Shown here: piece by piece, positions 1-64,000 of the stretch
Layout of the letters: the number at the start of each line of letters is the position of its first letter
Position numbering within the stretch: position 1 is the first letter of the stretch
Source: Romanomermis culicivorax
Taxonomy: Eukaryota > Nematoda > Enoplea > Mermithida > Mermithidae
NCBI GenBank assembly: GCA_963922205.1
Contig: CAWUHX010000136.1
Coordinates: forward strand, 620,001 to 684,000
Direction of reading: 5' to 3'
Length of the DNA: 64,000 nucleotides
Notes under the pieces: model-generated
What the model was told of the DNA's origin: nothing
Seen by the model: only the letters and a program-made list of their open reading frames with translations
Databases searched by the model: none
Translations under genes and position numbers: made by a program

Positions 1-518
1 AACTAAAAAAGAAACTAACGTATGACAGAACGAGCATACCTATAGATCGGGGATTAGCTGGAAATTTCCCCCAAAATTTTCAATCGCACAGGCAGTTGTC
101 GACAAATCTCTCCCGCAACTTTCGCTTGTCGATAGCATCCCTCAGCCGGTCGTAAATCGACGGAAGATATCTATTTTTTGATCGAAAGACTTTTCTGGGG
201 CGAAAGTCGATCAAAGAGCGCAAAATTTTCGCCGTTTCGCGCAGAAATAATGTTCAGCATCAGTTGAAGCAAAAATTCATTGATCACGGACGTGTTTTGT
301 CCATTTTTTGGTCAAAAAAACACATTTTACGGCTGATCCCCTCCCCAAAAAAACTTTGGAAAGTTGCCTACTCCCTCCCTACCCTTAAAAGTGGCTTTCA
401 TCGTCTATCCAATTGGTCGAACCTCTTACAGGAATACAGATGGAAGACATCACAGAGAAAATTTGGTTTATTCTTGGATTTTTGAATTCGCCATTCGAAA
501 ACAAGTTTTTCGTATTAC

Positions 519-3500
519 GTTGTGAGGTGCATCGGGAATAGGCAATGTGAGCGAAACATTCTTCTCTCGTTCGTTGCTTTGCCACCAGTCCAAAAATTGA
601 ACGTACAGTAATGCCATTCCAAGCATTTTGCAGAGCCATCCGAAAAATTTACTCCATATCGAACTAGCATATGCGATAATTCTATTTTTGAGGCTGAAAA
701 AAACACAGGCAAAAAATAATTTATGGTCCAATCGCAACAAAACTTCTCAGATTCAGAAATCATTGATACAAATAATCGTCCGTAAACACTTCGACATCAA
801 AACCACAGATTTTATGATTTGGGAAATCAGATAATTCAAATCAGGCGATATACTTTGACCTTTGTCGAATTAAGCCCAATTCAGAAGTGCAGTCGGCGAC
901 AAAAATCCTGGGATTTTTCACTTCTGAATAGGGCTTTAGAGTTTATTTTAGATCGAAGATGCATTGAAATTGTAATATAGAATATTGATTTGCGTCATTT
1001 ATAAGCTCCTTCTGTTGAAAAAGAGTGAATAATTACGTTTCATAGAAACGAAGTTGATATTGTGATAAGGCACAGTGAAAAAATGAGGCAAGGAAAAATA
1101 AACAGTTTTCGGGGTTCAAAAACCATAATTATTGGAGTGTTCTTTGGGTGCATTATTATACTAAAATAAGAGCTGATTCTAGCTGCTAGAAAACTTACTT
1201 ATAGTCCCATATCAAAACTTACCAGGAGCCGAATTCAGCTCTATCTGAAATACCACTAGGCGGTTGGAATTCTGCACCGGATGTCGTGCGTAATATTACG
1301 CCAGCCATGTAAATCCATGGTGAATGAGTGTCAGTTTTATGAATCAGATAACCAACTTGTAATATGAGCGCCCAAATTTCGAAACACGTGCATAATTTTG
1401 GGTACAGACGTAGGAAAGATTTCAGAATACTTCGTTTTATACCGGTCTAAAAATTAAAAACGGATCAACTCTGCACTTAAGAGCCTGTTAATTTCTTTTC
1501 TGTATCGAAAAGATACGTATGATTTCTGTGGTAAATACAAAACTCCAATGCTACCAAACTCTATCAGAATAATAGACACTCACGGGTATATAATACGAAC
1601 GTACCGTTTTACGTAATCGGTCGTGGTCTTCGTTCAGTTTGTCGAAATATTTGTCCAATTTAGATTTAATGTATGGAATGACTACCTAAATAAGATTGAA
1701 GAATATATTCCAGAGATAAAATATTTCATAAAAATACGCGAAAAATCTCTTCCGAATGTTTTCGAACCGCGAACAATCCTGTTGAGCTTTTAAAATGTCT
1801 TTGAGTAATTATCAACTAAGAATCAAAGTCTGTGTCACTCAAAGGATCAAAAAAGATCAAATTATGAATAAAAATTAGTTAAAAAATGACGTAAACGTTT
1901 TATTTCTAGATCAGTTCATAATGGGTCAAAACCGAACATTCTTTCATTTAACGTCTCACAGTAAATTAAACCATAATAACGAACAGAAGTCTCAAATCGA
2001 TGTTATTGCAAGAATAATCATTATTATACGTATATGCAAAAATGAAATACCCTTCACTTCGCGGAGGATGTAGAAAGAGATCAAATCAGATAACTAACCT
2101 GTCAGGAAAAAGTAAATTATCCTCTATCATTTTCAAAACTTCATATTGTTGGGTATGTGCAGGATGGGCCGGAACAATGACCCGCTGCTACCCTACAGTA
2201 AGTAACCAGAGCTGATTCGAGTTTCCGGTTTTTAAATTCGATAGCAAAGTTACTCTAGTATTACATGACGAAATTTCATGCACGTTGAAAAATCACAAAG
2301 CGGTTGGTAGAGCTTATGGCAACACCATTCATTTTTGTGGTTTTGCATTGATTATTTTTCGGCAGATTTAAGAAAAATAAGTTCAAGGCAAAAACAACTG
2401 AAGAGTTCAGTTTCAAACAAAAGCTTCACGAGTTCGTAATATATGAAAATTCGATTTCAATTTACTTCAAAATTAATTTTGGTTCGTCCAGCTATTAACC
2501 AAAGAAGTATTGAAAATTTCATAAAATTGAAAATTTTTTTCCGAAAATAGAAGAACTTCTGCGCATGATTATCAAAACTAACGCTGGAGCTCAGAAACGG
2601 GTCCGTTAAGTTTTCATTAATGTTGATGCATTTTACAGCAAGCTTACATTGTAACAGTCGAATATTACTGATTACTTAGTTTTAAAAGAAATAGAATAAA
2701 AAATGACATGAAAAAGTAGTGGTTTACAAAAAATGGGCACAGCTCACGGCACACTGTGGGTATAGATATGAAATTAAAAGGTGAGAAAGTATAGTAGATA
2801 GGCTACCCGCCGGATAAAATTCAAATACTGATGAACGAGTGAGATGCAAAATGGTTTTTAGACGATTTTCTATTTTTCTATTGATCTATCCGAGAATTAA
2901 TCTTACCAGAAAGCAAAGCGACCTAATGCGACTTTTTAGAAGACAAATATTCGCTCTGCTGCGAACAAGGACTCGTTTTAAACCGTAAAAATTCTCGGAA
3001 AATGAAGCACCTGAAATTTATCGACTGATAACTAAACACCGAGGATAAAAACATAAATACTTCGAATCACAAAGACACAGGGTCAGACATGCACGGCAAG
3101 AATTTTCCAGGGGTAGGGTCCTTGGACGTTTTATCCAGGGAGTAGGGGGGTGGGCGAGCAACAAAAACAAAAAAAGTTCTGCAAGCTTGTTTTTGATACA
3201 AAGTATGCACAAAAATCATCAAAAAAGCTGTCTTGCAAAAATTTCCGGGGGGGGAGGTGTTTGACGATTAGGAAAATAGTTATCTGTTATCACATCATGA
3301 GAAATTACTCTTTTAGAAGCTACTGACAAGGAAAAATCGGAGAAGCTAAAAATGGAAGATAAAAAGCAACAAGGAAGGGTGATTGGATAGAAAACGTAAT
3401 TATTAATCAAAAGCTTCGTTTAGATTTTTTAACAGTTTACAAATAACGATGGGAAAAATTTGATAGGCTAAAAAATGAGCAGACAATAACTCCCGGTCAA

Positions 3501-6500
3501 AAATGTGAGAGTAGTATATTTGTGAAATGCTTGCCATAGATGATTTGCCATCAAATCATTCAAGTGATATTGGATTTTCTCAATTGATAGGATGGGTCAA
3601 ATTAATTTAAATGTTAATAAGAATACTGACTGATCTTTTCTTATTTTTTCGATTTTTTGCAGGTCATGCCATCATATCGATTAAAAAGTCAGCATTTTAT
3701 TGTTCAGAAATTGAAAGTATTGATGAAAAATTGTGAAGAACTGTTCAAGAAAGAGTTAACAATTTAAAGGAATCTAGACTGGCATGAAGAGAAATGAAGA
3801 ATGGAACTGCTGAAAAATTACTGCTTCTTTAAATTAATTTGGTAAAATGCAATTACAAATATTGTGTTTGATGAATTGATTATTAAGAATATAGGCGCTC
3901 TTAAATTACCTATTATAAACCCAAATAAAACCCGAAAAAATCGTCAAAACTATTCGGGTTCGGTTCAGGTATCTCAGAAGTGATTTATTCGGGTTCGGGT
4001 TGAAAATGACTTTTTTGAAGTAAAACTAGGTCAAAAAGTTTTTTGAGTTTTTTTGAGCCTAGGATTGATCAAATTTTTTGAGCCTAGGATTGATCGCTTG
4101 TGAACACGCTGGGGCAAAGACGGTTTTTCATTATATACGCAAACTGGGAGTCTACATGATCAAACACCTAAATTTTTCGGCTTTTTATGTAGCTGATGAT
4201 TACAAATTTCCAGAAAAACTATACAATTTTTTTTCAACTTCATCCCAATCCACTGACTCTTTGAAATTTCTAAGTTGTGTAAGAACCCTGAGGACAGACC
4301 TGGAGGCAAAGAGATGGAAAGTCATCAACCTACAAAATCGAGTTAATCTTATGGAAGTCCGTGACCATTTATTATGCACGACATAAATTGAAAATTTGGC
4401 CGATCTCTGGGTGACTTAATATTTGAATTTTCTCAATGCCAGCAAATGGGCGTCAGCCAGAATATAGTTTCAATCCGGGGGACTCCATAATGCAATGATT
4501 TTCTTTTACTTATGTTTTAGGATAAAAACTTACTGTAATTCTTCAAGAAATAATTTTGGAGCAACAGTTCGAATCCAAAGTAATACTCGTCGAAACATTT
4601 TGTCATATGTCGAAACAATTCGGGATAATACGATGCACCAAACTACAAAAAAATAATGTTAAAATACATCGAAAAATTACAATATGATTTTTTTCAGGAA
4701 AGTTGAAAATTCTCCATAGATCTACTTTTACTATACGTCACAGCGTCACGTTCTGTACGTATCCGATTGCGGATAGTGAAAACAGAAATAAAAGATTAAA
4801 AAACTATTAACATAATTTTTGTATATAAAATTAGAAATAAAACGGAAACAACGGTTAGAAAAAGAAAGATATATAGTAAAATTATAACATTATCGCGATA
4901 AAACAAAGCCCAACGCGGAAAAAAAACAAAATTTTGACTAGGTTTTGGATCTCGTACATATCATTTACAAATTGATAAAAATTAATGAACAGATCTAAAG
5001 AAACGTACGTGCAATAAGACCACTCTAAATTACCATCACAAATTTTAGGAAGAAAGTTGTTTATAAAATTGTTGTTCGCTTTGAACACATTTTAGTATTC
5101 TGTTCCATAAAATTTCAGCTGTAACGCGCAAACTTAGACCCGACAATTCATTCAGGACATTCATTTTTTATAACTAAATGAACCTGTGATTAAAAAATAT
5201 AAAAAAAGATATTCCTGTTTTGACATCCCGTCAAAGAATACGAGTTTTAAGCGCAAATGTTTTTAATTAGTTTCTTTTTTCTATCAGTCAAAAATCGGGA
5301 AATTCTCTGCGCATGAAAAGTAGTGTTTCAATTGATTATTAGGAAAAGCCTTTCCCGTTGCACATACGCCGTTAGCTGACAATTTTTCCCTCAATTTTTA
5401 AACGACAGCGCTGTCGTTAAACGTTTCGGGATAGGCGGTGGATCTAATTTTAAAGGTTTCAAATCGGACAACGAAGAAGTATTGGCAACAGCACCGTAGC
5501 AATAAGATTTGGCAATCGTGGACGGCTCGTCACCCTTATCGGAAGCGCTAAACGTCGTTGTCGTCGTTTGATTGGGCGTCGTGGGCGTGCGCTGACCGCT
5601 ATTAGTCGCATTTTCTGCCGTATATTTGATATTTAAGTAGTCTCGACCGATTAGTTCGGAACGGGTATGCTCGGCCAAATGTTTCGAAATTGTTTCTATA
5701 TAATGTTGCACAGCCATATAGACAAATTTATACTGAGCTTCGGTTTGTACCATGCCTAGTAATAAAACAGTTATATGTTGAATACGCCATGAATTTTTTC
5801 TCACACAGCGGTACTGTAAAATGTAATCATAAATTTGATTAGCGCTAATTGTGGGGACATTATATACAACTTATCATTTTTTCATAAAGATTATCAATTT
5901 TGGGCAAAAATTTGCAAAAAATATCGCTTTTCTCGGTAATTAGTCAAATCGCATTACTGTATTCCTGTACATAAGTATGATGATCTGTGTACAGAGGGTG
6001 AAGTAAACCTCCTACATAAAACCATCAATACCTCCCAGGGATGGGACGTATCCACTTTTTTGACTGAATCGGATCCGGATCTAGAAAACTGCAATCCTGG
6101 ACGGTAGATCCGAGCGGATCCGAATCCTCTACACCGCGCAGAAATGATCGGAGAAATTCTGCACTAAACAAGCTTTTTCTATTCCAAATGAATGAAAAAA
6201 ATGAAAATTTGTAATACTTTCGCTGCAGATTTTCAGCCACAAAACGACGGTGTTAAATAAGTAAGGGAAGATTGTGAGAAAAATTCATGATTTCATATTC
6301 ATGGCAGAGCACCCCATGGGGGGGGGGGGGGTATTACCCCCGTCTTAGATTTGAAAATTCATTTACTACCCCCATAAAAACTATCCCAAAAAATTTTGGT
6401 AGACTTCATCCTCTCCCCAGTAGGTTATACTAATTCGAGAAAAATTGCAGAATGTGTGATTCTGAGGAATTACTCACTGCTCTTTTTGACACATTTACTG

Positions 6501-9500
6501 AGCAAATGATAATGGGAAAGTATGCAACTTCTGTGCCATATAGCGATTTCTAGGAAAGGACATCAGCACATTAATATATACTACTTGTAGGAAATCATTA
6601 TAAATATAATTGGGAGATGAAATAATGACTTATGTATATGTGATTAATCAAAAAATCGCCCCTTGGGAAGAAAAACATTATGTTCTTAAAATTCTGCCTC
6701 TTCATGCTCTCCTTTCCTTTTCCCCGTTTCTGCGTTGGGTCTTCTGTGCGCATATGGTTACCCAAGCTGTGGCATACTTTCCTGCTATGAGTTGAGACAT
6801 GTGAGGTCTGTTGACGTGGATCAGGAGTGGTACTTGGTTTGAAACTAGTAGTTCACAGTCTAATGGGATTAATAATACTAAAGTCACATTCAGCATCAGG
6901 ACTTTCGAATGGAAGCACTGCTCCAAGCCTAATCAGCGATGGGATAAGCCCATACTGCTGGTTGAAACAATGTTTCCAAAGGTATGTTGTGCCCGATTCT
7001 TGAAATGTGCAGGAATCAGTTGGCACAATTCAAGTACTACCCTTAAAATTTCCGATTTTACCCCTACCTAAATTTTTCCTAAAAATTATTTCTGTTTACT
7101 ATAGTGATCAAGTTATTAGTGATTGTATTAAGCATTATTGAGAAATGTGTTGTTGTAAACTTATTTTTTGACAGCGTTCTTGATAACATACCTACCTATA
7201 TTCACAGGGCCGTAACCGAGCAAAAAAATTTTCAGGTTTTTACATCCTAAAAGGCTGGAAAATGAATCTTCATAACAATGAAAATAAATCGTAATGAAAC
7301 TAATGTATCGTAATACCTAATACTGGAAGTAGATATGCTAATGGCCATGTCGGATAGCAAACAACGACTGTTATACTCATTGACCGGCGCGAAGCGCCGG
7401 AAAATTTGGGATCTTTCTCCATGAGAAACACGAAATCGACATATGAAAAGGTCACAACGGCCTTGTATATTCATCATTGTAAATTCTGAAATGAAAATTC
7501 AGTCATTAGCGCTCCGCTAATGTATGCAGCGTTTTTTGGCATGTTTTATTAGCGCCGCGCTAAAAAAAACAGTGCTCAGGAGTCAGGACGGAGCCAGAGA
7601 GCAGCCGTTCTTCATATCAAATCTATCATTACACATATGCCAAAAAACGCTGCATACATTAGCAATTGATGATGAATCCAAAAAGTTCCAAATTTTATGT
7701 ATAATATCTCGGAAAATATTAGAATTAAATATTTGTTTAAATTTTGTCATGAAGCAGTTATGTCTACGTCCAAAAGCTTTCATATTGAGATTGCAGACTG
7801 GGCAGACGATTTTTGAGATGAGTAAAAGTAACCACGCCACCATAATGATAAAGCTGCCCGAGATTTTAAAAACGGGAAAATCATCACATACCTGATCTTT
7901 GAGTTCGAATCATTTGCACAGTACGCGATATATCGATCACAGTATTGAGACCATATTTCTTCAACTGACTTAAAATTAAATCTATGGCGATAAAAGTGCC
8001 CGATCGACCAATACCAGCGCTACAGTGAACACACAAAGGGCCGTTTGGGTAATTTAACGGAGAATATGGTGATGATAGGCGGTTGTCTAAATAATCATTC
8101 ATTTCCTCAAGGAAATTAAGAACAGACGCCGGGTCAGCCGGCACACCATGGTCGGGCCAAGTGATAAATTGATAATGGCAAACGACGCGTTCTTCACGAT
8201 TCTTTCTTACTGTAAGCTTTCTGAAAAGACGAATAATGAACTTATGAGTTTAAAAACGAAGATGACGTTTTCAATGCAATATTTGCGGTCAAAAATAATT
8301 GAGCTTTTACAGAAGATGGCCAATTGAAAGAAAAAATACATAAACCATCTTCACATCCATAAAAAAATTACCTGCACACATAATCCGCTTTCACATTTTC
8401 CGTTTGACAAGTGACCGAGAATTCGAGATTCAAGCCGAAACTCCTCGACGTTCCGACATCCGGCCAATATTTAGCACACTTCGATTTACTTCTCTCTATT
8501 TCCTTGGTCGTCATGACGATTACAGGACATTTCTCTTGCCATATCATACGCCAAAAATCGTCAACGGTGTTCGGTAAACAACCTTGACAAGAAATGTACG
8601 ATTTTTGTATGCCTGAAAATTCTTCGTATTCGGACAAAATTTGGATATGATTAGCGTTAATGTAGTCGCCGCTATTGTATGACGATAAACGCTGACGAGT
8701 AGGCGAGCAGGACTTCGGGCCAGCGGTTACTATGGCTGAACATTTATCATCGCCAAAATCGTTACATTCTTCAACTTTTAGCACGACCCGCGTATGATCG
8801 TAAGGTAAAATATTTTTAAAGCGATTTTTCGCTCGGTTTTCCAGTCGCTGACCGGCGCGCCGAGAATACCAATGTTTGCACTCATTTTGCTGGACGGCTT
8901 CAAATTCCTCCCAGAAACCGGTTCTGCTACGGCTAGCGTCAGCCCTGGACAACATCAAGAGGTAAGATCAGGAAACTTTTAAAACAAGAATGAAGTATAT
9001 TATAATAAATAAAATTATAGAACAAATATATTGAAAATTTGAAGTAATTTGAATAGCAAAAATACACATAATTATTGCCAAAATTATTCTCAATTATTAA
9101 TATTCCAAATGTCAAAAATTCTTTGAAGCAAACTCGAATCTTCATGTTTTCGTTTTGTGTCAATCGGATCGCAACTTATGATGATCTATGGAGTCTTTAC
9201 TCCGGATGTAAAGAAGGAAGGTGATACATACAGAGTTTATACACGGCTAAACCACTTGTTGAGTTCAATTTAAAAATTATCTTGATTAAATCAAGCCTCG
9301 TTTAAGCGATATTAAGAAGTGTATAGTTATGTCATACATTTTTTACTCGTCACCAGACAACCCCATAGGGAGGGGTATAGGGGGGTATTACCCCTACCTA
9401 AAGTCTTAAAAATTCATCACTGGGTGCCTAATTTTGAGGAAAAATGAAGTGTTTAGTGGTCATTTAGCTACACTATCCACTCAAATTTTCAAATTTACCC

Positions 9501-12500
9501 CTAGTTGAAAAATCTGACCTTGGGGACCTCTGCTCGTCACCAAGTTGTATTTTCACGTTATACGTTACTCGTGGACAAAGACATTTAGTCAGTAATGCCT
9601 GCGTTTTAGGAGATGAATGCCAAACGAACGATTCGCTTAACATTGGATTTGAATAAAAACTTTTCAATATATGCCTACTTTTCCATAAATTCGATCTTTT
9701 TCTTCAAATCTAAGCCCCAAATACGTGTAGAATTGAAGGGATATTTAAGATGAACTACTCTACCAGACGTTTCAACCATAGCGTGACGCTTATAATTTTC
9801 GATCAAGTCGGTTAAAGAATCGAACTGATCGCCACCGCCTACGTCGAATTTATGATTTTTCGTGTTGATCATTATATGCGTCACTAAAATGCCGGCAACG
9901 GGGTCATCGGTACGTAAAGTTATGGCGTAACTTCCGGCAGATCGTTGACTTTCGCGAACGAGGAAGCTTCCATTTTTGCCCTAAAATAGAGTAAAAAAGT
10001 GTAATCCACTGACAAGATAAAGTTTGGAGATTTACGTAATACGCCACGAGCGCGAAAGTTTTGACAACCCTACAAGCATGCGATAGGGGTGGTGCGGATG
10101 GGGGATTAACCCAATGCCTGACTTTCGTTATTCCAAACCTCATTGGCGTGGGGGGTTGGCCTTACACAGACCCGACCTCACCCATAGGTGTTCGACCCCC
10201 ATCCAAACAGCGACTTTTCAAGGCGAGCAGAATTTTTGTTCTAATACACAACAAATTGGGTATAAATCAAACATGTGGGGAAGTGTCAGAAGAACCCTCA
10301 AATCTCGTTGGCACAACTAACTAACACATCTGACGAATTTACTCAACTTCAATCTGATTTTGATACTATTCCTCGATGGGCTACAAATTGGTAGCTGAAT
10401 ATTTCTTATTCTAAATGTTCTATTCTTTATATAGGGCATAACAACCCAAAAAACCAATATGTATTAGAAAATGAAATTGTAACTGATTCTGATTCGGCTG
10501 TAAATGATCTTGGTGTTTACATTAGCAATGATTTATCTTCTGGATTACATTGCGATGACATAGCCTCTAAGGCAACTAGGATTTCCAGTTTATTACGTAA
10601 AGCATTTTTCTCCAAAAATACTTGAATGTTAGTCAAAGCATTTAAAAATTATATTAGACTTATTCTTGAGTATTACTCTACTGTTGGGAATCCTTGTCAA
10701 ATTTCTGATATTAATAAACTTAAAGAAGTTCAACGCTACTTTATCATCAAGTTCTTTGGAATCTCGATTTAACATATGAAGATCGCTTGAAAAACCTTAA
10801 TTTAGAACGGTTAGAAACAAGGAGAATACACATCGGCTTATGTTTAATGTATAAAATTTTAAATAGTCAAGCTTTACCATGTAGTGATTTTTTCACGCAT
10901 CGCCATTTTACAAATATTAGAGCTTTTAACCACAATAATTCTGTTGGTAAAAAATGTAAATCAAACAATAGGTATAACGATTTTCCAAACAGATGTGCCA
11001 GGATTTGGAACATTTTACCCGACGATGTTAAAATAAATAAAAATTTCTAAAAATTTAAGAATAAAATAAAACAAGTGGGCTTTAGCGATTTTTCAAAGGG
11101 GCGCAAGTGAGGGTTATGAGCCTTTGCGCTACTTGAGTATGTCTTTTTACTAACCCATTATTCAAATTTTCATTTATCATTTATTTTATCAATAATTTAT
11201 TCGTTTTGTTTTTTTCATCGACATACTCAAATGAAACATTACTATTATTATTTTTATATGGCTAGCCATAGGAACTCCATTCTTTTGGACGTAAAAATTT
11301 GAAAATGTATATTTTTTTGGCTAAAATTTTTCATTCTTGAACAAAAAATAGTCAAGAACATCTATTATTTCGGCGTTTCGCGCAATAAAAATATATTTTT
11401 ATGATTTTTTAGACAAAAACGATTATTTGTATCTGATAAACTTATCAAACAAAAAAATCGGAATTTATCACACCGATGATCCCCTAAAATATGTATGTAG
11501 CGGGGTGACGAGGTCTGTCGGGAGGGAGAATCGGGCGATTTTTTGGGGCCGGGAGTCACTGATTCCCCAAAATTTTAGGGGAAGAGTCTATGAAGAAAAA
11601 AGATTCGATTTTTTCATCAAAAAAGTCCGAAAATGATTCAAAAATAGAAATTCTGGTCTAAAAAATCGTAAAACGTGTATTCATGGCGTGGAGAGCCGAG
11701 AAAATTGACGTTTTCGACCATTTTTCGTTCAAAAGTTGACATTTTTCATCGAAAATTGACATTCTTCCGAGCAAAAGATAGGGTGATTCCTATGACCGCC
11801 ATACGGCTAACCATAGGATTGGAAAATCCTGGGAGGGTCACCCAATGGCTAGCCATATGACCAACGATTTTTGGAGGGGGTTTATTATAGCACATTCTCC
11901 CAACTACATGTATGCTCATAATTTTGATGGCTCTACAGAAAAACGGTCGCCGGAGCCCCATATCAAGGAGCTCTGTAAATGTATGACATCAATAGGAAAC
12001 GATTTAAAATGATGTACGTTCCTTTTGACAGAGTTATTGGGTGGTTGAAGTTGAGTTGAAATTTGGTTGATCTCCTTCCCCCGGATTTCCCTTAGTGCAG
12101 ACCAGAGGTCCCCAAGGTCAGATTTTTCAGCTAGGGGTAAATTTGAAAATTTACGGTGGTAGTGTAGCTAAATGTCCACTAAACACTTCATTTTGCCTCA
12201 AAATTAAGCACCCAGTGATTAATTTTTAGGACCTTAGGTAGGGGTAATACCCCCCTCATACCCCTCCCCATGGGGTTGTCTAGTGCAGACGCATGCTATC
12301 GCTTCTCCAAATGATTTGAATGTTCGAAACATATCAAACACAAATAACAATTTTCAGGGGCTGTCTGCCCCTCTACCTAGCTTGTTGGCGGTATTACACC
12401 AATGCAAATAACTTATCCATATAATGTTTTGGAACTAGAGCTTTCATAATCGTTTGAAAGATGTACAGGTCGTTTCGTTACTCCCTAAAAGCACAACACT

Positions 12501-15500
12501 ATGACCGAACCTGTTCTCTAAGAAGTTGCTCGGCTTGAATTCCGTCAATACCAGCGTGAAACCAACGTTCGGGTGTAAGGTCGGTCGTGTAATATGGGTT
12601 TTTCAGTTCCACTTTCGTACCATTGCTGAGATTTAAAACTTTCATTTCTATGCAATGTTGAATAAGCTCCGAAAGTGATGCAAAAGCCTCATTATAACCG
12701 TTCAACTGATAGCAATCATCCGCGTTCCTTTATCAAAGAAAAATTTAATAAGACGAGAATAATATCAACCAGCTCTAGTTGTTTGAAGTTTATAGAGATC
12801 GCAGGCATTCATAGGGAGATTCAACAGAACATGTTCCAAAACTTTCATTAAATTATTACAAAGTAGTACCAAAATGTAAAATTACGCATTACCGGTGTTG
12901 TACAATGGCAGATGTTCTCGCTGGTTGAAGCAAAATCACCAGCCAAATGGCCTCTAGACAGGGTTCTTTTTATTAGCACAAGTCCCATTAGCGCGACAGC
13001 TAGCTTTCCTTAAATTGTACTACTTTTTTTAGCATAACCAAAATCTTCATTAGGACAGGCCCAACTTCATTAGCACCGTGCTTAAAAAAAGAACCATGCT
13101 CCTAGATCTATGTGATTGAACTAAATGAATATTGAGTCAGTTGATAGATGTTTAAAAAATGAGAGATCGAAACTTCATTTTCAAAATAGTGTTTTTTGTA
13201 AAATGAAATCCAGCGCGGACCGCAAGGGAAATTTCTGGTGTTTCGTGATTTTAGATTCTGCAGAATATCAATTTTAAATCTAAGGATGATTGAAAATAAC
13301 GATAATTCACCAATCAAGATGTTTAGAAGTCCAAATGGACCTTAGACATACATGCTTAGCATAGAAATTCTGCTGGAGGTCAGCCGTGATAGGAGATGGA
13401 AAAGAAAACTTTTTTTCGTTCTTAATAATGAAAAGAAAGGTCTTCTAACATCCAAGCAGTATATTCTTCAACCTATATTAATCAGATTATGTGAAATTAT
13501 TTTTTCAGACAGCACTTTTTCCAGTTTTAATGTTACTTCTTTGGAATCCAGTATACTTTGTTTTAAAAAATTGGTAAAGTACAGCACCATTTACATTTTT
13601 ATGACAACTTTCTCTTCTCTCTTGCTCATTTTCTATCGTCATCCTCTCAGTCATTGCTGAGGTCAAAACCCCTCCCCACCACCCGAATGCATGCTTCCGG
13701 ACCTGAGATTTCAGGAGCCATTTCCAGATTGTTGGAAACCCAGGCCCCTAAAATGACTAAAAAAGCCTGGGCCAAAGAATCAGAATTTTTGGTTGATTGC
13801 CTTATTTCCAAATTTTGGTTGCCTGTTTTCAGCCCGCCGTTGATGAAATTTTACTGTTCAGCTCAAATTCATGGAAAATGGTTGATTTCTGTTAATTTTT
13901 TTGGTCTTTCAAATGGCCGACGACACTCTCTAACTGATTGAGACCATCAGTACATTGCCCAGGTCTACTCAGAACATACTTCGTTATCCGAATGCTCGTC
14001 ACATATCCCGTGTTGTCACATCGAACCGATAAAGCGAAGTCGCCCGCCGTTGAACTCGGTCGGAAAAGAAATGTACCTTCGGGAATATTTGGCGATTTTA
14101 AAAGTTGCACGGCTTGCTGGCCGTTCAGTTTAGAATGTAATAACCGGCGAGACGTACTGATAGCAGACATAAAAGTATGTTTCCTCGTGAAACATAAAAC
14201 TAGAAATGAAGGGGAGGCATAGTTAGCTGTTGATTAAAGAGCCAAGTTTATGCCAAATCGGCGGAAACATACAATTTTTGATGATCGATGAAGCGACCGA
14301 ATGAATAATGCACAATAAGTGATGTGAAGAATCATATTTATTCTAGAATGAAATGAATGAGACGAGAATTTTTCGAAACCCAAATGAATGACACCAAAAG
14401 ACAAAAAAGACATCGCTAGACATATTACTTTGAGGGGATGCAGGGTAAAGGCAGTGTCATACTTCACCGCGCGACGCCGGTTGTTCCATCCATACTAAAA
14501 AGCGGCGCCGGCCGGCGCCGAGCGGTATGAATAGGTTTCTGTAATTTCTGCGGCGCCGCCAACAAGTTTCAACTGAAACGAAATTTTCGAACAAGCGATG
14601 TGTTGAAAAGTTGCAGCATACTGTTGTTGTAACATATTGTTGCGTAGTGTGACATCTATACATGTAGTTGAATCATATCTTTCATTTGAATGGTGAATTC
14701 TGACACGTCAAATTATTTTACCAAATTGATTACTTAATTTTCAATGGAGAATTACTAATAAGTTGATCACTTAATTTGCAATGAAGACATTAATGTGTAA
14801 AAATTATGAATATGCAAAGTAGGTGTAAACATGTTCCTACATCAAGTGTACTCGCACAATTTGGTTGTGTCTTTATTCCCCCAACGTCTCTTTTCAGCAA
14901 ATATCCCGATTGTCCAAAAGTCCATATTTCCCGTAGGTCCCGATTCCCCGAATAATGAATAAATTTCCTATTTCCCCGAAAAATGCATTACTCCCTATTC
15001 CCTGAACGTCCCCGTTTGCCGAATACTAGGGAAAGGATGGATCCACTTTGAATCTGGGTCCTAAACAGCAGGTCCGACCGGTTCCAGATCAGATCTGGAT
15101 CCTGTATATAGCACATATGTGAATGAAGAATCGTGTATATATATTCAATTTTTCAAGATCAATTTATGTAAATTGATGTTTCTCAGCAGTTCAAGAGCTA
15201 TTAATCGTTGGAACGAGAAGCAAATTGAAGCAAGAGCCCAAAATCTTTAGACTAGGCTTTTTGCAAGCTTCTATCTGCACCGTGTAGAAATGATTGATTT
15301 CATTTTTCTTTTGCGCTTTTTATTTTTCGATTTTTTTTTCATTTTTTTTCGCATTTTTTGTATTTCGTATTTGTCGAGACGAGCAATACGCATTTTTTGA
15401 CAAGAGCAAAATCCAAAAGTAGTACGGCGCCGCGCGGTGAAGTATGACAAAGCACCGTGCGGCGCCGCTTGTTAGTATGAATAGGACAACCGGCGCCGCG

Positions 15501-16420
15501 CAGCACCTCGCGGCGAAGTATGACAGGGCCTTAACTGAGTAGACAGCATTCGGCAAGTAACTGCATACATAATAATGCGATGAAAGAATAGAAAGAGTGG
15601 CAAATGAGAACATCAGCGCCAAAACAGACACCAAGGGGAGTTCGCTAAATATACACAAAGTAATATATGCGTTTACCGTATTGGACAACACGTCTGAACA
15701 AACCTGCAAGCAATATTCATAGGCACAAAATACAATTACACGCGCGGAATTCGGCGGACGGACTAAATAGTAAGAATTTTAGAAGAATTAAGGGTCATTA
15801 ATATTTGCCTTTTTCAGCGGAACGGTGGGAGTGCAATCGACGTAACGTTACCGAACGAAAGGGAAATATTCGTTCCCTTCGGTTGGAGGTTACCGTAGGT
15901 CATTTTCTAGAAAATTAAAGTTATCCTTTCCGATCGAAAGTGGATTTTCAGGCTGAACTTTTCAAGCTGTTGGCGATCGGTTTCGTTCTGTTCCGTCGAA
16001 AAAGGCAAGTATAAATGACCCTTTACAATTTCTTCCACTTACGTCGCGATTCAGTCCTCTGAAAATCAATGAGGCGAGAACTTCCATTAGTGTAGCTTCC
16101 CAATAGGCAAAAATTTTTACATTTCACTGATGTAAAGTTATACTTAAGATATTTTGCGTCATGTAGTGCCTGACTTGTGACTTCAACTTGCAGCTCATAG
16201 CGATGACTAGTTTCCCAAAAATCAATAATTCGTATTGTATAGCAGTCCTATGGACACGCACTTCGACACAGACTATAGAACCTACCTTGAGTACAAATTT
16301 CGTTGCGGGTTTCAAACTAGAAATCAGACTTTCTTGTCCGAGAATGTCAAAAATAGATGGACGGGACGAATCTTCATAGTCGTGATGCGACTGAATGTTT
16401 AAATGAGCAACGTTATTCAT
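519..16420 (-). CDS. PEX12: PEX12, peroxisomal RING-complex subunit (partial, C-terminus off the left edge)
   Basis: I recognise PEX12, a peroxisomal membrane protein of the PEX2/PEX10/PEX12 complex that ubiquitinates the PEX5 import receptor. Exons seen on the minus strand are 16420-16286 (45 codons from ATG, with [13 protein letters not shown]; donor GTAGGT), 4642-4534 (acceptor [29 protein letters not shown], donor GTAAGT), about 2184-2099 ([18 protein letters not shown]), 1685-1605 ([14 protein letters not shown], donor GTACGT), 1446-1223 ([20 protein letters not shown], donor GTAAGT) and 693-519 ([14 protein letters not shown], donor GTAATA). Most junctions keep phase. Two problems remain: about eleven residues before the 2184 exon were not found (probably a tiny exon), and the 2184-2099 to 1685 junction only stays in frame with a weak donor. 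The zinc-binding domain should lie left of base 1. The C-terminal QFLDWW membrane segment is diagnostic. This call rests on family recall. Confidence 0.85.
873..935. mobile_element. 63-bp palindromic mini-MITE
   Basis: Arms at about 872-889 and 919-936 are inverted copies with one mismatch, and the centre (901-917) is itself a palindrome around TG. A TTA sits directly on each side (870-872 and 936-938), which fits the 3-bp duplication of Harbinger-type elements. Confidence 0.45.
2200..4530. other. PEX12 intron region with repeat debris
   Basis: No gene was recognised apart from the flanking PEX12 exons. About 3085-3290 is an inverted copy of the repeat at 49400-49625. The open frame near 4078-4386 lies in AT-rich sequence related to 17450-17620, so it looks like repeat DNA. 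A missing small PEX12 exon may lie in this stretch. Confidence 0.5.
3085..3290 (-). repeat. Interspersed repeat, copy 1 of a pair with 49400-49625
   Basis: The stretch beginning GTCAGACATGCACGGCAAGA and containing GGTCCTTGGACG and a gggggtgggcgagc tract is the reverse complement of sequence ending at 49625. The family is unknown; no clear target duplication was seen. Confidence 0.6.
5391..14170 (-). CDS. PTPN11: SHP2/Corkscrew-type non-receptor tyrosine phosphatase, six exons
   Basis: This cytoplasmic phosphatase acts downstream of receptor tyrosine kinases towards Ras/MAPK. Exons are 14170-13980, 12727-12511, 9980-9679, 8944-8372, 8220-7892 and 5755-5391; all have GT-AG ends and phases agree, giving 658 residues. 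SH2-N covers about 8-105 with the phosphotyrosine Arg37 in FLFRPS. SH2-C covers about 119-220 with Arg145 in GSFLVRES. The PTP domain runs from GFWEEFE (246) to about 565: WPD loop 449-451, catalytic Cys494 and Arg500 in [10 protein letters not shown], and QTEAQY 541-546. The tail keeps Y577 in YLNI, the YxN form bound by Grb2-type SH2 domains, and a PPPIPKR motif. The PTP domain carries an extra stretch of roughly 30 residues, rich in Cys and Ser, before YINAN. The first Met could be preceded by an upstream exon, since an acceptor-like CTATCAG lies just inside the frame. The family usually has about 590-600 residues (human), longer in flies. Confidence 0.94.
7516..7663. repeat. Foldback element with 27-bp perfect arms
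   Basis: The 27 bases at 7516-7542 are the exact reverse complement of 7637-7663, separated by 94 bases. Shorter TTAGCGC...GCGCTAA palindromes overlap the left arm. It lies in an intron of the phosphatase gene, 230 bp from exon 5. It is probably a small foldback MITE. Confidence 0.6.
9354..9532. mobile_element. hAT-like MITE, 179 bp, TSD CTCGTCAC
   Basis: The termini CAGACAACCCC and (reverse) CAGAGGTCCCC form imperfect inverted repeats. An exact 8-bp duplication, CTCGTCAC, flanks the element at 9346-9353 and 9533-9540. A second copy lies in the opposite orientation at 12103-12282. It is within phosphatase intron 3 to 2 flanking sequence and has no coding capacity. Confidence 0.85.
10330..11240 (+). 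pseudogene. LINE relic, 3' part of a CR1/Jockey-like RT
   Basis: Broken frames on the plus strand translate to the palm-to-C-terminal part of a non-LTR RT, including a piece around 10787-11050 with [19 protein letters not shown] and [14 protein letters not shown]. The same C-terminal pattern occurs in the intact LINE at 38468-40033. Several stops interrupt it, and an ATT-rich stretch near 11235-11255 may be the tail. It is inserted in an intron of the phosphatase gene in antisense orientation. Confidence 0.75.
11490..11914. mobile_element. MITE of the CATACATGTAA family, degraded
   Basis: The right end CTACATGTATG and a mutated left end TATGTATGTAG bound sequence that shares its interior (CGAGGTCTG, GGCTAGCCATATG, GGATTGGAAAATCCTGG) with the copies at 23998-24481 and 41599-42001. 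No convincing target duplication remains. Confidence 0.65.
12103..12282. mobile_element. hAT-like MITE, 180 bp, TSD GTGCAGAC
   Basis: This is the inverted sister of 9354-9532. It starts CAGAGGTCCCC and ends GGGGTTGTCTA, with an exact 8-bp duplication GTGCAGAC at 12095-12102 and 12283-12290. The interiors of the two copies are nearly the same, so the family is fairly young. Confidence 0.85.
12959..13093. repeat. Foldback repeat with GGTTCTTTTT ends
   Basis: The left end GGGTTCTTTTTATTAGCAC pairs with the right end GTGCTTAAAAAAAGAACC. Internal ATTAGC motifs recall the foldback at 7516-7663. It is non-coding and lies upstream of phosphatase exon 2. Confidence 0.5.
13690..13800 (+). repeat. Short interspersed repeat with GGAGCCATTTCC
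   Basis: The motif series AGGAGCCATTTCC, CAGGCCCCTAAAATGACTAA and AAAGCCTGGG recurs at about 49090-49200 and, in part, at 48130-48190. It is a dispersed repeat of unknown class, 90 bp from SHP2 exon 1. Confidence 0.55.
14500..15540. other. Intergenic/intron sequence with GC palindromes
   Basis: I see no gene here. GGCGCCGGCCGGCGCCG near 14500 and related CGGCGCCGCGCGG blocks near 15425-15520 flank TGTTGAAA-rich AT sequence, and both blocks sit next to a GTATGAcA motif, so they may be ends of one old insertion. Confidence 0.35.
15791..16022. mobile_element. Harbinger-like MITE, 232 bp, TSD TTA
   Basis: Long inverted ends begin AGGGTCATTaATAtTTGCC and match the reverse complement of the right end up to 16022 over about 35 bases with few mismatches. 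TTA is directly repeated at 15788-15790 and 16023-16025, the 3-bp duplication usual for PIF/Harbinger. A truncated relative in the other orientation lies at 52947-53095. Confidence 0.75.
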
Positions 16421-18600
16421 TCAAAAAATGTAGTAAACTCGTCGGTCAATACAATAAATTGAGACCCTTAAAGAAACTTAAACTTCGAAGAGAGATAGCC
16501 AAATGAGACCGTATTCGTAGAAGAAGGTAAGTGACTTAGTTTTTTTCCTGTTGATTTTGTTCTCTTCTCCAGTTTAATTATTCCCAAATGAGCCACGGAA
16601 AGCAAAATAAGATTCGTAGAAATCGGTAAGCTAAGCATATAATAAACCGGCACCTTAGGCCGCAATGTTTCTCTCAATTCGCTCGTCTAAATGCTACAGT
16701 CAACTGGAGAAAAAAATGTGCGTATACGAGATGTATCGGGTAGCAAATTTTGAAAATATCGGGTTCGGGTCCAGCAAAATAGTCGGGTGATTTTGGGTCT
16801 TGTTTCAGGCCGGTGTCCGTTATATTTTTCCACACGCTAATCTGTGTGGCATCATTAAGACACGATTCCTGAGAGATTTGACCTCCTGCTCCATTGACCT
16901 ATACGATAAGTTGAAAATTGATAATGGCTGAAAATGAGATACTTTAAGTAGTTTACATGCTCAGTATCGTGACCGCCCATAAGTAGCTAGCAAGGTTCGC
17001 ACAGATTCTCTTGAAACTAAATACCCTCAGTTTCCCAGGTTATTTTTCCAGGAGAAATTCATAGGTTTTTCTATATAAAATTATGAAATAATGTACGTAT
17101 TTTTATACCAAAAAGGTCCATCCATCACTCGAATAAGTTTATTTCATATACCATTGCCTTGAGTTGCAATCACAGCACTAATAACCTTTTAAACTACCTA
17201 GCCAACAATAATTATTGAAAGCTCTTGAACTTTACGGTTCCCACCAGATGTCAAAAGCCTGTATTTGAACATCATGGTAACTCATCATGTCATATGCTTA
17301 GAATGAACTACTCTAATTGTCGTGATATTTTGAACTTATTTTCATTTGGAGCACCAAAAATTTGTTCGGGTCAGAAATTTTTTCGCCACTGCAGCAGATA
17401 AGCGAGCAGTAAAAAGTTTTAAAAAAATAGAATATTCAATAACCCTAATTCAAGCGCCGAAAATTTTTTACTTCTTCTGCTTGTGGCAGACTACAAAATT
17501 TCAGAAAAATTATGCAATTGTTTATCAATTTCATCTAACATCCCCTGACTTTTCCAGGTGTCCCAGAAAACGAAAAAATTTGAAAATGACAGGCTTTCCA
17601 GGTTGTGTATAAATCCTGAGTTTAACATGTGACCCTAATCAGGCATATTTTGATCAAAAAAATCAGGTCAAAAATAGACTTTTAGTGTACAAGAAAACCC
17701 AAAAAACCGAAATTCTGAAAATTTTGCACCCACAGAAACCTGATAAAAACAAACTCACCCTCTGCCAGCCCTCGTCAGGTCAGATAGTGTTGATGCTACA
17801 TAACCGCTGTTTTACAAGTTGTATCTAAATTGAATAAATTACTAATAATAACGTAGTGGAAAACGCGATAACATAAAGATATTTTTATATCAATTTTAGC
17901 CGTCGTTGGCATTTCTGTGATTAGAATTATAAATAATTAATAGCAATTAATAGATTTTAAGATGATGATGAATTAAAATTTTTTTCCCGAATAACTCTAC
18001 TCCATTTGTTGTTTTTTTGCACACAGCAGCCAACTTTCTGACTGTGAAACCAAAGCTTTCTTGCCAATGTCAGGGTTACTGTAGGTGCACGTGTTCGTGG
18101 TGGAAGCAGCGAAAGGTAGCAAGAAAGAAATATAAATTTACATAGATTGATGATGCCACTGTTTCAAGTGTTTTTGGTGTTTCTTCATTATTAGTTTTTT
18201 GGTATGATATGCGTTGCCCCTATCGTCTTAATTATATTTATTTTGTATACTATTGATGGTGTCGCCTTACATTACCAATATATGCTCGACAGGGTAAATC
18301 GTTTTGTTTTGTGAGCAATGGAAGGCCTAATAAGATTAGGATTGGAGACTGGGGTAGGATCTCCTGAGGTACGGGTCACGGTGTTCTGCCTGAGACTTAG
18401 TGAAGTACTGGTGAAGGTATCCGAGAATCCGTGTGAGAGCGTTTTGTTGTGTTTGTGTTCTGTTAGCCTGTGGTCAGAACTGTTGCAACTTCCTTTGTTT
18501 AAACCCAAAGGTCAGTCACATCATCTAATACCACAAAAGCCTAACACCAAGTTGCACAGTGCAACCAAAAGTCTGATGGCCCGCATGATTAGGTCATAGT
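16421..18600. other. No recognised gene upstream of PEX12
   Basis: This should contain the PEX12 promoter and 5' UTR near 16421 onward. Short frames (for example 16468-16677 minus) show no known motif. The 17450-17620 part resembles the repeat at 4170-4300. Confidence 0.4.
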
Positions 18601-18604
18601 GTTT

Positions 18605-19110
18605 TTCTGTCCGGAGATGCATTTTTGAGCATTCTAAAATGGAAAATATCAAACATTTCTCAAATGATTTGTGATTCTGATTGTGATTTCTAGTGCGCGC
18701 CTAGAAAATGACCTATATACTTATAGCTTTTGAACATCAACATATTATGGAAAAAATGTTTGATCTTGTATTGTCTTTTGACATGTTTTTTTCTCAGAAT
18801 CAAGATTTTTTTTGATTATTTTCACGAAATCTTTTTGTGGTCTTTAAAAATTTCTGATCTTTGTGAACATTACTTCCTGCATTTAGAAAACGGTTAAACA
18901 TCATTAGCGGGATAGGACAATGGCAGTTATTGCTAGCTGAAGAAAATTTTAGTTCGCCCGAAAATGAAAACTCATTGAATTTGTTGTTGAAAAATATAAA
19001 ATAATGTTGAAAAAATTTATTTTCCAGCATTAATGCAAACATTTTTCCAGCATGCACTGGAATTTCTGATATTCGAATGCAAGATAGAATACCTGCCACA
19101 CTTTTTTATG
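18605..19110 (-). repeat. Partial copy of the 0.9-kb interspersed repeat
   Basis: The block begins with TTTCTGTCCGGAGATGCATT and continues with TAGTGCGCGCCTAGAAAATG and CATCAACATATTATGG, the same order of modules as in 40240-41110 and the reverse of 36365-36870. It ends near TTTTCCAGCATTAATGC. It is non-coding. Confidence 0.65.
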
Positions 19111-20103
19111 CTTTAGATCATTCCTCTTTTGATCTTCAATTATATTGAGTACAATCCAGGATAACTTTAAATAGGGGGTGTGGGTGGGGAAGAAGGGTCC
19201 CCTTGAAATTTTCTATCGTATAGGCAGTTTTTGATAACTCCCTTCCCTAACTTTCACTCCTCGACAATTACCCCCTTCAGCCTGAATACTTTACTCCTTC
19301 AGTCTATTTGCACAAATATTGTGATTTTTTAAAAACCATTTCAAATTTAAAAACAACTCACTGAATATATGATCTCGGCAAGCGAAGATAGAGAAAAAAA
19401 AAACGTTTCGTAACGAATGCTGGAGAGCAGCCAAAAATCTGCTACATGCAATATTGGTTGACAGAAGGCAAAATGTGGCCTTCATTGCAAAAAATTTCAT
19501 TGAGAGTACGTTTTTTAAGACTAATATTGACAAACAGGCACAATTTATTTTGTCATGTTATTATCAGGTGTTTTCTTTGGTGGTGTCCACCAGAGGCTCT
19601 TACAGGGGAGTGACATGGTGACATGTCACCAAGCTGAAGCGGTGAAAAATTTTTTTTCCAAATCAAGTTGCATTTTTAACAACAGCTCCAACAACTGTAC
19701 TTTAAAATATGGACAATCCACATAACCCAAGTATTATTTTTTGCCATACCAACTTCCGGAAAGCATTCATTCATTCATGGTGTGGTCACTACTGGTTGTG
19801 GTTACCCACCAATTGGAATGAATACTGCTGAACTCTGTGCATGGAAATTGTTTGTCCTCTAAACTGTGTCATTGGAGGAAACAATTTTCACCCAATCGAA
19901 TGTGTAGCTAAATATCATAGGGAGAGAGGAATACCACATTATTACTGTAATTTTTCTCCAGTGTTTTATAGAATAAGACATTGGATCATCATGATAGTCG
20001 GGCGTCGTTTCCAGAAAAGAATATTTTTGTCACTCAATATCTTACCTTATAATATTGATGCTATTGCTTTTATTTTCATTGTCTACTTTAGTCAATTATA
20101 ATT

Positions 20104-20908
20104 ATGAAGTGTCGTCATAACCAGATGCAGTCAAATCAGCAATCATTATTCGTCTTTTTTGGTGAAAGTTCTAGCAAAAATCAGCCCAATGTGCCAACTG
20201 TTGATAAAATTACGAATAATATTGATGAACAAAAGACTAATAGTAATAATAACAATACTATAAACGTGCAACGTGAATGCCTTATTGCAAGTTCAGTCAG
20301 CGCTAATTAAGCTTTGATGCAGCAACACAATGATGAAGATCAGACTAAAAATGTTGACCAAGGTGAAAAATCTGTTGGTTTTTATGATTTAAATCTTGTA
20401 CCCACTTTCTGTAGTGTTTCAATGAAGGCACTGGAATTTTTTGTCCCCTCATTAATTCAGCTACTAGATTTGAAGAATGATTGCAATATGGTTTATATTC
20501 AAAATACAACTGGTGGCCAACTAGATGAAATTCTGTTTTCATCGGGCAAGGATCATGGAGATCAAAATGGAAATCAAAAGAACGATGATGATGATAGTAG
20601 AAAAGTTGATGATGAAGATGACCAGGAGGACGAAGCTTCTGATCTTGATGCTGATGAAACAGCATTCTCAATTGATCCAAACGTTTTTTATTTTTTGCAA
20701 TGTCACCATGCTAATTTCAGTGCTGTAAGAGCCCCTTTTTTCCACTGCATCACCGGAGTGTAATTTTTCAACATTTGGCTTTGTTCAAACCAAGTTGCAT
20801 ATTCAATTGTCATCTTCTGCATCAGTCGAAAAACTGGTCTCCATAAAATTCAATGCCAACTATTTTGTTGATGGTGTACAGGTGGATGATTTTATCTATG
20901 ATGAGTAA
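20104..20908 (+). pseudogene. Unidentified protein-coding relic with acidic region
   Basis: I do not recognise the product. A frame starting at 20104 runs through one in-frame TAA (20308-20310) to about 20725, with a highly acidic Asp/Glu-rich stretch coded around 20575-20665. Reading then continues in another frame (SPECNFSTFGFVQTKLHIQ) to a TAA near 20908. The shift lies next to a donor-like GTAAGAG, so it could be an old intron rather than a frameshift. The Ser/Gln-rich start with a FFGESSSK motif vaguely recalls transposase N-termini, but that is weak. Confidence 0.35.
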
Positions 20909-21039
20909 TTTGTGTATTTTTGTTTTAAAATCAGGTAAAATGATCTGAAAATGTTTCGCTTTATGAAGAATAAAACTTTAGTGATGTTGCATTTGCTTTC
21001 TTTTTATTTGGTTCAGATCCACCATCATAAAATTTAAAA

Positions 21040-21235
21040 CACCCTGATAAAACCCATAAAAAACAGAAATTCAGAATTTTGAAACTTGTTTTTCCCAACC
21101 CTGATGAAAATGCATCTCCTGACAGGAAACCCTAAACCTAATCAAAAGGGTAGTCAGGCTTCAAGTTACACTGTGCAACTTGACAGAAAAATTTGATTGC
21201 ACAGCCCGAAATTTGGTTGCTGTGTGCAAAAAAGC
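21040..21235 (+). repeat. Head module of the 0.9-kb repeat (GTTGCAC-rich)
   Basis: Sequence from ATGCATCTCCTGACAGGAAA through CAACTTGACAGAAAAATTTG and CAGCCCGAAATTTGGTTGC matches 36735-36870 in the same orientation and 40905-41050 in reverse. Confidence 0.65.
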
Positions 21236-21494
21236 CTGCCCCAACTCTCCGCCAATTACAGGTACTCATGGGCACAGACTGAGTTATGGTCAGGAAGTAG
21301 CAGTGTTTTGTCTGCACAGTGCAGATTTTTTAGGCTTGATGCAGAATTTTTCTGGTGTTGTCTGCACTGGTGCAGAATTTGTTGAGTCATATGTTTGATC
21401 ACATATATTTTTCTGTAATGCGTCAGTCATTCATTCTGAACCTATAAAATCGAATATTTTTCTTATATTAAAACTTTGAAATGTCTAGTCAAAA

Positions 21495-22543
21495 CGCTAT
21501 AAATTCGTGGCCCGGAGGTCTGGGGGGTAATCGGGCGACTATTTTTGGCCAGGTCTCAATAATTCCCCAAAATTCAGGGGGAAGGGGTCTCTAAAGGAAA
21601 AAAATTCGATTTTTTCATGAAAAAAGTCCAAAAATAGTTTGAAAATTGTAATTTTTCTTTGAAAAGACCAAAAAAATGTATTCATGGCGCGAAGCACCCA
21701 GGAAATTGACATTTTCCACCATTTTTTGTTCAAAAATTGACATTTTTCATCAAAAAATTGACATTTCAGTATTTTCCCAACCAGAAGTATGGGGCTTCCT
21801 AGAGCTACCATCAGTGATCGACCGGGCTCCAAATTTTACAGGGCCCGGGCCTGACTGGTTTCACCAGGCCCGGGCCTGATATCTAGTCTATAATATACAT
21901 ACTACTTGCTTTATGCAACAACTAATAACATAAGATTGTAAAAAAGTATATTCCATTCATTCAAGCAAAATTTATTCAACTCAGTACTACTCAAACATTT
22001 TTCCAGAATTTATTCAACTCAGTACTCACACATTTTTCCACAACACAAAATCAAGCTTTCAAGTTGAACGTTTCATGTCTGATAGCACGCAAATTGTATT
22101 TTAAAAACATCATTTCGTCAACATGATCCGGTGTCATTCTGTTGCGCTCATCGTTTGCTATATCTGCTGCACAGCTAAACTCCCTCTCAATTGCGGCATT
22201 GCTACTAGCAACAATAACAAGTCAAGGAATATAGTAGGTTAGATTGGCAAAAGGCAATAATACGACCTGATGAACAAGTCACCATAGGAAATTGGTAGTG
22301 TATCATATTCATATATGCACTGTTCTGAACATGCATAATACGTAACAGCTTACTCATGCCTGGGCCCAGTGGGTTTTCCATTTGCCTGACCTGCTCGGCC
22401 TGAACTGGGCCCGGGTACCTGGTCCATCACTGGCTAGCAATAGGATTGGAAAATCTTGAATGGGCAGTTTCCCAATGGCCAGCCATATGGTTGATGATTT
22501 CTGGGCAGGGGTTCCCATAGCACTTCCCCCAATTACATGTATG
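21495..22543. mobile_element. CATACATGTAA-family MITE split by a hAT insertion
   Basis: The right end AATTACATGTATG (to 22543) and the interior motifs CGGAGGTCTGG, TTCCCATAGCACTTCCCCC and GGCTAGC match 23998-24481. The left end is degraded. The interior is interrupted at the GGCTACCAT site by the hAT relic 21812-22432. Confidence 0.65.
21812..22432 (-). mobile_element. hAT relic with a transposase C-terminal fragment
   Basis: The ends CAGTGATCGACC and GGTCCATCACTG are inverted copies with one mismatch. Flanking GCTACCAT and GCTAGCAA are a decayed 8-bp duplication. On the minus strand, about 22210-22075 codes for IEREFSCAADIANDE and RMTPDHVDEMMFLKYNLR, the pattern of the hAT dimerisation domain near the transposase C-terminus. 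It is a strongly deleted copy. Confidence 0.75.
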
Positions 22544-22559
22544 GAGTAGATGCATTTTG

Positions 22560-22960
22560 GTGCGTTTTAGAAGGTCAAAATCTCAAATTTTCTGACGCTT
22601 AGTGCTGGTTATAATTTGAATAATCATTATTGTGTATTATCTAGCTCAGGCCCGGCTTTCAGCACGTCTACCTTCACTTAATATTTAATCTGTAGTAGTA
22701 TTCATCACGTTAAATGTATTATCACACGTTTTATTGGTAATCTTCAATATTTTATCTTGTGATTTGATGAGGATCCACATTTTTCTATTCACACATTTTT
22801 TGAGAAAGATCAATACATCAAGTCTCTGATCTTTTAGAAGCAATTATTCCTTTCATAACGTAAATTCAATTTAATAGCTTCATAGAAGTAGTTTTCGAAA
22901 ATTTCTACTCTTCTTACTCATACCTTTTCGGTCAAGTTCATGAAAGTTTACGAATAAATT
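22560..22960 (+). repeat. Copy of a 0.75-kb interspersed repeat
   Basis: The string of modules AATAATCATTATTgt, AGCTCAGGCcCGGCTTTcAG, GTCTACCTTCACTTA and TTTTTTGAGAAAGATCAA recurs at 25145-25560 and 37345-38000 (same strand) and at 27120-27430 (reverse). Confidence 0.65.
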
Positions 22961-23375
22961 ACCTGTTTCAAAAATAATTTTGAACAGAAAATTCGAATCA
23001 AATTCTTGAAATAAATGTTCCGAAAATTGATTTTCCAGCGTCGCAGAATGTCGATACCCAAAAAATTTTCTCGCACTTTGCGCTGGAACTCATGTAATTC
23101 AAAGTGATTATGCTCTTGAATAGTTTGCCGGAAAATTTGTTTCACAATGATTATAAATTAGATTTCAATCTCGAAAACTTCAATCTTAATGAATTAATGA
23201 TTCTAAAAACACCGGAGGCTTGAAAAAGTTCAAAAATGCGTAAATAAAGTTTGAGTATTTGTAAGTGAAAAACGATTTCGGGAAAATTGGGAAACAAATT
23301 CTGACCTCTTTTTCTATTTGGAGGAGAGGCTGGTGGGGAAAAAAACAGTGGACAAGAAGGGGCTCAGCGTTTTTT

Positions 23376-23520
23376 TGTGCACGCACATTTGTGCCAATTG
23401 TCACAAGAGGCCAAAAAAATTTGTGCCTGTGGCACAAAAATTTTTTGTCTACTAGAAACATACTGAAAACTGCAGAAGGGTCTTAGGCCAAAAGTTCGAT
23501 AAATATTTAAATCCAAGCTG
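23376..23520 (+). repeat. Interspersed repeat shared with 41205-41340
   Basis: ACATTTGTGCCAATtGT, AGAGGCCAAAAAAATTTGTG and GAACATACTGAAAACTG occur in the same order at 41205-41340. It is of unknown class and non-coding. Confidence 0.6.
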
Positions 23521-23997
23521 CATTTAAATTTAACGCATGAATTTTTTGAAGAAATCGTGCCCAACATATTTTTCAGCTAACCATGTCAGTGACGTAAGAA
23601 AAAACTGTATAAGAAAATAGTTCATGACGACTCAACACGCCGATTCAATAGATAGTTGGATAGTTCGTATTTCGGAACAGATAACTCTAAATATAACCAT
23701 AAATAGGAAAAAACAAAGTTAGATTTAGAATCAGCATTGTTTTTCCTACCAGAAAATCTGAGTGTCATGTAATAGAGTTCAGTAAGACATAATATAATTT
23801 ACGCCAAATGAGAAAATCTGCCCTGAAAAGTTTCGTAACTATCAAGGCAGAATTTGAAATTTGTGGCTACAGTAAACCATGATACCGAAGTGAAAAAATG
23901 CTAGCAATATTCTAATATCGCAATGGTATGTTGAAGACAATAGATAATTATGCAAAACTCTGCATTGTACGCTGAAATTGGTTGCTTCTTCCCTGAG

Positions 23998-24481
23998 CAT
24001 ACATGTAATGGAGCCCCGAGGTCTGGAAAGGGGAGTTGGGCGACTTTTTTGGGGCTAGGGGTCAGTAATTCCCAAAATTTTTGGGGGGAGGGGTCTCTCA
24101 AGAGAAAAAATTCGAGTTTTTCATGAAAAAAGTCTGAAAAATAGTTCAAAAAATAGTAATTTTACCCTGAAAAGACTTAAAAAATGAAAGACCAAAGCTG
24201 AAAAAACTACTGAAAACAGACCGAAGCGCCAAGAAAATTCACATTTTTTACCATTCTTCGTTCAAAAATTGACATTTTTAATAAAAAAACTGACATTTTT
24301 AATCAAAAAACTGACATTTTTCAGTATTTTTCTGACCAAAAGTATTCGGGTCCCTACGGCTACCATATGGCTAGCCATTGGATTGGAAAATCCTGGGGGG
24401 GCGGTCGCCCAACGGCTAGCCATATGATCACAATTTCTGGGGTGGGGGTTCCCATAGCACTTCCCCCTAATTACATGTATG
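23998..24481. mobile_element. CATACATGTAA-family MITE
   Basis: The termini CATACATGTAA and TTACATGTATG are perfect inverted repeats. The flanking 8-mers TCCCTGAG and TCCTTGGG keep six of eight bases. The interior contains the palindromic CCATATGGCTAGCCATTGG and a run of related TTGACATTTTT units. It is non-coding. Confidence 0.8.
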
Positions 24482-24547
24482 TCCTTGGGATATATGCAAT
24501 TATCCGAAATATTTTTCAATTCGTTATCTGTAGCAACGCTGTAACAA

Positions 24548-24773
24548 CATACCTGTAATTGGGGGGGGGGGGGGGTTGGGGGGGACGCCCCCCCAACTTG
24601 GCCAACCATACTCAACCCCCCCAGACTAGAAAAAATGGGCAAAAAAGTGCCTTTCGTGGGAAAAATATTTTCTATCCTTCTGGGCCTTTTTAGGGAGAAA
24701 TTTCGACCTTTTTCAACCCCCTCTCCCAAAATTTCGGGTTTACCCGCAACTGGTCGGACCTCTTACAGGTATG
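24548..24773. mobile_element. CATACCTGTA-family C-rich MITE
   Basis: The ends CATACCTGTAA and TTACAGGTATG are perfect inverted repeats. The flanks TGTAACAA and TGTAACGA differ at one base, so they form an 8-bp duplication. The inside is strand-skewed: G-runs then C-runs near the left end and CTGGTCGGACCTCTTACAGG at the right. Further copies are 29160-29398, 37440-37657 and 52102-52334. Confidence 0.82.
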
Positions 24774-24959
24774 TGTAACGAATTTTAATTTTTCGAACAA
24801 CAATGTAAAGACTAGAATTGTGTAAATGAATTTGTAAATGTTTTAATCAAGAATTGTGTAAATTTTGGGTCGAAACATCATATACTAATGATATCCATTT
24901 TTCTATTTGAATCAATCAAATACAGAAAGTAAAAACTTGAGTTATAACCCGAATCTGAC

Positions 24960-25560
24960 TGAATCACTGTTTTTTCCATATTTGCACTATACTGTAGAAA
25001 AAAATCTGGAATGTGGAAAAATTTTTTTAGGTCTTTCCACAAATGTGGGAGAAAAATTTGGGGTTTCCATATTGAAAAGATACATTTTAGGAGGTCCAAA
25101 TCTCAAAATTCCCCCCCCCCCCATGAAAAAATCCTGCACATGACCTGACTCTAATAATCATTATTATTTATCACCAAGCTCAGGTGCAGCTTTTAGCATG
25201 TCTACCTTTACTTACCATTTAATCTTTTAAAGTTTTCATTATCTTAAATGTATTATTTCATGTTTAATTGGCAATATCTTTATATTTAATGAAGATCCAC
25301 ATTTTTCTTTCATACATTTTTTGAGAAAGATCAACACATCAACTTTCTCAACTTTCTGAAGCGTTTGTTCTTCTCTTAATGTAAATTAAAATTTAAAGCT
25401 TCATGAAAGTATTTTTGGAAAATTTCTACGCTTCTGACTCATAACTTTTTGCCCAAATTTAAAGTTATGAACAAATTAATGGTTTTAAAATTTTTTGAAT
25501 GATAAATTTCTAGAAATTACAATTTAGGAACACAAAATTTAAATCCAATTTTCGATATAA
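24960..25560 (+). repeat. Copy of the 0.75-kb interspersed repeat
   Basis: This copy includes the GGTCTTTCCACAAATGTGGG module and the AGTTTTCATTATCTTAAATG stretch at about 25232, which is the empty counterpart of the MITE insertion site at 37432-37665. Confidence 0.65.
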
Positions 25561-25634
25561 ATGATCAGAAGGATTTTACCCTAAAATATTAAGCAAACCT
25601 ATCAGTTTCGGCTGAAGATTATTCTACAAATGTA

Positions 25635-26625
25635 ATGCCTGCTGCTTGTAGTTCAACTTCTTCGACCCAAGACAATAACACGCCTACTCAAAAACGAAAG
25701 GAATTGTTAAAGTGTATCAAATGTCGATCATCTATTTCCGAGAAATCAAAGAGTATTCATTGCCATTATTGCGAAAATTGGATCAGCACCAAATATGCTG
25801 GAAATGACGACGCATCGTATGCTTTATTATCGAAATTGGACTAGCCTTATTTCTGTTCCATGTGCCTACCAAATGTACGCCATTTCATTGATTTTGAAAC
25901 TCATTTAGCTGTGATGGAACAAAAATTTAATGAAATCACCAGCGCATTGACAAAAAAATTGGCCGATCTTGCTGCTCCAAATCCAGCGATTGTTCCGAAC
26001 TTTCCAAATATAGGCTCCCATAACTCGTCGACTACTGGTTTTATCGTACAACTAGTCAAAAGTACTGTCAAAGCCAAAAGTAAAAAATGCACTGCAGTTC
26101 CTCAGAACTTTACCACTGACAACGATGAAAATTTATTCGACGAAGTAAAATTATTAGCCGCAGATATTGAATTCGACAGTGTCAATATTACTGGAGCCCG
26201 ACATTTGGGAGCTGTTATTGAGCCAAACGGAGTTCTACTGCCACGTATTGTTAAAGTTACATGTAGTTCAATAAACGTGAAAGAACAGTTCATCAAAGCT
26301 GTAAATCTTAGCCAATGAGGAATTTCGTCAAAAATATTTGCTCGTAACAATCTTTCATGGATTGAACAAGAACAATGACGCCAATTACATGCAAAACTAG
26401 CTGAGCAAAAGGATCTGACCAATGATCAAAATTTACGGATCAATTATAGTACCCGTGTTATTTATTCTTTTAAACAAAAAAATGAGCGTAAAATTTATCC
26501 CGCCTGAGACAGCCGTTTATTATTACACTTTTCAAAAAAGGTGATTCCACATTGGTTGAAAATTACCGATCAATTTCTTTGTGCTGTATTTCATGCAAGG
26601 TCATGGAATCAATTATTAATTTGAA
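25635..26625 (+). pseudogene. LINE relic: PHD-like ORF1 fused to the start of RT
   Basis: A frame from 25635 codes for a Cys-rich finger (KCIKCRSSIS, IHCHYCENWIS, then YFCSMC) like the zinc finger at the start of many CR1/Jockey-type ORF1 proteins, followed by a helical stretch. TAG at 25842 and TGA at 26316 interrupt it. From about 26530 the strand switches directly to RT sequence (NYRSISLCCISCKVMES), so ORF1 end, endonuclease and the RT N-terminus are deleted. Confidence 0.7.
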
Positions 26626-26949
26626 TGATGAAGTCGCTTGAAAATCTGCATTTTCTCAGGCTTAGGCTTAGGCTTGAAGCAGGTGCAAAGGCAGTGATTT
26701 TGGTCAGTGGAGTGATTTTGGGAGCAGGAGGAAATAATTTTTGTCAAAAATTGGAAAAAAATTTGCATATTTTTCATTATTTAAAAATTTGAATAATTTT
26801 GCTTCAACTTGGTTTCCGCGCCTAAATTTGCTGTCCATTGATCATTTCAGGTGATAAACTGCCGAAAAATATGTGTTTTGCTCATTTTTGGACTTTACGC
26901 CTAAAAAATATTCCGCCCCAATTGACAAGTCAAGGCCCAAAAGATGGTA

Positions 26950-27660
26950 ATCTTTCCGGCGCGTGGCGCCGGAATTTTTTGGGTATATTGACATTCTGGG
27001 ATGCTGGAAAATCAATTTTCCGAACATTTACTTCAAGAATTAGATTCCAATTTTGTGTTCAAAAAGTCGTAATTTCTAGAATTTAACTTGAAAAATTTTA
27101 AAATCTGTAATTTATTTGTAAACTCTCATGAACTTAGCAGAAAATATATAAGTAAGAAGAGTATAAATTTCCGAACGATATTTCCATGAAGCTTTCGAAT
27201 TGATTTTACGTTAGCAAAGAAATAATCGCAATATAAAGCATAGAGACTTGACGTATTGATCTCTCTCAAAAGGAAAAAATGCGAATCTTCATTAAACATT
27301 ATGATAGAATATTGAAGATTACCAATTAAAACATGAAATAATACATTTAAGATAATGAAAACTATTATAGATTAAGTGATAAATGAAGGTAGGCATGATA
27401 AAAGCCGCGCCTGAGCAACTTAATAAATAATGATGATTATTAAAGTTAACCGGCGCCGCCGGAAAATTTTGACATTTGGACCTGCTAAAATGCACCAAAA
27501 TGCATCTTTTCAATATGAAAACCCCCAAAGTTTCTTCCAAATTTGTGGAAAGACCTCAAAAATTTTTTCCACATTCCAGATTTATTTTCCACATTATAGT
27601 GCAAATGTGGAAAAAAAACAGTGTATGCACTGTGCAGGGCGACGTTTTGCCGATTCAGAT
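26950..27660 (-). repeat. Reverse copy of the 0.75-kb repeat with GC palindromes
   Basis: The reverse complement of 27080-27660 matches 24960-25560. CCGGCGCGTGGCGCCGG at 26956-26972 is one of the dispersed palindromes, and AACCGGCGCCGCCGG lies near 27450. Short open frames on both strands are repeat DNA. Confidence 0.6.
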
Positions 27661-28389
27661 TTGTACAGTAAACTGGGAGAACAAAGAAACAAACTTTAGA
27701 ACTTCCCGACAAGGTATAAAATTATAATAAATATGCTGCCCGTGTACAAAAGTATATTGAGACGACTACAGCCATCATCACTATTTCAATATAGCCATCG
27801 AAGTATGTATAGGCATCCCTCCATTCAAACAACACTCGTGAAAAACTCATTATAGGCACTTGTCTCTACAGCCACCAAAAATTTTTCCAAAAAGGAAGGG
27901 ATATAGCCGCCGTTTCAAATCCCGGTGGAAACAATAAATTAATATAGTCTTATTTAATGCTCGTAAATAATAATAGTCGAAAGCAAGTACTACTTTTTAT
28001 CTTTACAATTCTCTGCTGAGCTACATGTCACACGGGACTGAAAATTTCTGAGCTAACTCGAATAGCCTTCAACATTTTTTTGAGAAACAGTCTACCGTAC
28101 AAACTTGGTGCGAACAATTTGGTGACAGTGCAAGTTTTTGTCATTTTTCCGGTTTACAAGCATTTTATAAAAAACAGACTATAACAATTATAATATATTA
28201 TAGTATATTGAATAGAACCATACACATAATTTTACATCTTGCAGGCATACAATTGCAAGTCAGTCCATGACCGAACATGACATCAATTGCCACGCTTCAT
28301 CTTCGCTGACGTCCATGTTTGTACAAAAAGTCTGTTGCGGCAGAAAAATTTTTTACGTAGATAACAAGTTACTGTTGCGGTCGTCTATT

Positions 28390-29110
28390 CAACGCTCTTG
28401 GAGCACTGTTGTTTTTTCCACAATTGCACTCACCGTTTTTTTTCCTCGAAAATTTTTTCCACATGAGAACCGGGCCAAAAATTTTTTTCCTCATTTTCCA
28501 AAAATTTTCCTCATTTTTAAAAACGTTTATAATGTGGCTATGGATGCTTTTTTATGCATTTTAGGAGCATACCCAAGCATTTCTTGTATTCGGAGTCAGA
28601 AACCTGAAAATTGAGAAAATTCTGGTTACGTTAGTTAAAAATGAGCTCATGAAGAATATATTAATGTTGTACAGAAGCAGGTGGAGCATGTTAACGATAG
28701 ACTTCTCAGGAATTTATCCGCTCTATATTGACATTTCTGTGGTTCCGATTAGAATCATCTAATTTTATTTAGTTTTTGGTCCGGCGCGGAGCGCCAGAAA
28801 AATTTTTTGATTTTCACTTTCTAAAACGCTGGAAAATGAATCTCCACAACGTTGAGAAATAAATTAAAATCAAACTGATGAACTGTAATTTGTTTCAAAT
28901 TCCGGCGCCGAGCGCCGGAAAAATTTTCGGGTTTTTATATTCTAAAACGCTGGAAAATAAATCTCTCCAACAGATATTCATGGACAGATCGCAGTCTAGT
29001 AGTGTCTTCGATCTCCATCTTCAATAAAGGCAAAAGTTCAGGTTGCAAACGTTTAAAAAATTCCAAGTATCGAGAGACAAAATTGAGAGAATTGATGAAA
29101 AATCTCAATT
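28390..29110 (+). repeat. Interspersed repeat with two 120-bp units, paralogue of 47470-48130
   Basis: Two successive units start at the palindromes 28781-28796 and 28902-28918 and each continue with TCTAAAACGCTGGAAAAT. The copy at 47470-48130 has the same two-unit layout and the same upstream flank (GTTCCGATTA, TAATTTTATT). Its 5' part shares TTTTTTCCACATGAGAACCG. Confidence 0.65.
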
Positions 29111-29711
29111 TTGGGCGACATATGGAACCAGGGTTTTTTTGCACAGGCCAGGTTGCAATCATACCTGTACTTGGGGGGAGGGGTTGGGGGGGACCCCCCC
29201 AACTTGGCCAACCCAGTACCCAAAATCATTTACCCCCCCCCCCAACCCCCCCCCCCCAGTTGGGAAAAAATTAAAAAAATTTGCCAAAAAGTGTATGTTT
29301 TTTGGCCTTTTTGGAAAAAATTTCGACTTTTTCCTACCCCCCCCAAAATTTGGGATTTACCCCCCCCCCCCCAACTGGTCGGAGGTCTCACAGGTATGGT
29401 TGCAATGTGCAACTTGGGGAAAAATTTTGGTTGCACAGATAAATTTTTAGTTGCTCACTCTAAAATCGATAAATTTGCTTAAATTTATCGGAAAAACCAT
29501 CGTAAACTGTTTTCTTGACATTTCATTCGATCCGCGTCGGTTTTAGGCATTTAAAACCCAATTGTTGAGTTTTGGAGACCAAATGAAAAAGTTAATTGAA
29601 CTAGACTAGAGTAATTAGTTCGGCGCGTAGCGCCAAAAATTTTTTTTCGGGATTTCAATATTCTGGAACGCTGAAAAATGAATCTTTTCACCTTTTATTT
29701 CCCAGACAGAA
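29100..29711 (+). repeat. 0.9-kb interspersed repeat, left part (split by the LTR composite)
   Basis: Modules run GCACAGGCCAGGTTGCAAT, (MITE), GTGCAACTTGGGGAAAAATT, GCTTAAATTTATCGGAAAAA, the palindrome at 29621-29634 and CTTTTATTTCCCAGACAGAA. The repeat resumes at 36365 with GGTTTGATTTTCGGTG. The uninterrupted paralogue is the reverse strand of 40240-41110. Confidence 0.75.
29160..29398. mobile_element. CATACCTGTA-family MITE, TSD GTTGCAAT
   Basis: It has exact inverted ends CATACCTGT and ACAGGTATG and an exact 8-bp duplication GTTGCAAT (29152-29159 and 29399-29406). It is inserted in the GGTTGCAATGTGCAAC module of the 0.9-kb repeat. It shows strong strand skew: G-runs then long C-runs. Confidence 0.88.
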
Positions 29712-30288
29712 TGTAATGGGGCGCCGATCGACTACAGTAAGCTCGTCAGCTTTTCAAAGTTATTCGCAAGAATGCATCGTTTCGGAGCTCAAAGTTGTTC
29801 AAAGTTGTCGGAAGGTTCACAACATCAAAGATTACACTCGCAGCAAGATTGTGATAAAGTCAGTTGTTGTTTCGTTTGTCTTAGTGAGCAGTCGGTTTGT
29901 GAGAGGCTCTGAGCATGGCTAGTAAATCGAAAACCCAGCGTGTGTTCTAGTTTGAGTCAAACTATTTGGAAAATAGTTTGAGTATTTGGGTGAAACTCCT
30001 AGCGGTTAAGATAGCATGGCCCGAGTTTCAGCATCCAAAAACCTTTGACGACCTGAGTGAAGATCCGTGGATAAATTGACACAGTGCTCTCTACGAGCCC
30101 GTCAATCTCCTGCGTACGATTATCCTTGCGTTAAATTCGTTAAACACTCCGAGTGTTCCGTTTCTAGCGTTCCACACGCTCTTCTACGTTCTCTACGTCT
30201 CTTCTAAAACGCGCGATAAATCGTCAAGCTACACAGCTTAATTTTCATCTGTGTTCCATCGTCTAATCTTATTTTCTCACGCATGACA
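29712..30288 (+). repeat. LTR 1 (5'), 577 bp
   Basis: It begins TGTAATGGGGCGCC and ends GCATGACA, with TGT...ACA inverted ends. It has the same length as LTR 2 and differs from it at about 25 positions, over half of them CpG against TpG or CpA. Confidence 0.9.
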
Positions 30289-30306
30289 TATTTTGGTGAC
30301 CGTACC
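30289..30306 (+). promoter_or_regulatory. Primer-binding region of the composite
   Basis: TATTTTGGTGACCGTACC follows the 5' LTR directly; TGGTGACCGTACC would pair with a tRNA 3' end. The same 18 bases follow the 5' LTR of the element at 53109-62399. The tRNA was not identified. Confidence 0.7.
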
Positions 30307-30363
30307 AGCTCGTTTAAAGGTTGAGGAAACACCGAAATTTGCAAAAAATCGAAAATCCGAAAA

Positions 30364-33300
30364 ATGGAAGAAAACCACACGCGTCGCTCTACTGCACTCG
30401 GTTACAAAAAAGGTTTCTACAATAAACTAGCGAATCCTGATAATCTAGAAATCCAAAATTTCGACTGCGAAAACACGAATCTACTGCTTCTCTACGAAGC
30501 AGATAAGCGTAATTTCGATTCACCGCAAATGTCGGCTCCGCTAAAAATGCGAAAAACTTCATGATCTCTATCTCCAAAAATCATCGAAAATCGAAAATTC
30601 AACTTTCTGAAATGGAAACCGAAGGAGACTGATCCTCGAAAAAACTTCGATAATGACGTGTATATCAATGTAATGCAAAAATGCAATGCTGAAATGATAA
30701 ATTTTCGTGGCGACACTACTAACGCATTAAGGGAAATTGTGACTATCGTGACTCAACAACGAAAACTTCTTGATGAGTTTAAAACTGAAATCGAAGGGAT
30801 GAGAGCTCAGAAAAAAGAGCTATCGAAACTGAATGTTCCTGAAATCAAAAATATCGCAAGACCTGTGAGCTCTTACGCTCAGTCTCTGAAATCGACAAAA
30901 CTGAAAAACGCAATCAGCGATCGAAAAAGTCAGCTTAGTTTTCGTGGTATAATCAACGATGATGATGATCTAATCATCCTGACACAAACGTTTGACCCCT
31001 CTAACGCGCTAAACTCTCAGATGAATTTTCCGTCTATCCCACCTTCTCAGGTGCATAGATCTTTCGCTGATGACGAAACGAGAATTAAGACTATCTGTAA
31101 AAAGATTGCTCCGCAAAAACTAGATAATTCGACCTGAAATCAACAAGTTTTGAAATTCTTCATTGCGCTCGAAAACAAGTTTGGCCTCGATGCCTCTGAG
31201 TATGTAAAACTTCACACGTTGCGTCGCTTGACTTGCGATGGTGCCCAGAACACCATACGAGATGTCCGATCATATGATGAAGCGAAACAGATTTTGATGT
31301 GTATGAATGCACCGAATTGCGACCAAGATACGCTCCAATGCGAGCTCCAGTCTATCGCTCCTTTCGAAACTGAAGATCCATCAGCTTTCTTAAATCGAAT
31401 CAGTACCTACGTACATCTACTGTACTATGACAAAAGCGCTCAGTATCACCATAGAAAAGTCATCACAACTTTTCTTTGGAAAATGCCGGAAATTTACAGA
31501 GTCTCGATTGACGCAAGTACTCTAGAAACGATCACTGACTTAGCTATAGCCGTCGCCAAAGTTCAGAAAATTCAGCGAGTGAATAAACAGTGGACTGTGA
31601 GAGTAGAACAACCTATACTGGTTAATACACTTGAAAACCTGTCGGAAGAGCAACCAGCTCAATCGCATTTCAGAGATGATTCGAAACCTCGCTTCAGAGA
31701 TAACTATCAATCCCGAAATAGAGATGACTCTAGACAGCGAAATACTGTCCAGTTTCAAGAAAATTCGACTCTAATGAAAATGAAAAAGTTCAAGGAAAGC
31801 GTGAAACGAGTCCTAGAAAAGTTCGGAATCCGAGAAAATACGCAAAACGCTAATAATTTCGAGAATCAAAGATCACGATTCGATCGAGGAATGAGTCCAA
31901 ATTTCCCGAATAGAGAAAACATTCCTATACGGGATTTCTCTCAAAATCGTAATTTTCAATGAAATCAGTCAGGTGAATGACCCCCAAAATATTGCACCTA
32001 TCATGGTCAGTGTAAGCACGACAGCTCCAAATGCTATCAGTTGAAACCACAGGCTTCTCAGCCTCGGCAACAGCAACCGAATCATCAATGGCAAAATAAC
32101 CATAATTGGCGTCCTCGTTTTCAACAAAATATGCGTAACTGCACGCTCAATCAGAATCAAAATTTTGACCGAAATAACCGATTTTTCAATCGCGATAATC
32201 GAAACTATCAGAGAGATGTTGCAAACATTTCTTTGTGCGATTCCGAATCCCGACAAGAAAAGATAATTGAAAAGCATTACTACTATCCGATGAATAACTC
32301 ACAGTCTGTACAGACTCAGCTAACTTCTCCAAAATCTTCGCAACAAGTTTTGTCATCAGAAACCAAAATGGTGTTTAACTCACCTAAACCTTTTGTCCCG
32401 ATGAAGCCGACGACTAGTACAGCATATATGCTTGAACCGACAGAGACGTCTAAAGCTACAAACTTCTTTGTTGCTCCCAGAATCACAGATTTCACAATCG
32501 AAAAACCTACTGAACCATGGATCGCGAGATCTAGCGTGTATCGAATCAAAGAATGTTCGCAAAAAGATATCAAACTTCTGAGCTTATACGCTCCTACTCG
32601 TGCTTTTCATATCGATGCTGAAATCGGAAAAACCAAAACGAAAGCATTGATCAATACCGGTGCTCAATGTTCAGTCATTTCCTCATGTCTAGCTCAATGC
32701 TCTTTGGGGATTGACTATGATACGTTAGAAACATCCGCTCAGATAAAAGTAGCCAATGGTGCTATCGTCAATGCCCTAGGTCCGATAATCTTCAAAATCA
32801 ATTCATCTTTCGGAACGCATCTAGTACGATGCTGGATTCTACCTACCACAGGAGAGCAATGCCTCCTAGGAACCGATTTCCTAGTACATCCAAGCATTCG
32901 AGCCGTAATAAACTTTCGCGAAAATTTCATCAGAATCGGAGACGTTCAGCAAGAACTAAACCTAGTTTTGAAACTGATTGAAAAAGCGCCCTATGATGAA
33001 GTATTTTCAAATACTTCTATGGGACAAAGTCAAACCCAAATCGACAGATTGCTACTGATTTTGAATATCTCATCATGCTATGTAGAATGGAATTGTCAAA
33101 CCTGGGTTAATGGGAGAATCTTCCCTTTCACAAACGAAAGCTTCAAAAGCGTTATAGTTCAACCCGTGAACTTCGGAAAAGAAAACTGCGAATATCCGAT
33201 CAAACTAGCGATAATCAACATAACCAAAGGCAAATGTCCACTATTATTTGTCAATAATAGTGCAAACGGTATTCATCTGCAACTTAACCAGCTCATCGCT

Positions 33301-33846
33301 GAGGTTAAATTCAGACTCGAAGAATCCAAAATGACTGTCGCATCGCTAAGCAATCAAGAAGAAGACTATGAACCAGCAACGTTGGTTAAAGATCAGTCAA
33401 CTATATCGGAAGAAGAAAAACTTCAACTCGCTCTCGAAAAAATGACTGAAAAGTTGAATATCAACAATGAAGATAGAAAAATCACTATCAAAGTCTTCAA
33501 GCAATATCGCGATGTCTTTAGTCTCCCTGGAGATGAGCCTACTCTCACTCACGAGTTAACAGTCTCTATAGACACTGGTGATGCAAAACCAGTCGCGAAA
33601 CACTACTATTGTGCGCTGATCAAACAGAGACCAATGGTACGACAGAGGCGAATTCCTCTACACATTGCTGAACGTGATAAATTGAATTCCAAAATTGCAA
33701 AAAGGGTTAGCACAATTGACACCAGACAATCTCAGAAAGTCTCGCTTTTGCAAATAAAACCGTATATGCCTCGAACAGCATTCGAAATTTTTAACGCGCA
33801 AGTCAGTGGTCCTCCACAACTGACTAGTCACGCGCTACTGCATTGA
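30364..33846 (+). pseudogene. Gag-protease-(RT start) frame with TGA interruptions
   Basis: One reading frame stays open over about 1160 codons except for TGA at 30562, 31135, 31960 and 31978; no TAA, TAG or frameshift occurs before its end. It codes for a Gag with capsid-like helices (31150-31700), an Arg/Asn-rich tail and a Gypsy-type zinc knuckle (about 31990-32040), then a retropepsin-like domain at about 32600-32950 with GTDFLVHPSIRAVI. The catalytic Asp of the D-T-G motif is Asn (AAT at 32653-32655). RT begins with DVFSLPGDEPTLTHEL (about 33510-33610) and is cut off before any catalytic motif. It is inactive as it stands. Confidence 0.85.
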
Positions 33847-34559
33847 GATCAAATTTTGTATTGTTCATAAAATATTTATTTTCTACTCTGAAATCGATTC
33901 GTTTTTTATATATTCCGTTTTCCGTTTCGTCTTCACCATTTTGATCGTTTTGAACTAACCTATAACAGTCTTTCACAGACTAAAGGTAGTGTATGACCGA
34001 TTTACGAGCTGCGATAAAAACTTCATTTCGAAACATGCTTTGGCGTAATCTACTGGGTGGCAAAGAAACCACGACATCATAAATATTTCAAATTTTTCTA
34101 CGTCCCATCCATATCGCCGAGATTTCTTCTACAGTTTGGTATTGATCCGCTCAATACCTTTCAAATTTCGAGTTTCAAAGACTTGGCCAGAAGCTTTATG
34201 TACGTTTCTCTACAACTTGCATCCGCTGCGAACTTTCGGATCTGACGCCTCCGTGGCTAAAAATTCCATTCTGAAACACAAACGCCTCGGGGGCTAAAGA
34301 CTCCGGTCATCAGAATAAAGACTCCGGTCATCAAAACAAAGACTCTGGTCCTTCTGCTCGAAATCCAGCCTTGCCGATACGTTCCGTAGAAAAAATTTTG
34401 TTCCATATACAAAAAAGTGCCATCATTGTTTCAAAGTATCTGATTGCTGCCGAAGTCGAATGAAAAGGTCCGCCAAAGAAAAAAAGATCCTCTGCATCTA
34501 AAGAAAACCCGCTCGTTCCCGAAGAGAGAAAATTCAAATCGCTTGAGGCGATTTGCGTC

Positions 34560-34572
34560 AAAGGGGGAGGAG
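34560..34572 (+). promoter_or_regulatory. Polypurine tract
   Basis: AAAGGGGGAGGAG sits directly before LTR 2. The same 13 bases precede LTR 3 at 35774-35786. Confidence 0.8.
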
Positions 34573-35149
34573 TGTAATGGGGCGCCAATCGACTACAGTA
34601 AGCTCGTCAGCTTTTCAAAGTGATTCACAAGAATGCATCATTTCGGAGCTCAAAGTTGCTCAAAGTTGTCCGAAGGTTCACAACATCAAAGATTACACTC
34701 GCAGCAAGATTGTGATAAAGTCAGTTGTTGTTTCATTTGTCTTAGTGAGCAGTCGGTTTGTGAGAGGCTCTGAGCATCGCTAGTAAATCAAAAACCCAGC
34801 GTGTGTTCTAGTTTGAGTCAAACTATTTGGAAAATAGTTTGAGTATTTGGGTGAAACTCCTAGCGGTTAAGATAGCACGGCCCGAGTTTCAGCATCCAAA
34901 AACCTTTGACGACCTGAGCGAAGATCCCTGGATAAATTGACACAGTGCTCTCTACAAGCCCGTCAATCTCCTGCGTACGATTATCGTTGCGTTAAATTCG
35001 TTAAACACTCCGAGTGTTCTGTTTCTAGCATTCTGCATGCTCTTCTACGTTCTGTATGTCTCTTCTAAAACGCGGGATAAATCGTCAAGCTACACAGCTT
35101 AATTTTCATCTGCGTTCCATCGTCTAATCTTATTTTCTCAGGCACGACA
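34573..35149 (+). repeat. LTR 2 (internal), 577 bp
   Basis: It starts TGTAATGGGGCGCC and ends GGCACGACA. It is followed by TATTTT and then directly by 3' UTR-like sequence, so the PBS and all coding sequence of the second unit are lost. Confidence 0.88.
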
Positions 35150-35786
35150 TATTTTACCCTTTACCGAAATTTACCCTTGGCGATACGTTCCATATAAATA
35201 TTTCTTTCCATATACGAAAAGCACCACTGATGTTTCACATAGGACGCGTACCCCAGGCTTTGTGAAATATCATGATTGCCATTCCGAAAGCTTGAAGGCT
35301 TGAAAAGGTCTGTGCACCTTTGATCTTGGAAAAAATGTGCATCTCGCACTACCACTCTCCAACTTTCCAAAAGTTATATATATCTTTCACTCAAATTTTA
35401 ATATATTTTGGTCAAAATTTAACTAATATTATGTTGCGAATCGCCCTGTTGTTGAAAAATTGTCAGAATTCTTTACTTTTTCGTATTGCTCAAATGTTTT
35501 GTAAATTTTGTTGTAAGTATCTGATTGCCACCAAAGTCAAATGAAAAGGTCCACCGAGAAAGAAAAATCGTCTGTGTCTGAAAGGAAGAAAAGAAACGAT
35601 GCTAAAACGGGTTAAACTACCCTACTACACTGACTGTTTACACGTCCGAAAGCTCTACCGAAAATTGTATGCTGCTTGATGGATTGTAGACTCTACGATT
35701 GATGGAAAAAAGCGATGTTAAACCACTCGCTCCCGGAGAGAGAAAATTTGAATCACTTGAGGCGATTTGCGTCAAAGGGGGAGGAG
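35150..35786 (+). repeat. Deleted second internal segment of the composite
   Basis: The segment starts at TATTTTACCC and matches the 3' UTR of the first unit (CGATACGTTCC, GAAAAGGTCC, GAGGCGATTTGCGTCAAAG). It has no coding sequence. A stretch at about 35330-35510 has no counterpart in unit 1. Confidence 0.75.
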
Positions 35787-36364
35787 TGTAATGGGGCGCC
35801 AATTGACTACAGTGTAAACTCATCGGTTTTACAAAGTGATTCACAAGAACGCATCGTTTCGGAGCTTAAAGTTGTTCAAAGTTGTCTGAAAGTTCACAAC
35901 ATCAAAGATTACACTCGCAGCAAGTTTGTGATAAAGTCAGTTGTTGTTTTGTTTGTCTTAGCGAGCAGTCGGTTTTGTGAGAGGCTCTGAGCATCGCCAG
36001 TAAATCGAAAACCCAGCGTGTGTTCTAGTTTGAGTCAAACTATTTGGAAAATAGTTTGAGTATTCAAGTGAAACTCCTAGCGGTTAAGATATCACGGCCG
36101 GAGTTTCGGCATCCGAAAACCTTTGACGACCTGAGCGAAGATCCCTGGAAAAATTGACACAGCGCTCTCTACGAGCCCGTCAATCTTCTGTGTTCAATTA
36201 TCGTTGCGTAAATCTGTAAAACACTCCAAGTGTTCCGTTTCTAGCGTTCTGCATGCTCTTCTACGTTCCGTACGTCTCTTCTAAAACGCGCGATAAATCG
36301 TCAAGCTACAAAGCTTAATTTTCTTCTGCGTTCCGTCATCTAACCTTATTTCTCACGCACGACA
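35787..36364 (+). repeat. LTR 3 (3'), 578 bp
   Basis: It starts TGTAATGGGGCGCC and ends CGCACGACA. It is the most diverged of the three, again with many CpG/TpG/CpA differences (for example AATTGAC for AATCGAC). Confidence 0.88.
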
Positions 36365-36870
36365 AGAAGGTTTGATTTTCGGTGAATTTAATGAATTTTC
36401 AGTGGGACAAACTCAAATCCAAAAACTAGGCCAGCAGCTTTCAAGCGCCAAAAATTTCTAGCATTGTCTTACACTCAAAATGTTTTAATCACATGAAAGT
36501 CAAAATTCAAATTTTTTGTGAAGATCGCAAACAATTTTGGGAAAATAATCGAGGAAAATGTTGGTTTTCATCAACTTCGTCAAAAAACAATACGGGATCA
36601 AACATTTAACCATAATATGATGATAATTAGAACCTCAAGCACTAACTAGAATGACCTTTTCTAACCGCGTATTAGAATAATATAGAAAATTATAAATTAA
36701 TTGAAAATTTTTTTTCCATTTCAGAACGCATAAAAATGCATCTCCGGACAGAAAACCCAATAACTTTATCAAAAGAGCAGTCAGGCCTCAAGTTGCAATG
36801 TGCAACTTGACAGAAAAAATTTGGTTGCACAGCCCGAAATTTGGTTGCGGTGTGCAAAATAAACCCTGTG
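36365..36870 (+). repeat. 0.9-kb repeat: right part plus the head of a next unit
   Basis: 36365-36700 completes the copy interrupted by the LTR composite. After CTAACCGCGTATT a new head module starts (ATGCATCTCCGGACAGAAAA, CAACTTGACAGAAAAAATTT), so units lie head to tail here. Confidence 0.65.
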
Positions 36871-36999
36871 ATGACCTGTTAAGGATTAGAAAATGAAACG
36901 AGCTAACTTGATTGATGGAAACTGTTGAGAATTAATTAGTAAGTCGGAGTAGATATGCTAGCGGCCGCGCCTGATAGAAAATAGTTAAGATTATACCCA

Positions 37000-38200
37000 T
37001 GACCGGCGCGAAGTGCCGGGAAATTTTGAGATTTTGACCCTTTTAAGTGCACCAGAATGCATCTTTTCGGTTTTGAATTCCCCAAAATTTTTTCCTCAAT
37101 GAGAACCATACCCAAACTTTTTTTCCTCATTTCCAAATTTTTTTCCTCAAAAGACCCCATTTGAGGAAAAAAAAACGGTGATTGCATTATAATGTCGAAA
37201 AAAATTCTGGAATGTGGAAACAATTTTTGAGACTTTTTCACAAATGTGGAAGAAAAATTTGGGGTTTTCATATTGAACAGATGCATTTGGTGTATTTTAG
37301 GAGGTCCAAATATCTCGAAATTTTCCGGCGCTTGGCGCCGTTTATAACTCTAATAATCATTATTATTTATTACCAAGCTCAGGCGCGGCTTTTAGTATGT
37401 CTATCTTCACTTACCATTTAATCTTTAATAGTTTTCATCCGTACCTGTAAGAGGTCCGACCAGTTGGGGGGGGGGGATAAATCTGAAATCTTGGGGGAGG
37501 GGGTCGAAAAAAGTCGAAATTATTCCCAAAAAAGGCCAAAAAAAACATGCACTTGTTTGCAAATTTTTTAAATTTTTCCCAACTGGGGGGGAGGTTGGGT
37601 ATATGGTTGGCCAAGTTAGGGGGCGGGCGCCCCCAACCCCCCCCAAGTACAGCTATGTTTTCATCATCTTAAACGTATTATTTCATGTTTAATGGGCAAT
37701 CCTGCATACTAATCTTTATATTTAATGAAGGTCCACATTTTTTCGTTTGTAGATTTTTTGAGAAAGATCAACACGTCAACTTTCTCAACGTTTTGAAGCA
37801 TTCGTTCTTTCCTTAACGTATTTTCAATTCAAAAGCTTCATGGAAGTATTTTCGGAAAATTTCTACGCTTCTGACTCTTTACTTTTCGGCCAAATTTATG
37901 AAAAGTTACAGATAAATTGATGGTTTTAAAATTTTTCGAATGATAAACTTTTAGAAATTACGATTTATGAACACAAAATTTAAATCTAATTTTGATTAGA
38001 GTGATTATCAGAATGCTTTAAAAAGCTAAAAAAAAAGACAAAAAAATTTTTTCACATGTGGAAAAAAAATTTAATCCCCTTCCACATTTGTGGAAAAAAG
38101 TTCGTGGAAAAAAATAGTTTTCTGTCCGGAGATGCATTTTTATGCGTTCAAAAATGGAAAAAAGTGAACAATTTTGCGGCGCTTCGCGTCGGGTTTATAT
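37000..38200 (+). repeat. 0.75-kb repeat copy with three GC palindromes
   Basis: Palindromes lie at 37003-37019, 37325-37340 and 38177-38191. The CACAAATGTGGAAGAAAAAT and AATAATCATTATTATTTATT modules match 24960-25560. A C-rich MITE interrupts it at 37440-37657. Confidence 0.6.
37440..37657. mobile_element. CATACCTGTA-family MITE, TSD TTTTCATC
   Basis: The exact 8-bp duplication TTTTCATC lies at 37432-37439 and 37658-37665. The ends CGTACCTGT and ACAGCTATG are slightly decayed. The orientation is opposite to the other copies (CTGTAAGAGGTCCGACCAG at the left). The uninterrupted relative is at about 25225-25250. Confidence 0.82.
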
Positions 38201-38223
38201 TCATTCATAATTTTTTATATTAT

Positions 38224-40232
38224 TCTATGAATGAATGAATGAAGAAGATTTATTACCTGTCAGGCGAAATATAACACAAGAAAAGAAAAAAAAGGTTAAA
38301 ACGCGAGAACAAACAATTAAAATGAAATAAGAAAATGAAGAAAAGTTTCGAAAACTCAATCCACGGCTACTTCAAAACGACAAATACAATATCGCAGCGA
38401 AAATATGTGCTACAGTAAACAAGTTAATGACGGTAATAGGAAGCGCAGGTTACATATTTGTAACAGGCTAACGCACTCCCCCGAGATAATCAGAAAAATC
38501 AATCTTAGAGATTTTCGTTTTGAATGTGTGTAAATTGGAAGAACTAAGAACTTCAGCTGAAAGTTCATTCCAAATATTAATGTACCTGTTGGAAAAATCA
38601 TATAATCTAATATTTGTTTTAGCTTTACCTGTTTTGAGTTTGTAGTCATTTTTACGACGGGTGGACTCGAAATTACTGCTAATAAAGAAGTCCGATTTTT
38701 GCAGACAGGATTGGCCTTTAATAATTTGAAACATCATGCATAAGGCGGCACGTAGTCGGCGTATTTCTAAGCTATCAAGGCATAGCTTAGTTAAACGCTC
38801 ATCATATGAAAGGATAGACCCAAAACCACATATTCTTTTTGTGAATCTTCTCTGAACTTTTTCAATGAGATTTATGTCAGAGGCATAGTAAGGGTTCCAA
38901 ACAGTTGAACAATATTCTAGCAGGGGTCTAACATAAACAGTAAAGGCGCGTACAAGGTTAGAAGTATCATGGGAAGTAAAGGTTCTAATTATCAAAGAAC
39001 TTAAGCTAAAGGCTTTCTTGGTAATTGATGCTATGTGATCTCTAAAACTCAAGTTTTGGGATATAAGTACGCCCAAGTCTCTGACATATGGGTTTTCACC
39101 TGGAATTTCAGACAATCCTAAATTGTAGGGGACCTTTGGATTTGCATGGCCCATATAGAGAATAGAACTTTTTTCAGCCGAAATTTCGAGGTGCCATGTT
39201 TTAGACCAATTGAAAATCTGATCAAGATCATCTTGAAGAGTTTTACATTGTGTGGAGGTGTTAAAAATTTTCACATCATCTGCGAAAAGATAGACATGGG
39301 ATTTTAAAGTATCAGGGAGGTCGTTTATAAACAAGAGGAAAAGAGTTGGACCAAGAACACTACCCTGGGGGACACCACTGCTTACGTCTGATGTTAGGGA
39401 AAATTTGTTGTTAATGCAGACTTTTTGAGTGCGATTTGAAAGGAAGGCGATGATCCAATTCGCAAGAAAACCACAGATACCATAGTTTTTCAACTTTAGA
39501 GCAAGCTTACTATGGGAGACAGAGTCAAAAGCTTTCTTAAAATCAATGTAAATCAAATCAATGGAAGATCCTGAATCAATAAGTTTCGTCCATGAATTTT
39601 TGCATTTGAGCAACTGTGTTTCACATGACTTTTTTGGCAAAAACCCAAACTGAAAGGGAGATAATAGAGAGCTTCTCTTAAGGTAATCTAAAATAGAAGA
39701 GTTAATAATGCTTTCCATGACTTTACAAGCAATACAACAAAGAGAAATTGGTCGGTAATTGGAAATCAATGAGGAATCACCTTTTTTGTATACTGGGATT
39801 ACATTTGCAGTTTTCCATATAGATGGTAATGCGCCAGATCTAAAAGAAACCTCAAAGATATGAGAAAGTGGGTCCGCCAAACAATTGGATAGTTTTTTCA
39901 TAAAATAGGCACATAACCCATCAGGACCCAAGGCAAGAGATGGATTCAGTTTACGAAGAGCAGCACGAACTAGCTCAACAGAAAATGATGAATTGGAGAT
40001 TTCAGACATAGTTCTTTTGGGGAAAAGAGGCACAGAACCATTATCATTGGTAAAGACTGATGTGAAATAATTATTGAAAAGTTCGGCCTTTAGATCTTCA
40101 TCAGAAATAATTTCATTACCTATACAAATTGGGGGAATAGCTCTATTTGATTTGATTTTGGAATTTACAGAATTATAGAAACTTCTGAGATCAGATTTGT
40201 CAATAAGTTTCTTTTCAATGTCGATTTGATGC
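38224..40232 (-). mobile_element. 5'-truncated CR1/Jockey-like LINE
   Basis: It runs from the junction with the 0.9-kb repeat near 40232 to a 3' tail made of TTCA units (38224-38242 on the plus strand as TGAATGAATGAA). The 5' part with ORF1 and endonuclease is missing. The RT frame is open to the truncation point. Confidence 0.85.
38468..40033 (-). CDS. Non-LTR reverse transcriptase, open frame (LINE ORF2 C-terminal part)
   Basis: The frame holds 521 codons from the first Met and continues upstream in frame to about 40232 (SFYNSVNSKI, EDLKAELFNNYF). RT blocks in order are NYRPISLCCIACKVMES, FGFLPKKSCETQLL, catalytic YIDFKKAFDSVSH, SGVPQGSVLGPTLF and YLFADDVKIF, followed by the thumb-like RDLGVLISQNLSFRDHI and the C-terminal EYCSTVWNPYYA block common to CR1/Jockey-type LINEs. 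The catalytic Asp residues are present. The endonuclease is not included, so the protein would not be a complete ORF2. It ends GGVR with TAA. It is the only LINE frame here without lesions. Confidence 0.9.
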   Translation of the reverse strand: MPLFPKRTMSEISNSSFSVELVRAALRKLNPSLALGPDGLCAYFMKKLSNCLADPLSHIFEVSFRSGALPSIWKTANVIPVYKKGDSSLISNYRPISLCCIACKVMESIINSSILDYLKRSSLLSPFQFGFLPKKSCETQLLKCKNSWTKLIDSGSSIDLIYIDFKKAFDSVSHSKLALKLKNYGICGFLANWIIAFLSNRTQKVCINNKFSLTSDVSSGVPQGSVLGPTLFLLFINDLPDTLKSHVYLFADDVKIFNTSTQCKTLQDDLDQIFNWSKTWHLEISAEKSSILYMGHANPKVPYNLGLSEIPGENPYVRDLGVLISQNLSFRDHIASITKKAFSLSSLIIRTFTSHDTSNLVRAFTVYVRPLLEYCSTVWNPYYASDINLIEKVQRRFTKRICGFGSILSYDERLTKLCLDSLEIRRLRAALCMMFQIIKGQSCLQKSDFFISSNFESTRRKNDYKLKTGKAKTNIRLYDFSNRYINIWNELSAEVLSSSNLHTFKTKISKIDFSDYLGGVR

Positions 40233-40239
40233 GATTTGA

Positions 40240-41110
40240 TTTGATAGTGCGCGGTTAGAAAAAGTCATTCGAGTTAGTGCTTATAGCTTCTAGTTATCAA
40301 CATATTATGGATAAATGTTTAATCCTGTATTGTTGTTTGACGAATTTGATGAAAATTAACATTTTTCTCGGTCATTTTCTCAAAAGTTATTTGCGATCTT
40401 CATGAAAGCTTCGACTTTGATGCGATTAAAACATTTTGAGTGTAAGGCAATGCCAGAAATTTTTCATCCAAATTCTTAGTCGCATGCCTAGTTTTTGAAT
40501 TTTAGTTTGTCCGACTGAAAATTCATCTAATTCACTGAAATCAAACCGTCTGTCTGGGAAATAAAAGGTGAAAAGATTCATTTTCTAGCATTCTAGAATA
40601 TTGAATTCCTGAAATAGTTTTCGGCGCTACGCGCCGAACACATTACTATAGTCTAGTCATATTAATCTTTTCATTTGCCCTCCAAAATTCAAAAAAATTG
40701 GTTTTTAAATGCCTAAAACCGACGCGGATCGAGTGAAATACAAGAAAACTAGTTTGTGATGGTTTTTCCGATAAATTTAAGCAAATTTATCGATTTTAGA
40801 GCGAGCAACCAAAAATTTAACTGAGCAACCAAAATTATTCCCAAGTTTAACATTGCAACCTGGCCTGTTCAAAGAAAACCCTGACTCTGGGTCCTCCGCC
40901 GCAGGGTTTTTTGCAAACAGCATTCAGCAACCAAGTTTCGTGTTGTGCAACCAAATTTTTTCTGTCAAGTTGCTTAGTGCAACTTGAGACCTGACTGCTT
41001 TTTTGATTAATTTATGGGGTTTCTGTCCGGAGGTGCATTTTTGTGCGTTCTAAAATGGAAAAAACCAAAATTTTCTTGCGCATCGCGCCGTGTTTCAATT
41101 CATTCTAATA
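40240..41110 (-). repeat. Full copy of the 0.9-kb interspersed repeat (empty site)
   Basis: The reverse strand reads through all modules without interruption: TGCACCTCCGGACAGAAACC, CAACTTGACAGAAAAAATTT, GGCCAGGTTGCAATG, TAAATTTATCGGAAAAACC, the palindrome (40622-40636), CCCAGACAGACGGTTTGATT and CAAAATGTTTTAATCGCATC. It lacks both the MITE and the LTR composite found in the 29-36 kb copy. Confidence 0.8.
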
Positions 41111-41204
41111 ATAATAATTTTATTTATAACTTACAAAACGTTAAAACAAATGTCATAGAAAAATATGAGTAACACGAACATAAATTTTTAATCAAATCAG
41201 CGTT

Positions 41205-41340
41205 TTTTATGCACGGACATTTGTGCCAATGGTACAAGAGGCCAAAAAAATTTGTGTCTATGGCACAAAAAATTTTTTTCCTCTAGGAACATACTGAAAA
41301 CTGTGGAAAGGTTTTAGGCCAAAATTTCGATATAGACAAT
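41205..41340 (+). repeat. Interspersed repeat shared with 23376-23520
   Basis: It has the same module order as the earlier copy: GGACATTTGTGCCAATGGTA, AGAGGCCAAAAAAATTTGTG and GAACATACTGAAAACTG. Confidence 0.6.
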
Positions 41341-42620
41341 GATAATAATAATAATAATAATGAGTTTTATACGTCTAAATATAAGGCAAGATAGATTGAG
41401 TAAATTCAGCGAACATATGAAATAAACAAGGCTTAACTACAGTAAATAATGAACGTAAATGTAATAGGGTACGCACGTTACAAATGTAATATGTAATGCA
41501 TACCCCCCTTGAATTTCATATTTGTAGAAACTTAACTTTATCCTTAAATGAGTGCAAACTAGAGGCATTAACAACTTCACTTGGTAAGGAATTCCAAACA
41601 TACATGTAATTGGGGGGGGAGTGCTATGAAAACCCCCCTCCCAAGAAATCGTCGACCATATGGCTAGCCATTGGGCGACCGCCCCCCAGGATTTTCCAAT
41701 CCAATGGCTAGCCATATGGTAGCTGTAGGGACTCCCATAATTTTGGTCGGAAAAATACTAAAAAATGTCAATTTTTTGGTTAAAAATGTCAATTTCTGAA
41801 CAAAAAATGGTCAAAAATGTGAATTTTCTTGGAGCTTCGCGCCATGGCTACATTTTTTCGGTCTTTTCAGGACTTTTTTCGTGAAAAAATCGATTTTTTC
41901 GTTGAGAGTACCCCTCCCCCAAAATTTTGGGAATTACTGACCCCGGCCACGAAAAAGTCGCACAACCCCCCCCCAGACCTTGGGGCTCCGTTACATGTAT
42001 GATTCCAAATACTAATATATCTATTGAAAAAATCAAATTTAAAAGTTTAACTGCGAGCAAAATTTTGAATGAGTTTATAATTGTGTTTCTGGCAAGTGAC
42101 ATTGACATTTAAAGAAAAATAATTATGAAAATTTAGGTGTGTTTTACCACGTATTATAATAAACATTGTAGAAAGGGCAAAGTGCAATCTACGATTCTCA
42201 AGTTTTTGTAATTTCAACTCATTGAGTCGTTGATCATACGGTAACTCTGATCTGAAGCCCATTACCCTTCTAGTGAATTTTCTCTGAATATCTTCCAAAT
42301 ATTGGATGTCAGCAGCAAAATGAGGGTTCCATACTGCTGTACAATATTCCAAAATTGGGCGGACATATGTAACAAAAGCTCTAGTAAGTTTCTTTTATTT
42401 CTAGAAAAGAAAGATTTTAAAATCAGTGAAGAACGGAAGTAAGCCCTCTTTGCCATGGAATGATAATGTTCCCTGAATTTAAGATCAGGATTAATAATTA
42501 TACCTATAAGTCCTTAACGTAGTTGTCACAGACAGGCACATTTTTCTACCCATAACATACGGAATATGAGGATTATTGTTTCCCAGGTACAGACTACAAC
42601 TTTTAGATACTCAAATTTCC
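41341..42620 (-). pseudogene. LINE relic with (TTA)n tail, split by a MITE
   Basis: The tail is the ATA/ATT microsatellite at 41341-41363. Coding remnants on the minus strand include SLPSEVVNASSLHSFK (about 41530-41590) and, upstream of the MITE, EYCTAVWNPHFAADIQYLE and KFTRRVMGFRSELPYDQRL (42047-42352). Frames are broken around 42380 and 42500. It is 5'-truncated near 42620. Confidence 0.8.
41599..42001. mobile_element. CATACATGTAA-family MITE, 403 bp, TSD ATTCCAAA
   Basis: The ends CATACATGTAA and TTACATGTATG are perfect, and ATTCCAAA is duplicated exactly at 41591-41598 and 42002-42009. It interrupts the LINE at the code for VWNSLPSE. The interior shares CGACCATATGGCTAGCCATT and repeated GACATTTTT units with 23998-24481. 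Confidence 0.9.
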
Positions 42621-42740
42621 AAAACGTTTAACGCATTAATCTTTGGTAAAAATCGTGTCCGACCTATTTTACAGCTAACCATGTCAGTGAGATTGAGATA
42701 AGAAAACGCTGTGCAAGTAGTTCACGACGACTCGAAACTA

Positions 42741-42950
42741 GATAGAATGCTGAGAAAATCTAAATCAGTAAACTTTGATCAACTGCAAAATGATTTGAAT
42801 AAAGTAATTGAGTGGTCCATGCAAAATCGATTGTCTGTAGCCAAAAATTAGAGTAAAGTCTTACACCTTGAGAAAAATAACCCTAAACAAATTTACTTAT
42901 TGGGAGATTCAACTTTACCTAAGGTTAGTCAAGTAGAAGATCTTGGAACC
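42741..42950 (+). pseudogene. LINE RT fragment, plus strand
   Basis: It codes for FDQLQNDLNKVIEWSMQNRL and LPKVSQVEDLG, the block just after the FADD motif in these RTs. A TAG interrupts it. It ends where the microsatellite tail of the next, opposite LINE begins, so it was probably cut by that insertion. Confidence 0.7.
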
Positions 42951-42982
<32 letters not shown>

Positions 42983-44990
42983 TTATTAGTCGTAAGAGAA
43001 TCAAAAACAATTAAAAATGCAATAAATACGGTGTGAATTACAAAACAAAATAATTAATTGGATAATAAAAAGCAGTATAGCAACTAACGGGATACGCAAG
43101 TTGCATTGCACAACAAACTAACGCGTACCCCTCAAATATTGATCTAATTCTAAGCTCGAAAATTTATGCTTAAAGCAAGGTAAATCAGGCGATGAGACGA
43201 CACAATCAGGTAATGAGTTCCAAATATTAATATACATAACACAATGAAAACATAAATTTACCAATATCTGTGCAGCAATTGTAAGTACCTAGCTTAAATT
43301 TATTAGTGTGATGAGTATTGTTACAATTATAATGAAAAAATTTATCAAAATGCAGACGAGACTTATTATGAGTAATTAGATATATCATGCTCAATGCAAA
43401 TATCAAACGATGATAATCAAGACTTCTAAGACCAAGCTTCTCTAAATGCTGATCATATGATTGGCCACTATTAAAACCAAATATTCCACGAGTAAATTTC
43501 CTCTGGACATTTTCAATATAATTAATATCAACCAAATGATGAGGATTCCAAATCGTGGTGCAATATTCTAGTATCGGACGAACATATGTTGTAAAAGCTC
43601 TTACAAGATTTGATTTGTTTTTTGAAAGAAAGATTTTGAAATCAATGCAGTAGGTTGGCAGGCTTTTTTAACATAAAATTATAGTGATCTTTGAACTTCA
43701 AATTTTGAGACATGAGAACACCAAGATCTCTAACCAAAGAAGTATTCAAAGAAATATTAGTAAAACCAAACCGATATTATTTTTTGGGTTCCTTTTGCCA
43801 ATAAATAAAATGCAACATTTTGCTGCAGAAACACCAAGTTGCCAATCCTTAGACCGAGAAGCAATTTTATCTAGATCGCTCTGTAAAATGGTTGCATTAT
43901 CTGACGTATTAAAAAATTTTACATCATCTGCAAAAAGAAACAATGCGCTGTACAGGTTGTCGATAATATCGTTTATAAATAGGAGGAAAAAGGTAGGTCC
44001 AAGGATACTACCTGGAGCGGCCCCACTTGAAACATTGATTTTTTTAGATGTAGAATCATTTATTCATACATGCTGAGTTGGGTTTTGAAGAAAAGATGAG
44101 ATGCAATTATATAGAAAGCCTGAAAATCCGTAAGCTATCAGTTTCAACATGAGTTTGGAACGGGAGCTGTATCAAATGCTTTCTTGAAGTCGATGTATGC
44201 AACATCAACTGTTTTATCATGGTCAACTAATTTAGACCATGTGTTCACACAATTTAAGAGTTGGGCTTCACACGATTTGGATTTAATAAAACCATATTGA
44301 GATTTAGGTAATAAACTTGTTTTCATTAAGGTGTAAGGTTATACGCACATTTATAATACTTTCCATTATTTCACAAGGAATGCAACATAAAGATATAGGA
44401 CGACAATTTGAATATCTTGATGAGTCACCTTTTTTAAATATAAGGACAACAACAGCAGTTTTCCAAAGAGAGGGTAGAATACCCGTTCTGAAAAAACTTC
44501 AAATATTGACAATAGAGGTCTGTATAATTGAATAGCAAATTTTTTAATGAAGGTATAGCACAAAGTACGTCAGGTCAGAGTGATAAAGTCGGTTTTAATG
44601 ATTTAATTGTAGAAAGGACAGTATTTTCATTAAATTGTACAACTGATATATTTGCTTTGGTGTGATTTGGGAAATGGGGTATGTCATTATCATCATGTAT
44701 AAAAACAGACGCAAAATAATCATTGAACAGATCAGCTTTTGGCAAGTCTTCGACTATATTGCTTTCATTTCCACTAATAATAGGAGGAATACTATTATTT
44801 TTTAGCCTGGAATTAACAAATTTATAAAATGAATTTACGTTATTATCCATCAGAAGTTTTTCTTCATCTTTAACTTTTAATTTGGTTATTTCATTGCGTA
44901 CATGTTTAGAGTGATTTTTATATTCAATCTTGATATCAGGATTCCCATTCTTTTCAAATTTGTTCCAAATCTCGCGTTTCTTAAGCAGTA
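42951..44990 (-). pseudogene. LINE relic with (TTA)n tail
   Basis: The 3' tail is the TAA/ATA microsatellite at 42951-42983. RT pieces in several frames follow the normal order towards higher coordinates: KFTRGIFGFNSGQSYDQHL (43227-43535), LFADDVKFFNTSDNATILQS (43746-43943), SQYGFIKSKSCEAQLL with YIDFKKAFDTA (44144-44326) and the pre-RT region NSFYKFVNSRL (44575-44850). Multiple frameshifts show it is dead. Confidence 0.8.
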
Positions 44991-44994
44991 ATGT

Positions 44995-45590
44995 CTATGA
45001 ATTTGCGATGCTTACGTTTAATAGAGGATTTACAGGAAACTGGTATACATTAGCAGATATAAGTGGATTTAAAATGTTGAAAAATTTAGTATACATGTGT
45101 TCGGCAGATAAACAATCAGATCTGTCCATTGTGAAATTTGTTGTTCTATCCATTGTAAAACAAATCCCAGAATCCTTCAATTTGGCTACCGAATCAAATG
45201 CTTTTTGGAAGTCAATGAACACAATATCAACATGCTTCTTAGAATTAATCAATTTTGTCCATTTGTTCATACAATACAGAAGTTGACTCGTGCAAGATTT
45301 GCCTTTCTGAAATCCGATTGTTCGTTTTTTAATATTTTGGTAGTAAGTGCATGTGTCATAAGAGATTTGTTTATGAGACAGCGAAATGGGCCTATAGTTT
45401 TCAACAGCAGAAGATGAACCTTTAGGGATGATTAATGTCTCCAGCCAGAGTGAATGTAGCTTACCAGTTCTATAGGAAGCTTCAAAAATGATGGATAATG
45501 GAATCTGTAAAACGTGCTTCAGTTTTTTGAGAAAAAATGCACATAAACCATCAGAACCTAAGCATAATGATGAACACTAACACCTAACAC
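44995..45590 (-). pseudogene. LINE RT fragment, scrambled
   Basis: Motif A-like DIVFIDFQKAFDSV (within 44995-45270) and upstream pieces reading NYRPISLSHKQIS and SYRTGKLHSLW (45340-45480) are in different frames. The fragment lacks the palm C-terminus. Confidence 0.65.
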
Positions 45591-45655
45591 ACTTAAACTA
45601 AAAAAACTAAAACTAACCTAAAAACTAACCTAAACTAAAACTAAGCTAAACACCG
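45580..45655. repeat. Low-complexity AACTAAAACTAACCTA repeat
   Basis: Degenerate units of ACTAA and CCTAAAA cover about 75 bases at the 3' break point of the neighbouring LINE fragment. Confidence 0.7.
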
Positions 45656-46900
45656 AACACACTTCCTTGAGGAACACCACTAATTATTGTAGTTGCAGTA
45701 GAAATGGTATTACTTAGTTTTACACATTGAGTTCTATTTGTAAGGAAGTTGCAAATCCAATTCATTGTGAATTTCTCAGTTTTATATCCTTGTAGTTTTT
45801 GTAAGAGCTTTGAATGTGAGACAGTATCAAATGCTTTCTTAAAATCGATGTATACAACATCAACAGGAACTTGATTATCCAACTTCTTAACCCACTTAGT
45901 TTTACATCCAAGAAGTTGTAAGACACATGATTTATTTTTTCTGAATCCAAACTGCCCACTACTGAATAAGGCATTATCTGTCAAGATGACTTACAATATC
46001 CTTATTAATTGTTCCTTTCATGATTTTGCATGGTACACTACAAAGTTATATGGGCCTGTAGTTTTCAACTTTGCTACAGTCCCCTTTTTTGAAGATTGGA
46101 ACAATGTATGATTTTTTCCATAAATCAGGCAATGTACCAGTCCTATAAGAAACCTCAAAGATAATACTAAGAGGTTCAGCAAGAACAAGGTATAACTTTT
46201 TCAGAAAGTAGGCGCACAGACCATCAGGTCCAAGGGAAAATGTAGGTTTTAGATTTTTCAGTGCCAACAAAACTCCCATGAAATCAAATTTAATTGACTT
46301 AAGATACTCAAATCCTTTGCCAGGAAAAGGAGGAATTTTTCCGTCATCAACAGTAAAGACGATTGCAAAATATTTGTTGAAAATACCACATTTGTCGAAG
46401 TCACTACTAACTTCAATATTATGATAATGCAATGTCGGGATCAGGGCCGTATTTAGAGGGGGGGCGGGGGGGCGGTAGCCCCCCCTGTCGTTGTAACGAA
46501 AAATTTTTTTCCAGCCCTTGTTGTAATAAATAGCAGTTGGTGGAAACTAGTGACACTGACGTTCATATTACCTATTCAAATATCCTTGAATTTTCATTCT
46601 AAAACTTTAAATTAAATTATTTTTTCAGAGTAGCATTTTAAAAATATCAACTATAAATTATAATGAAACGTAGCTTAGAACAGTTTGGTTTTCAATCATC
46701 AAAACGAACGGCTCAAAATGAATCGATAGCAGCACCTTTTGAAGAAAAATATGCCTTATTAAACCTTCAACTCACATATGTCGCTACACTACGCTATATT
46801 TTCTTGACACTTCAAAATTGTCTATATTTTTGAAGTCGCCCCCCCTATCAAAAATTCCTGGATACGGCCCTGGTCGGGATCATTTCTCGCTTTACAGTTG
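45646..46900 (-). pseudogene. LINE RT fragment interrupted by a hAT element
   Basis: It codes for FGFRKNKSCVLQLL, YIDFKKAFDTVSHSKLL and SGVPQGSVFG (45646-45984), then, with one frameshift, LKPTFSLGPDGLCAYFLKK and LPDLWKKSYIVPIFKKGDC (46046-46432). The RT stops after motif B, where low-complexity sequence starts. The hAT insertion lies in its upstream part. Confidence 0.75.
46442..46872 (+). mobile_element. Non-autonomous hAT element, 431 bp, TSD GTCGGGAT
   Basis: The ends CAGGGCCGTATTTAGA and TCCTGGATACGGCCCTG share 11 inverted bases, and GTCGGGAT is duplicated exactly at 46434-46441 and 46873-46880. A short frame starting at 46663 (MKRSLEQFGFQSSKRTAQNE) looks like the N-terminus of a hAT/ZMYM-type transposase, followed directly by RYIFLTLQNCLYF-like end sequence. 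The central transposase is deleted. Confidence 0.9.
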
Positions 46901-47029
46901 TGCTGTTGACGAATTCATGAAACTTTTTTAAGGAGGGGGATTTCAATAGAGTTTGTTATTTCTTAGCATAATAGATATTCATTTCGTTTTTATGTTTCTT
47001 TGAAATTAACTTCAGCACGTTCTTATTTT

Positions 47030-47180
47030 CAGCATTTCTGTTGTTGGCATGGCGATTTTAATTTGCCCGGTATTACGTGGAATAAAAATGAATATTTTAA
47101 TGAAAACACTTTAAATTTTAATTATATCCAATTTATGAATGAATTCCGACTTGCCCAGCTTGTGAAGTTTCTAATCCTGG
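47030..47180 (+). pseudogene. LINE endonuclease fragment
   Basis: GDFNLPGITWNKNEYFN and FMNEFRLAQLVKF match the APE-type endonuclease signature (GDFN) and the downstream helix of CR1/Jockey-type ORF2. Only about 50 codons are present. Confidence 0.7.
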
Positions 47181-47189
47181 GACAAAACA

Positions 47190-47450
47190 TACTTGACCGA
47201 ACACATTGCTCCAGTCTATTCATATTAATCTTTTCATTTTCTCCCCTCTCCAAAACTCAGAAAATTGGGTTTTAAATGCCAAAAACCGATGCAGATCGAA
47301 TGAAACATGCGATGGTTTTTCCGATAAATTTAAGCAAATTTATTGATTTCAGAGTGAGCAACCAAAAATTTATCTGTGCAACCAAAATTTTTCCCCAAGT
47401 TGCACATTGCAACCTGGCCTGTGCCAAAAAACACTGTCTGGGTCGACTCA
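47190..47450 (-). repeat. Partial copy of the 0.9-kb repeat
   Basis: CCGAACACATTGCTCCAGTC through GATAAATTTAAGCAAATTTA to CAACCTGGCCTGTGCC matches 40630-40880 in the same orientation. Confidence 0.7.
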
Positions 47451-47469
47451 CTATCATTCATCTGTGATG

Positions 47470-48130
47470 TGGATAACGCCACTGTTTTTTCCTCGAAGAT
47501 TTTTTCCACGTGAGAACCGAATCCAAAATTTATTTCCTCATTTTCCAAAAATTTTCCATATTTACAAGAACGTTTATAACATGGCCACGGACGCATTTGT
47601 TTCTTTATTTTATTCTGATGTTTTCAGAGTCAGTAACGTGTAAAATCGAAGAAAAAATTGAAAAAAATCTAGTCAGGCCAATCAAATTGTGCTAATAAAT
47701 GATGTATTGGCCTACTACAGGAGCTAAAAGCATGTTAGCGATAGAGTTCTCATGAATTTATCTGCTACTAAGATATATGTAGTTCCGATTAAAGTTATGT
47801 AATTTTATTCATTTCTTAGTCCGGCGGCGCGAAGCGCTTGAAAAATTTTCGGATATTCACCATCTAAAACGGTGGAAAACGACCCTTCATAACATTGACA
47901 AATAAATAAAAATAAAAATACTAGAGTGTAATTTTTTCCTTATTCCAGCGTGAAGCGCCGAAAAAATTTCGAATTTTCGTTTTCTAAAACGCTGGACAAT
48001 GAATCTCTGCAACAATTATTCCTGAATAGAAGCTCTAAAATTACGGTCTGGAATGATATCTTCAATCTCCATCGTCCATGATTGCAAAAGTTCATGTTGA
48101 AACGTTTGAAAAATTTGAAAATCTTTGAAA
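47470..48130 (+). repeat. Interspersed repeat with two 120-bp units
   Basis: This is the paralogue of 28390-29110. Units start at about 47821 and 47946 with decayed GC palindromes, each followed by TCTAAAACG(C/G)TGGA. Confidence 0.65.
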
Positions 48131-49380
48131 ATCAGGAGCCAAATGGCTCCTAGGCCTAAATTTTCAGGGGCCAGATTAAAATTTTGGGAGCCAAAAATTT
48201 TTGATTGAAGAATATTGAAAAGCGTGCTTGTAACACACTGTAGAATGTACTATATAATTAAATTATGTAGATATTCAATCAGTTGATACGAGTTTTAAAA
48301 AATCACTGTTCAAAATTTGATTTCCACCCAGCGTTTTCAGTTACAGGCATATTTCCACACGTACAAACATCGGCCGAGAAATCTTTGTGCAAAGAAAATT
48401 TTTTATGCAAAAAACGCGATATTTCGTTTAATTTTGCACAAATCTTCATCCAAGATTGCACTTGAGTTCATTTCCTTCCGGCTCAAAAGTATAGGGTTTT
48501 GAAATTGCAGCTTCTGTTCTCATTGTTCTGTTGTTTCCTATATCTTTCCGGCGCCATGCAACGATTTTTTTCAGATTTTGACACTCTAAATGCTGGAAAA
48601 TCAATTTAAAGATAACTTATTCGATAAACATACAAGGTTCAAAAACATGTATTATATCATTTTACAAACTAAAAAATATGTTCATACTTTCACAAGTTTG
48701 ACAAGCTCAAATTCAACTTGAAATTTATGAAAATCACCTCCATTCCATTATAATCATGAATTCAAACTCGGCTCCACATTTAAAATAATAGTAACAAAAA
48801 TGGAAAAATTGAGATTTTGATCACCAGAATTCTTTTGCACCAAATGCACCAAAATTCATCTTTTCCATGTCGAAACCCCCATGTTTTTTCCCTTCGTCGA
48901 GAATTTTTTTCCAGAAAGTTTGATTTGAAGAGAAACAGTGAATAGACTAATTAAAAAAATTATATAATAAGATTCGGCGCGAAGCGCCGGAAAATTTTCG
49001 AAGTTTTATGATTTTAGAGCCTGTAAAACACTTACTTCAAATCTAAAATTGAATAAAAACAGCTACAATTCACTACAATATAAATGAATATGTCAAAATT
49101 TTAGGGGCCAAAATGGCTCCTAGACCTAAAATTTTAGGAGCCATTTCCGAACTTTTAGGGGCCCAGGCTCCTAAAATGACTAAAAAAAAGCCCAGGTAAT
49201 AAACTGTTTCATTTATTTATTCACTTACTCGAAATTTTCATCTGAAAAAATGCATAAGGGCCAGAAAATATGCTAAAATAAAAAAGATCACAAATTAATT
49301 GGACAGATCCTGCCCCACTATACCAACCATCCCACTGTACCAATTGTCCCACTATACCGACTGACCCACAATGCCATCCT
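48130..49380. other. Repeat debris, no gene
   Basis: GGCTCC-rich repeats lie at 48130-48190 and 49090-49200, with a perfect palindrome CGGCGCGAAGCGCCG at 48975-48989. About 49310-49380 holds four degenerate units of roughly 18 bases around CCCACTATACC. I see no coding sequence. Confidence 0.5.
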
Positions 49381-49399
49381 ACTCATATGCACATAGGAG

Positions 49400-49625
49400 G
49401 ATAGAGGATAACCCCCTTACCTGAGACCCTCGTCCAAAAAAAATCAAACACCCCCGTGAACTTTTTCCAAGAGAGTTTTTTTGATGATTTCTGTGCATAT
49501 TTTGTATGGAACACAAGTTTGCAGAGTTTTTTTTGTTTTTTGCTCGCCCTAACCCCTTACCCCCTGTATAAAAAGTCCAAGGACCCTCCACCTAGGATAT
49601 TCTTGCCGTGCATGTCTGAACACCG
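49400..49625 (+). repeat. Interspersed repeat, copy 2 of the pair with 3085-3290
   Basis: The sequence ending CTTGCCGTGCATGTCTGAAC is the reverse complement of 3087-3290, with moderate divergence. It is non-coding. Confidence 0.6.
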
Positions 49626-49629
49626 TTCA

Positions 49630-50461
49630 TAACTCGATTAAAAACCAAGGCAGAGCGCTAAAACAACGTTTTTACGAATAGAATCGAATTGTTACAAAAA
49701 TAAGTGCAGAAAAGAAACAAACGTTATGAAACATAGGAATGTACAGCAGGCTAGAAATCGTGGCTTTACCAATTTAAGGGAATCGCTAAAATCTATAGTT
49801 TTTCCATAAGACTCTTAGCATTCGAAGACATAACAACCTTTTCATCCAATAAATATCATACAGGAATTACCGTGATGCAGTATTCTTATTTTCTAATGTG
49901 TAACCTGATTGTGGGCAAATACAGTTTGAAATGATTGTTAGAAAGCATAAGATCATGAGGGGAAGAAGTAATTAAATGACAGTACATCCTGGCTTAGCGA
50001 GATCCATCATCAGATATCTTTTCTCCACTTAGCTGGATAAAAATTCAGAAATCATGTCAAGGGTGCATGAAATCCAGGAAATTTGGGCTGTTTTACTTCT
50101 TCAACATTGAAATCTGTTTGTATTTAATCGATACACGAATTTTAAATAGGTTTTATGGGCATATAAAGAGCACGTAAAAATCTAAGTATTTTCACGTTCT
50201 AAACGTACAAAGACATTGCTTTCTTATCACCTCTTTTTCTCCAGGGGGCTTTCCTCTTTCACTGGCCACGTTAGCGCCTCGATCGACGTCTTCGATTTGT
50301 TTGCACGACGGGAACTAACGGTGAACGTTCTTTCTTTTACGCGCCGTGATTCGAGTTTCTTAGTAGATTTACTTTGAAATTAATAATCTCGAACGTAAGC
50401 CCTAGATAGATTGGACTGGAGTGAAGTTACGGGGTTCGAAATTCAAAATTTTACAAGAAAA
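49630..50461 (+). other. Upstream region of VPS29
   Basis: No gene was recognised. Sequence just before the ATG (50240-50460) is less AT-rich and free of the repeats seen elsewhere, so it probably holds the VPS29 promoter and 5' UTR. I could not place a TATA box or start site. Confidence 0.4.
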
Positions 50462-51605
50462 ATGGTAAGGCTGACTGAACTGAGGTTGAGAAAATTCGCA
50501 AATCAAGTTATATTTCTGCGCAATGTTTTTTTGGGTACAGTTTATTTCCCTAAAATTTGCTCACGCTGTCTATCGTTCGTTTTAGTCTTGGATTGGACTA
50601 GGAGATAATTTGGGGGTAGCGCCGAGCCAGCGCATCCACCCATTGAATAAAATGATTATGCATATCAGTGTTAACTGGAAAGGATTATATGATCATAGGG
50701 ATATATTTTAGATTAGATTCATTCTTTTGTTTTCAAGTTTGATAGTTTCGGTGCTATTTTCAGCTCGTTTTGGTTCTTGGTGATTTGCACATTCCGCATC
50801 GATGTCACAATTTGCCGAACAAATTTCGAAAGTTGTTAGTACCCAATAAAATACAGCATATTCTTTGTACAGGAAATTTATGCACAAAAGAATCATTTGA
50901 TTATTTAAAGTCGTTAGCCAGTGATGTTCATGTCGTTAGGGGAGATTTTGACGAAGTAAGCGGAGTTGATGTTGGATGCGGCATTTTATGTATAGTAGTA
51001 GATTCGCCTCTAAGATTTAGCTCTTGTTATATTCGATCGAGTTACGTAACGTTTTTAGGGCACGAATTATCCCGAAACGAAAGTCGTGACTGTCGGGCAA
51101 TTTCGCATCGGGCTTTGCCACGGTCATCAACTTGTGCCGTGGGGTGATTCGGAAATTTTGGGCTTGTTACAGCGCCAATTGGACGTCGATATTATGGTTA
51201 CGGGCCATACGCACAAGTTCGAGGCGTTCCAACACGACGGAAAATTTTTCATCAATCCAGGATCTTGCACTGGCGCCTACAGCGCGTTAGACACGTAATT
51301 CAAGCGTATGCATACAAACGCTTACACAGGACCGTGTTTATATTCGATTTTGACAGTGGCAGACAGTAATCTCCGTCAAAAATGACATTATATTCTAAAA
51401 AATCGAATTACCATTTTAAAATTTAGCTCATTCTCGTGGAAACACCACTTTACCGTTATTCTTAACTGTCTCGTATCTCTTTAGGAACGTCGTACCATCA
51501 TTCGTATTGCTCGACGTTCAAGCGTCTAATGCGATAGCTTACGTCTATGAGCTGATAGACGACGATGTGAAAGTTGAAAAAATTGAGTATAAAAAACAAG
51601 CATAA
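50462..51605 (+). CDS. VPS29: VPS29, retromer subunit with metallophosphoesterase fold, four exons
   Basis: VPS29 is a retromer core subunit that binds VPS35 and works in endosome-to-Golgi and recycling transport. Exons are 50462-50464 (only the ATG, donor GTAAGG), 50764-50955 (starts [14 protein letters not shown], ends GDFDE, donor GTAAGC), 51059-51294 ([15 protein letters not shown] to YSALDT, donor GTAATT) and 51485-51605 ([12 protein letters not shown] to EYKKQA and TAA). The total is 183 residues, against 182 in human. The phosphoesterase-fold motifs GDLH (7-10), GDFDE and GHTHKFEAF are present. An exon 1 coding only the initiator Met matches the known human gene organisation. I see no lesion; the gene should be functional. 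It lies alone between repeat-rich flanks, about 1.5 kb from the retroelement that follows. Confidence 0.96.
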
Positions 51606-52101
51606 CCGCTCGTTGTGGGCTGTATGTTGTTAACATGTATGTTTACTGTCCGTTCGAGATTGCTTCTCTGTTATTATTATCTCCAAGAATACATATACAC
51701 AGCAGGAAAAGGCAGACACGTGTCACAATACCGGATGTTTGGACCGAAAGCCGTGAACCTTAGGGATGAACCGGTTTCACTTTTTTAGGTTTACCGGTTT
51801 CGGTCTTGCATTTTTTGAACGTACGGTTTCGGTTTTCGCGCTTTATTTTATAGTGAAGTGGTACAGACTTAACCCTTAAAGGGTCATGCAATAAGCATAC
51901 ACTTTTTTTAAATGTACATAACTCGGCAATAATTGCATGAAATACTGTGTCTTTTTTTCATCTGATTCACACGTTCCTGCGCGTTTTAAAACTGTCTAGA
52001 AATCGCTAGAATTACTGTGAAAAGGACCCGAAATTTGCCATTGAAGTTCGAAAAAAATTTCTTTTTTGGGGGGTCGCATTGCGGCCTCCCTTCCCAGAAA
52101 A
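51606..52101. other. Downstream of VPS29, no gene
   Basis: This contains the VPS29 3' UTR and intergenic sequence. A direct repeat exists: ATCTGATTCACACGTTCCTG, AAAACTGTCTAGAAATCGCTA (51960-52010) recurs as ATCTGATTCACATGCACTTT, AAAACTGTCTAGAAGTCGCTA (52858-52900). Confidence 0.4.
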
Positions 52102-52334
52102 CATACCTGGGGTTGGGGGGGGGACCCCCCCCAACTTGGCCAACCCAGTACCCAAAATGATTTCCCCCCCAACCCCCCTCCCAGTTGGGAAAAAATTGAA
52201 AAAATTTGCCAAAAAGTGTATGTTTTTTGGCCTTTTTTGGGAAAAATTTCGACTTTTTCCCTACCCCCCCCGCCCCCCCCCAAAATTTCGGATTTACCCC
52301 CCCCCCCCAACTGGTCGGAGGTCTTACAGGTATG
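52102..52334. mobile_element. CATACCTGTA-family MITE, TSD CCAGAAAA
   Basis: The ends are CATACCTG and ACAGGTATG, with an exact 8-bp duplication CCAGAAAA at 52094-52101 and 52335-52342. The interior is C/G-run rich and very close to 29160-29398. Confidence 0.88.
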
Positions 52335-52946
52335 CCAGAAAATGTTGGTACCGAAGGTCGTACCTTACTAAATCAGGTACAGGCTTTGTGAATAAAATAA
52401 GGAGAACACATGAATCGTTCGCTTTCAGTGAAAAAAAGCGAGCGAAATAAAAATTTTTTTTTCCGGCGACGCCGAAAAAAATTTTTTTCCTTCACTTCGC
52501 GCGGCTGTGCACGTGAATATTCGGCAAAACGATCAAACATACTGCATATATTTAGAAACTAGAAACTCTCCTACATCTTTTAAAACAAACGGTGAATCAA
52601 TTAAACCAGTTTTCGCTGAGAAATTGACGAGCGTCGGAAATTTTTTCGATTTTGGAAACATATGATAAAAACGTGCATTGCTTGATGCCGCGCAGAAACC
52701 TGGCGTTCGTTGGTTTTCTGAGTTCAGACGGCGTCCAAATTTATTTACACTTGTTTCTTTCGATTTTTCATCCATTTTTACCCCAAATTACATGACTTCT
52801 TATCCCTCAAAGACTATAATATCGTCAGAAGTAGCAGTTTTAGGAAGTCTTTTCTTCATCTGATTCACATGCACTTTCTAAAACTGTCTAGAAGTCGCTA
52901 AAAGAAAAAATACTCTGGGGTCTAATGGACCCCATGACCCTTTAAA

Positions 52947-53095
52947 GGTTAAGCGTCATTTATACTTGCCTTTTTCAACGGAACGGAACTGATCTTCAAC
53001 AGCTTGAAACATTCAGCCTGAGAATCCACTAGCCATCGGAAAGGATAACTGCAATTTTATCGAAAATTACCGACCGTAACCTGTGTCACATTAAA
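52947..53095 (-). mobile_element. Truncated Harbinger-like MITE
   Basis: GCGTCATTTATACTTGCCTTTTTC, read in shorter blocks (TTTATACTTGCCTTTTTC, CAACAGCTTGAAA, TTCAGCCTGA, CGGAAAGGATAACT), matches the reverse of the right half of 15791-16022. The other end is missing near the 3' LTR at 53109. Confidence 0.6.
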
Positions 53096-53108
53096 CGAAA
53101 TATGAGCC

Positions 53109-54002
53109 TGTAACGACCAGTTTTGAGTGAGGTACTTTACTTCTCAACCAACGGCGTTACGGCGGGGCAAATACGGGGCAGGGCGAACGGTTACAACAAC
53201 AACGGTTAATTCGACGGTCGCTTGAACGTCGACAAACAAAACGCGCTTCGAATAAAAACGGATGGGGGCCTCGGTTTAAATGCTTTCGAATAGTCGGCCG
53301 CTTGCAAATGTATAAAGACGGGGCGAACGCGGATCAAAAATAAAACGATACCCGAATAAGAACCAGAATGAGAATGACGAAAATCACGCTTTGCTTCTTC
53401 TTTTATACGGCGATTTTGGCCACTCCCTGGACGCTGCGGGAGGTCGAGCTTCTGTCCATCTTCTTCCGCCAATCGTCGTTTCCGGCTACGCTTTTTATGC
53501 TTTCTTAGTTACGCCTCTCTAACGCTTTTCTGGTACCGTATGCTTTCTGTGCTTCACTTGCTTTCTACGGTGGGCTTGGCCACACCTCTGTGCTTCTGTG
53601 CATGCTTCCTGTATCGGTTTCTCTGTATACACATGTTTTGTGGGGCCGCCGCTACTGTTACACTTGAGACTACTGTACGGCGGGGCTTCTACATATTTTA
53701 CTGTGTGCAGGTGTTGTTTACGATTTTTACTGGGGATTACGGTAGCTGTGGAATGTGTAGTTTAGTGTAGATTCTAGGGGAACAGCTGCCGTTTGTGCAA
53801 ATTAATTAGGGCATCTTAATTGGGCTACCGGGGTGTGAACGGATCAAAATAAAGTACTTCACGTAATTTTGTAGGAATGTTTGGGTGTGAATCCCAGACA
53901 TCCTTGAGACATAAAATGTGAAAAATAAAATAATATCTAATAAATGTCTATTACATACAGTATGCTACATATTTACAGTACTGCTTTAGCAGGTACGTTA
54001 CA
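53109..54002 (-). repeat. 3' LTR, 894 bp
   Basis: It is the same as the other LTR as far as I could read, including the short frames within it. Its ends are TGTAAC and GTTACA, a 6-bp perfect inverted pair. Confidence 0.96.
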
Positions 54003-54017
54003 TTTCCCTCCTTCCGG
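54003..54017 (-). promoter_or_regulatory. Polypurine tract
   Basis: Minus-strand GGAAGGAGGGAAA directly precedes the 3' LTR start TGTAAC. It lies between the stop codon of the polyprotein and the LTR. Confidence 0.8.
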
Positions 54018-54033
54018 AGTTGAACGTCCTCGT

Positions 54034-57000
54034 TCAAGGCTTTCGAGGTTGAGGAGGGGTGGGGGTAGATTCGTTAGTTGCTTTCCGAGGGTAGAAAGGG
54101 GTTGTCTCGTTTACATGCACGGTAAATGTAATATTCTTATGGGGGTGTTTGAGTGTAACGTTGGGGTACATGAAATTTGTAACTGTATAGGGACCGTTTT
54201 GGCGAGGGAGGAATTTGGGAGTCAACCCTTGTTTACACGAATGATTTTTATAAAGAATAAGATCACCTGTCTTGTAATGTATGTTCTGAGCATGCTTGTT
54301 ATACTGACGGGTATAGTGGGCTTGGGCTTTTTGCAAACTTTTCTGCACAGTTGAGAGGGCTTCTGTAAAATGCGATTTTACACGAAGGGCGTAATCATTT
54401 AAATCAACCATGTAGGATGTGGGGAAAAAATTTAAAGCTGCATCTGACGGCAGATTAGCTTGCCTACCGTGGAGTAATTCAAATGGGGGATACGAAGTGC
54501 TATCATTTTTATGAATGTTGATCGAAAAAACGGCATACGGGAGATAAGTATCCCAATCAGTGTGATTTGAATTGATGTACATGCGAATACGGGTGGCTAG
54601 GGTTTGGTTGCAACGCTCAACTTCTCCATTGGCAATGGGATGATATGGGGTAGTGTGAATTTTCTGAGTATTGCATAAACTGGTGATCCGTGAGAAAAGA
54701 TCGGATACGAAATCGGTGCCACGATCACAATGGATGATTTTTGGGGACCCATGACGACAAACAATTTTGGTTACGAATAGCTTGGCAATAGTGGCTGCAG
54801 TGATGTCAGGGGTCGGGAATGCCTCTACATACTTTGTGAAATAATCGATGAAAACGACAATGAATCGGTTGCCGTCTTCAGTGAGGGGTAACGGTCCCAT
54901 GCAATCAACACCAACTCGATCAAATGGGCCAGTTGGCTGAATTGGTACCAAGTTTGCATGTACTTTGTGTCTAAGAGCTTTCTGTGTCTGGCATGGGTGG
55001 CAAGTTTTGCAGTACCGTTTGATATCACGGCTCATTTGGGGCCAAAAGTATTTCTGTCTGAGCAAGTGTAAAGTTTTCCGGGCTGCAAAATGACCTGTGA
55101 ATTTGCTGTCATGATGTGAGGCGATGAGGTGCTGGACTTGGGACTTGGGAATGTATAGTTTTGCCTGTTTGTCGACTATACGGAAGAGGATGTTTTGATG
55201 CACTGCAAACTTGATAAGGGTAAGGGGGTGTTTTTGGGCGATTTTTGCTAAAATACTTTTGACAGTTGGATCAGTGCGTTGGAGTTCGGCAAAGTTTTTC
55301 TGTTGCTCTTCTTGTTCAGTTGCTTCGGCTTCCAAAACTGAATTGATAGTTGATATTTCGGGGCGGGTTTCTAATTGCTCAATATCAAAGGATTGCTTTG
55401 CTGTCTGTGAGGGGAATCGAGAAACTGCATCTGCGTTGCGGTTAGCAGTGCCTTTCTTGGGTCGAATGTCTAGCTGAATGCCAGAGAGGGCTAATCCCCA
55501 ACGGGCAATGCGAGGGGACGGGTTTTCCTTTTGTAAGACTGCCTGAACTGCTGTGTGGTCAGTGTGTACAATAACATGTTGCTGGAAAAGATAGGGGCGG
55601 AAATACTTGACAAATTCGACTACTGCAAGGGTTTCTAACTCAGTGATCGGATAGTTGCGTTCTGCGGGTTTCAATGTGCGGCTCCCAAAAGCAATGGGGC
55701 GATCCTGACCTTTACTATCTAGCTGACTGAGAATGGCGCCGATGCCGAGTTTTGAGGCGTCAGTTTGCAGAATAAACGGTTTGGTGAAATCTGGATGCTG
55801 CAGGATTGGGGCATGGATGAGTAATTCTTTTAGCTTAGTGAATGCATTTTGCTGTTCAGGGCCCCAGGAAAATTCTGAGTTCTTTTTGAGTAGCGATGTG
55901 AGTGGGCTAGAAACTTGAGAGCAATTTGGGATGAATCTACGATAATATGAGGGTAGGCCAAGGAATGACTTAACTTCTTTTGAGCTTTTGGGCGTGGGTA
56001 TGTCATAGATTGCCTGTACCTTATGGGGGTCTGGTGAAATGCCTTGCTGGGAAATGACGTGGCCTAAGTATTGGACTTGGGGCTGGCAGAATTTGCATTT
56101 TTGGATGTTTAGCTTAAGGCCTGCTTGTGAGAATCGGGCAAGAATAGTGTCTAAACGTTCCAGCATTTGGGCATGGGAGTCTGCGAATACTAAAACATCG
56201 TCGAGGTATACAAGGCATGTGTTCCATTGCAGACCCGAAAGAATAACATCCATTAACCTTTGGAATGTGGCTGGGGCATTGGTGAGTCCAAAAGGGAGGT
56301 AATTGAATTGATACTGGCCAGCTGAGCAATTAAAGGCCGTTTTTTCTCTGTCTGCTTGTGCTATGGGAATGGAATAGTATGCATTGGATTGGTCAAGGGA
56401 CGTGAAATATTTCATTCCACGAAGGGTGTCTAGAATTTCGTCTATCCGGGGCAGGGGGTAGGTATCTTTTTTGGTGACTTTGTTGAGGCCTCTAAAATCA
56501 ATGCATAAACGATGGCCTCCGTCTTTTTTGGGAACTAAAACTGTGTTGGTACACCATGGAGAGTTGCTTTGGCTTATGACACCTGCTGCTGCGAGTTGCT
56601 CAACTTCTGCTTGTATGATTTGCTTTTCTTTTGGGGAAGTCCGATAAAGTTGTCTACGTACTGGTTGGGAGCCATTGGTGTCAATTGTATGTGAAACGAG
56701 GGTGGTTCTGCCTACGTCCATTTTGGATTTAGCATATAATGTAGGGTACTTCGATAGGGCGCGTAGGAGTTGCATTTTCTCGGTTTCTGTGAGGTCACTG
56801 GAGGTCAAATTAACATTTTCTTTTAACCATGTGAATGTATCAAAACGGTTGGGCTGGTTTTGCGTGGAAGGGGTTACATTAGCGGGAGCATTTTGTTTTG
56901 GGATGTAACATGAGACTGTACCAATGCATGTTCCAGGATAAAGAATTTGGGCTGTTTCTTGTGTGTTTAAGACGGATATGCGTATGCGACTGTTTTGATT

Positions 57001-60000
57001 TTCAGAGATGCAAGCTGCGAAATGGACTTTGGGATTCTGTTTGGGTTTTGGGGTGAATTCAAGCTGTTTGACCTGTAAGTAGGATTTGGGCAAGGGGACA
57101 GTGAATTCGGTTACTGTACGAGGTGGTAATTCTAATTTCTCATCTAAATAAGTTCCACCACGAGTTGAAAGAGGGCTATATTCTAGGCCATCACAAGGTA
57201 GTATAACATTGCCAAATTTGACCTGTGATTTTTGATTGTTGATAGTGTATTCCGAAAATCGACTGAGAAAGTTTTTGCCTAGAAGGATGTCTGCTGTGCA
57301 ATCTTTTTGGACATGGACCATGATTGTTTCCTGGATGGTTTGGGCTGTCACTGTGACAAAAGTGGTTCCTACAAAGTGAATCGGGAGATTATTTGCTGCT
57401 TTTGCTTGGACTAGCGGGGGTTTCATGTCTAACTGTAAAAGTTGAGCGACTCGGGAATCAATGAGTGAGTAAACTGCACCAGTGTCAATCATGCCTTTTG
57501 TCATTAATTTGCCGTTAAGTGTGATTGGGATGTGAGGGGTATGTTTTTCAGTTACATTCTGGGGTGGCTTGTTTGATGCAGATTGCTGAATTTGATTAAT
57601 GAGTTCGATTGCAGGAGTTCGGGGGGTATCAATATCGACAAGGACGTATTTCTGCTGTGTTTGCGCCCCACGACGATTAGCTAATTCTAAGAGAGCATGG
57701 CCGAATGATGGGGGAATGGTCTCATGTAAATGTCTGTTGTTTGAAGGTATTTCGTATGCATGTTTGTTTGTGGCATGATGCTTTGGAGAGGGGAAATATT
57801 TTCGAAGAACGAGGAACGAATAAAAGACGCCTGCAATAACTACAGTAATAACGGCTAGATTTATAATGATTTGCAGGGGTCCTTTGAGTAAATTGTTTAA
57901 TCCGTCCGTGAGACTTTGGGTGGTACCGGTTATTACATGTTCTATGCCTTGACCGGCGCCAGAGAGTGTATTTCCGAGTGTTTGGCCAGTGCCTGAGATC
58001 ATGTTGTAAACTGTATCGGAATTGAGAGACATTTGGGCGGTGTAGTTGACGAGTTTTTGGACAATGTTTTCGAGTGTGTGAGTTTTGTAAATGTATTGTT
58101 TCAAAAAGAGTAAGTTGGTTGAGATAGTTGCAAGTTGATCATGAAAAATGGCGGGTGTATTGAAATGGAAGAGGGAGAAATTTTGGTTCCAGACAATTTC
58201 TAAGGGTAAGTTTGTAACATGGGGGGATCCTGTTTCACTGACCCATGTATTATTCTGTTTGTAAAGGGCTACATGCATGTGATGGCAGTCAACGGTTTGC
58301 GAAAAAGGGGTCAAATCGTTGCCTCCTGGATTTGAAAACATGAGTTCAGTTCCTACGAGAATGGGCAAAAGTTTGTAGCATGTTTGGTTGATTTTGTGGT
58401 TGTAAAAGATTTTAGATGCATTTACTTGTTTACAGGGCCAGACTGTGAGGGCTTCTCCTGTGAATTCTGCTATGATGTCGGTTCGCTGTAGGAATGCACG
58501 CGCTCCAAGGGTTGCATCAAGACGCAAGATTTGCCATACGAGATCAAGGTGACGCTGTGCCTGTCTGCATAATTCATTCCATACATTTTTGAAATTTTGA
58601 ATTTCGAATTCCTGTATTTTGTCTGCTAGATAGTTTAGTTTTGCATTAATGGGTTCAAAATCATCAAAATCGTATAATGTAGTATGAGTTTCGTTGGTTT
58701 TTGGGGTTAAAAATGCATTACGATGTGGGGTGCTTTTGTCTAATTGTACGATAATGCCTTGTTCGGTTAGAATGCTATCTTGGATTTCTGGGCAATTGGG
58801 GTTCGAAAAAACTGTATTTTTGACCGAGAATGCACCTTGTAGTTCTTCTATTATCATGTGTGTTTGCGTGAGTTTGATGGGATGTGTATTTTTGTATTCG
58901 AAAGGGCATAAGTTTTCAAATGCTGTTTCATTCCAGATAATAGATCCGTCGGCTGTGACACAATGACCTGATGTCGGTTTGCATGACCCTAGGTCGCCTA
59001 ATGTACCTGTCATAGATTTTCCATTCCAAGATGCTATTTGTCCTATTTCTATGATGACGTTAGTGACTGAGGTACAATGGTCTGTACAACACCATGTGTA
59101 TTCTACGCTTAAGGAGTTATTTGTTGACCAAAATCCTGGTTGGGTTTCGTATAATTTTTGACCGTTGTGTTCTTTGTCTATAACGATTGCCTTACAAACA
59201 TGTGGGGTTAGATTTTGCATTTCGGTTTGGTCGAAGACAATACCTTTTGATCCAAAAAATCCTGTATTAGTACAAATTTTGCGTTTGCGAACACTGCATT
59301 TGTATGCGTCTGTAATGTGGGGCTTAGTGGAGGGGATATAGATTTTTCCAAATGTTTGTACGGGTTTGTCTACTGTGGAAGGGGGCATGCATGATACAAG
59401 TTTTGGTATGCTGACTGAGTGACCGCTCAATGAAGTTCCACACATCTGAAATTGGGCACTACACGATGTGGGGATTATTATACAAAGAAAAATACAAAAC
59501 ATCGGCCAATGTAGTGTTTTATTGGAGGCGGCGGGGTACTGTGTTTTTTCGCTCTGTTCGATTTGGCGTGGCGCTTTTTGGTGTTGTCGTTTTGCGATTT
59601 TGGGCTGGGGGGGTGGCCGGTTTGAAATCTGAACGGTCTGTAAAACTTTAGAAGTTGAGTTATGGGATGGGGTTTGGACTTGCTTACTTGTGGGGGTCGG
59701 TAGCAATGTTTGGCGGGGGCGGAATCGGTAGGGTTCAGGGGTCAGACCGTGTAAGAGGGACAATAAGTTGCGACCTGTTTTCGACGGGGTGTCAGGGGCG
59801 GTGGGCGGCGTTGTGTCTTGCTTTCGGGGGATCTTGTAGCCTACGGGGATGGTGGGCGGCGATTTTTCGATTTTTTCGGCTTCAGGCGTAGGGGGTGGTG
59901 ACATGGCGCACCAATCGGGTACGTCCAGATCAAGGACGTATTCGTCACTGCGGCGGTGGGTGTTGGGCATGATAGTTCCTAAAGTAGTCTGAGGGCCGTT

Positions 60001-61263
60001 AGTAATGGCGGGTAATTTTGAGTAAAATGCGGGGTCGTCAATGTCCATGAGGGGTTGGGGTTGCCTGTACTCAATGCAATTTTGAATATTACGACTCTGC
60101 TGATTTGGACAATACCTGCTTGTATGACCTCTCTGCTTGCATATAAAACATTGAAAATTGGAGTAGGATTTTGAAGGGCAGTTATCTGATCTATGTCCTG
60201 TTTGGGAGCAGTGGATGCATGGGCTTTTACAATCACGTGTACTGTGATTATTACGGAAACAGATTTCACATGATTTTCGGGTGCCTACTGATTTACAATT
60301 ACGAGCTACGTGTCCGATTTGTCCACACTGGAAGCATGTGGGTTGCCTAGGGGTGGTATTGTTCCTGTGAGCGTTATTCCTGCTGAAAGTATTGTTACTG
60401 AAATTGTTGTAGCTACTTTGTTGTGGGGGTTGAGGTTTTTGTTTGATCTGCAACTGTAAATCTTTTACTTGTTGTTCTAACTGATGCAAAAGATCCTGTT
60501 GGTCTGTATTTCTGGTTAGGGAAAAGATGGGTTCGGGTTTTGGGGGTATAAATGGAAGGGTGTTAGATTTCAGCTCATTTCTAAGGATTTGTTGTTCAAT
60601 GTAAGCTGCTTCGTCTGACATTTCTTTTAGAGTTGCGAACCTTCTATACTTAATTGCTTCCCTGATTTCGTTTTGCATGCCTTCTACAAAGAGGGGTTTT
60701 ATGATCATTTCTCGTGCGTCTGTGTTAAAATTAGGGTAGGCGAGGGTTGCGAGATGTTCTAGATCAAATAAGAATTCCGTTACTGTTTCTGATCGCTTTT
60801 GTTTTCTTTCGCGTAAGAATTGTTGATGTAGCTCATTATCTCTATTGTTTGGGAAAAATGCCTGTAATGCGACTTTATACTGCTCGTATGTGTGGGGAGG
60901 GTTTTCAGAATTTGCTAAACTTTTGAATTTTGCTAACGCGGCTCCTCCTAAATGAATTTCTAAACATGCCAACTTTAACTGTACGTCTGTATCTTTCATG
61001 CCTTGGAGTGCCATGAATTGTTCTAATCTTTTGTTCCATTCACCAAAATGTTGGGTCACGCCGCCCGTGAATACTGTAGGTTTCGCGTAGAAATTGTTTG
61101 CCATGTTATTACGAATGTTTGCTGTTCTTAGATCGTCTATTAGGGTAGGGTTTACTGTATTCTGATTCAATTGTGTGCGTAGGGTACGAAAATGTTCTGA
61201 AAACAAATCGTTTATCTGTTCTCTAACGATTTCTCCTAAATGATCTTGCGTTTGGTGGGTCAT
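54034..61263 (-). CDS. Gag-glycoprotein-protease-RT-RNase H-integrase polyprotein, 2409 aa
   Basis: One frame codes for the complete element. Gag capsid region is about 55-230, with four CX2CX4HX4C zinc knuckles at 310-323, 332-345, 349-362 and 372-385. A Pro/Thr-rich linker (400-580) leads to a signal-peptide-like segment (586-602), a Cys-rich ectodomain and a transmembrane helix (about 1130-1152). Retropepsin has D1260-T-G in MIDTGAVYSLID. RT has YLDD at 1686-1689 and PFGLTNAPATFQRLM; RNase H has TDAS (D1835), E1875, D1902 and D1945. Integrase has the H/C zinc region (H2058, C2085, C2088), the D2120, D2180, E2216 triad with 35 residues between the last two, and GPYTV near 2357. The usual order puts Env after Pol; here it is between Gag and protease. 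All catalytic residues appear present. Start chosen as the first Met after the leader. Confidence 0.95.
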   Translation of the reverse strand: MTHQTQDHLGEIVREQINDLFSEHFRTLRTQLNQNTVNPTLIDDLRTANIRNNMANNFYAKPTVFTGGVTQHFGEWNKRLEQFMALQGMKDTDVQLKLACLEIHLGGAALAKFKSLANSENPPHTYEQYKVALQAFFPNNRDNELHQQFLRERKQKRSETVTEFLFDLEHLATLAYPNFNTDAREMIIKPLFVEGMQNEIREAIKYRRFATLKEMSDEAAYIEQQILRNELKSNTLPFIPPKPEPIFSLTRNTDQQDLLHQLEQQVKDLQLQIKQKPQPPQQSSYNNFSNNTFSRNNAHRNNTTPRQPTCFQCGQIGHVARNCKSVGTRKSCEICFRNNHSTRDCKSPCIHCSQTGHRSDNCPSKSYSNFQCFICKQRGHTSRYCPNQQSRNIQNCIEYRQPQPLMDIDDPAFYSKLPAITNGPQTTLGTIMPNTHRRSDEYVLDLDVPDWCAMSPPPTPEAEKIEKSPPTIPVGYKIPRKQDTTPPTAPDTPSKTGRNLLSLLHGLTPEPYRFRPRQTLLPTPTSKQVQTPSHNSTSKVLQTVQISNRPPPQPKIAKRQHQKAPRQIEQSEKTQYPAASNKTLHWPMFCIFLCIIIPTSCSAQFQMCGTSLSGHSVSIPKLVSCMPPSTVDKPVQTFGKIYIPSTKPHITDAYKCSVRKRKICTNTGFFGSKGIVFDQTEMQNLTPHVCKAIVIDKEHNGQKLYETQPGFWSTNNSLSVEYTWCCTDHCTSVTNVIIEIGQIASWNGKSMTGTLGDLGSCKPTSGHCVTADGSIIWNETAFENLCPFEYKNTHPIKLTQTHMIIEELQGAFSVKNTVFSNPNCPEIQDSILTEQGIIVQLDKSTPHRNAFLTPKTNETHTTLYDFDDFEPINAKLNYLADKIQEFEIQNFKNVWNELCRQAQRHLDLVWQILRLDATLGARAFLQRTDIIAEFTGEALTVWPCKQVNASKIFYNHKINQTCYKLLPILVGTELMFSNPGGNDLTPFSQTVDCHHMHVALYKQNNTWVSETGSPHVTNLPLEIVWNQNFSLFHFNTPAIFHDQLATISTNLLFLKQYIYKTHTLENIVQKLVNYTAQMSLNSDTVYNMISGTGQTLGNTLSGAGQGIEHVITGTTQSLTDGLNNLLKGPLQIIINLAVITVVIAGVFYSFLVLRKYFPSPKHHATNKHAYEIPSNNRHLHETIPPSFGHALLELANRRGAQTQQKYVLVDIDTPRTPAIELINQIQQSASNKPPQNVTEKHTPHIPITLNGKLMTKGMIDTGAVYSLIDSRVAQLLQLDMKPPLVQAKAANNLPIHFVGTTFVTVTAQTIQETIMVHVQKDCTADILLGKNFLSRFSEYTINNQKSQVKFGNVILPCDGLEYSPLSTRGGTYLDEKLELPPRTVTEFTVPLPKSYLQVKQLEFTPKPKQNPKVHFAACISENQNSRIRISVLNTQETAQILYPGTCIGTVSCYIPKQNAPANVTPSTQNQPNRFDTFTWLKENVNLTSSDLTETEKMQLLRALSKYPTLYAKSKMDVGRTTLVSHTIDTNGSQPVRRQLYRTSPKEKQIIQAEVEQLAAAGVISQSNSPWCTNTVLVPKKDGGHRLCIDFRGLNKVTKKDTYPLPRIDEILDTLRGMKYFTSLDQSNAYYSIPIAQADREKTAFNCSAGQYQFNYLPFGLTNAPATFQRLMDVILSGLQWNTCLVYLDDVLVFADSHAQMLERLDTILARFSQAGLKLNIQKCKFCQPQVQYLGHVISQQGISPDPHKVQAIYDIPTPKSSKEVKSFLGLPSYYRRFIPNCSQVSSPLTSLLKKNSEFSWGPEQQNAFTKLKELLIHAPILQHPDFTKPFILQTDASKLGIGAILSQLDSKGQDRPIAFGSRTLKPAERNYPITELETLAVVEFVKYFRPYLFQQHVIVHTDHTAVQAVLQKENPSPRIARWGLALSGIQLDIRPKKGTANRNADAVSRFPSQTAKQSFDIEQLETRPEISTINSVLEAEATEQEEQQKNFAELQRTDPTVKSILAKIAQKHPLTLIKFAVHQNILFRIVDKQAKLYIPKSQVQHLIASHHDSKFTGHFAARKTLHLLRQKYFWPQMSRDIKRYCKTCHPCQTQKALRHKVHANLVPIQPTGPFDRVGVDCMGPLPLTEDGNRFIVVFIDYFTKYVEAFPTPDITAATIAKLFVTKIVCRHGSPKIIHCDRGTDFVSDLFSRITSLCNTQKIHTTPYHPIANGEVERCNQTLATRIRMYINSNHTDWDTYLPYAVFSINIHKNDSTSYPPFELLHGRQANLPSDAALNFFPTSYMVDLNDYALRVKSHFTEALSTVQKSLQKAQAHYTRQYNKHAQNIHYKTGDLILYKNHSCKQGLTPKFLPRQNGPYTVTNFMYPNVTLKHPHKNITFTVHVNETTPFYPRKATNESTPTPPQPRKP
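57784..59511 (-). other. Env-like membrane glycoprotein domain inside the polyprotein (aa 585-1160)
   Basis: The segment opens with MFCIFLCIIIPTSCSAQ (signal peptide; Met588 at 59502), then about 525 residues with numerous Cys, a WCC motif at 724-726 and nine N-x-S/T sequons (684, 715, 778, 857, 948, 959, 1004, 1028, 1073). All nine fall between signal peptide and membrane helix. A helical stretch at 894-944 ending TGEALTVWPC and a Gly-rich pre-membrane region (1084-1129) resemble class III fusion glycoproteins of the herpes gB/chuvirus type. That family call is from recall and is less certain than the membrane topology. It ends LAVITVVIAGVFYSFLVLRK. Its ectodomain would be lumenal, with Gag and Pol on the cytosolic sides. 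Confidence 0.75.
60109..60336 (-). other. Array of four Gag zinc knuckles
   Basis: Four CX2CX4HX4C knuckles lie within 76 residues (CFQCGQIGHVARNC, CEICFRNNHSTRDC, CIHCSQTGHRSDNC, CFICKQRGHTSRYC). They would bind RNA in the nucleocapsid. Most Gypsy Gags have one or two. Confidence 0.93.
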
Positions 61264-61487
61264 TCTTGGTTTACGATGGGGTTTCTGCTTAAATGCTTCA
61301 ATTTTTGCTTCACGCTGTATTCGTTTAAATGTATCGCTTAATGCTTCGTTGGAGGGGGTTTCCAGTTTGCTTAATACGAATACCGTCTTACTGTAGGAAA
61401 TGATTACTACTGTATTACTAATGCTTCTAAACGCCCGGATAAGAGTACACCTAACTGGGGGCAGGGAGTTCCACTGGTTAACGTAAA

Positions 61488-61505
61488 GGTACGGTCACCA
61501 AAATA
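61488..61505 (-). promoter_or_regulatory. Primer-binding region
   Basis: Minus-strand TATTTTGGTGACCGTACC starts at the LTR edge. It is the same 18 bases as at 30289-30306. The TGG that pairs with tRNA CCA lies five bases inside the LTR edge. Confidence 0.75.
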
Positions 61506-62399
61506 TGTAACGACCAGTTTTGAGTGAGGTACTTTACTTCTCAACCAACGGCGTTACGGCGGGGCAAATACGGGGCAGGGCGAACGGTTACAACAACAAC
61601 GGTTAATTCGACGGTCGCTTGAACGTCGACAAACAAAACGCGCTTCGAATAAAAACGGATGGGGGCCTCGGTTTAAATGCTTTCGAATAGTCGGCCGCTT
61701 GCAAATGTATAAAGACGGGGCGAACGCGGATCAAAAATAAAACGATACCCGAATAAGAACCAGAATGAGAATGACGAAAATCACGCTTTGCTTCTTCTTT
61801 TATACGGCGATTTTGGCCACTCCCTGGACGCTGCGGGAGGTCGAGCTTCTGTCCATCTTCTTCCGCCAATCGTCGTTTCCGGCTACGCTTTTTATGCTTT
61901 CTTAGTTACGCCTCTCTAACGCTTTTCTGGTACCGTATGCTTTCTGTGCTTCACTTGCTTTCTACGGTGGGCTTGGCCACACCTCTGTGCTTCTGTGCAT
62001 GCTTCCTGTATCGGTTTCTCTGTATACACATGTTTTGTGGGGCCGCCGCTACTGTTACACTTGAGACTACTGTACGGCGGGGCTTCTACATATTTTACTG
62101 TGTGCAGGTGTTGTTTACGATTTTTACTGGGGATTACGGTAGCTGTGGAATGTGTAGTTTAGTGTAGATTCTAGGGGAACAGCTGCCGTTTGTGCAAATT
62201 AATTAGGGCATCTTAATTGGGCTACCGGGGTGTGAACGGATCAAAATAAAGTACTTCACGTAATTTTGTAGGAATGTTTGGGTGTGAATCCCAGACATCC
62301 TTGAGACATAAAATGTGAAAAATAAAATAATATCTAATAAATGTCTATTACATACAGTATGCTACATATTTACAGTACTGCTTTAGCAGGTACGTTACA
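61506..62399 (-). repeat. 5' LTR, 894 bp
   Basis: It has TGTAAC...GTTACA ends and the same length as the 3' LTR. A TATAAAAG box reads on the minus strand at about 61805-61798, roughly 300 bp before the LTR end, a plausible promoter. Confidence 0.96.
61798..61805 (-). promoter_or_regulatory. Possible TATA box of the LTR promoter
   Basis: TATAAAAG on the coding strand of the element inside the 5' LTR. This is motif evidence only. Confidence 0.35.
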
Positions 62400-62403
62400 A
62401 GCC

Positions 62404-64000
62404 ATGTCACATTAAGTAGATCTTGTGATCAGTCACATTGATGGGAAAACCCATACCATATCTCATAGAAAATACGGCCATGCCACTGTAAGTGACATGC
62501 TGTGACCCCGTTAGGTGGCTCGTTAATGTATTTGTTTCGGGAACCTAACCCAGCTGGTACTACTACAGGAAAACCTATAGTCTACCTCAGCCTTGTCCTA
62601 GGGTTCGGCTGTAAAATAATGGACAATGCGGCCGGGTCAGGGGTGGCAATCCCTAGTCCTCATTTACTGAGAATGAGGGACTGTGCCATTCATGGAATGG
62701 CTTACTGTAGGGGACCCGATTGTCAATCTAAATCCCCTTATTGGCCCTGACCTTAAGGGTTCAAGGGCTTTTCTAACTGAGGGTACTCTCAAGGGAAAAC
62801 TGACTTAAGGAGGATTTCCACAAATATACCCTCAACAATAATAACCCCTGAGAGGACTCACTTAGTCCTCTTCTCAAAGTACTCGGCGCTGGGGGACGAC
62901 GGGGAAGTGGGTATGGTAATCCGAAAGCGATTCAGCATGGAGGGTTGGCAAATGCGAGTCAGCGAGCAATGACGGGGGTTCTCCATCAACAGGCCACGGG
63001 GTAAACGCTTAGGTTGGAATACAGTAACATATGAACCCAAGGGACACCAAAGGCCAATATGTAGATTTATTAAGAAAGGCAGCAGACACAGGCAAATATG
63101 CAAATTTATTATAAAAGATGCTGAGGAACCCTGAGTTGTAAGCTAAAAACGCAGGAGACGGTTTGGGCCCAGAAATGAGTGTGAAATTAAAGAAACAAGC
63201 CCTTTTAAAGGGCCCCGTAATCTACAGTATGCCTTGGGCGTAGCTAAGACACACCCAAGCTAACTTCTACAGCGGAAATCGCTGCAGAAGATGCCTATGG
63301 TCACATAGACATTTTCCAGTTCACTACATTAAGCATTGGGGTGAGTTTCACTCTCCATGCTAAACATATGAACCTCATCTAGAGAAAATTTCCAACTAGG
63401 CCTTTCATGTTGCTAAACGTTAAATAAAAGTGGGAAAATGAAAGAGAAATGAAACGCAAAAAGTGCACACAGAATTTGCATGTAAAAATATAAAAACAAA
63501 ACACAAAATTAATGTAAGCTACTGTAAAACAAAAAGTGGCAAAAAACATAACGAAAATGCATGATGTGAATCACCCGATGTTGGGCGAAATTCGTCGGCA
63601 CGTGACACCGAAGTCCTTCGAAAAAGGGGGTCCTCATCCTTGTATTGTTGAAGTTAATGCAGCATGTCTGTGGAGGTTAATCGTCCAAGTGGGTGTGATG
63701 GCGGGTGGTCAATGGTCCAATGGTTTTTCAGCGCGTTCTGACTCGTGGAGTTGTGTCAATGATGCATGGAGTTGCTCACGTCATATGATCAGTGTGGTCT
63801 GTTATGCATGGAGTTGCTGACGCCAATTGATCCATTTGGTAATGCATGGAGTTGCCATTTGTCGACTGTTTTGTGAGATCTGTAACAAGATCGAAAGAAA
63901 AATTTTAAGGGCAAGATGCAGGCTATCACACAGATGCGCCTGTGATATGAGGCAATAACCCTAGTTTAGATGCATTGATCCCTGCTCATTCTCTTCTTTT
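62404..64000. other. No recognised gene; short direct repeats near the end
   Basis: The frames found are short and lack motifs. TGCATGGAGTTGC occurs at 63763-63775, 63805-63817 and 63843-63855, with a decayed relative near 63744. The rest is non-repetitive within this window. Confidence 0.4.

What the first reader, a model, noticed from the sequence alone, without database searches (positions are those of the whole stretch)
54034..61263. Gag-Env-Pol order: a fusogen-like glycoprotein between Gag and protease in one 2409-codon frame
The frame runs through Gag, a complete signal peptide-ectodomain-transmembrane module, then protease, RT, RNase H and integrase without a stop. Retroviruses and env-bearing Gypsy elements known to me carry env downstream of pol, as a separate frame made from spliced RNA. 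Here it would be translated at Gag-Pol level. This might be an undescribed retroelement architecture.
Basis: partly seen in the sequence, partly recalled or inferred. Interest (0 to 1): 0.95.

Follow-up and report, generated by a model that had tools for sequence, protein, structure and literature searches.

The report
Retroelement with envelope before protease
A young, intact virus-like jumping element, perhaps in a nematode genome, carries its membrane-fusion envelope part between the capsid and enzyme parts of one long protein, whereas the relatives whose layout could be checked carry it after the enzymes or make it from a separate message.

Summary
Window 53109-62399 (minus strand) is a complete, young Ty3/gypsy-type LTR element: two identical 894-bp LTRs, TG...CA ends, a 4-bp target duplication and one open frame of 2409 codons. 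The order is Gag - signal peptide - Env ectodomain - TM - protease - RT - RNase H - integrase. The frame stops 31 bases before the 3' LTR. The Env is a Monjiviricetes-type (chuvirus-like) fusion glycoprotein. So Env-before-protease is inherited. The Gag-Env join is seen only in this copy. Most likely the polyprotein is threaded through the ER membrane: signal peptidase frees Gag, the TM leaves Pol in the cytosol, and protease frees Pol. A spliced Env-Pol message is a live rival. Ten searches of one open-access library listed no described precedent for this order (listings capped). Other copies in the genome could not be checked: 14 genome-search requests did not complete.

The parts
61506..62399 (-). 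5' LTR, 894 bp, TG...CA ends
   Evidence: blastn of the two LTRs: 894 of 894 identical, no gaps; termini read
53109..54002 (-). 3' LTR, 894 bp
62400..62403 (.). target-site duplication AGCC, copy 1
   Evidence: flanks read
53105..53108 (.). target-site duplication AGCC, copy 2
   Evidence: flanks read
61488..61500 (-). putative primer binding site beginning TGG, 5 nt inside the 5' LTR; no tRNA matched here
   Evidence: sequence; assignment is inference
54003..54015 (-). polypurine tract directly before the 3' LTR
   Evidence: sequence
54034..61263 (-). single open frame of 2409 codons, Gag-Env-Pol
60736..60957 (-). Gag capsid-like domain (Retrotrans_gag)
   Evidence: Pfam 25.3 bits against cut-off 24.1
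60109..60336 (-). four CCHC zinc knuckles
   Evidence: motif scan, four exact CX2CX4HX4C; zf-CCHC
59455..59502 (-). putative Env signal peptide, starting at an in-frame ATG; cleavage point by eye
   Evidence: hydropathy 1.71; translation
57883..59454 (-). Env ectodomain, 16 Cys all conserved in P0008
58177..58698 (-). Monjiviricetes_fusion (PF24664) match
   Evidence: 67.8 bits, E 6.6e-19
57808..57882 (-). Env transmembrane segment (limits approximate)
   Evidence: 19-residue hydropathy up to 2.40
57259..57528 (-). aspartyl protease, IDTGA and LLG motifs
   Evidence: PF13975 36.8 bits against cut-off 28.2
56053..56535 (-). reverse transcriptase, YLDD (match split over two of my pieces)
   Evidence: PF00078
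55483..55866 (-). RNase H
   Evidence: PF17919 / PF17917
54616..55152 (-). integrase: H2C2 zinc-binding domain, then core with D-D-35-E
   Evidence: PF17921, PF00665; motif positions
61390..61391 (-). candidate splice donor in the leader (97.4th percentile of GT sites on this strand)
   Evidence: scan with recalled nematode consensus
59629..59639 (-). two candidate splice acceptors (95.2nd and 93.8th percentile of AG sites) upstream of the Env signal-peptide ATG; no ATG lies between them and that ATG
   Evidence: sequence
59446..59447 (-). acceptor-like AATTTCAG (99.3rd percentile), right after the signal peptide

Best explanation
This is a young, intact Ty3/gypsy-type LTR retroelement (an endogenous retrovirus in the broad sense) whose captured Monjiviricetes-type fusion glycoprotein sits in frame between Gag and protease. 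Most likely mechanism: the full-length RNA is translated into one Gag-Env-Pol chain. The signal peptide after Gag directs part of the chains to the ER, where signal peptidase cuts Gag free. The ectodomain folds in the lumen and the TM stops transfer, so protease-RT-RNase H-integrase stay on the cytosolic side as the tail of Env. The element's protease then releases the enzymes and trims Gag. Chains that miss the ER remain cytosolic Gag-Env-Pol and can still supply Gag and Pol. The layout is like the capsid-glycoprotein-enzyme polyproteins of flaviviruses (recalled). Shown: the anatomy, intact motifs, young insertion, Env family, and inheritance of Env-before-protease in a second element. Inferred: translation as one chain, topology, both cleavages, fusogenic function.
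For: One 2409-codon frame. Domain order from Pfam. The two strongly hydrophobic stretches found bracket the Env ectodomain, so protease and the other enzymes would fall on the cytosolic side. 16 of 16 ectodomain Cys are conserved in P0008, which also keeps a TM before protease (hydropathy 2.67). P0008 has Env, protease, RT and RNase H in one frame with no stop after Env. Env and protease-RT diverged equally, 41% and 39%; RT end to past RNase H 50%. PF24664 is above its cut-off in 5 of 5 Env proteins. Identical 894-bp LTRs and 4-bp duplication. The frame ends 31 bases before the 3' LTR, so there is no other place for env.
Against: No transcript, protein or particle data. P0008 as predicted starts near mature Env, without a signal peptide (maximum hydropathy of its first 60 residues 0.27) and without Gag (no hit of the Gag piece), so the Gag-Env join is known only from this copy. 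P0008 was the only other Env-Pol fusion found in two searches tuned to long proteins (6748 and 7990 candidates scored). Candidate splice sites could make a separate Env-Pol message. A 19-residue stretch as hydrophobic as the signal peptide arises somewhere in 597 of 2000 shuffled ectodomains, so it counts by position rather than strength. N-glycosylation sites are not enriched (9 against a shuffled mean of 6.46, reached by 355 of 2000). Two AlphaFold runs failed (mean pLDDT 39.9 and 42.2), so the class III fold is not confirmed. Other copies in this genome could not be counted.
Confidence: 0.55

Rival explanations
1. Same element and same gene order, but Env is expressed from a spliced RNA: a leader donor near 61391 is joined to an acceptor near 59639 or 59630, and translation starts at the signal-peptide ATG (59502) to give Env-Pol. 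The unspliced RNA would mainly serve Gag and the genome.
For: Candidate donor and acceptors exist at the right places and no ATG lies between those acceptors and the Env ATG. Env of insect Metaviridae comes from spliced RNA (PMC12992720, passages). P0008 is predicted as a separate Env-Pol protein without Gag.
Against: The consensus used was recalled and is weak evidence; sites at the 94-97th percentile are numerous (3161 GT and 3166 AG sites scored). An unbroken Gag-Env frame would not be needed if splicing were the only route. With no stop after the TM, any Env would still carry Pol.
Confidence: 0.3
2. Env lies in an optional intron: splicing out Env gives Gag-Pol, retention gives Gag-Env-Pol.
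For: One donor-like site lies at the Gag end (59687, 98.5th percentile) and one acceptor-like site before protease (57587, 95.9th percentile).
Against: These sites differ in phase (donor phase 1, acceptor phase 0), so this join breaks the frame. No frame-keeping pair appeared at the 90th-percentile threshold in the two stretches scanned (59900-59400 and 57950-57500).
Confidence: 0.05
3. The env-like part is a one-off insertion in this copy, or the frame is an assembly chimera.
For: No other copy lies in the window, and other copies in the genome could not be searched.
Against: P0008 has the same order from a different source. Identical LTRs and target duplication. Codon usage of Env correlates with that of the other three pieces (0.69, 0.76, 0.66).
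Confidence: 0.02
4. The glycoprotein no longer acts as a fusogen but as a membrane anchor for Gag-Pol assembly within the cell (compatible with either expression route above).
For: No fusion data; fold not confirmed; sequons not enriched.
Against: 16 of 16 ectodomain Cys kept although only 41% of Env residues are identical, which suggests a folded, exposed ectodomain under selection.
Confidence: 0.1

Closest known systems
Dingle (Ty3/gypsy of the annelid Dimorphilus gyrociliatus, PMC7854359; passages seen)
   Same: Ty3/gypsy element with a herpesvirus gB-like Env
   Different: Its Env lies downstream of the integrase; here it lies between Gag and protease. Sequence relation of the two Envs not tested.
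Anakin (BEL/Pao elements of mosquitoes with a chuvirus glycoprotein, PMC7642597; passages seen)
   Same: Chuvirus-type glycoprotein captured by an LTR element
   Different: BEL/Pao rather than Ty3/gypsy Pol. The position of the glycoprotein within Anakin was not stated in the passages seen; the paper says that Roo, Tas and Cer-7 carry Env downstream of the polyprotein.
Errantivirus / insect ERVs such as ZAM (PMC12992720; passages seen)
   Same: Metaviridae with an Env having signal peptide, ectodomain and TM
   Different: Env-F, made from a spliced subgenomic RNA; here a Monjiviricetes-type Env in the Gag-Pol frame
Ty3 (closest solved structure of Pol)
   Same: Pol order and best PDB match, E 4.2e-80 over RT end to integrase
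   Different: No Env (recalled)
Cer1 of C. elegans (PMC10309623; passages seen)
   Same: Nematode Gypsy/Ty3 element with no stop between gag and pol
   Different: Its extra ORF lies after pol and is part of CERV, a nuclear RNA-export protein
Flavivirus-type polyproteins (recalled, not tested)
   Same: Capsid, then signal-led glycoproteins, then enzymes in one membrane-threaded chain
   Different: Unrelated positive-strand RNA viruses with no reverse transcription

Membership tests
Ty3/gypsy (Metaviridae) LTR elements | LTRs with TG...CA ends and 4-6 bp target duplication | tested here: met
   894-bp LTRs, TG...CA, AGCC duplication
Ty3/gypsy (Metaviridae) LTR elements | Pol order protease-RT-RNase H-integrase | tested here: met
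   Ty3 Gag-Pol is the best PDB match
Ty3/gypsy (Metaviridae) LTR elements | Gag with CCHC knuckles | tested here: met
   four CX2CX4HX4C
Ty3/gypsy (Metaviridae) LTR elements | RT placed within the family by a tree | not tested
   no reference set of RTs was at hand
Errantivirus (env-bearing Metaviridae) | Env downstream of pol | tested here: not met
   Env lies before protease; frame ends 31 bases before the 3' LTR
Errantivirus (env-bearing Metaviridae) | Env from a spliced RNA | not testable with these tools
   only candidate sites seen
Anakin (BEL/Pao with chuvirus glycoprotein) | BEL/Pao Pol | tested here: inconclusive
   Pol matches Ty3 best among solved structures and no Pao-specific Pfam family appeared (which families these are is recalled), but no BEL/Pao reference was compared
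Monjiviricetes fusion glycoprotein family (PF24664) | profile score above curated cut-off | tested here: met
   5 of 5 Env proteins, 37.6-67.8 bits against 27
Class III (gB-like) fusogens | gB profile match or gB fold | tested here: inconclusive
   PF00606 weak in 3 of 5, all below the cut-off of 43 bits; gB top PDB profile hit at E 0.078, none with Env alone up to E 1; models too poor
Chuviridae / Monjiviricetes viruses | RNA-dependent RNA polymerase and nucleoprotein genes | tested here: not met
   no such Pfam match in the four pieces up to E 1

The most novel reading that the evidence does not exclude
A lineage of animal Ty3/gypsy retroelements, old enough for its members to share only about 40% of Env and protease residues, has placed its envelope in the middle of the Gag-Pol frame and uses a membrane-threaded Gag-Env-Pol polyprotein, with signal peptidase splitting Gag from Env and the retroviral protease splitting Env from Pol. 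It thus makes an enveloped reverse-transcribing element without subgenomic RNA or frameshift.
Probability: 0.45. Interest if true: 0.9.

Novelty: new variant of a known kind. Interest (0 to 1): 0.8.

Why it matters
In the env-bearing retroelements whose layout I saw stated (Roo, Tas, Cer-7, Dingle), Env follows Pol, and Env capture is usually pictured as a 3' addition. An inherited Env-before-protease order would show another route to an enveloped retroelement. It could express Env without splicing, but it poses new questions: how Gag:Env:Pol ratios are set, and how enzymes tethered to the Env tail reach the particle. It would also give the host, perhaps a nematode, a likely intact and recently active env-bearing element with a negative-strand-virus-type fusogen.

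Tried and rejected
Rejected: one-off insertion and chimera (P0008, LTR identity, target duplication). Rejected as main reading: Env as an in-frame optional intron (phases do not fit).

Led nowhere: three viral-contig scans (66, 155 and 43 pattern stretches) and two genome-contig scans (88 and 35 stretches) gave no confirmed relative; each used only two short peptide patterns, and the tool says that records of the window's own genome may be left out. The third protein search, with P0008's Env, found only P0008 itself, and only the 7990 candidates sharing most words were scored. The PDB search with the Env piece found nothing up to E 1. Two structure predictions were too poor for a fold search, so none was run. 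Rfam and ARAGORN found nothing in the window. A bacterial promoter/terminator scan around the 5' LTR was uninformative. NCBIfam gave no match for Gag or Env and only below-cut-off matches for Pol. Ten literature searches were answered. Among the papers listed (25 of 248, 25 of 222, and the full 2, 2, 0, 0, 1, 1, 1 and 12) no title or abstract start describes Env between Gag and protease; the eight papers opened were seen in passages, one of them also in outline. The library lacks most subscription papers.

Not possible: copy number and other copies in the window's genome; DNA around P0008; scans of metagenome contigs (cap 0, not tried).

Full report
The thing itself. On the minus strand, the window holds one frame of 2409 codons at 54034-61263. 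It is bracketed by two 894-bp direct repeats, 53109-54002 and 61506-62399, identical at all 894 positions. They start TG and end CA and are flanked by the same four bases, AGCC. A purine run (54003-54015) precedes the 3' LTR, and a TGG-starting putative primer site lies five bases inside the 5' LTR (the tRNA was not identified). The stop codon is 31 bases before the 3' LTR, so there is no downstream env. No difference in 894 positions points to a recent insertion.

Domains. Pfam on four consecutive pieces gives, in order: Gag (Retrotrans_gag, 25.3 bits against a cut-off of 24.1; Ty3_capsid below its cut-off; CCHC); Monjiviricetes_fusion PF24664 (67.8 bits, cut-off 27); aspartyl protease and RT; RT end, RNase H, integrase zinc finger and core. 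Motifs are intact: four CCHC knuckles, IDTGA, YLDD, HHCC and D-D-35-E (what each motif means is recalled). Scanned piece by piece, the only two strongly hydrophobic stretches lie at the two ends of the Env piece. Among solved structures the RT-to-integrase piece matches Ty3 Gag-Pol best (E 4.2e-80), so I call it Ty3/gypsy-type; no tree was built and no BEL/Pao reference was compared.

Env family. The protein search with the Env piece found three relatives among 3691 candidates: a Romanomermis culicivorax protein (mermithid nematode), a protein from a MAG labelled Gammaproteobacteria (probably misfiled, my inference) and a JGI protein. A search tuned to longer proteins found one more, P0008, among 6748 candidates. 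PF24664 is above its cut-off in all five, counting the window's own. Herpesvirus gB (PF00606) is weak and below its cut-off in three of five (reporting limits E 1 for the window's, E 0.1 for the others). Borna G (PF06208) reaches its cut-off in one of the four relatives. A profile search of PDB put gB on top at only E 0.078. AlphaFold on five sequences failed twice. So: Monjiviricetes-type glycoprotein, well supported; class III fold, likely but unproven.

Is it a one-off? No. P0008 (1424 aa, JGI) reads Env-TM-protease-RT-RNase H without a stop. It aligns to the window's Env at 41% (aa 21-576 of the piece), to protease-RT at 39% and to the RT end, RNase H and beyond at 50%. All 16 ectodomain Cys are kept; the three Cys not kept lie in the signal-peptide part. 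The alignment of protease reaches back into the cytosolic linker after the TM, with a conserved patch there. Env and protease have thus diverged together from an ancestor with this order. Limits: P0008 starts near mature Env with no signal peptide and no Gag, and its DNA could not be read, so the Gag-Env join is known from this copy only. P0005-P0007 are fragments without context. A further search with P0008's Env found no third Env-Pol fusion.

How it works. In this copy no stop or frame change separates Gag, Env and Pol, and no frame-keeping intron around Env was found at the thresholds used. The signal peptide and TM would place Gag and all enzymes in the cytosol and the Env ectodomain in the ER lumen, a self-consistent topology. 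Hence the threaded polyprotein model, with two proteases of different origin. Not shown: any product. The rival is a spliced Env-Pol RNA: a leader donor (61391) and acceptors (59639, 59630) with no ATG before the Env start codon. A strong acceptor-like AATTTCAG at 59447 lies just after the signal peptide; joining there would leave the signal peptide out, and I have no explanation for it. The splice consensus was recalled, so these are leads.

Results against. The signal peptide is not exceptional by strength alone: 597 of 2000 shuffled ectodomains hold a 19-mer as hydrophobic. Glycosylation sites are not enriched: 9 against a mean of 6.46, reached by 355 of 2000 shuffles. The window's genome could not be searched.

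What is known. Env capture by LTR elements is well described: Roo, Tas and Cer-7 with Env downstream of the polyprotein, and Anakin with a chuvirus glycoprotein (PMC7642597, passages). A later survey found no clear capture of Jingchuvirales glycoproteins by Gypsy (PMC10084718, passages). Dingle is a Ty3/gypsy with a gB-like protein downstream of integrase (PMC7854359, passages). Insect Metaviridae make Env from spliced RNA (PMC12992720, passages). Cer1 has its extra ORF after pol (PMC10309623, passages). Bdelloid elements carry an ORF3 downstream of pol (PMC5408684, passages). Troyka has no Env (PMC12440569, outline with abstract, and passages). Ten answered searches listed no paper whose title or abstract start describes Env before protease; two of the listings were capped at 25 of 248 and 25 of 222. 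Hence a new variant of a known kind: the parts are known; the order and its probable expression strategy I did not find described.

Confidence. Anatomy as stated: about 0.97. Env-before-protease as an inherited order: about 0.93. Threaded single polyprotein: about 0.55. The host being a nematode is an inference from one Env match (Romanomermis, 53% identity over half the query).

Noticed in passing
window 30658-33846 (+): Three consecutive frames with an aspartyl protease match in the third (PF13975) and no Pfam match in the first two; looks like a second, different LTR-type element, broken or frame-shifted.
   Followed up: partly
window 38468-40033 (-): 521-aa frame with RVT_1 (E 2.1e-35), looks like a non-LTR (LINE) reverse transcriptase; a 128-aa frame at 46046-46432 (-) resembles its start by eye, though it has no Pfam match.
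   Followed up: partly
window 8368-8958 (-) and 50770-51147 (+): Host-like exons: protein-tyrosine phosphatase (E 4.8e-35) and calcineurin-like phosphoesterase (E 1.1e-6), perhaps VPS29 (name recalled).
   Followed up: partly
window 59446-59454 (-): AATTTCAG directly followed by ATG, close to the nematode splice acceptor consensus (recalled), lies almost exactly where mature Env should begin; P0008's predicted protein also starts close to this point. Unexplained.
   Followed up: partly
P0006: An Env relative filed under a Gammaproteobacteria MAG on a 1383-bp contig; probably eukaryotic DNA binned by mistake.
   Followed up: no
window 63755-63838: Two tandem 42-nt copies, 76% identical; Tandem Repeats Finder did not report them.
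   Followed up: no
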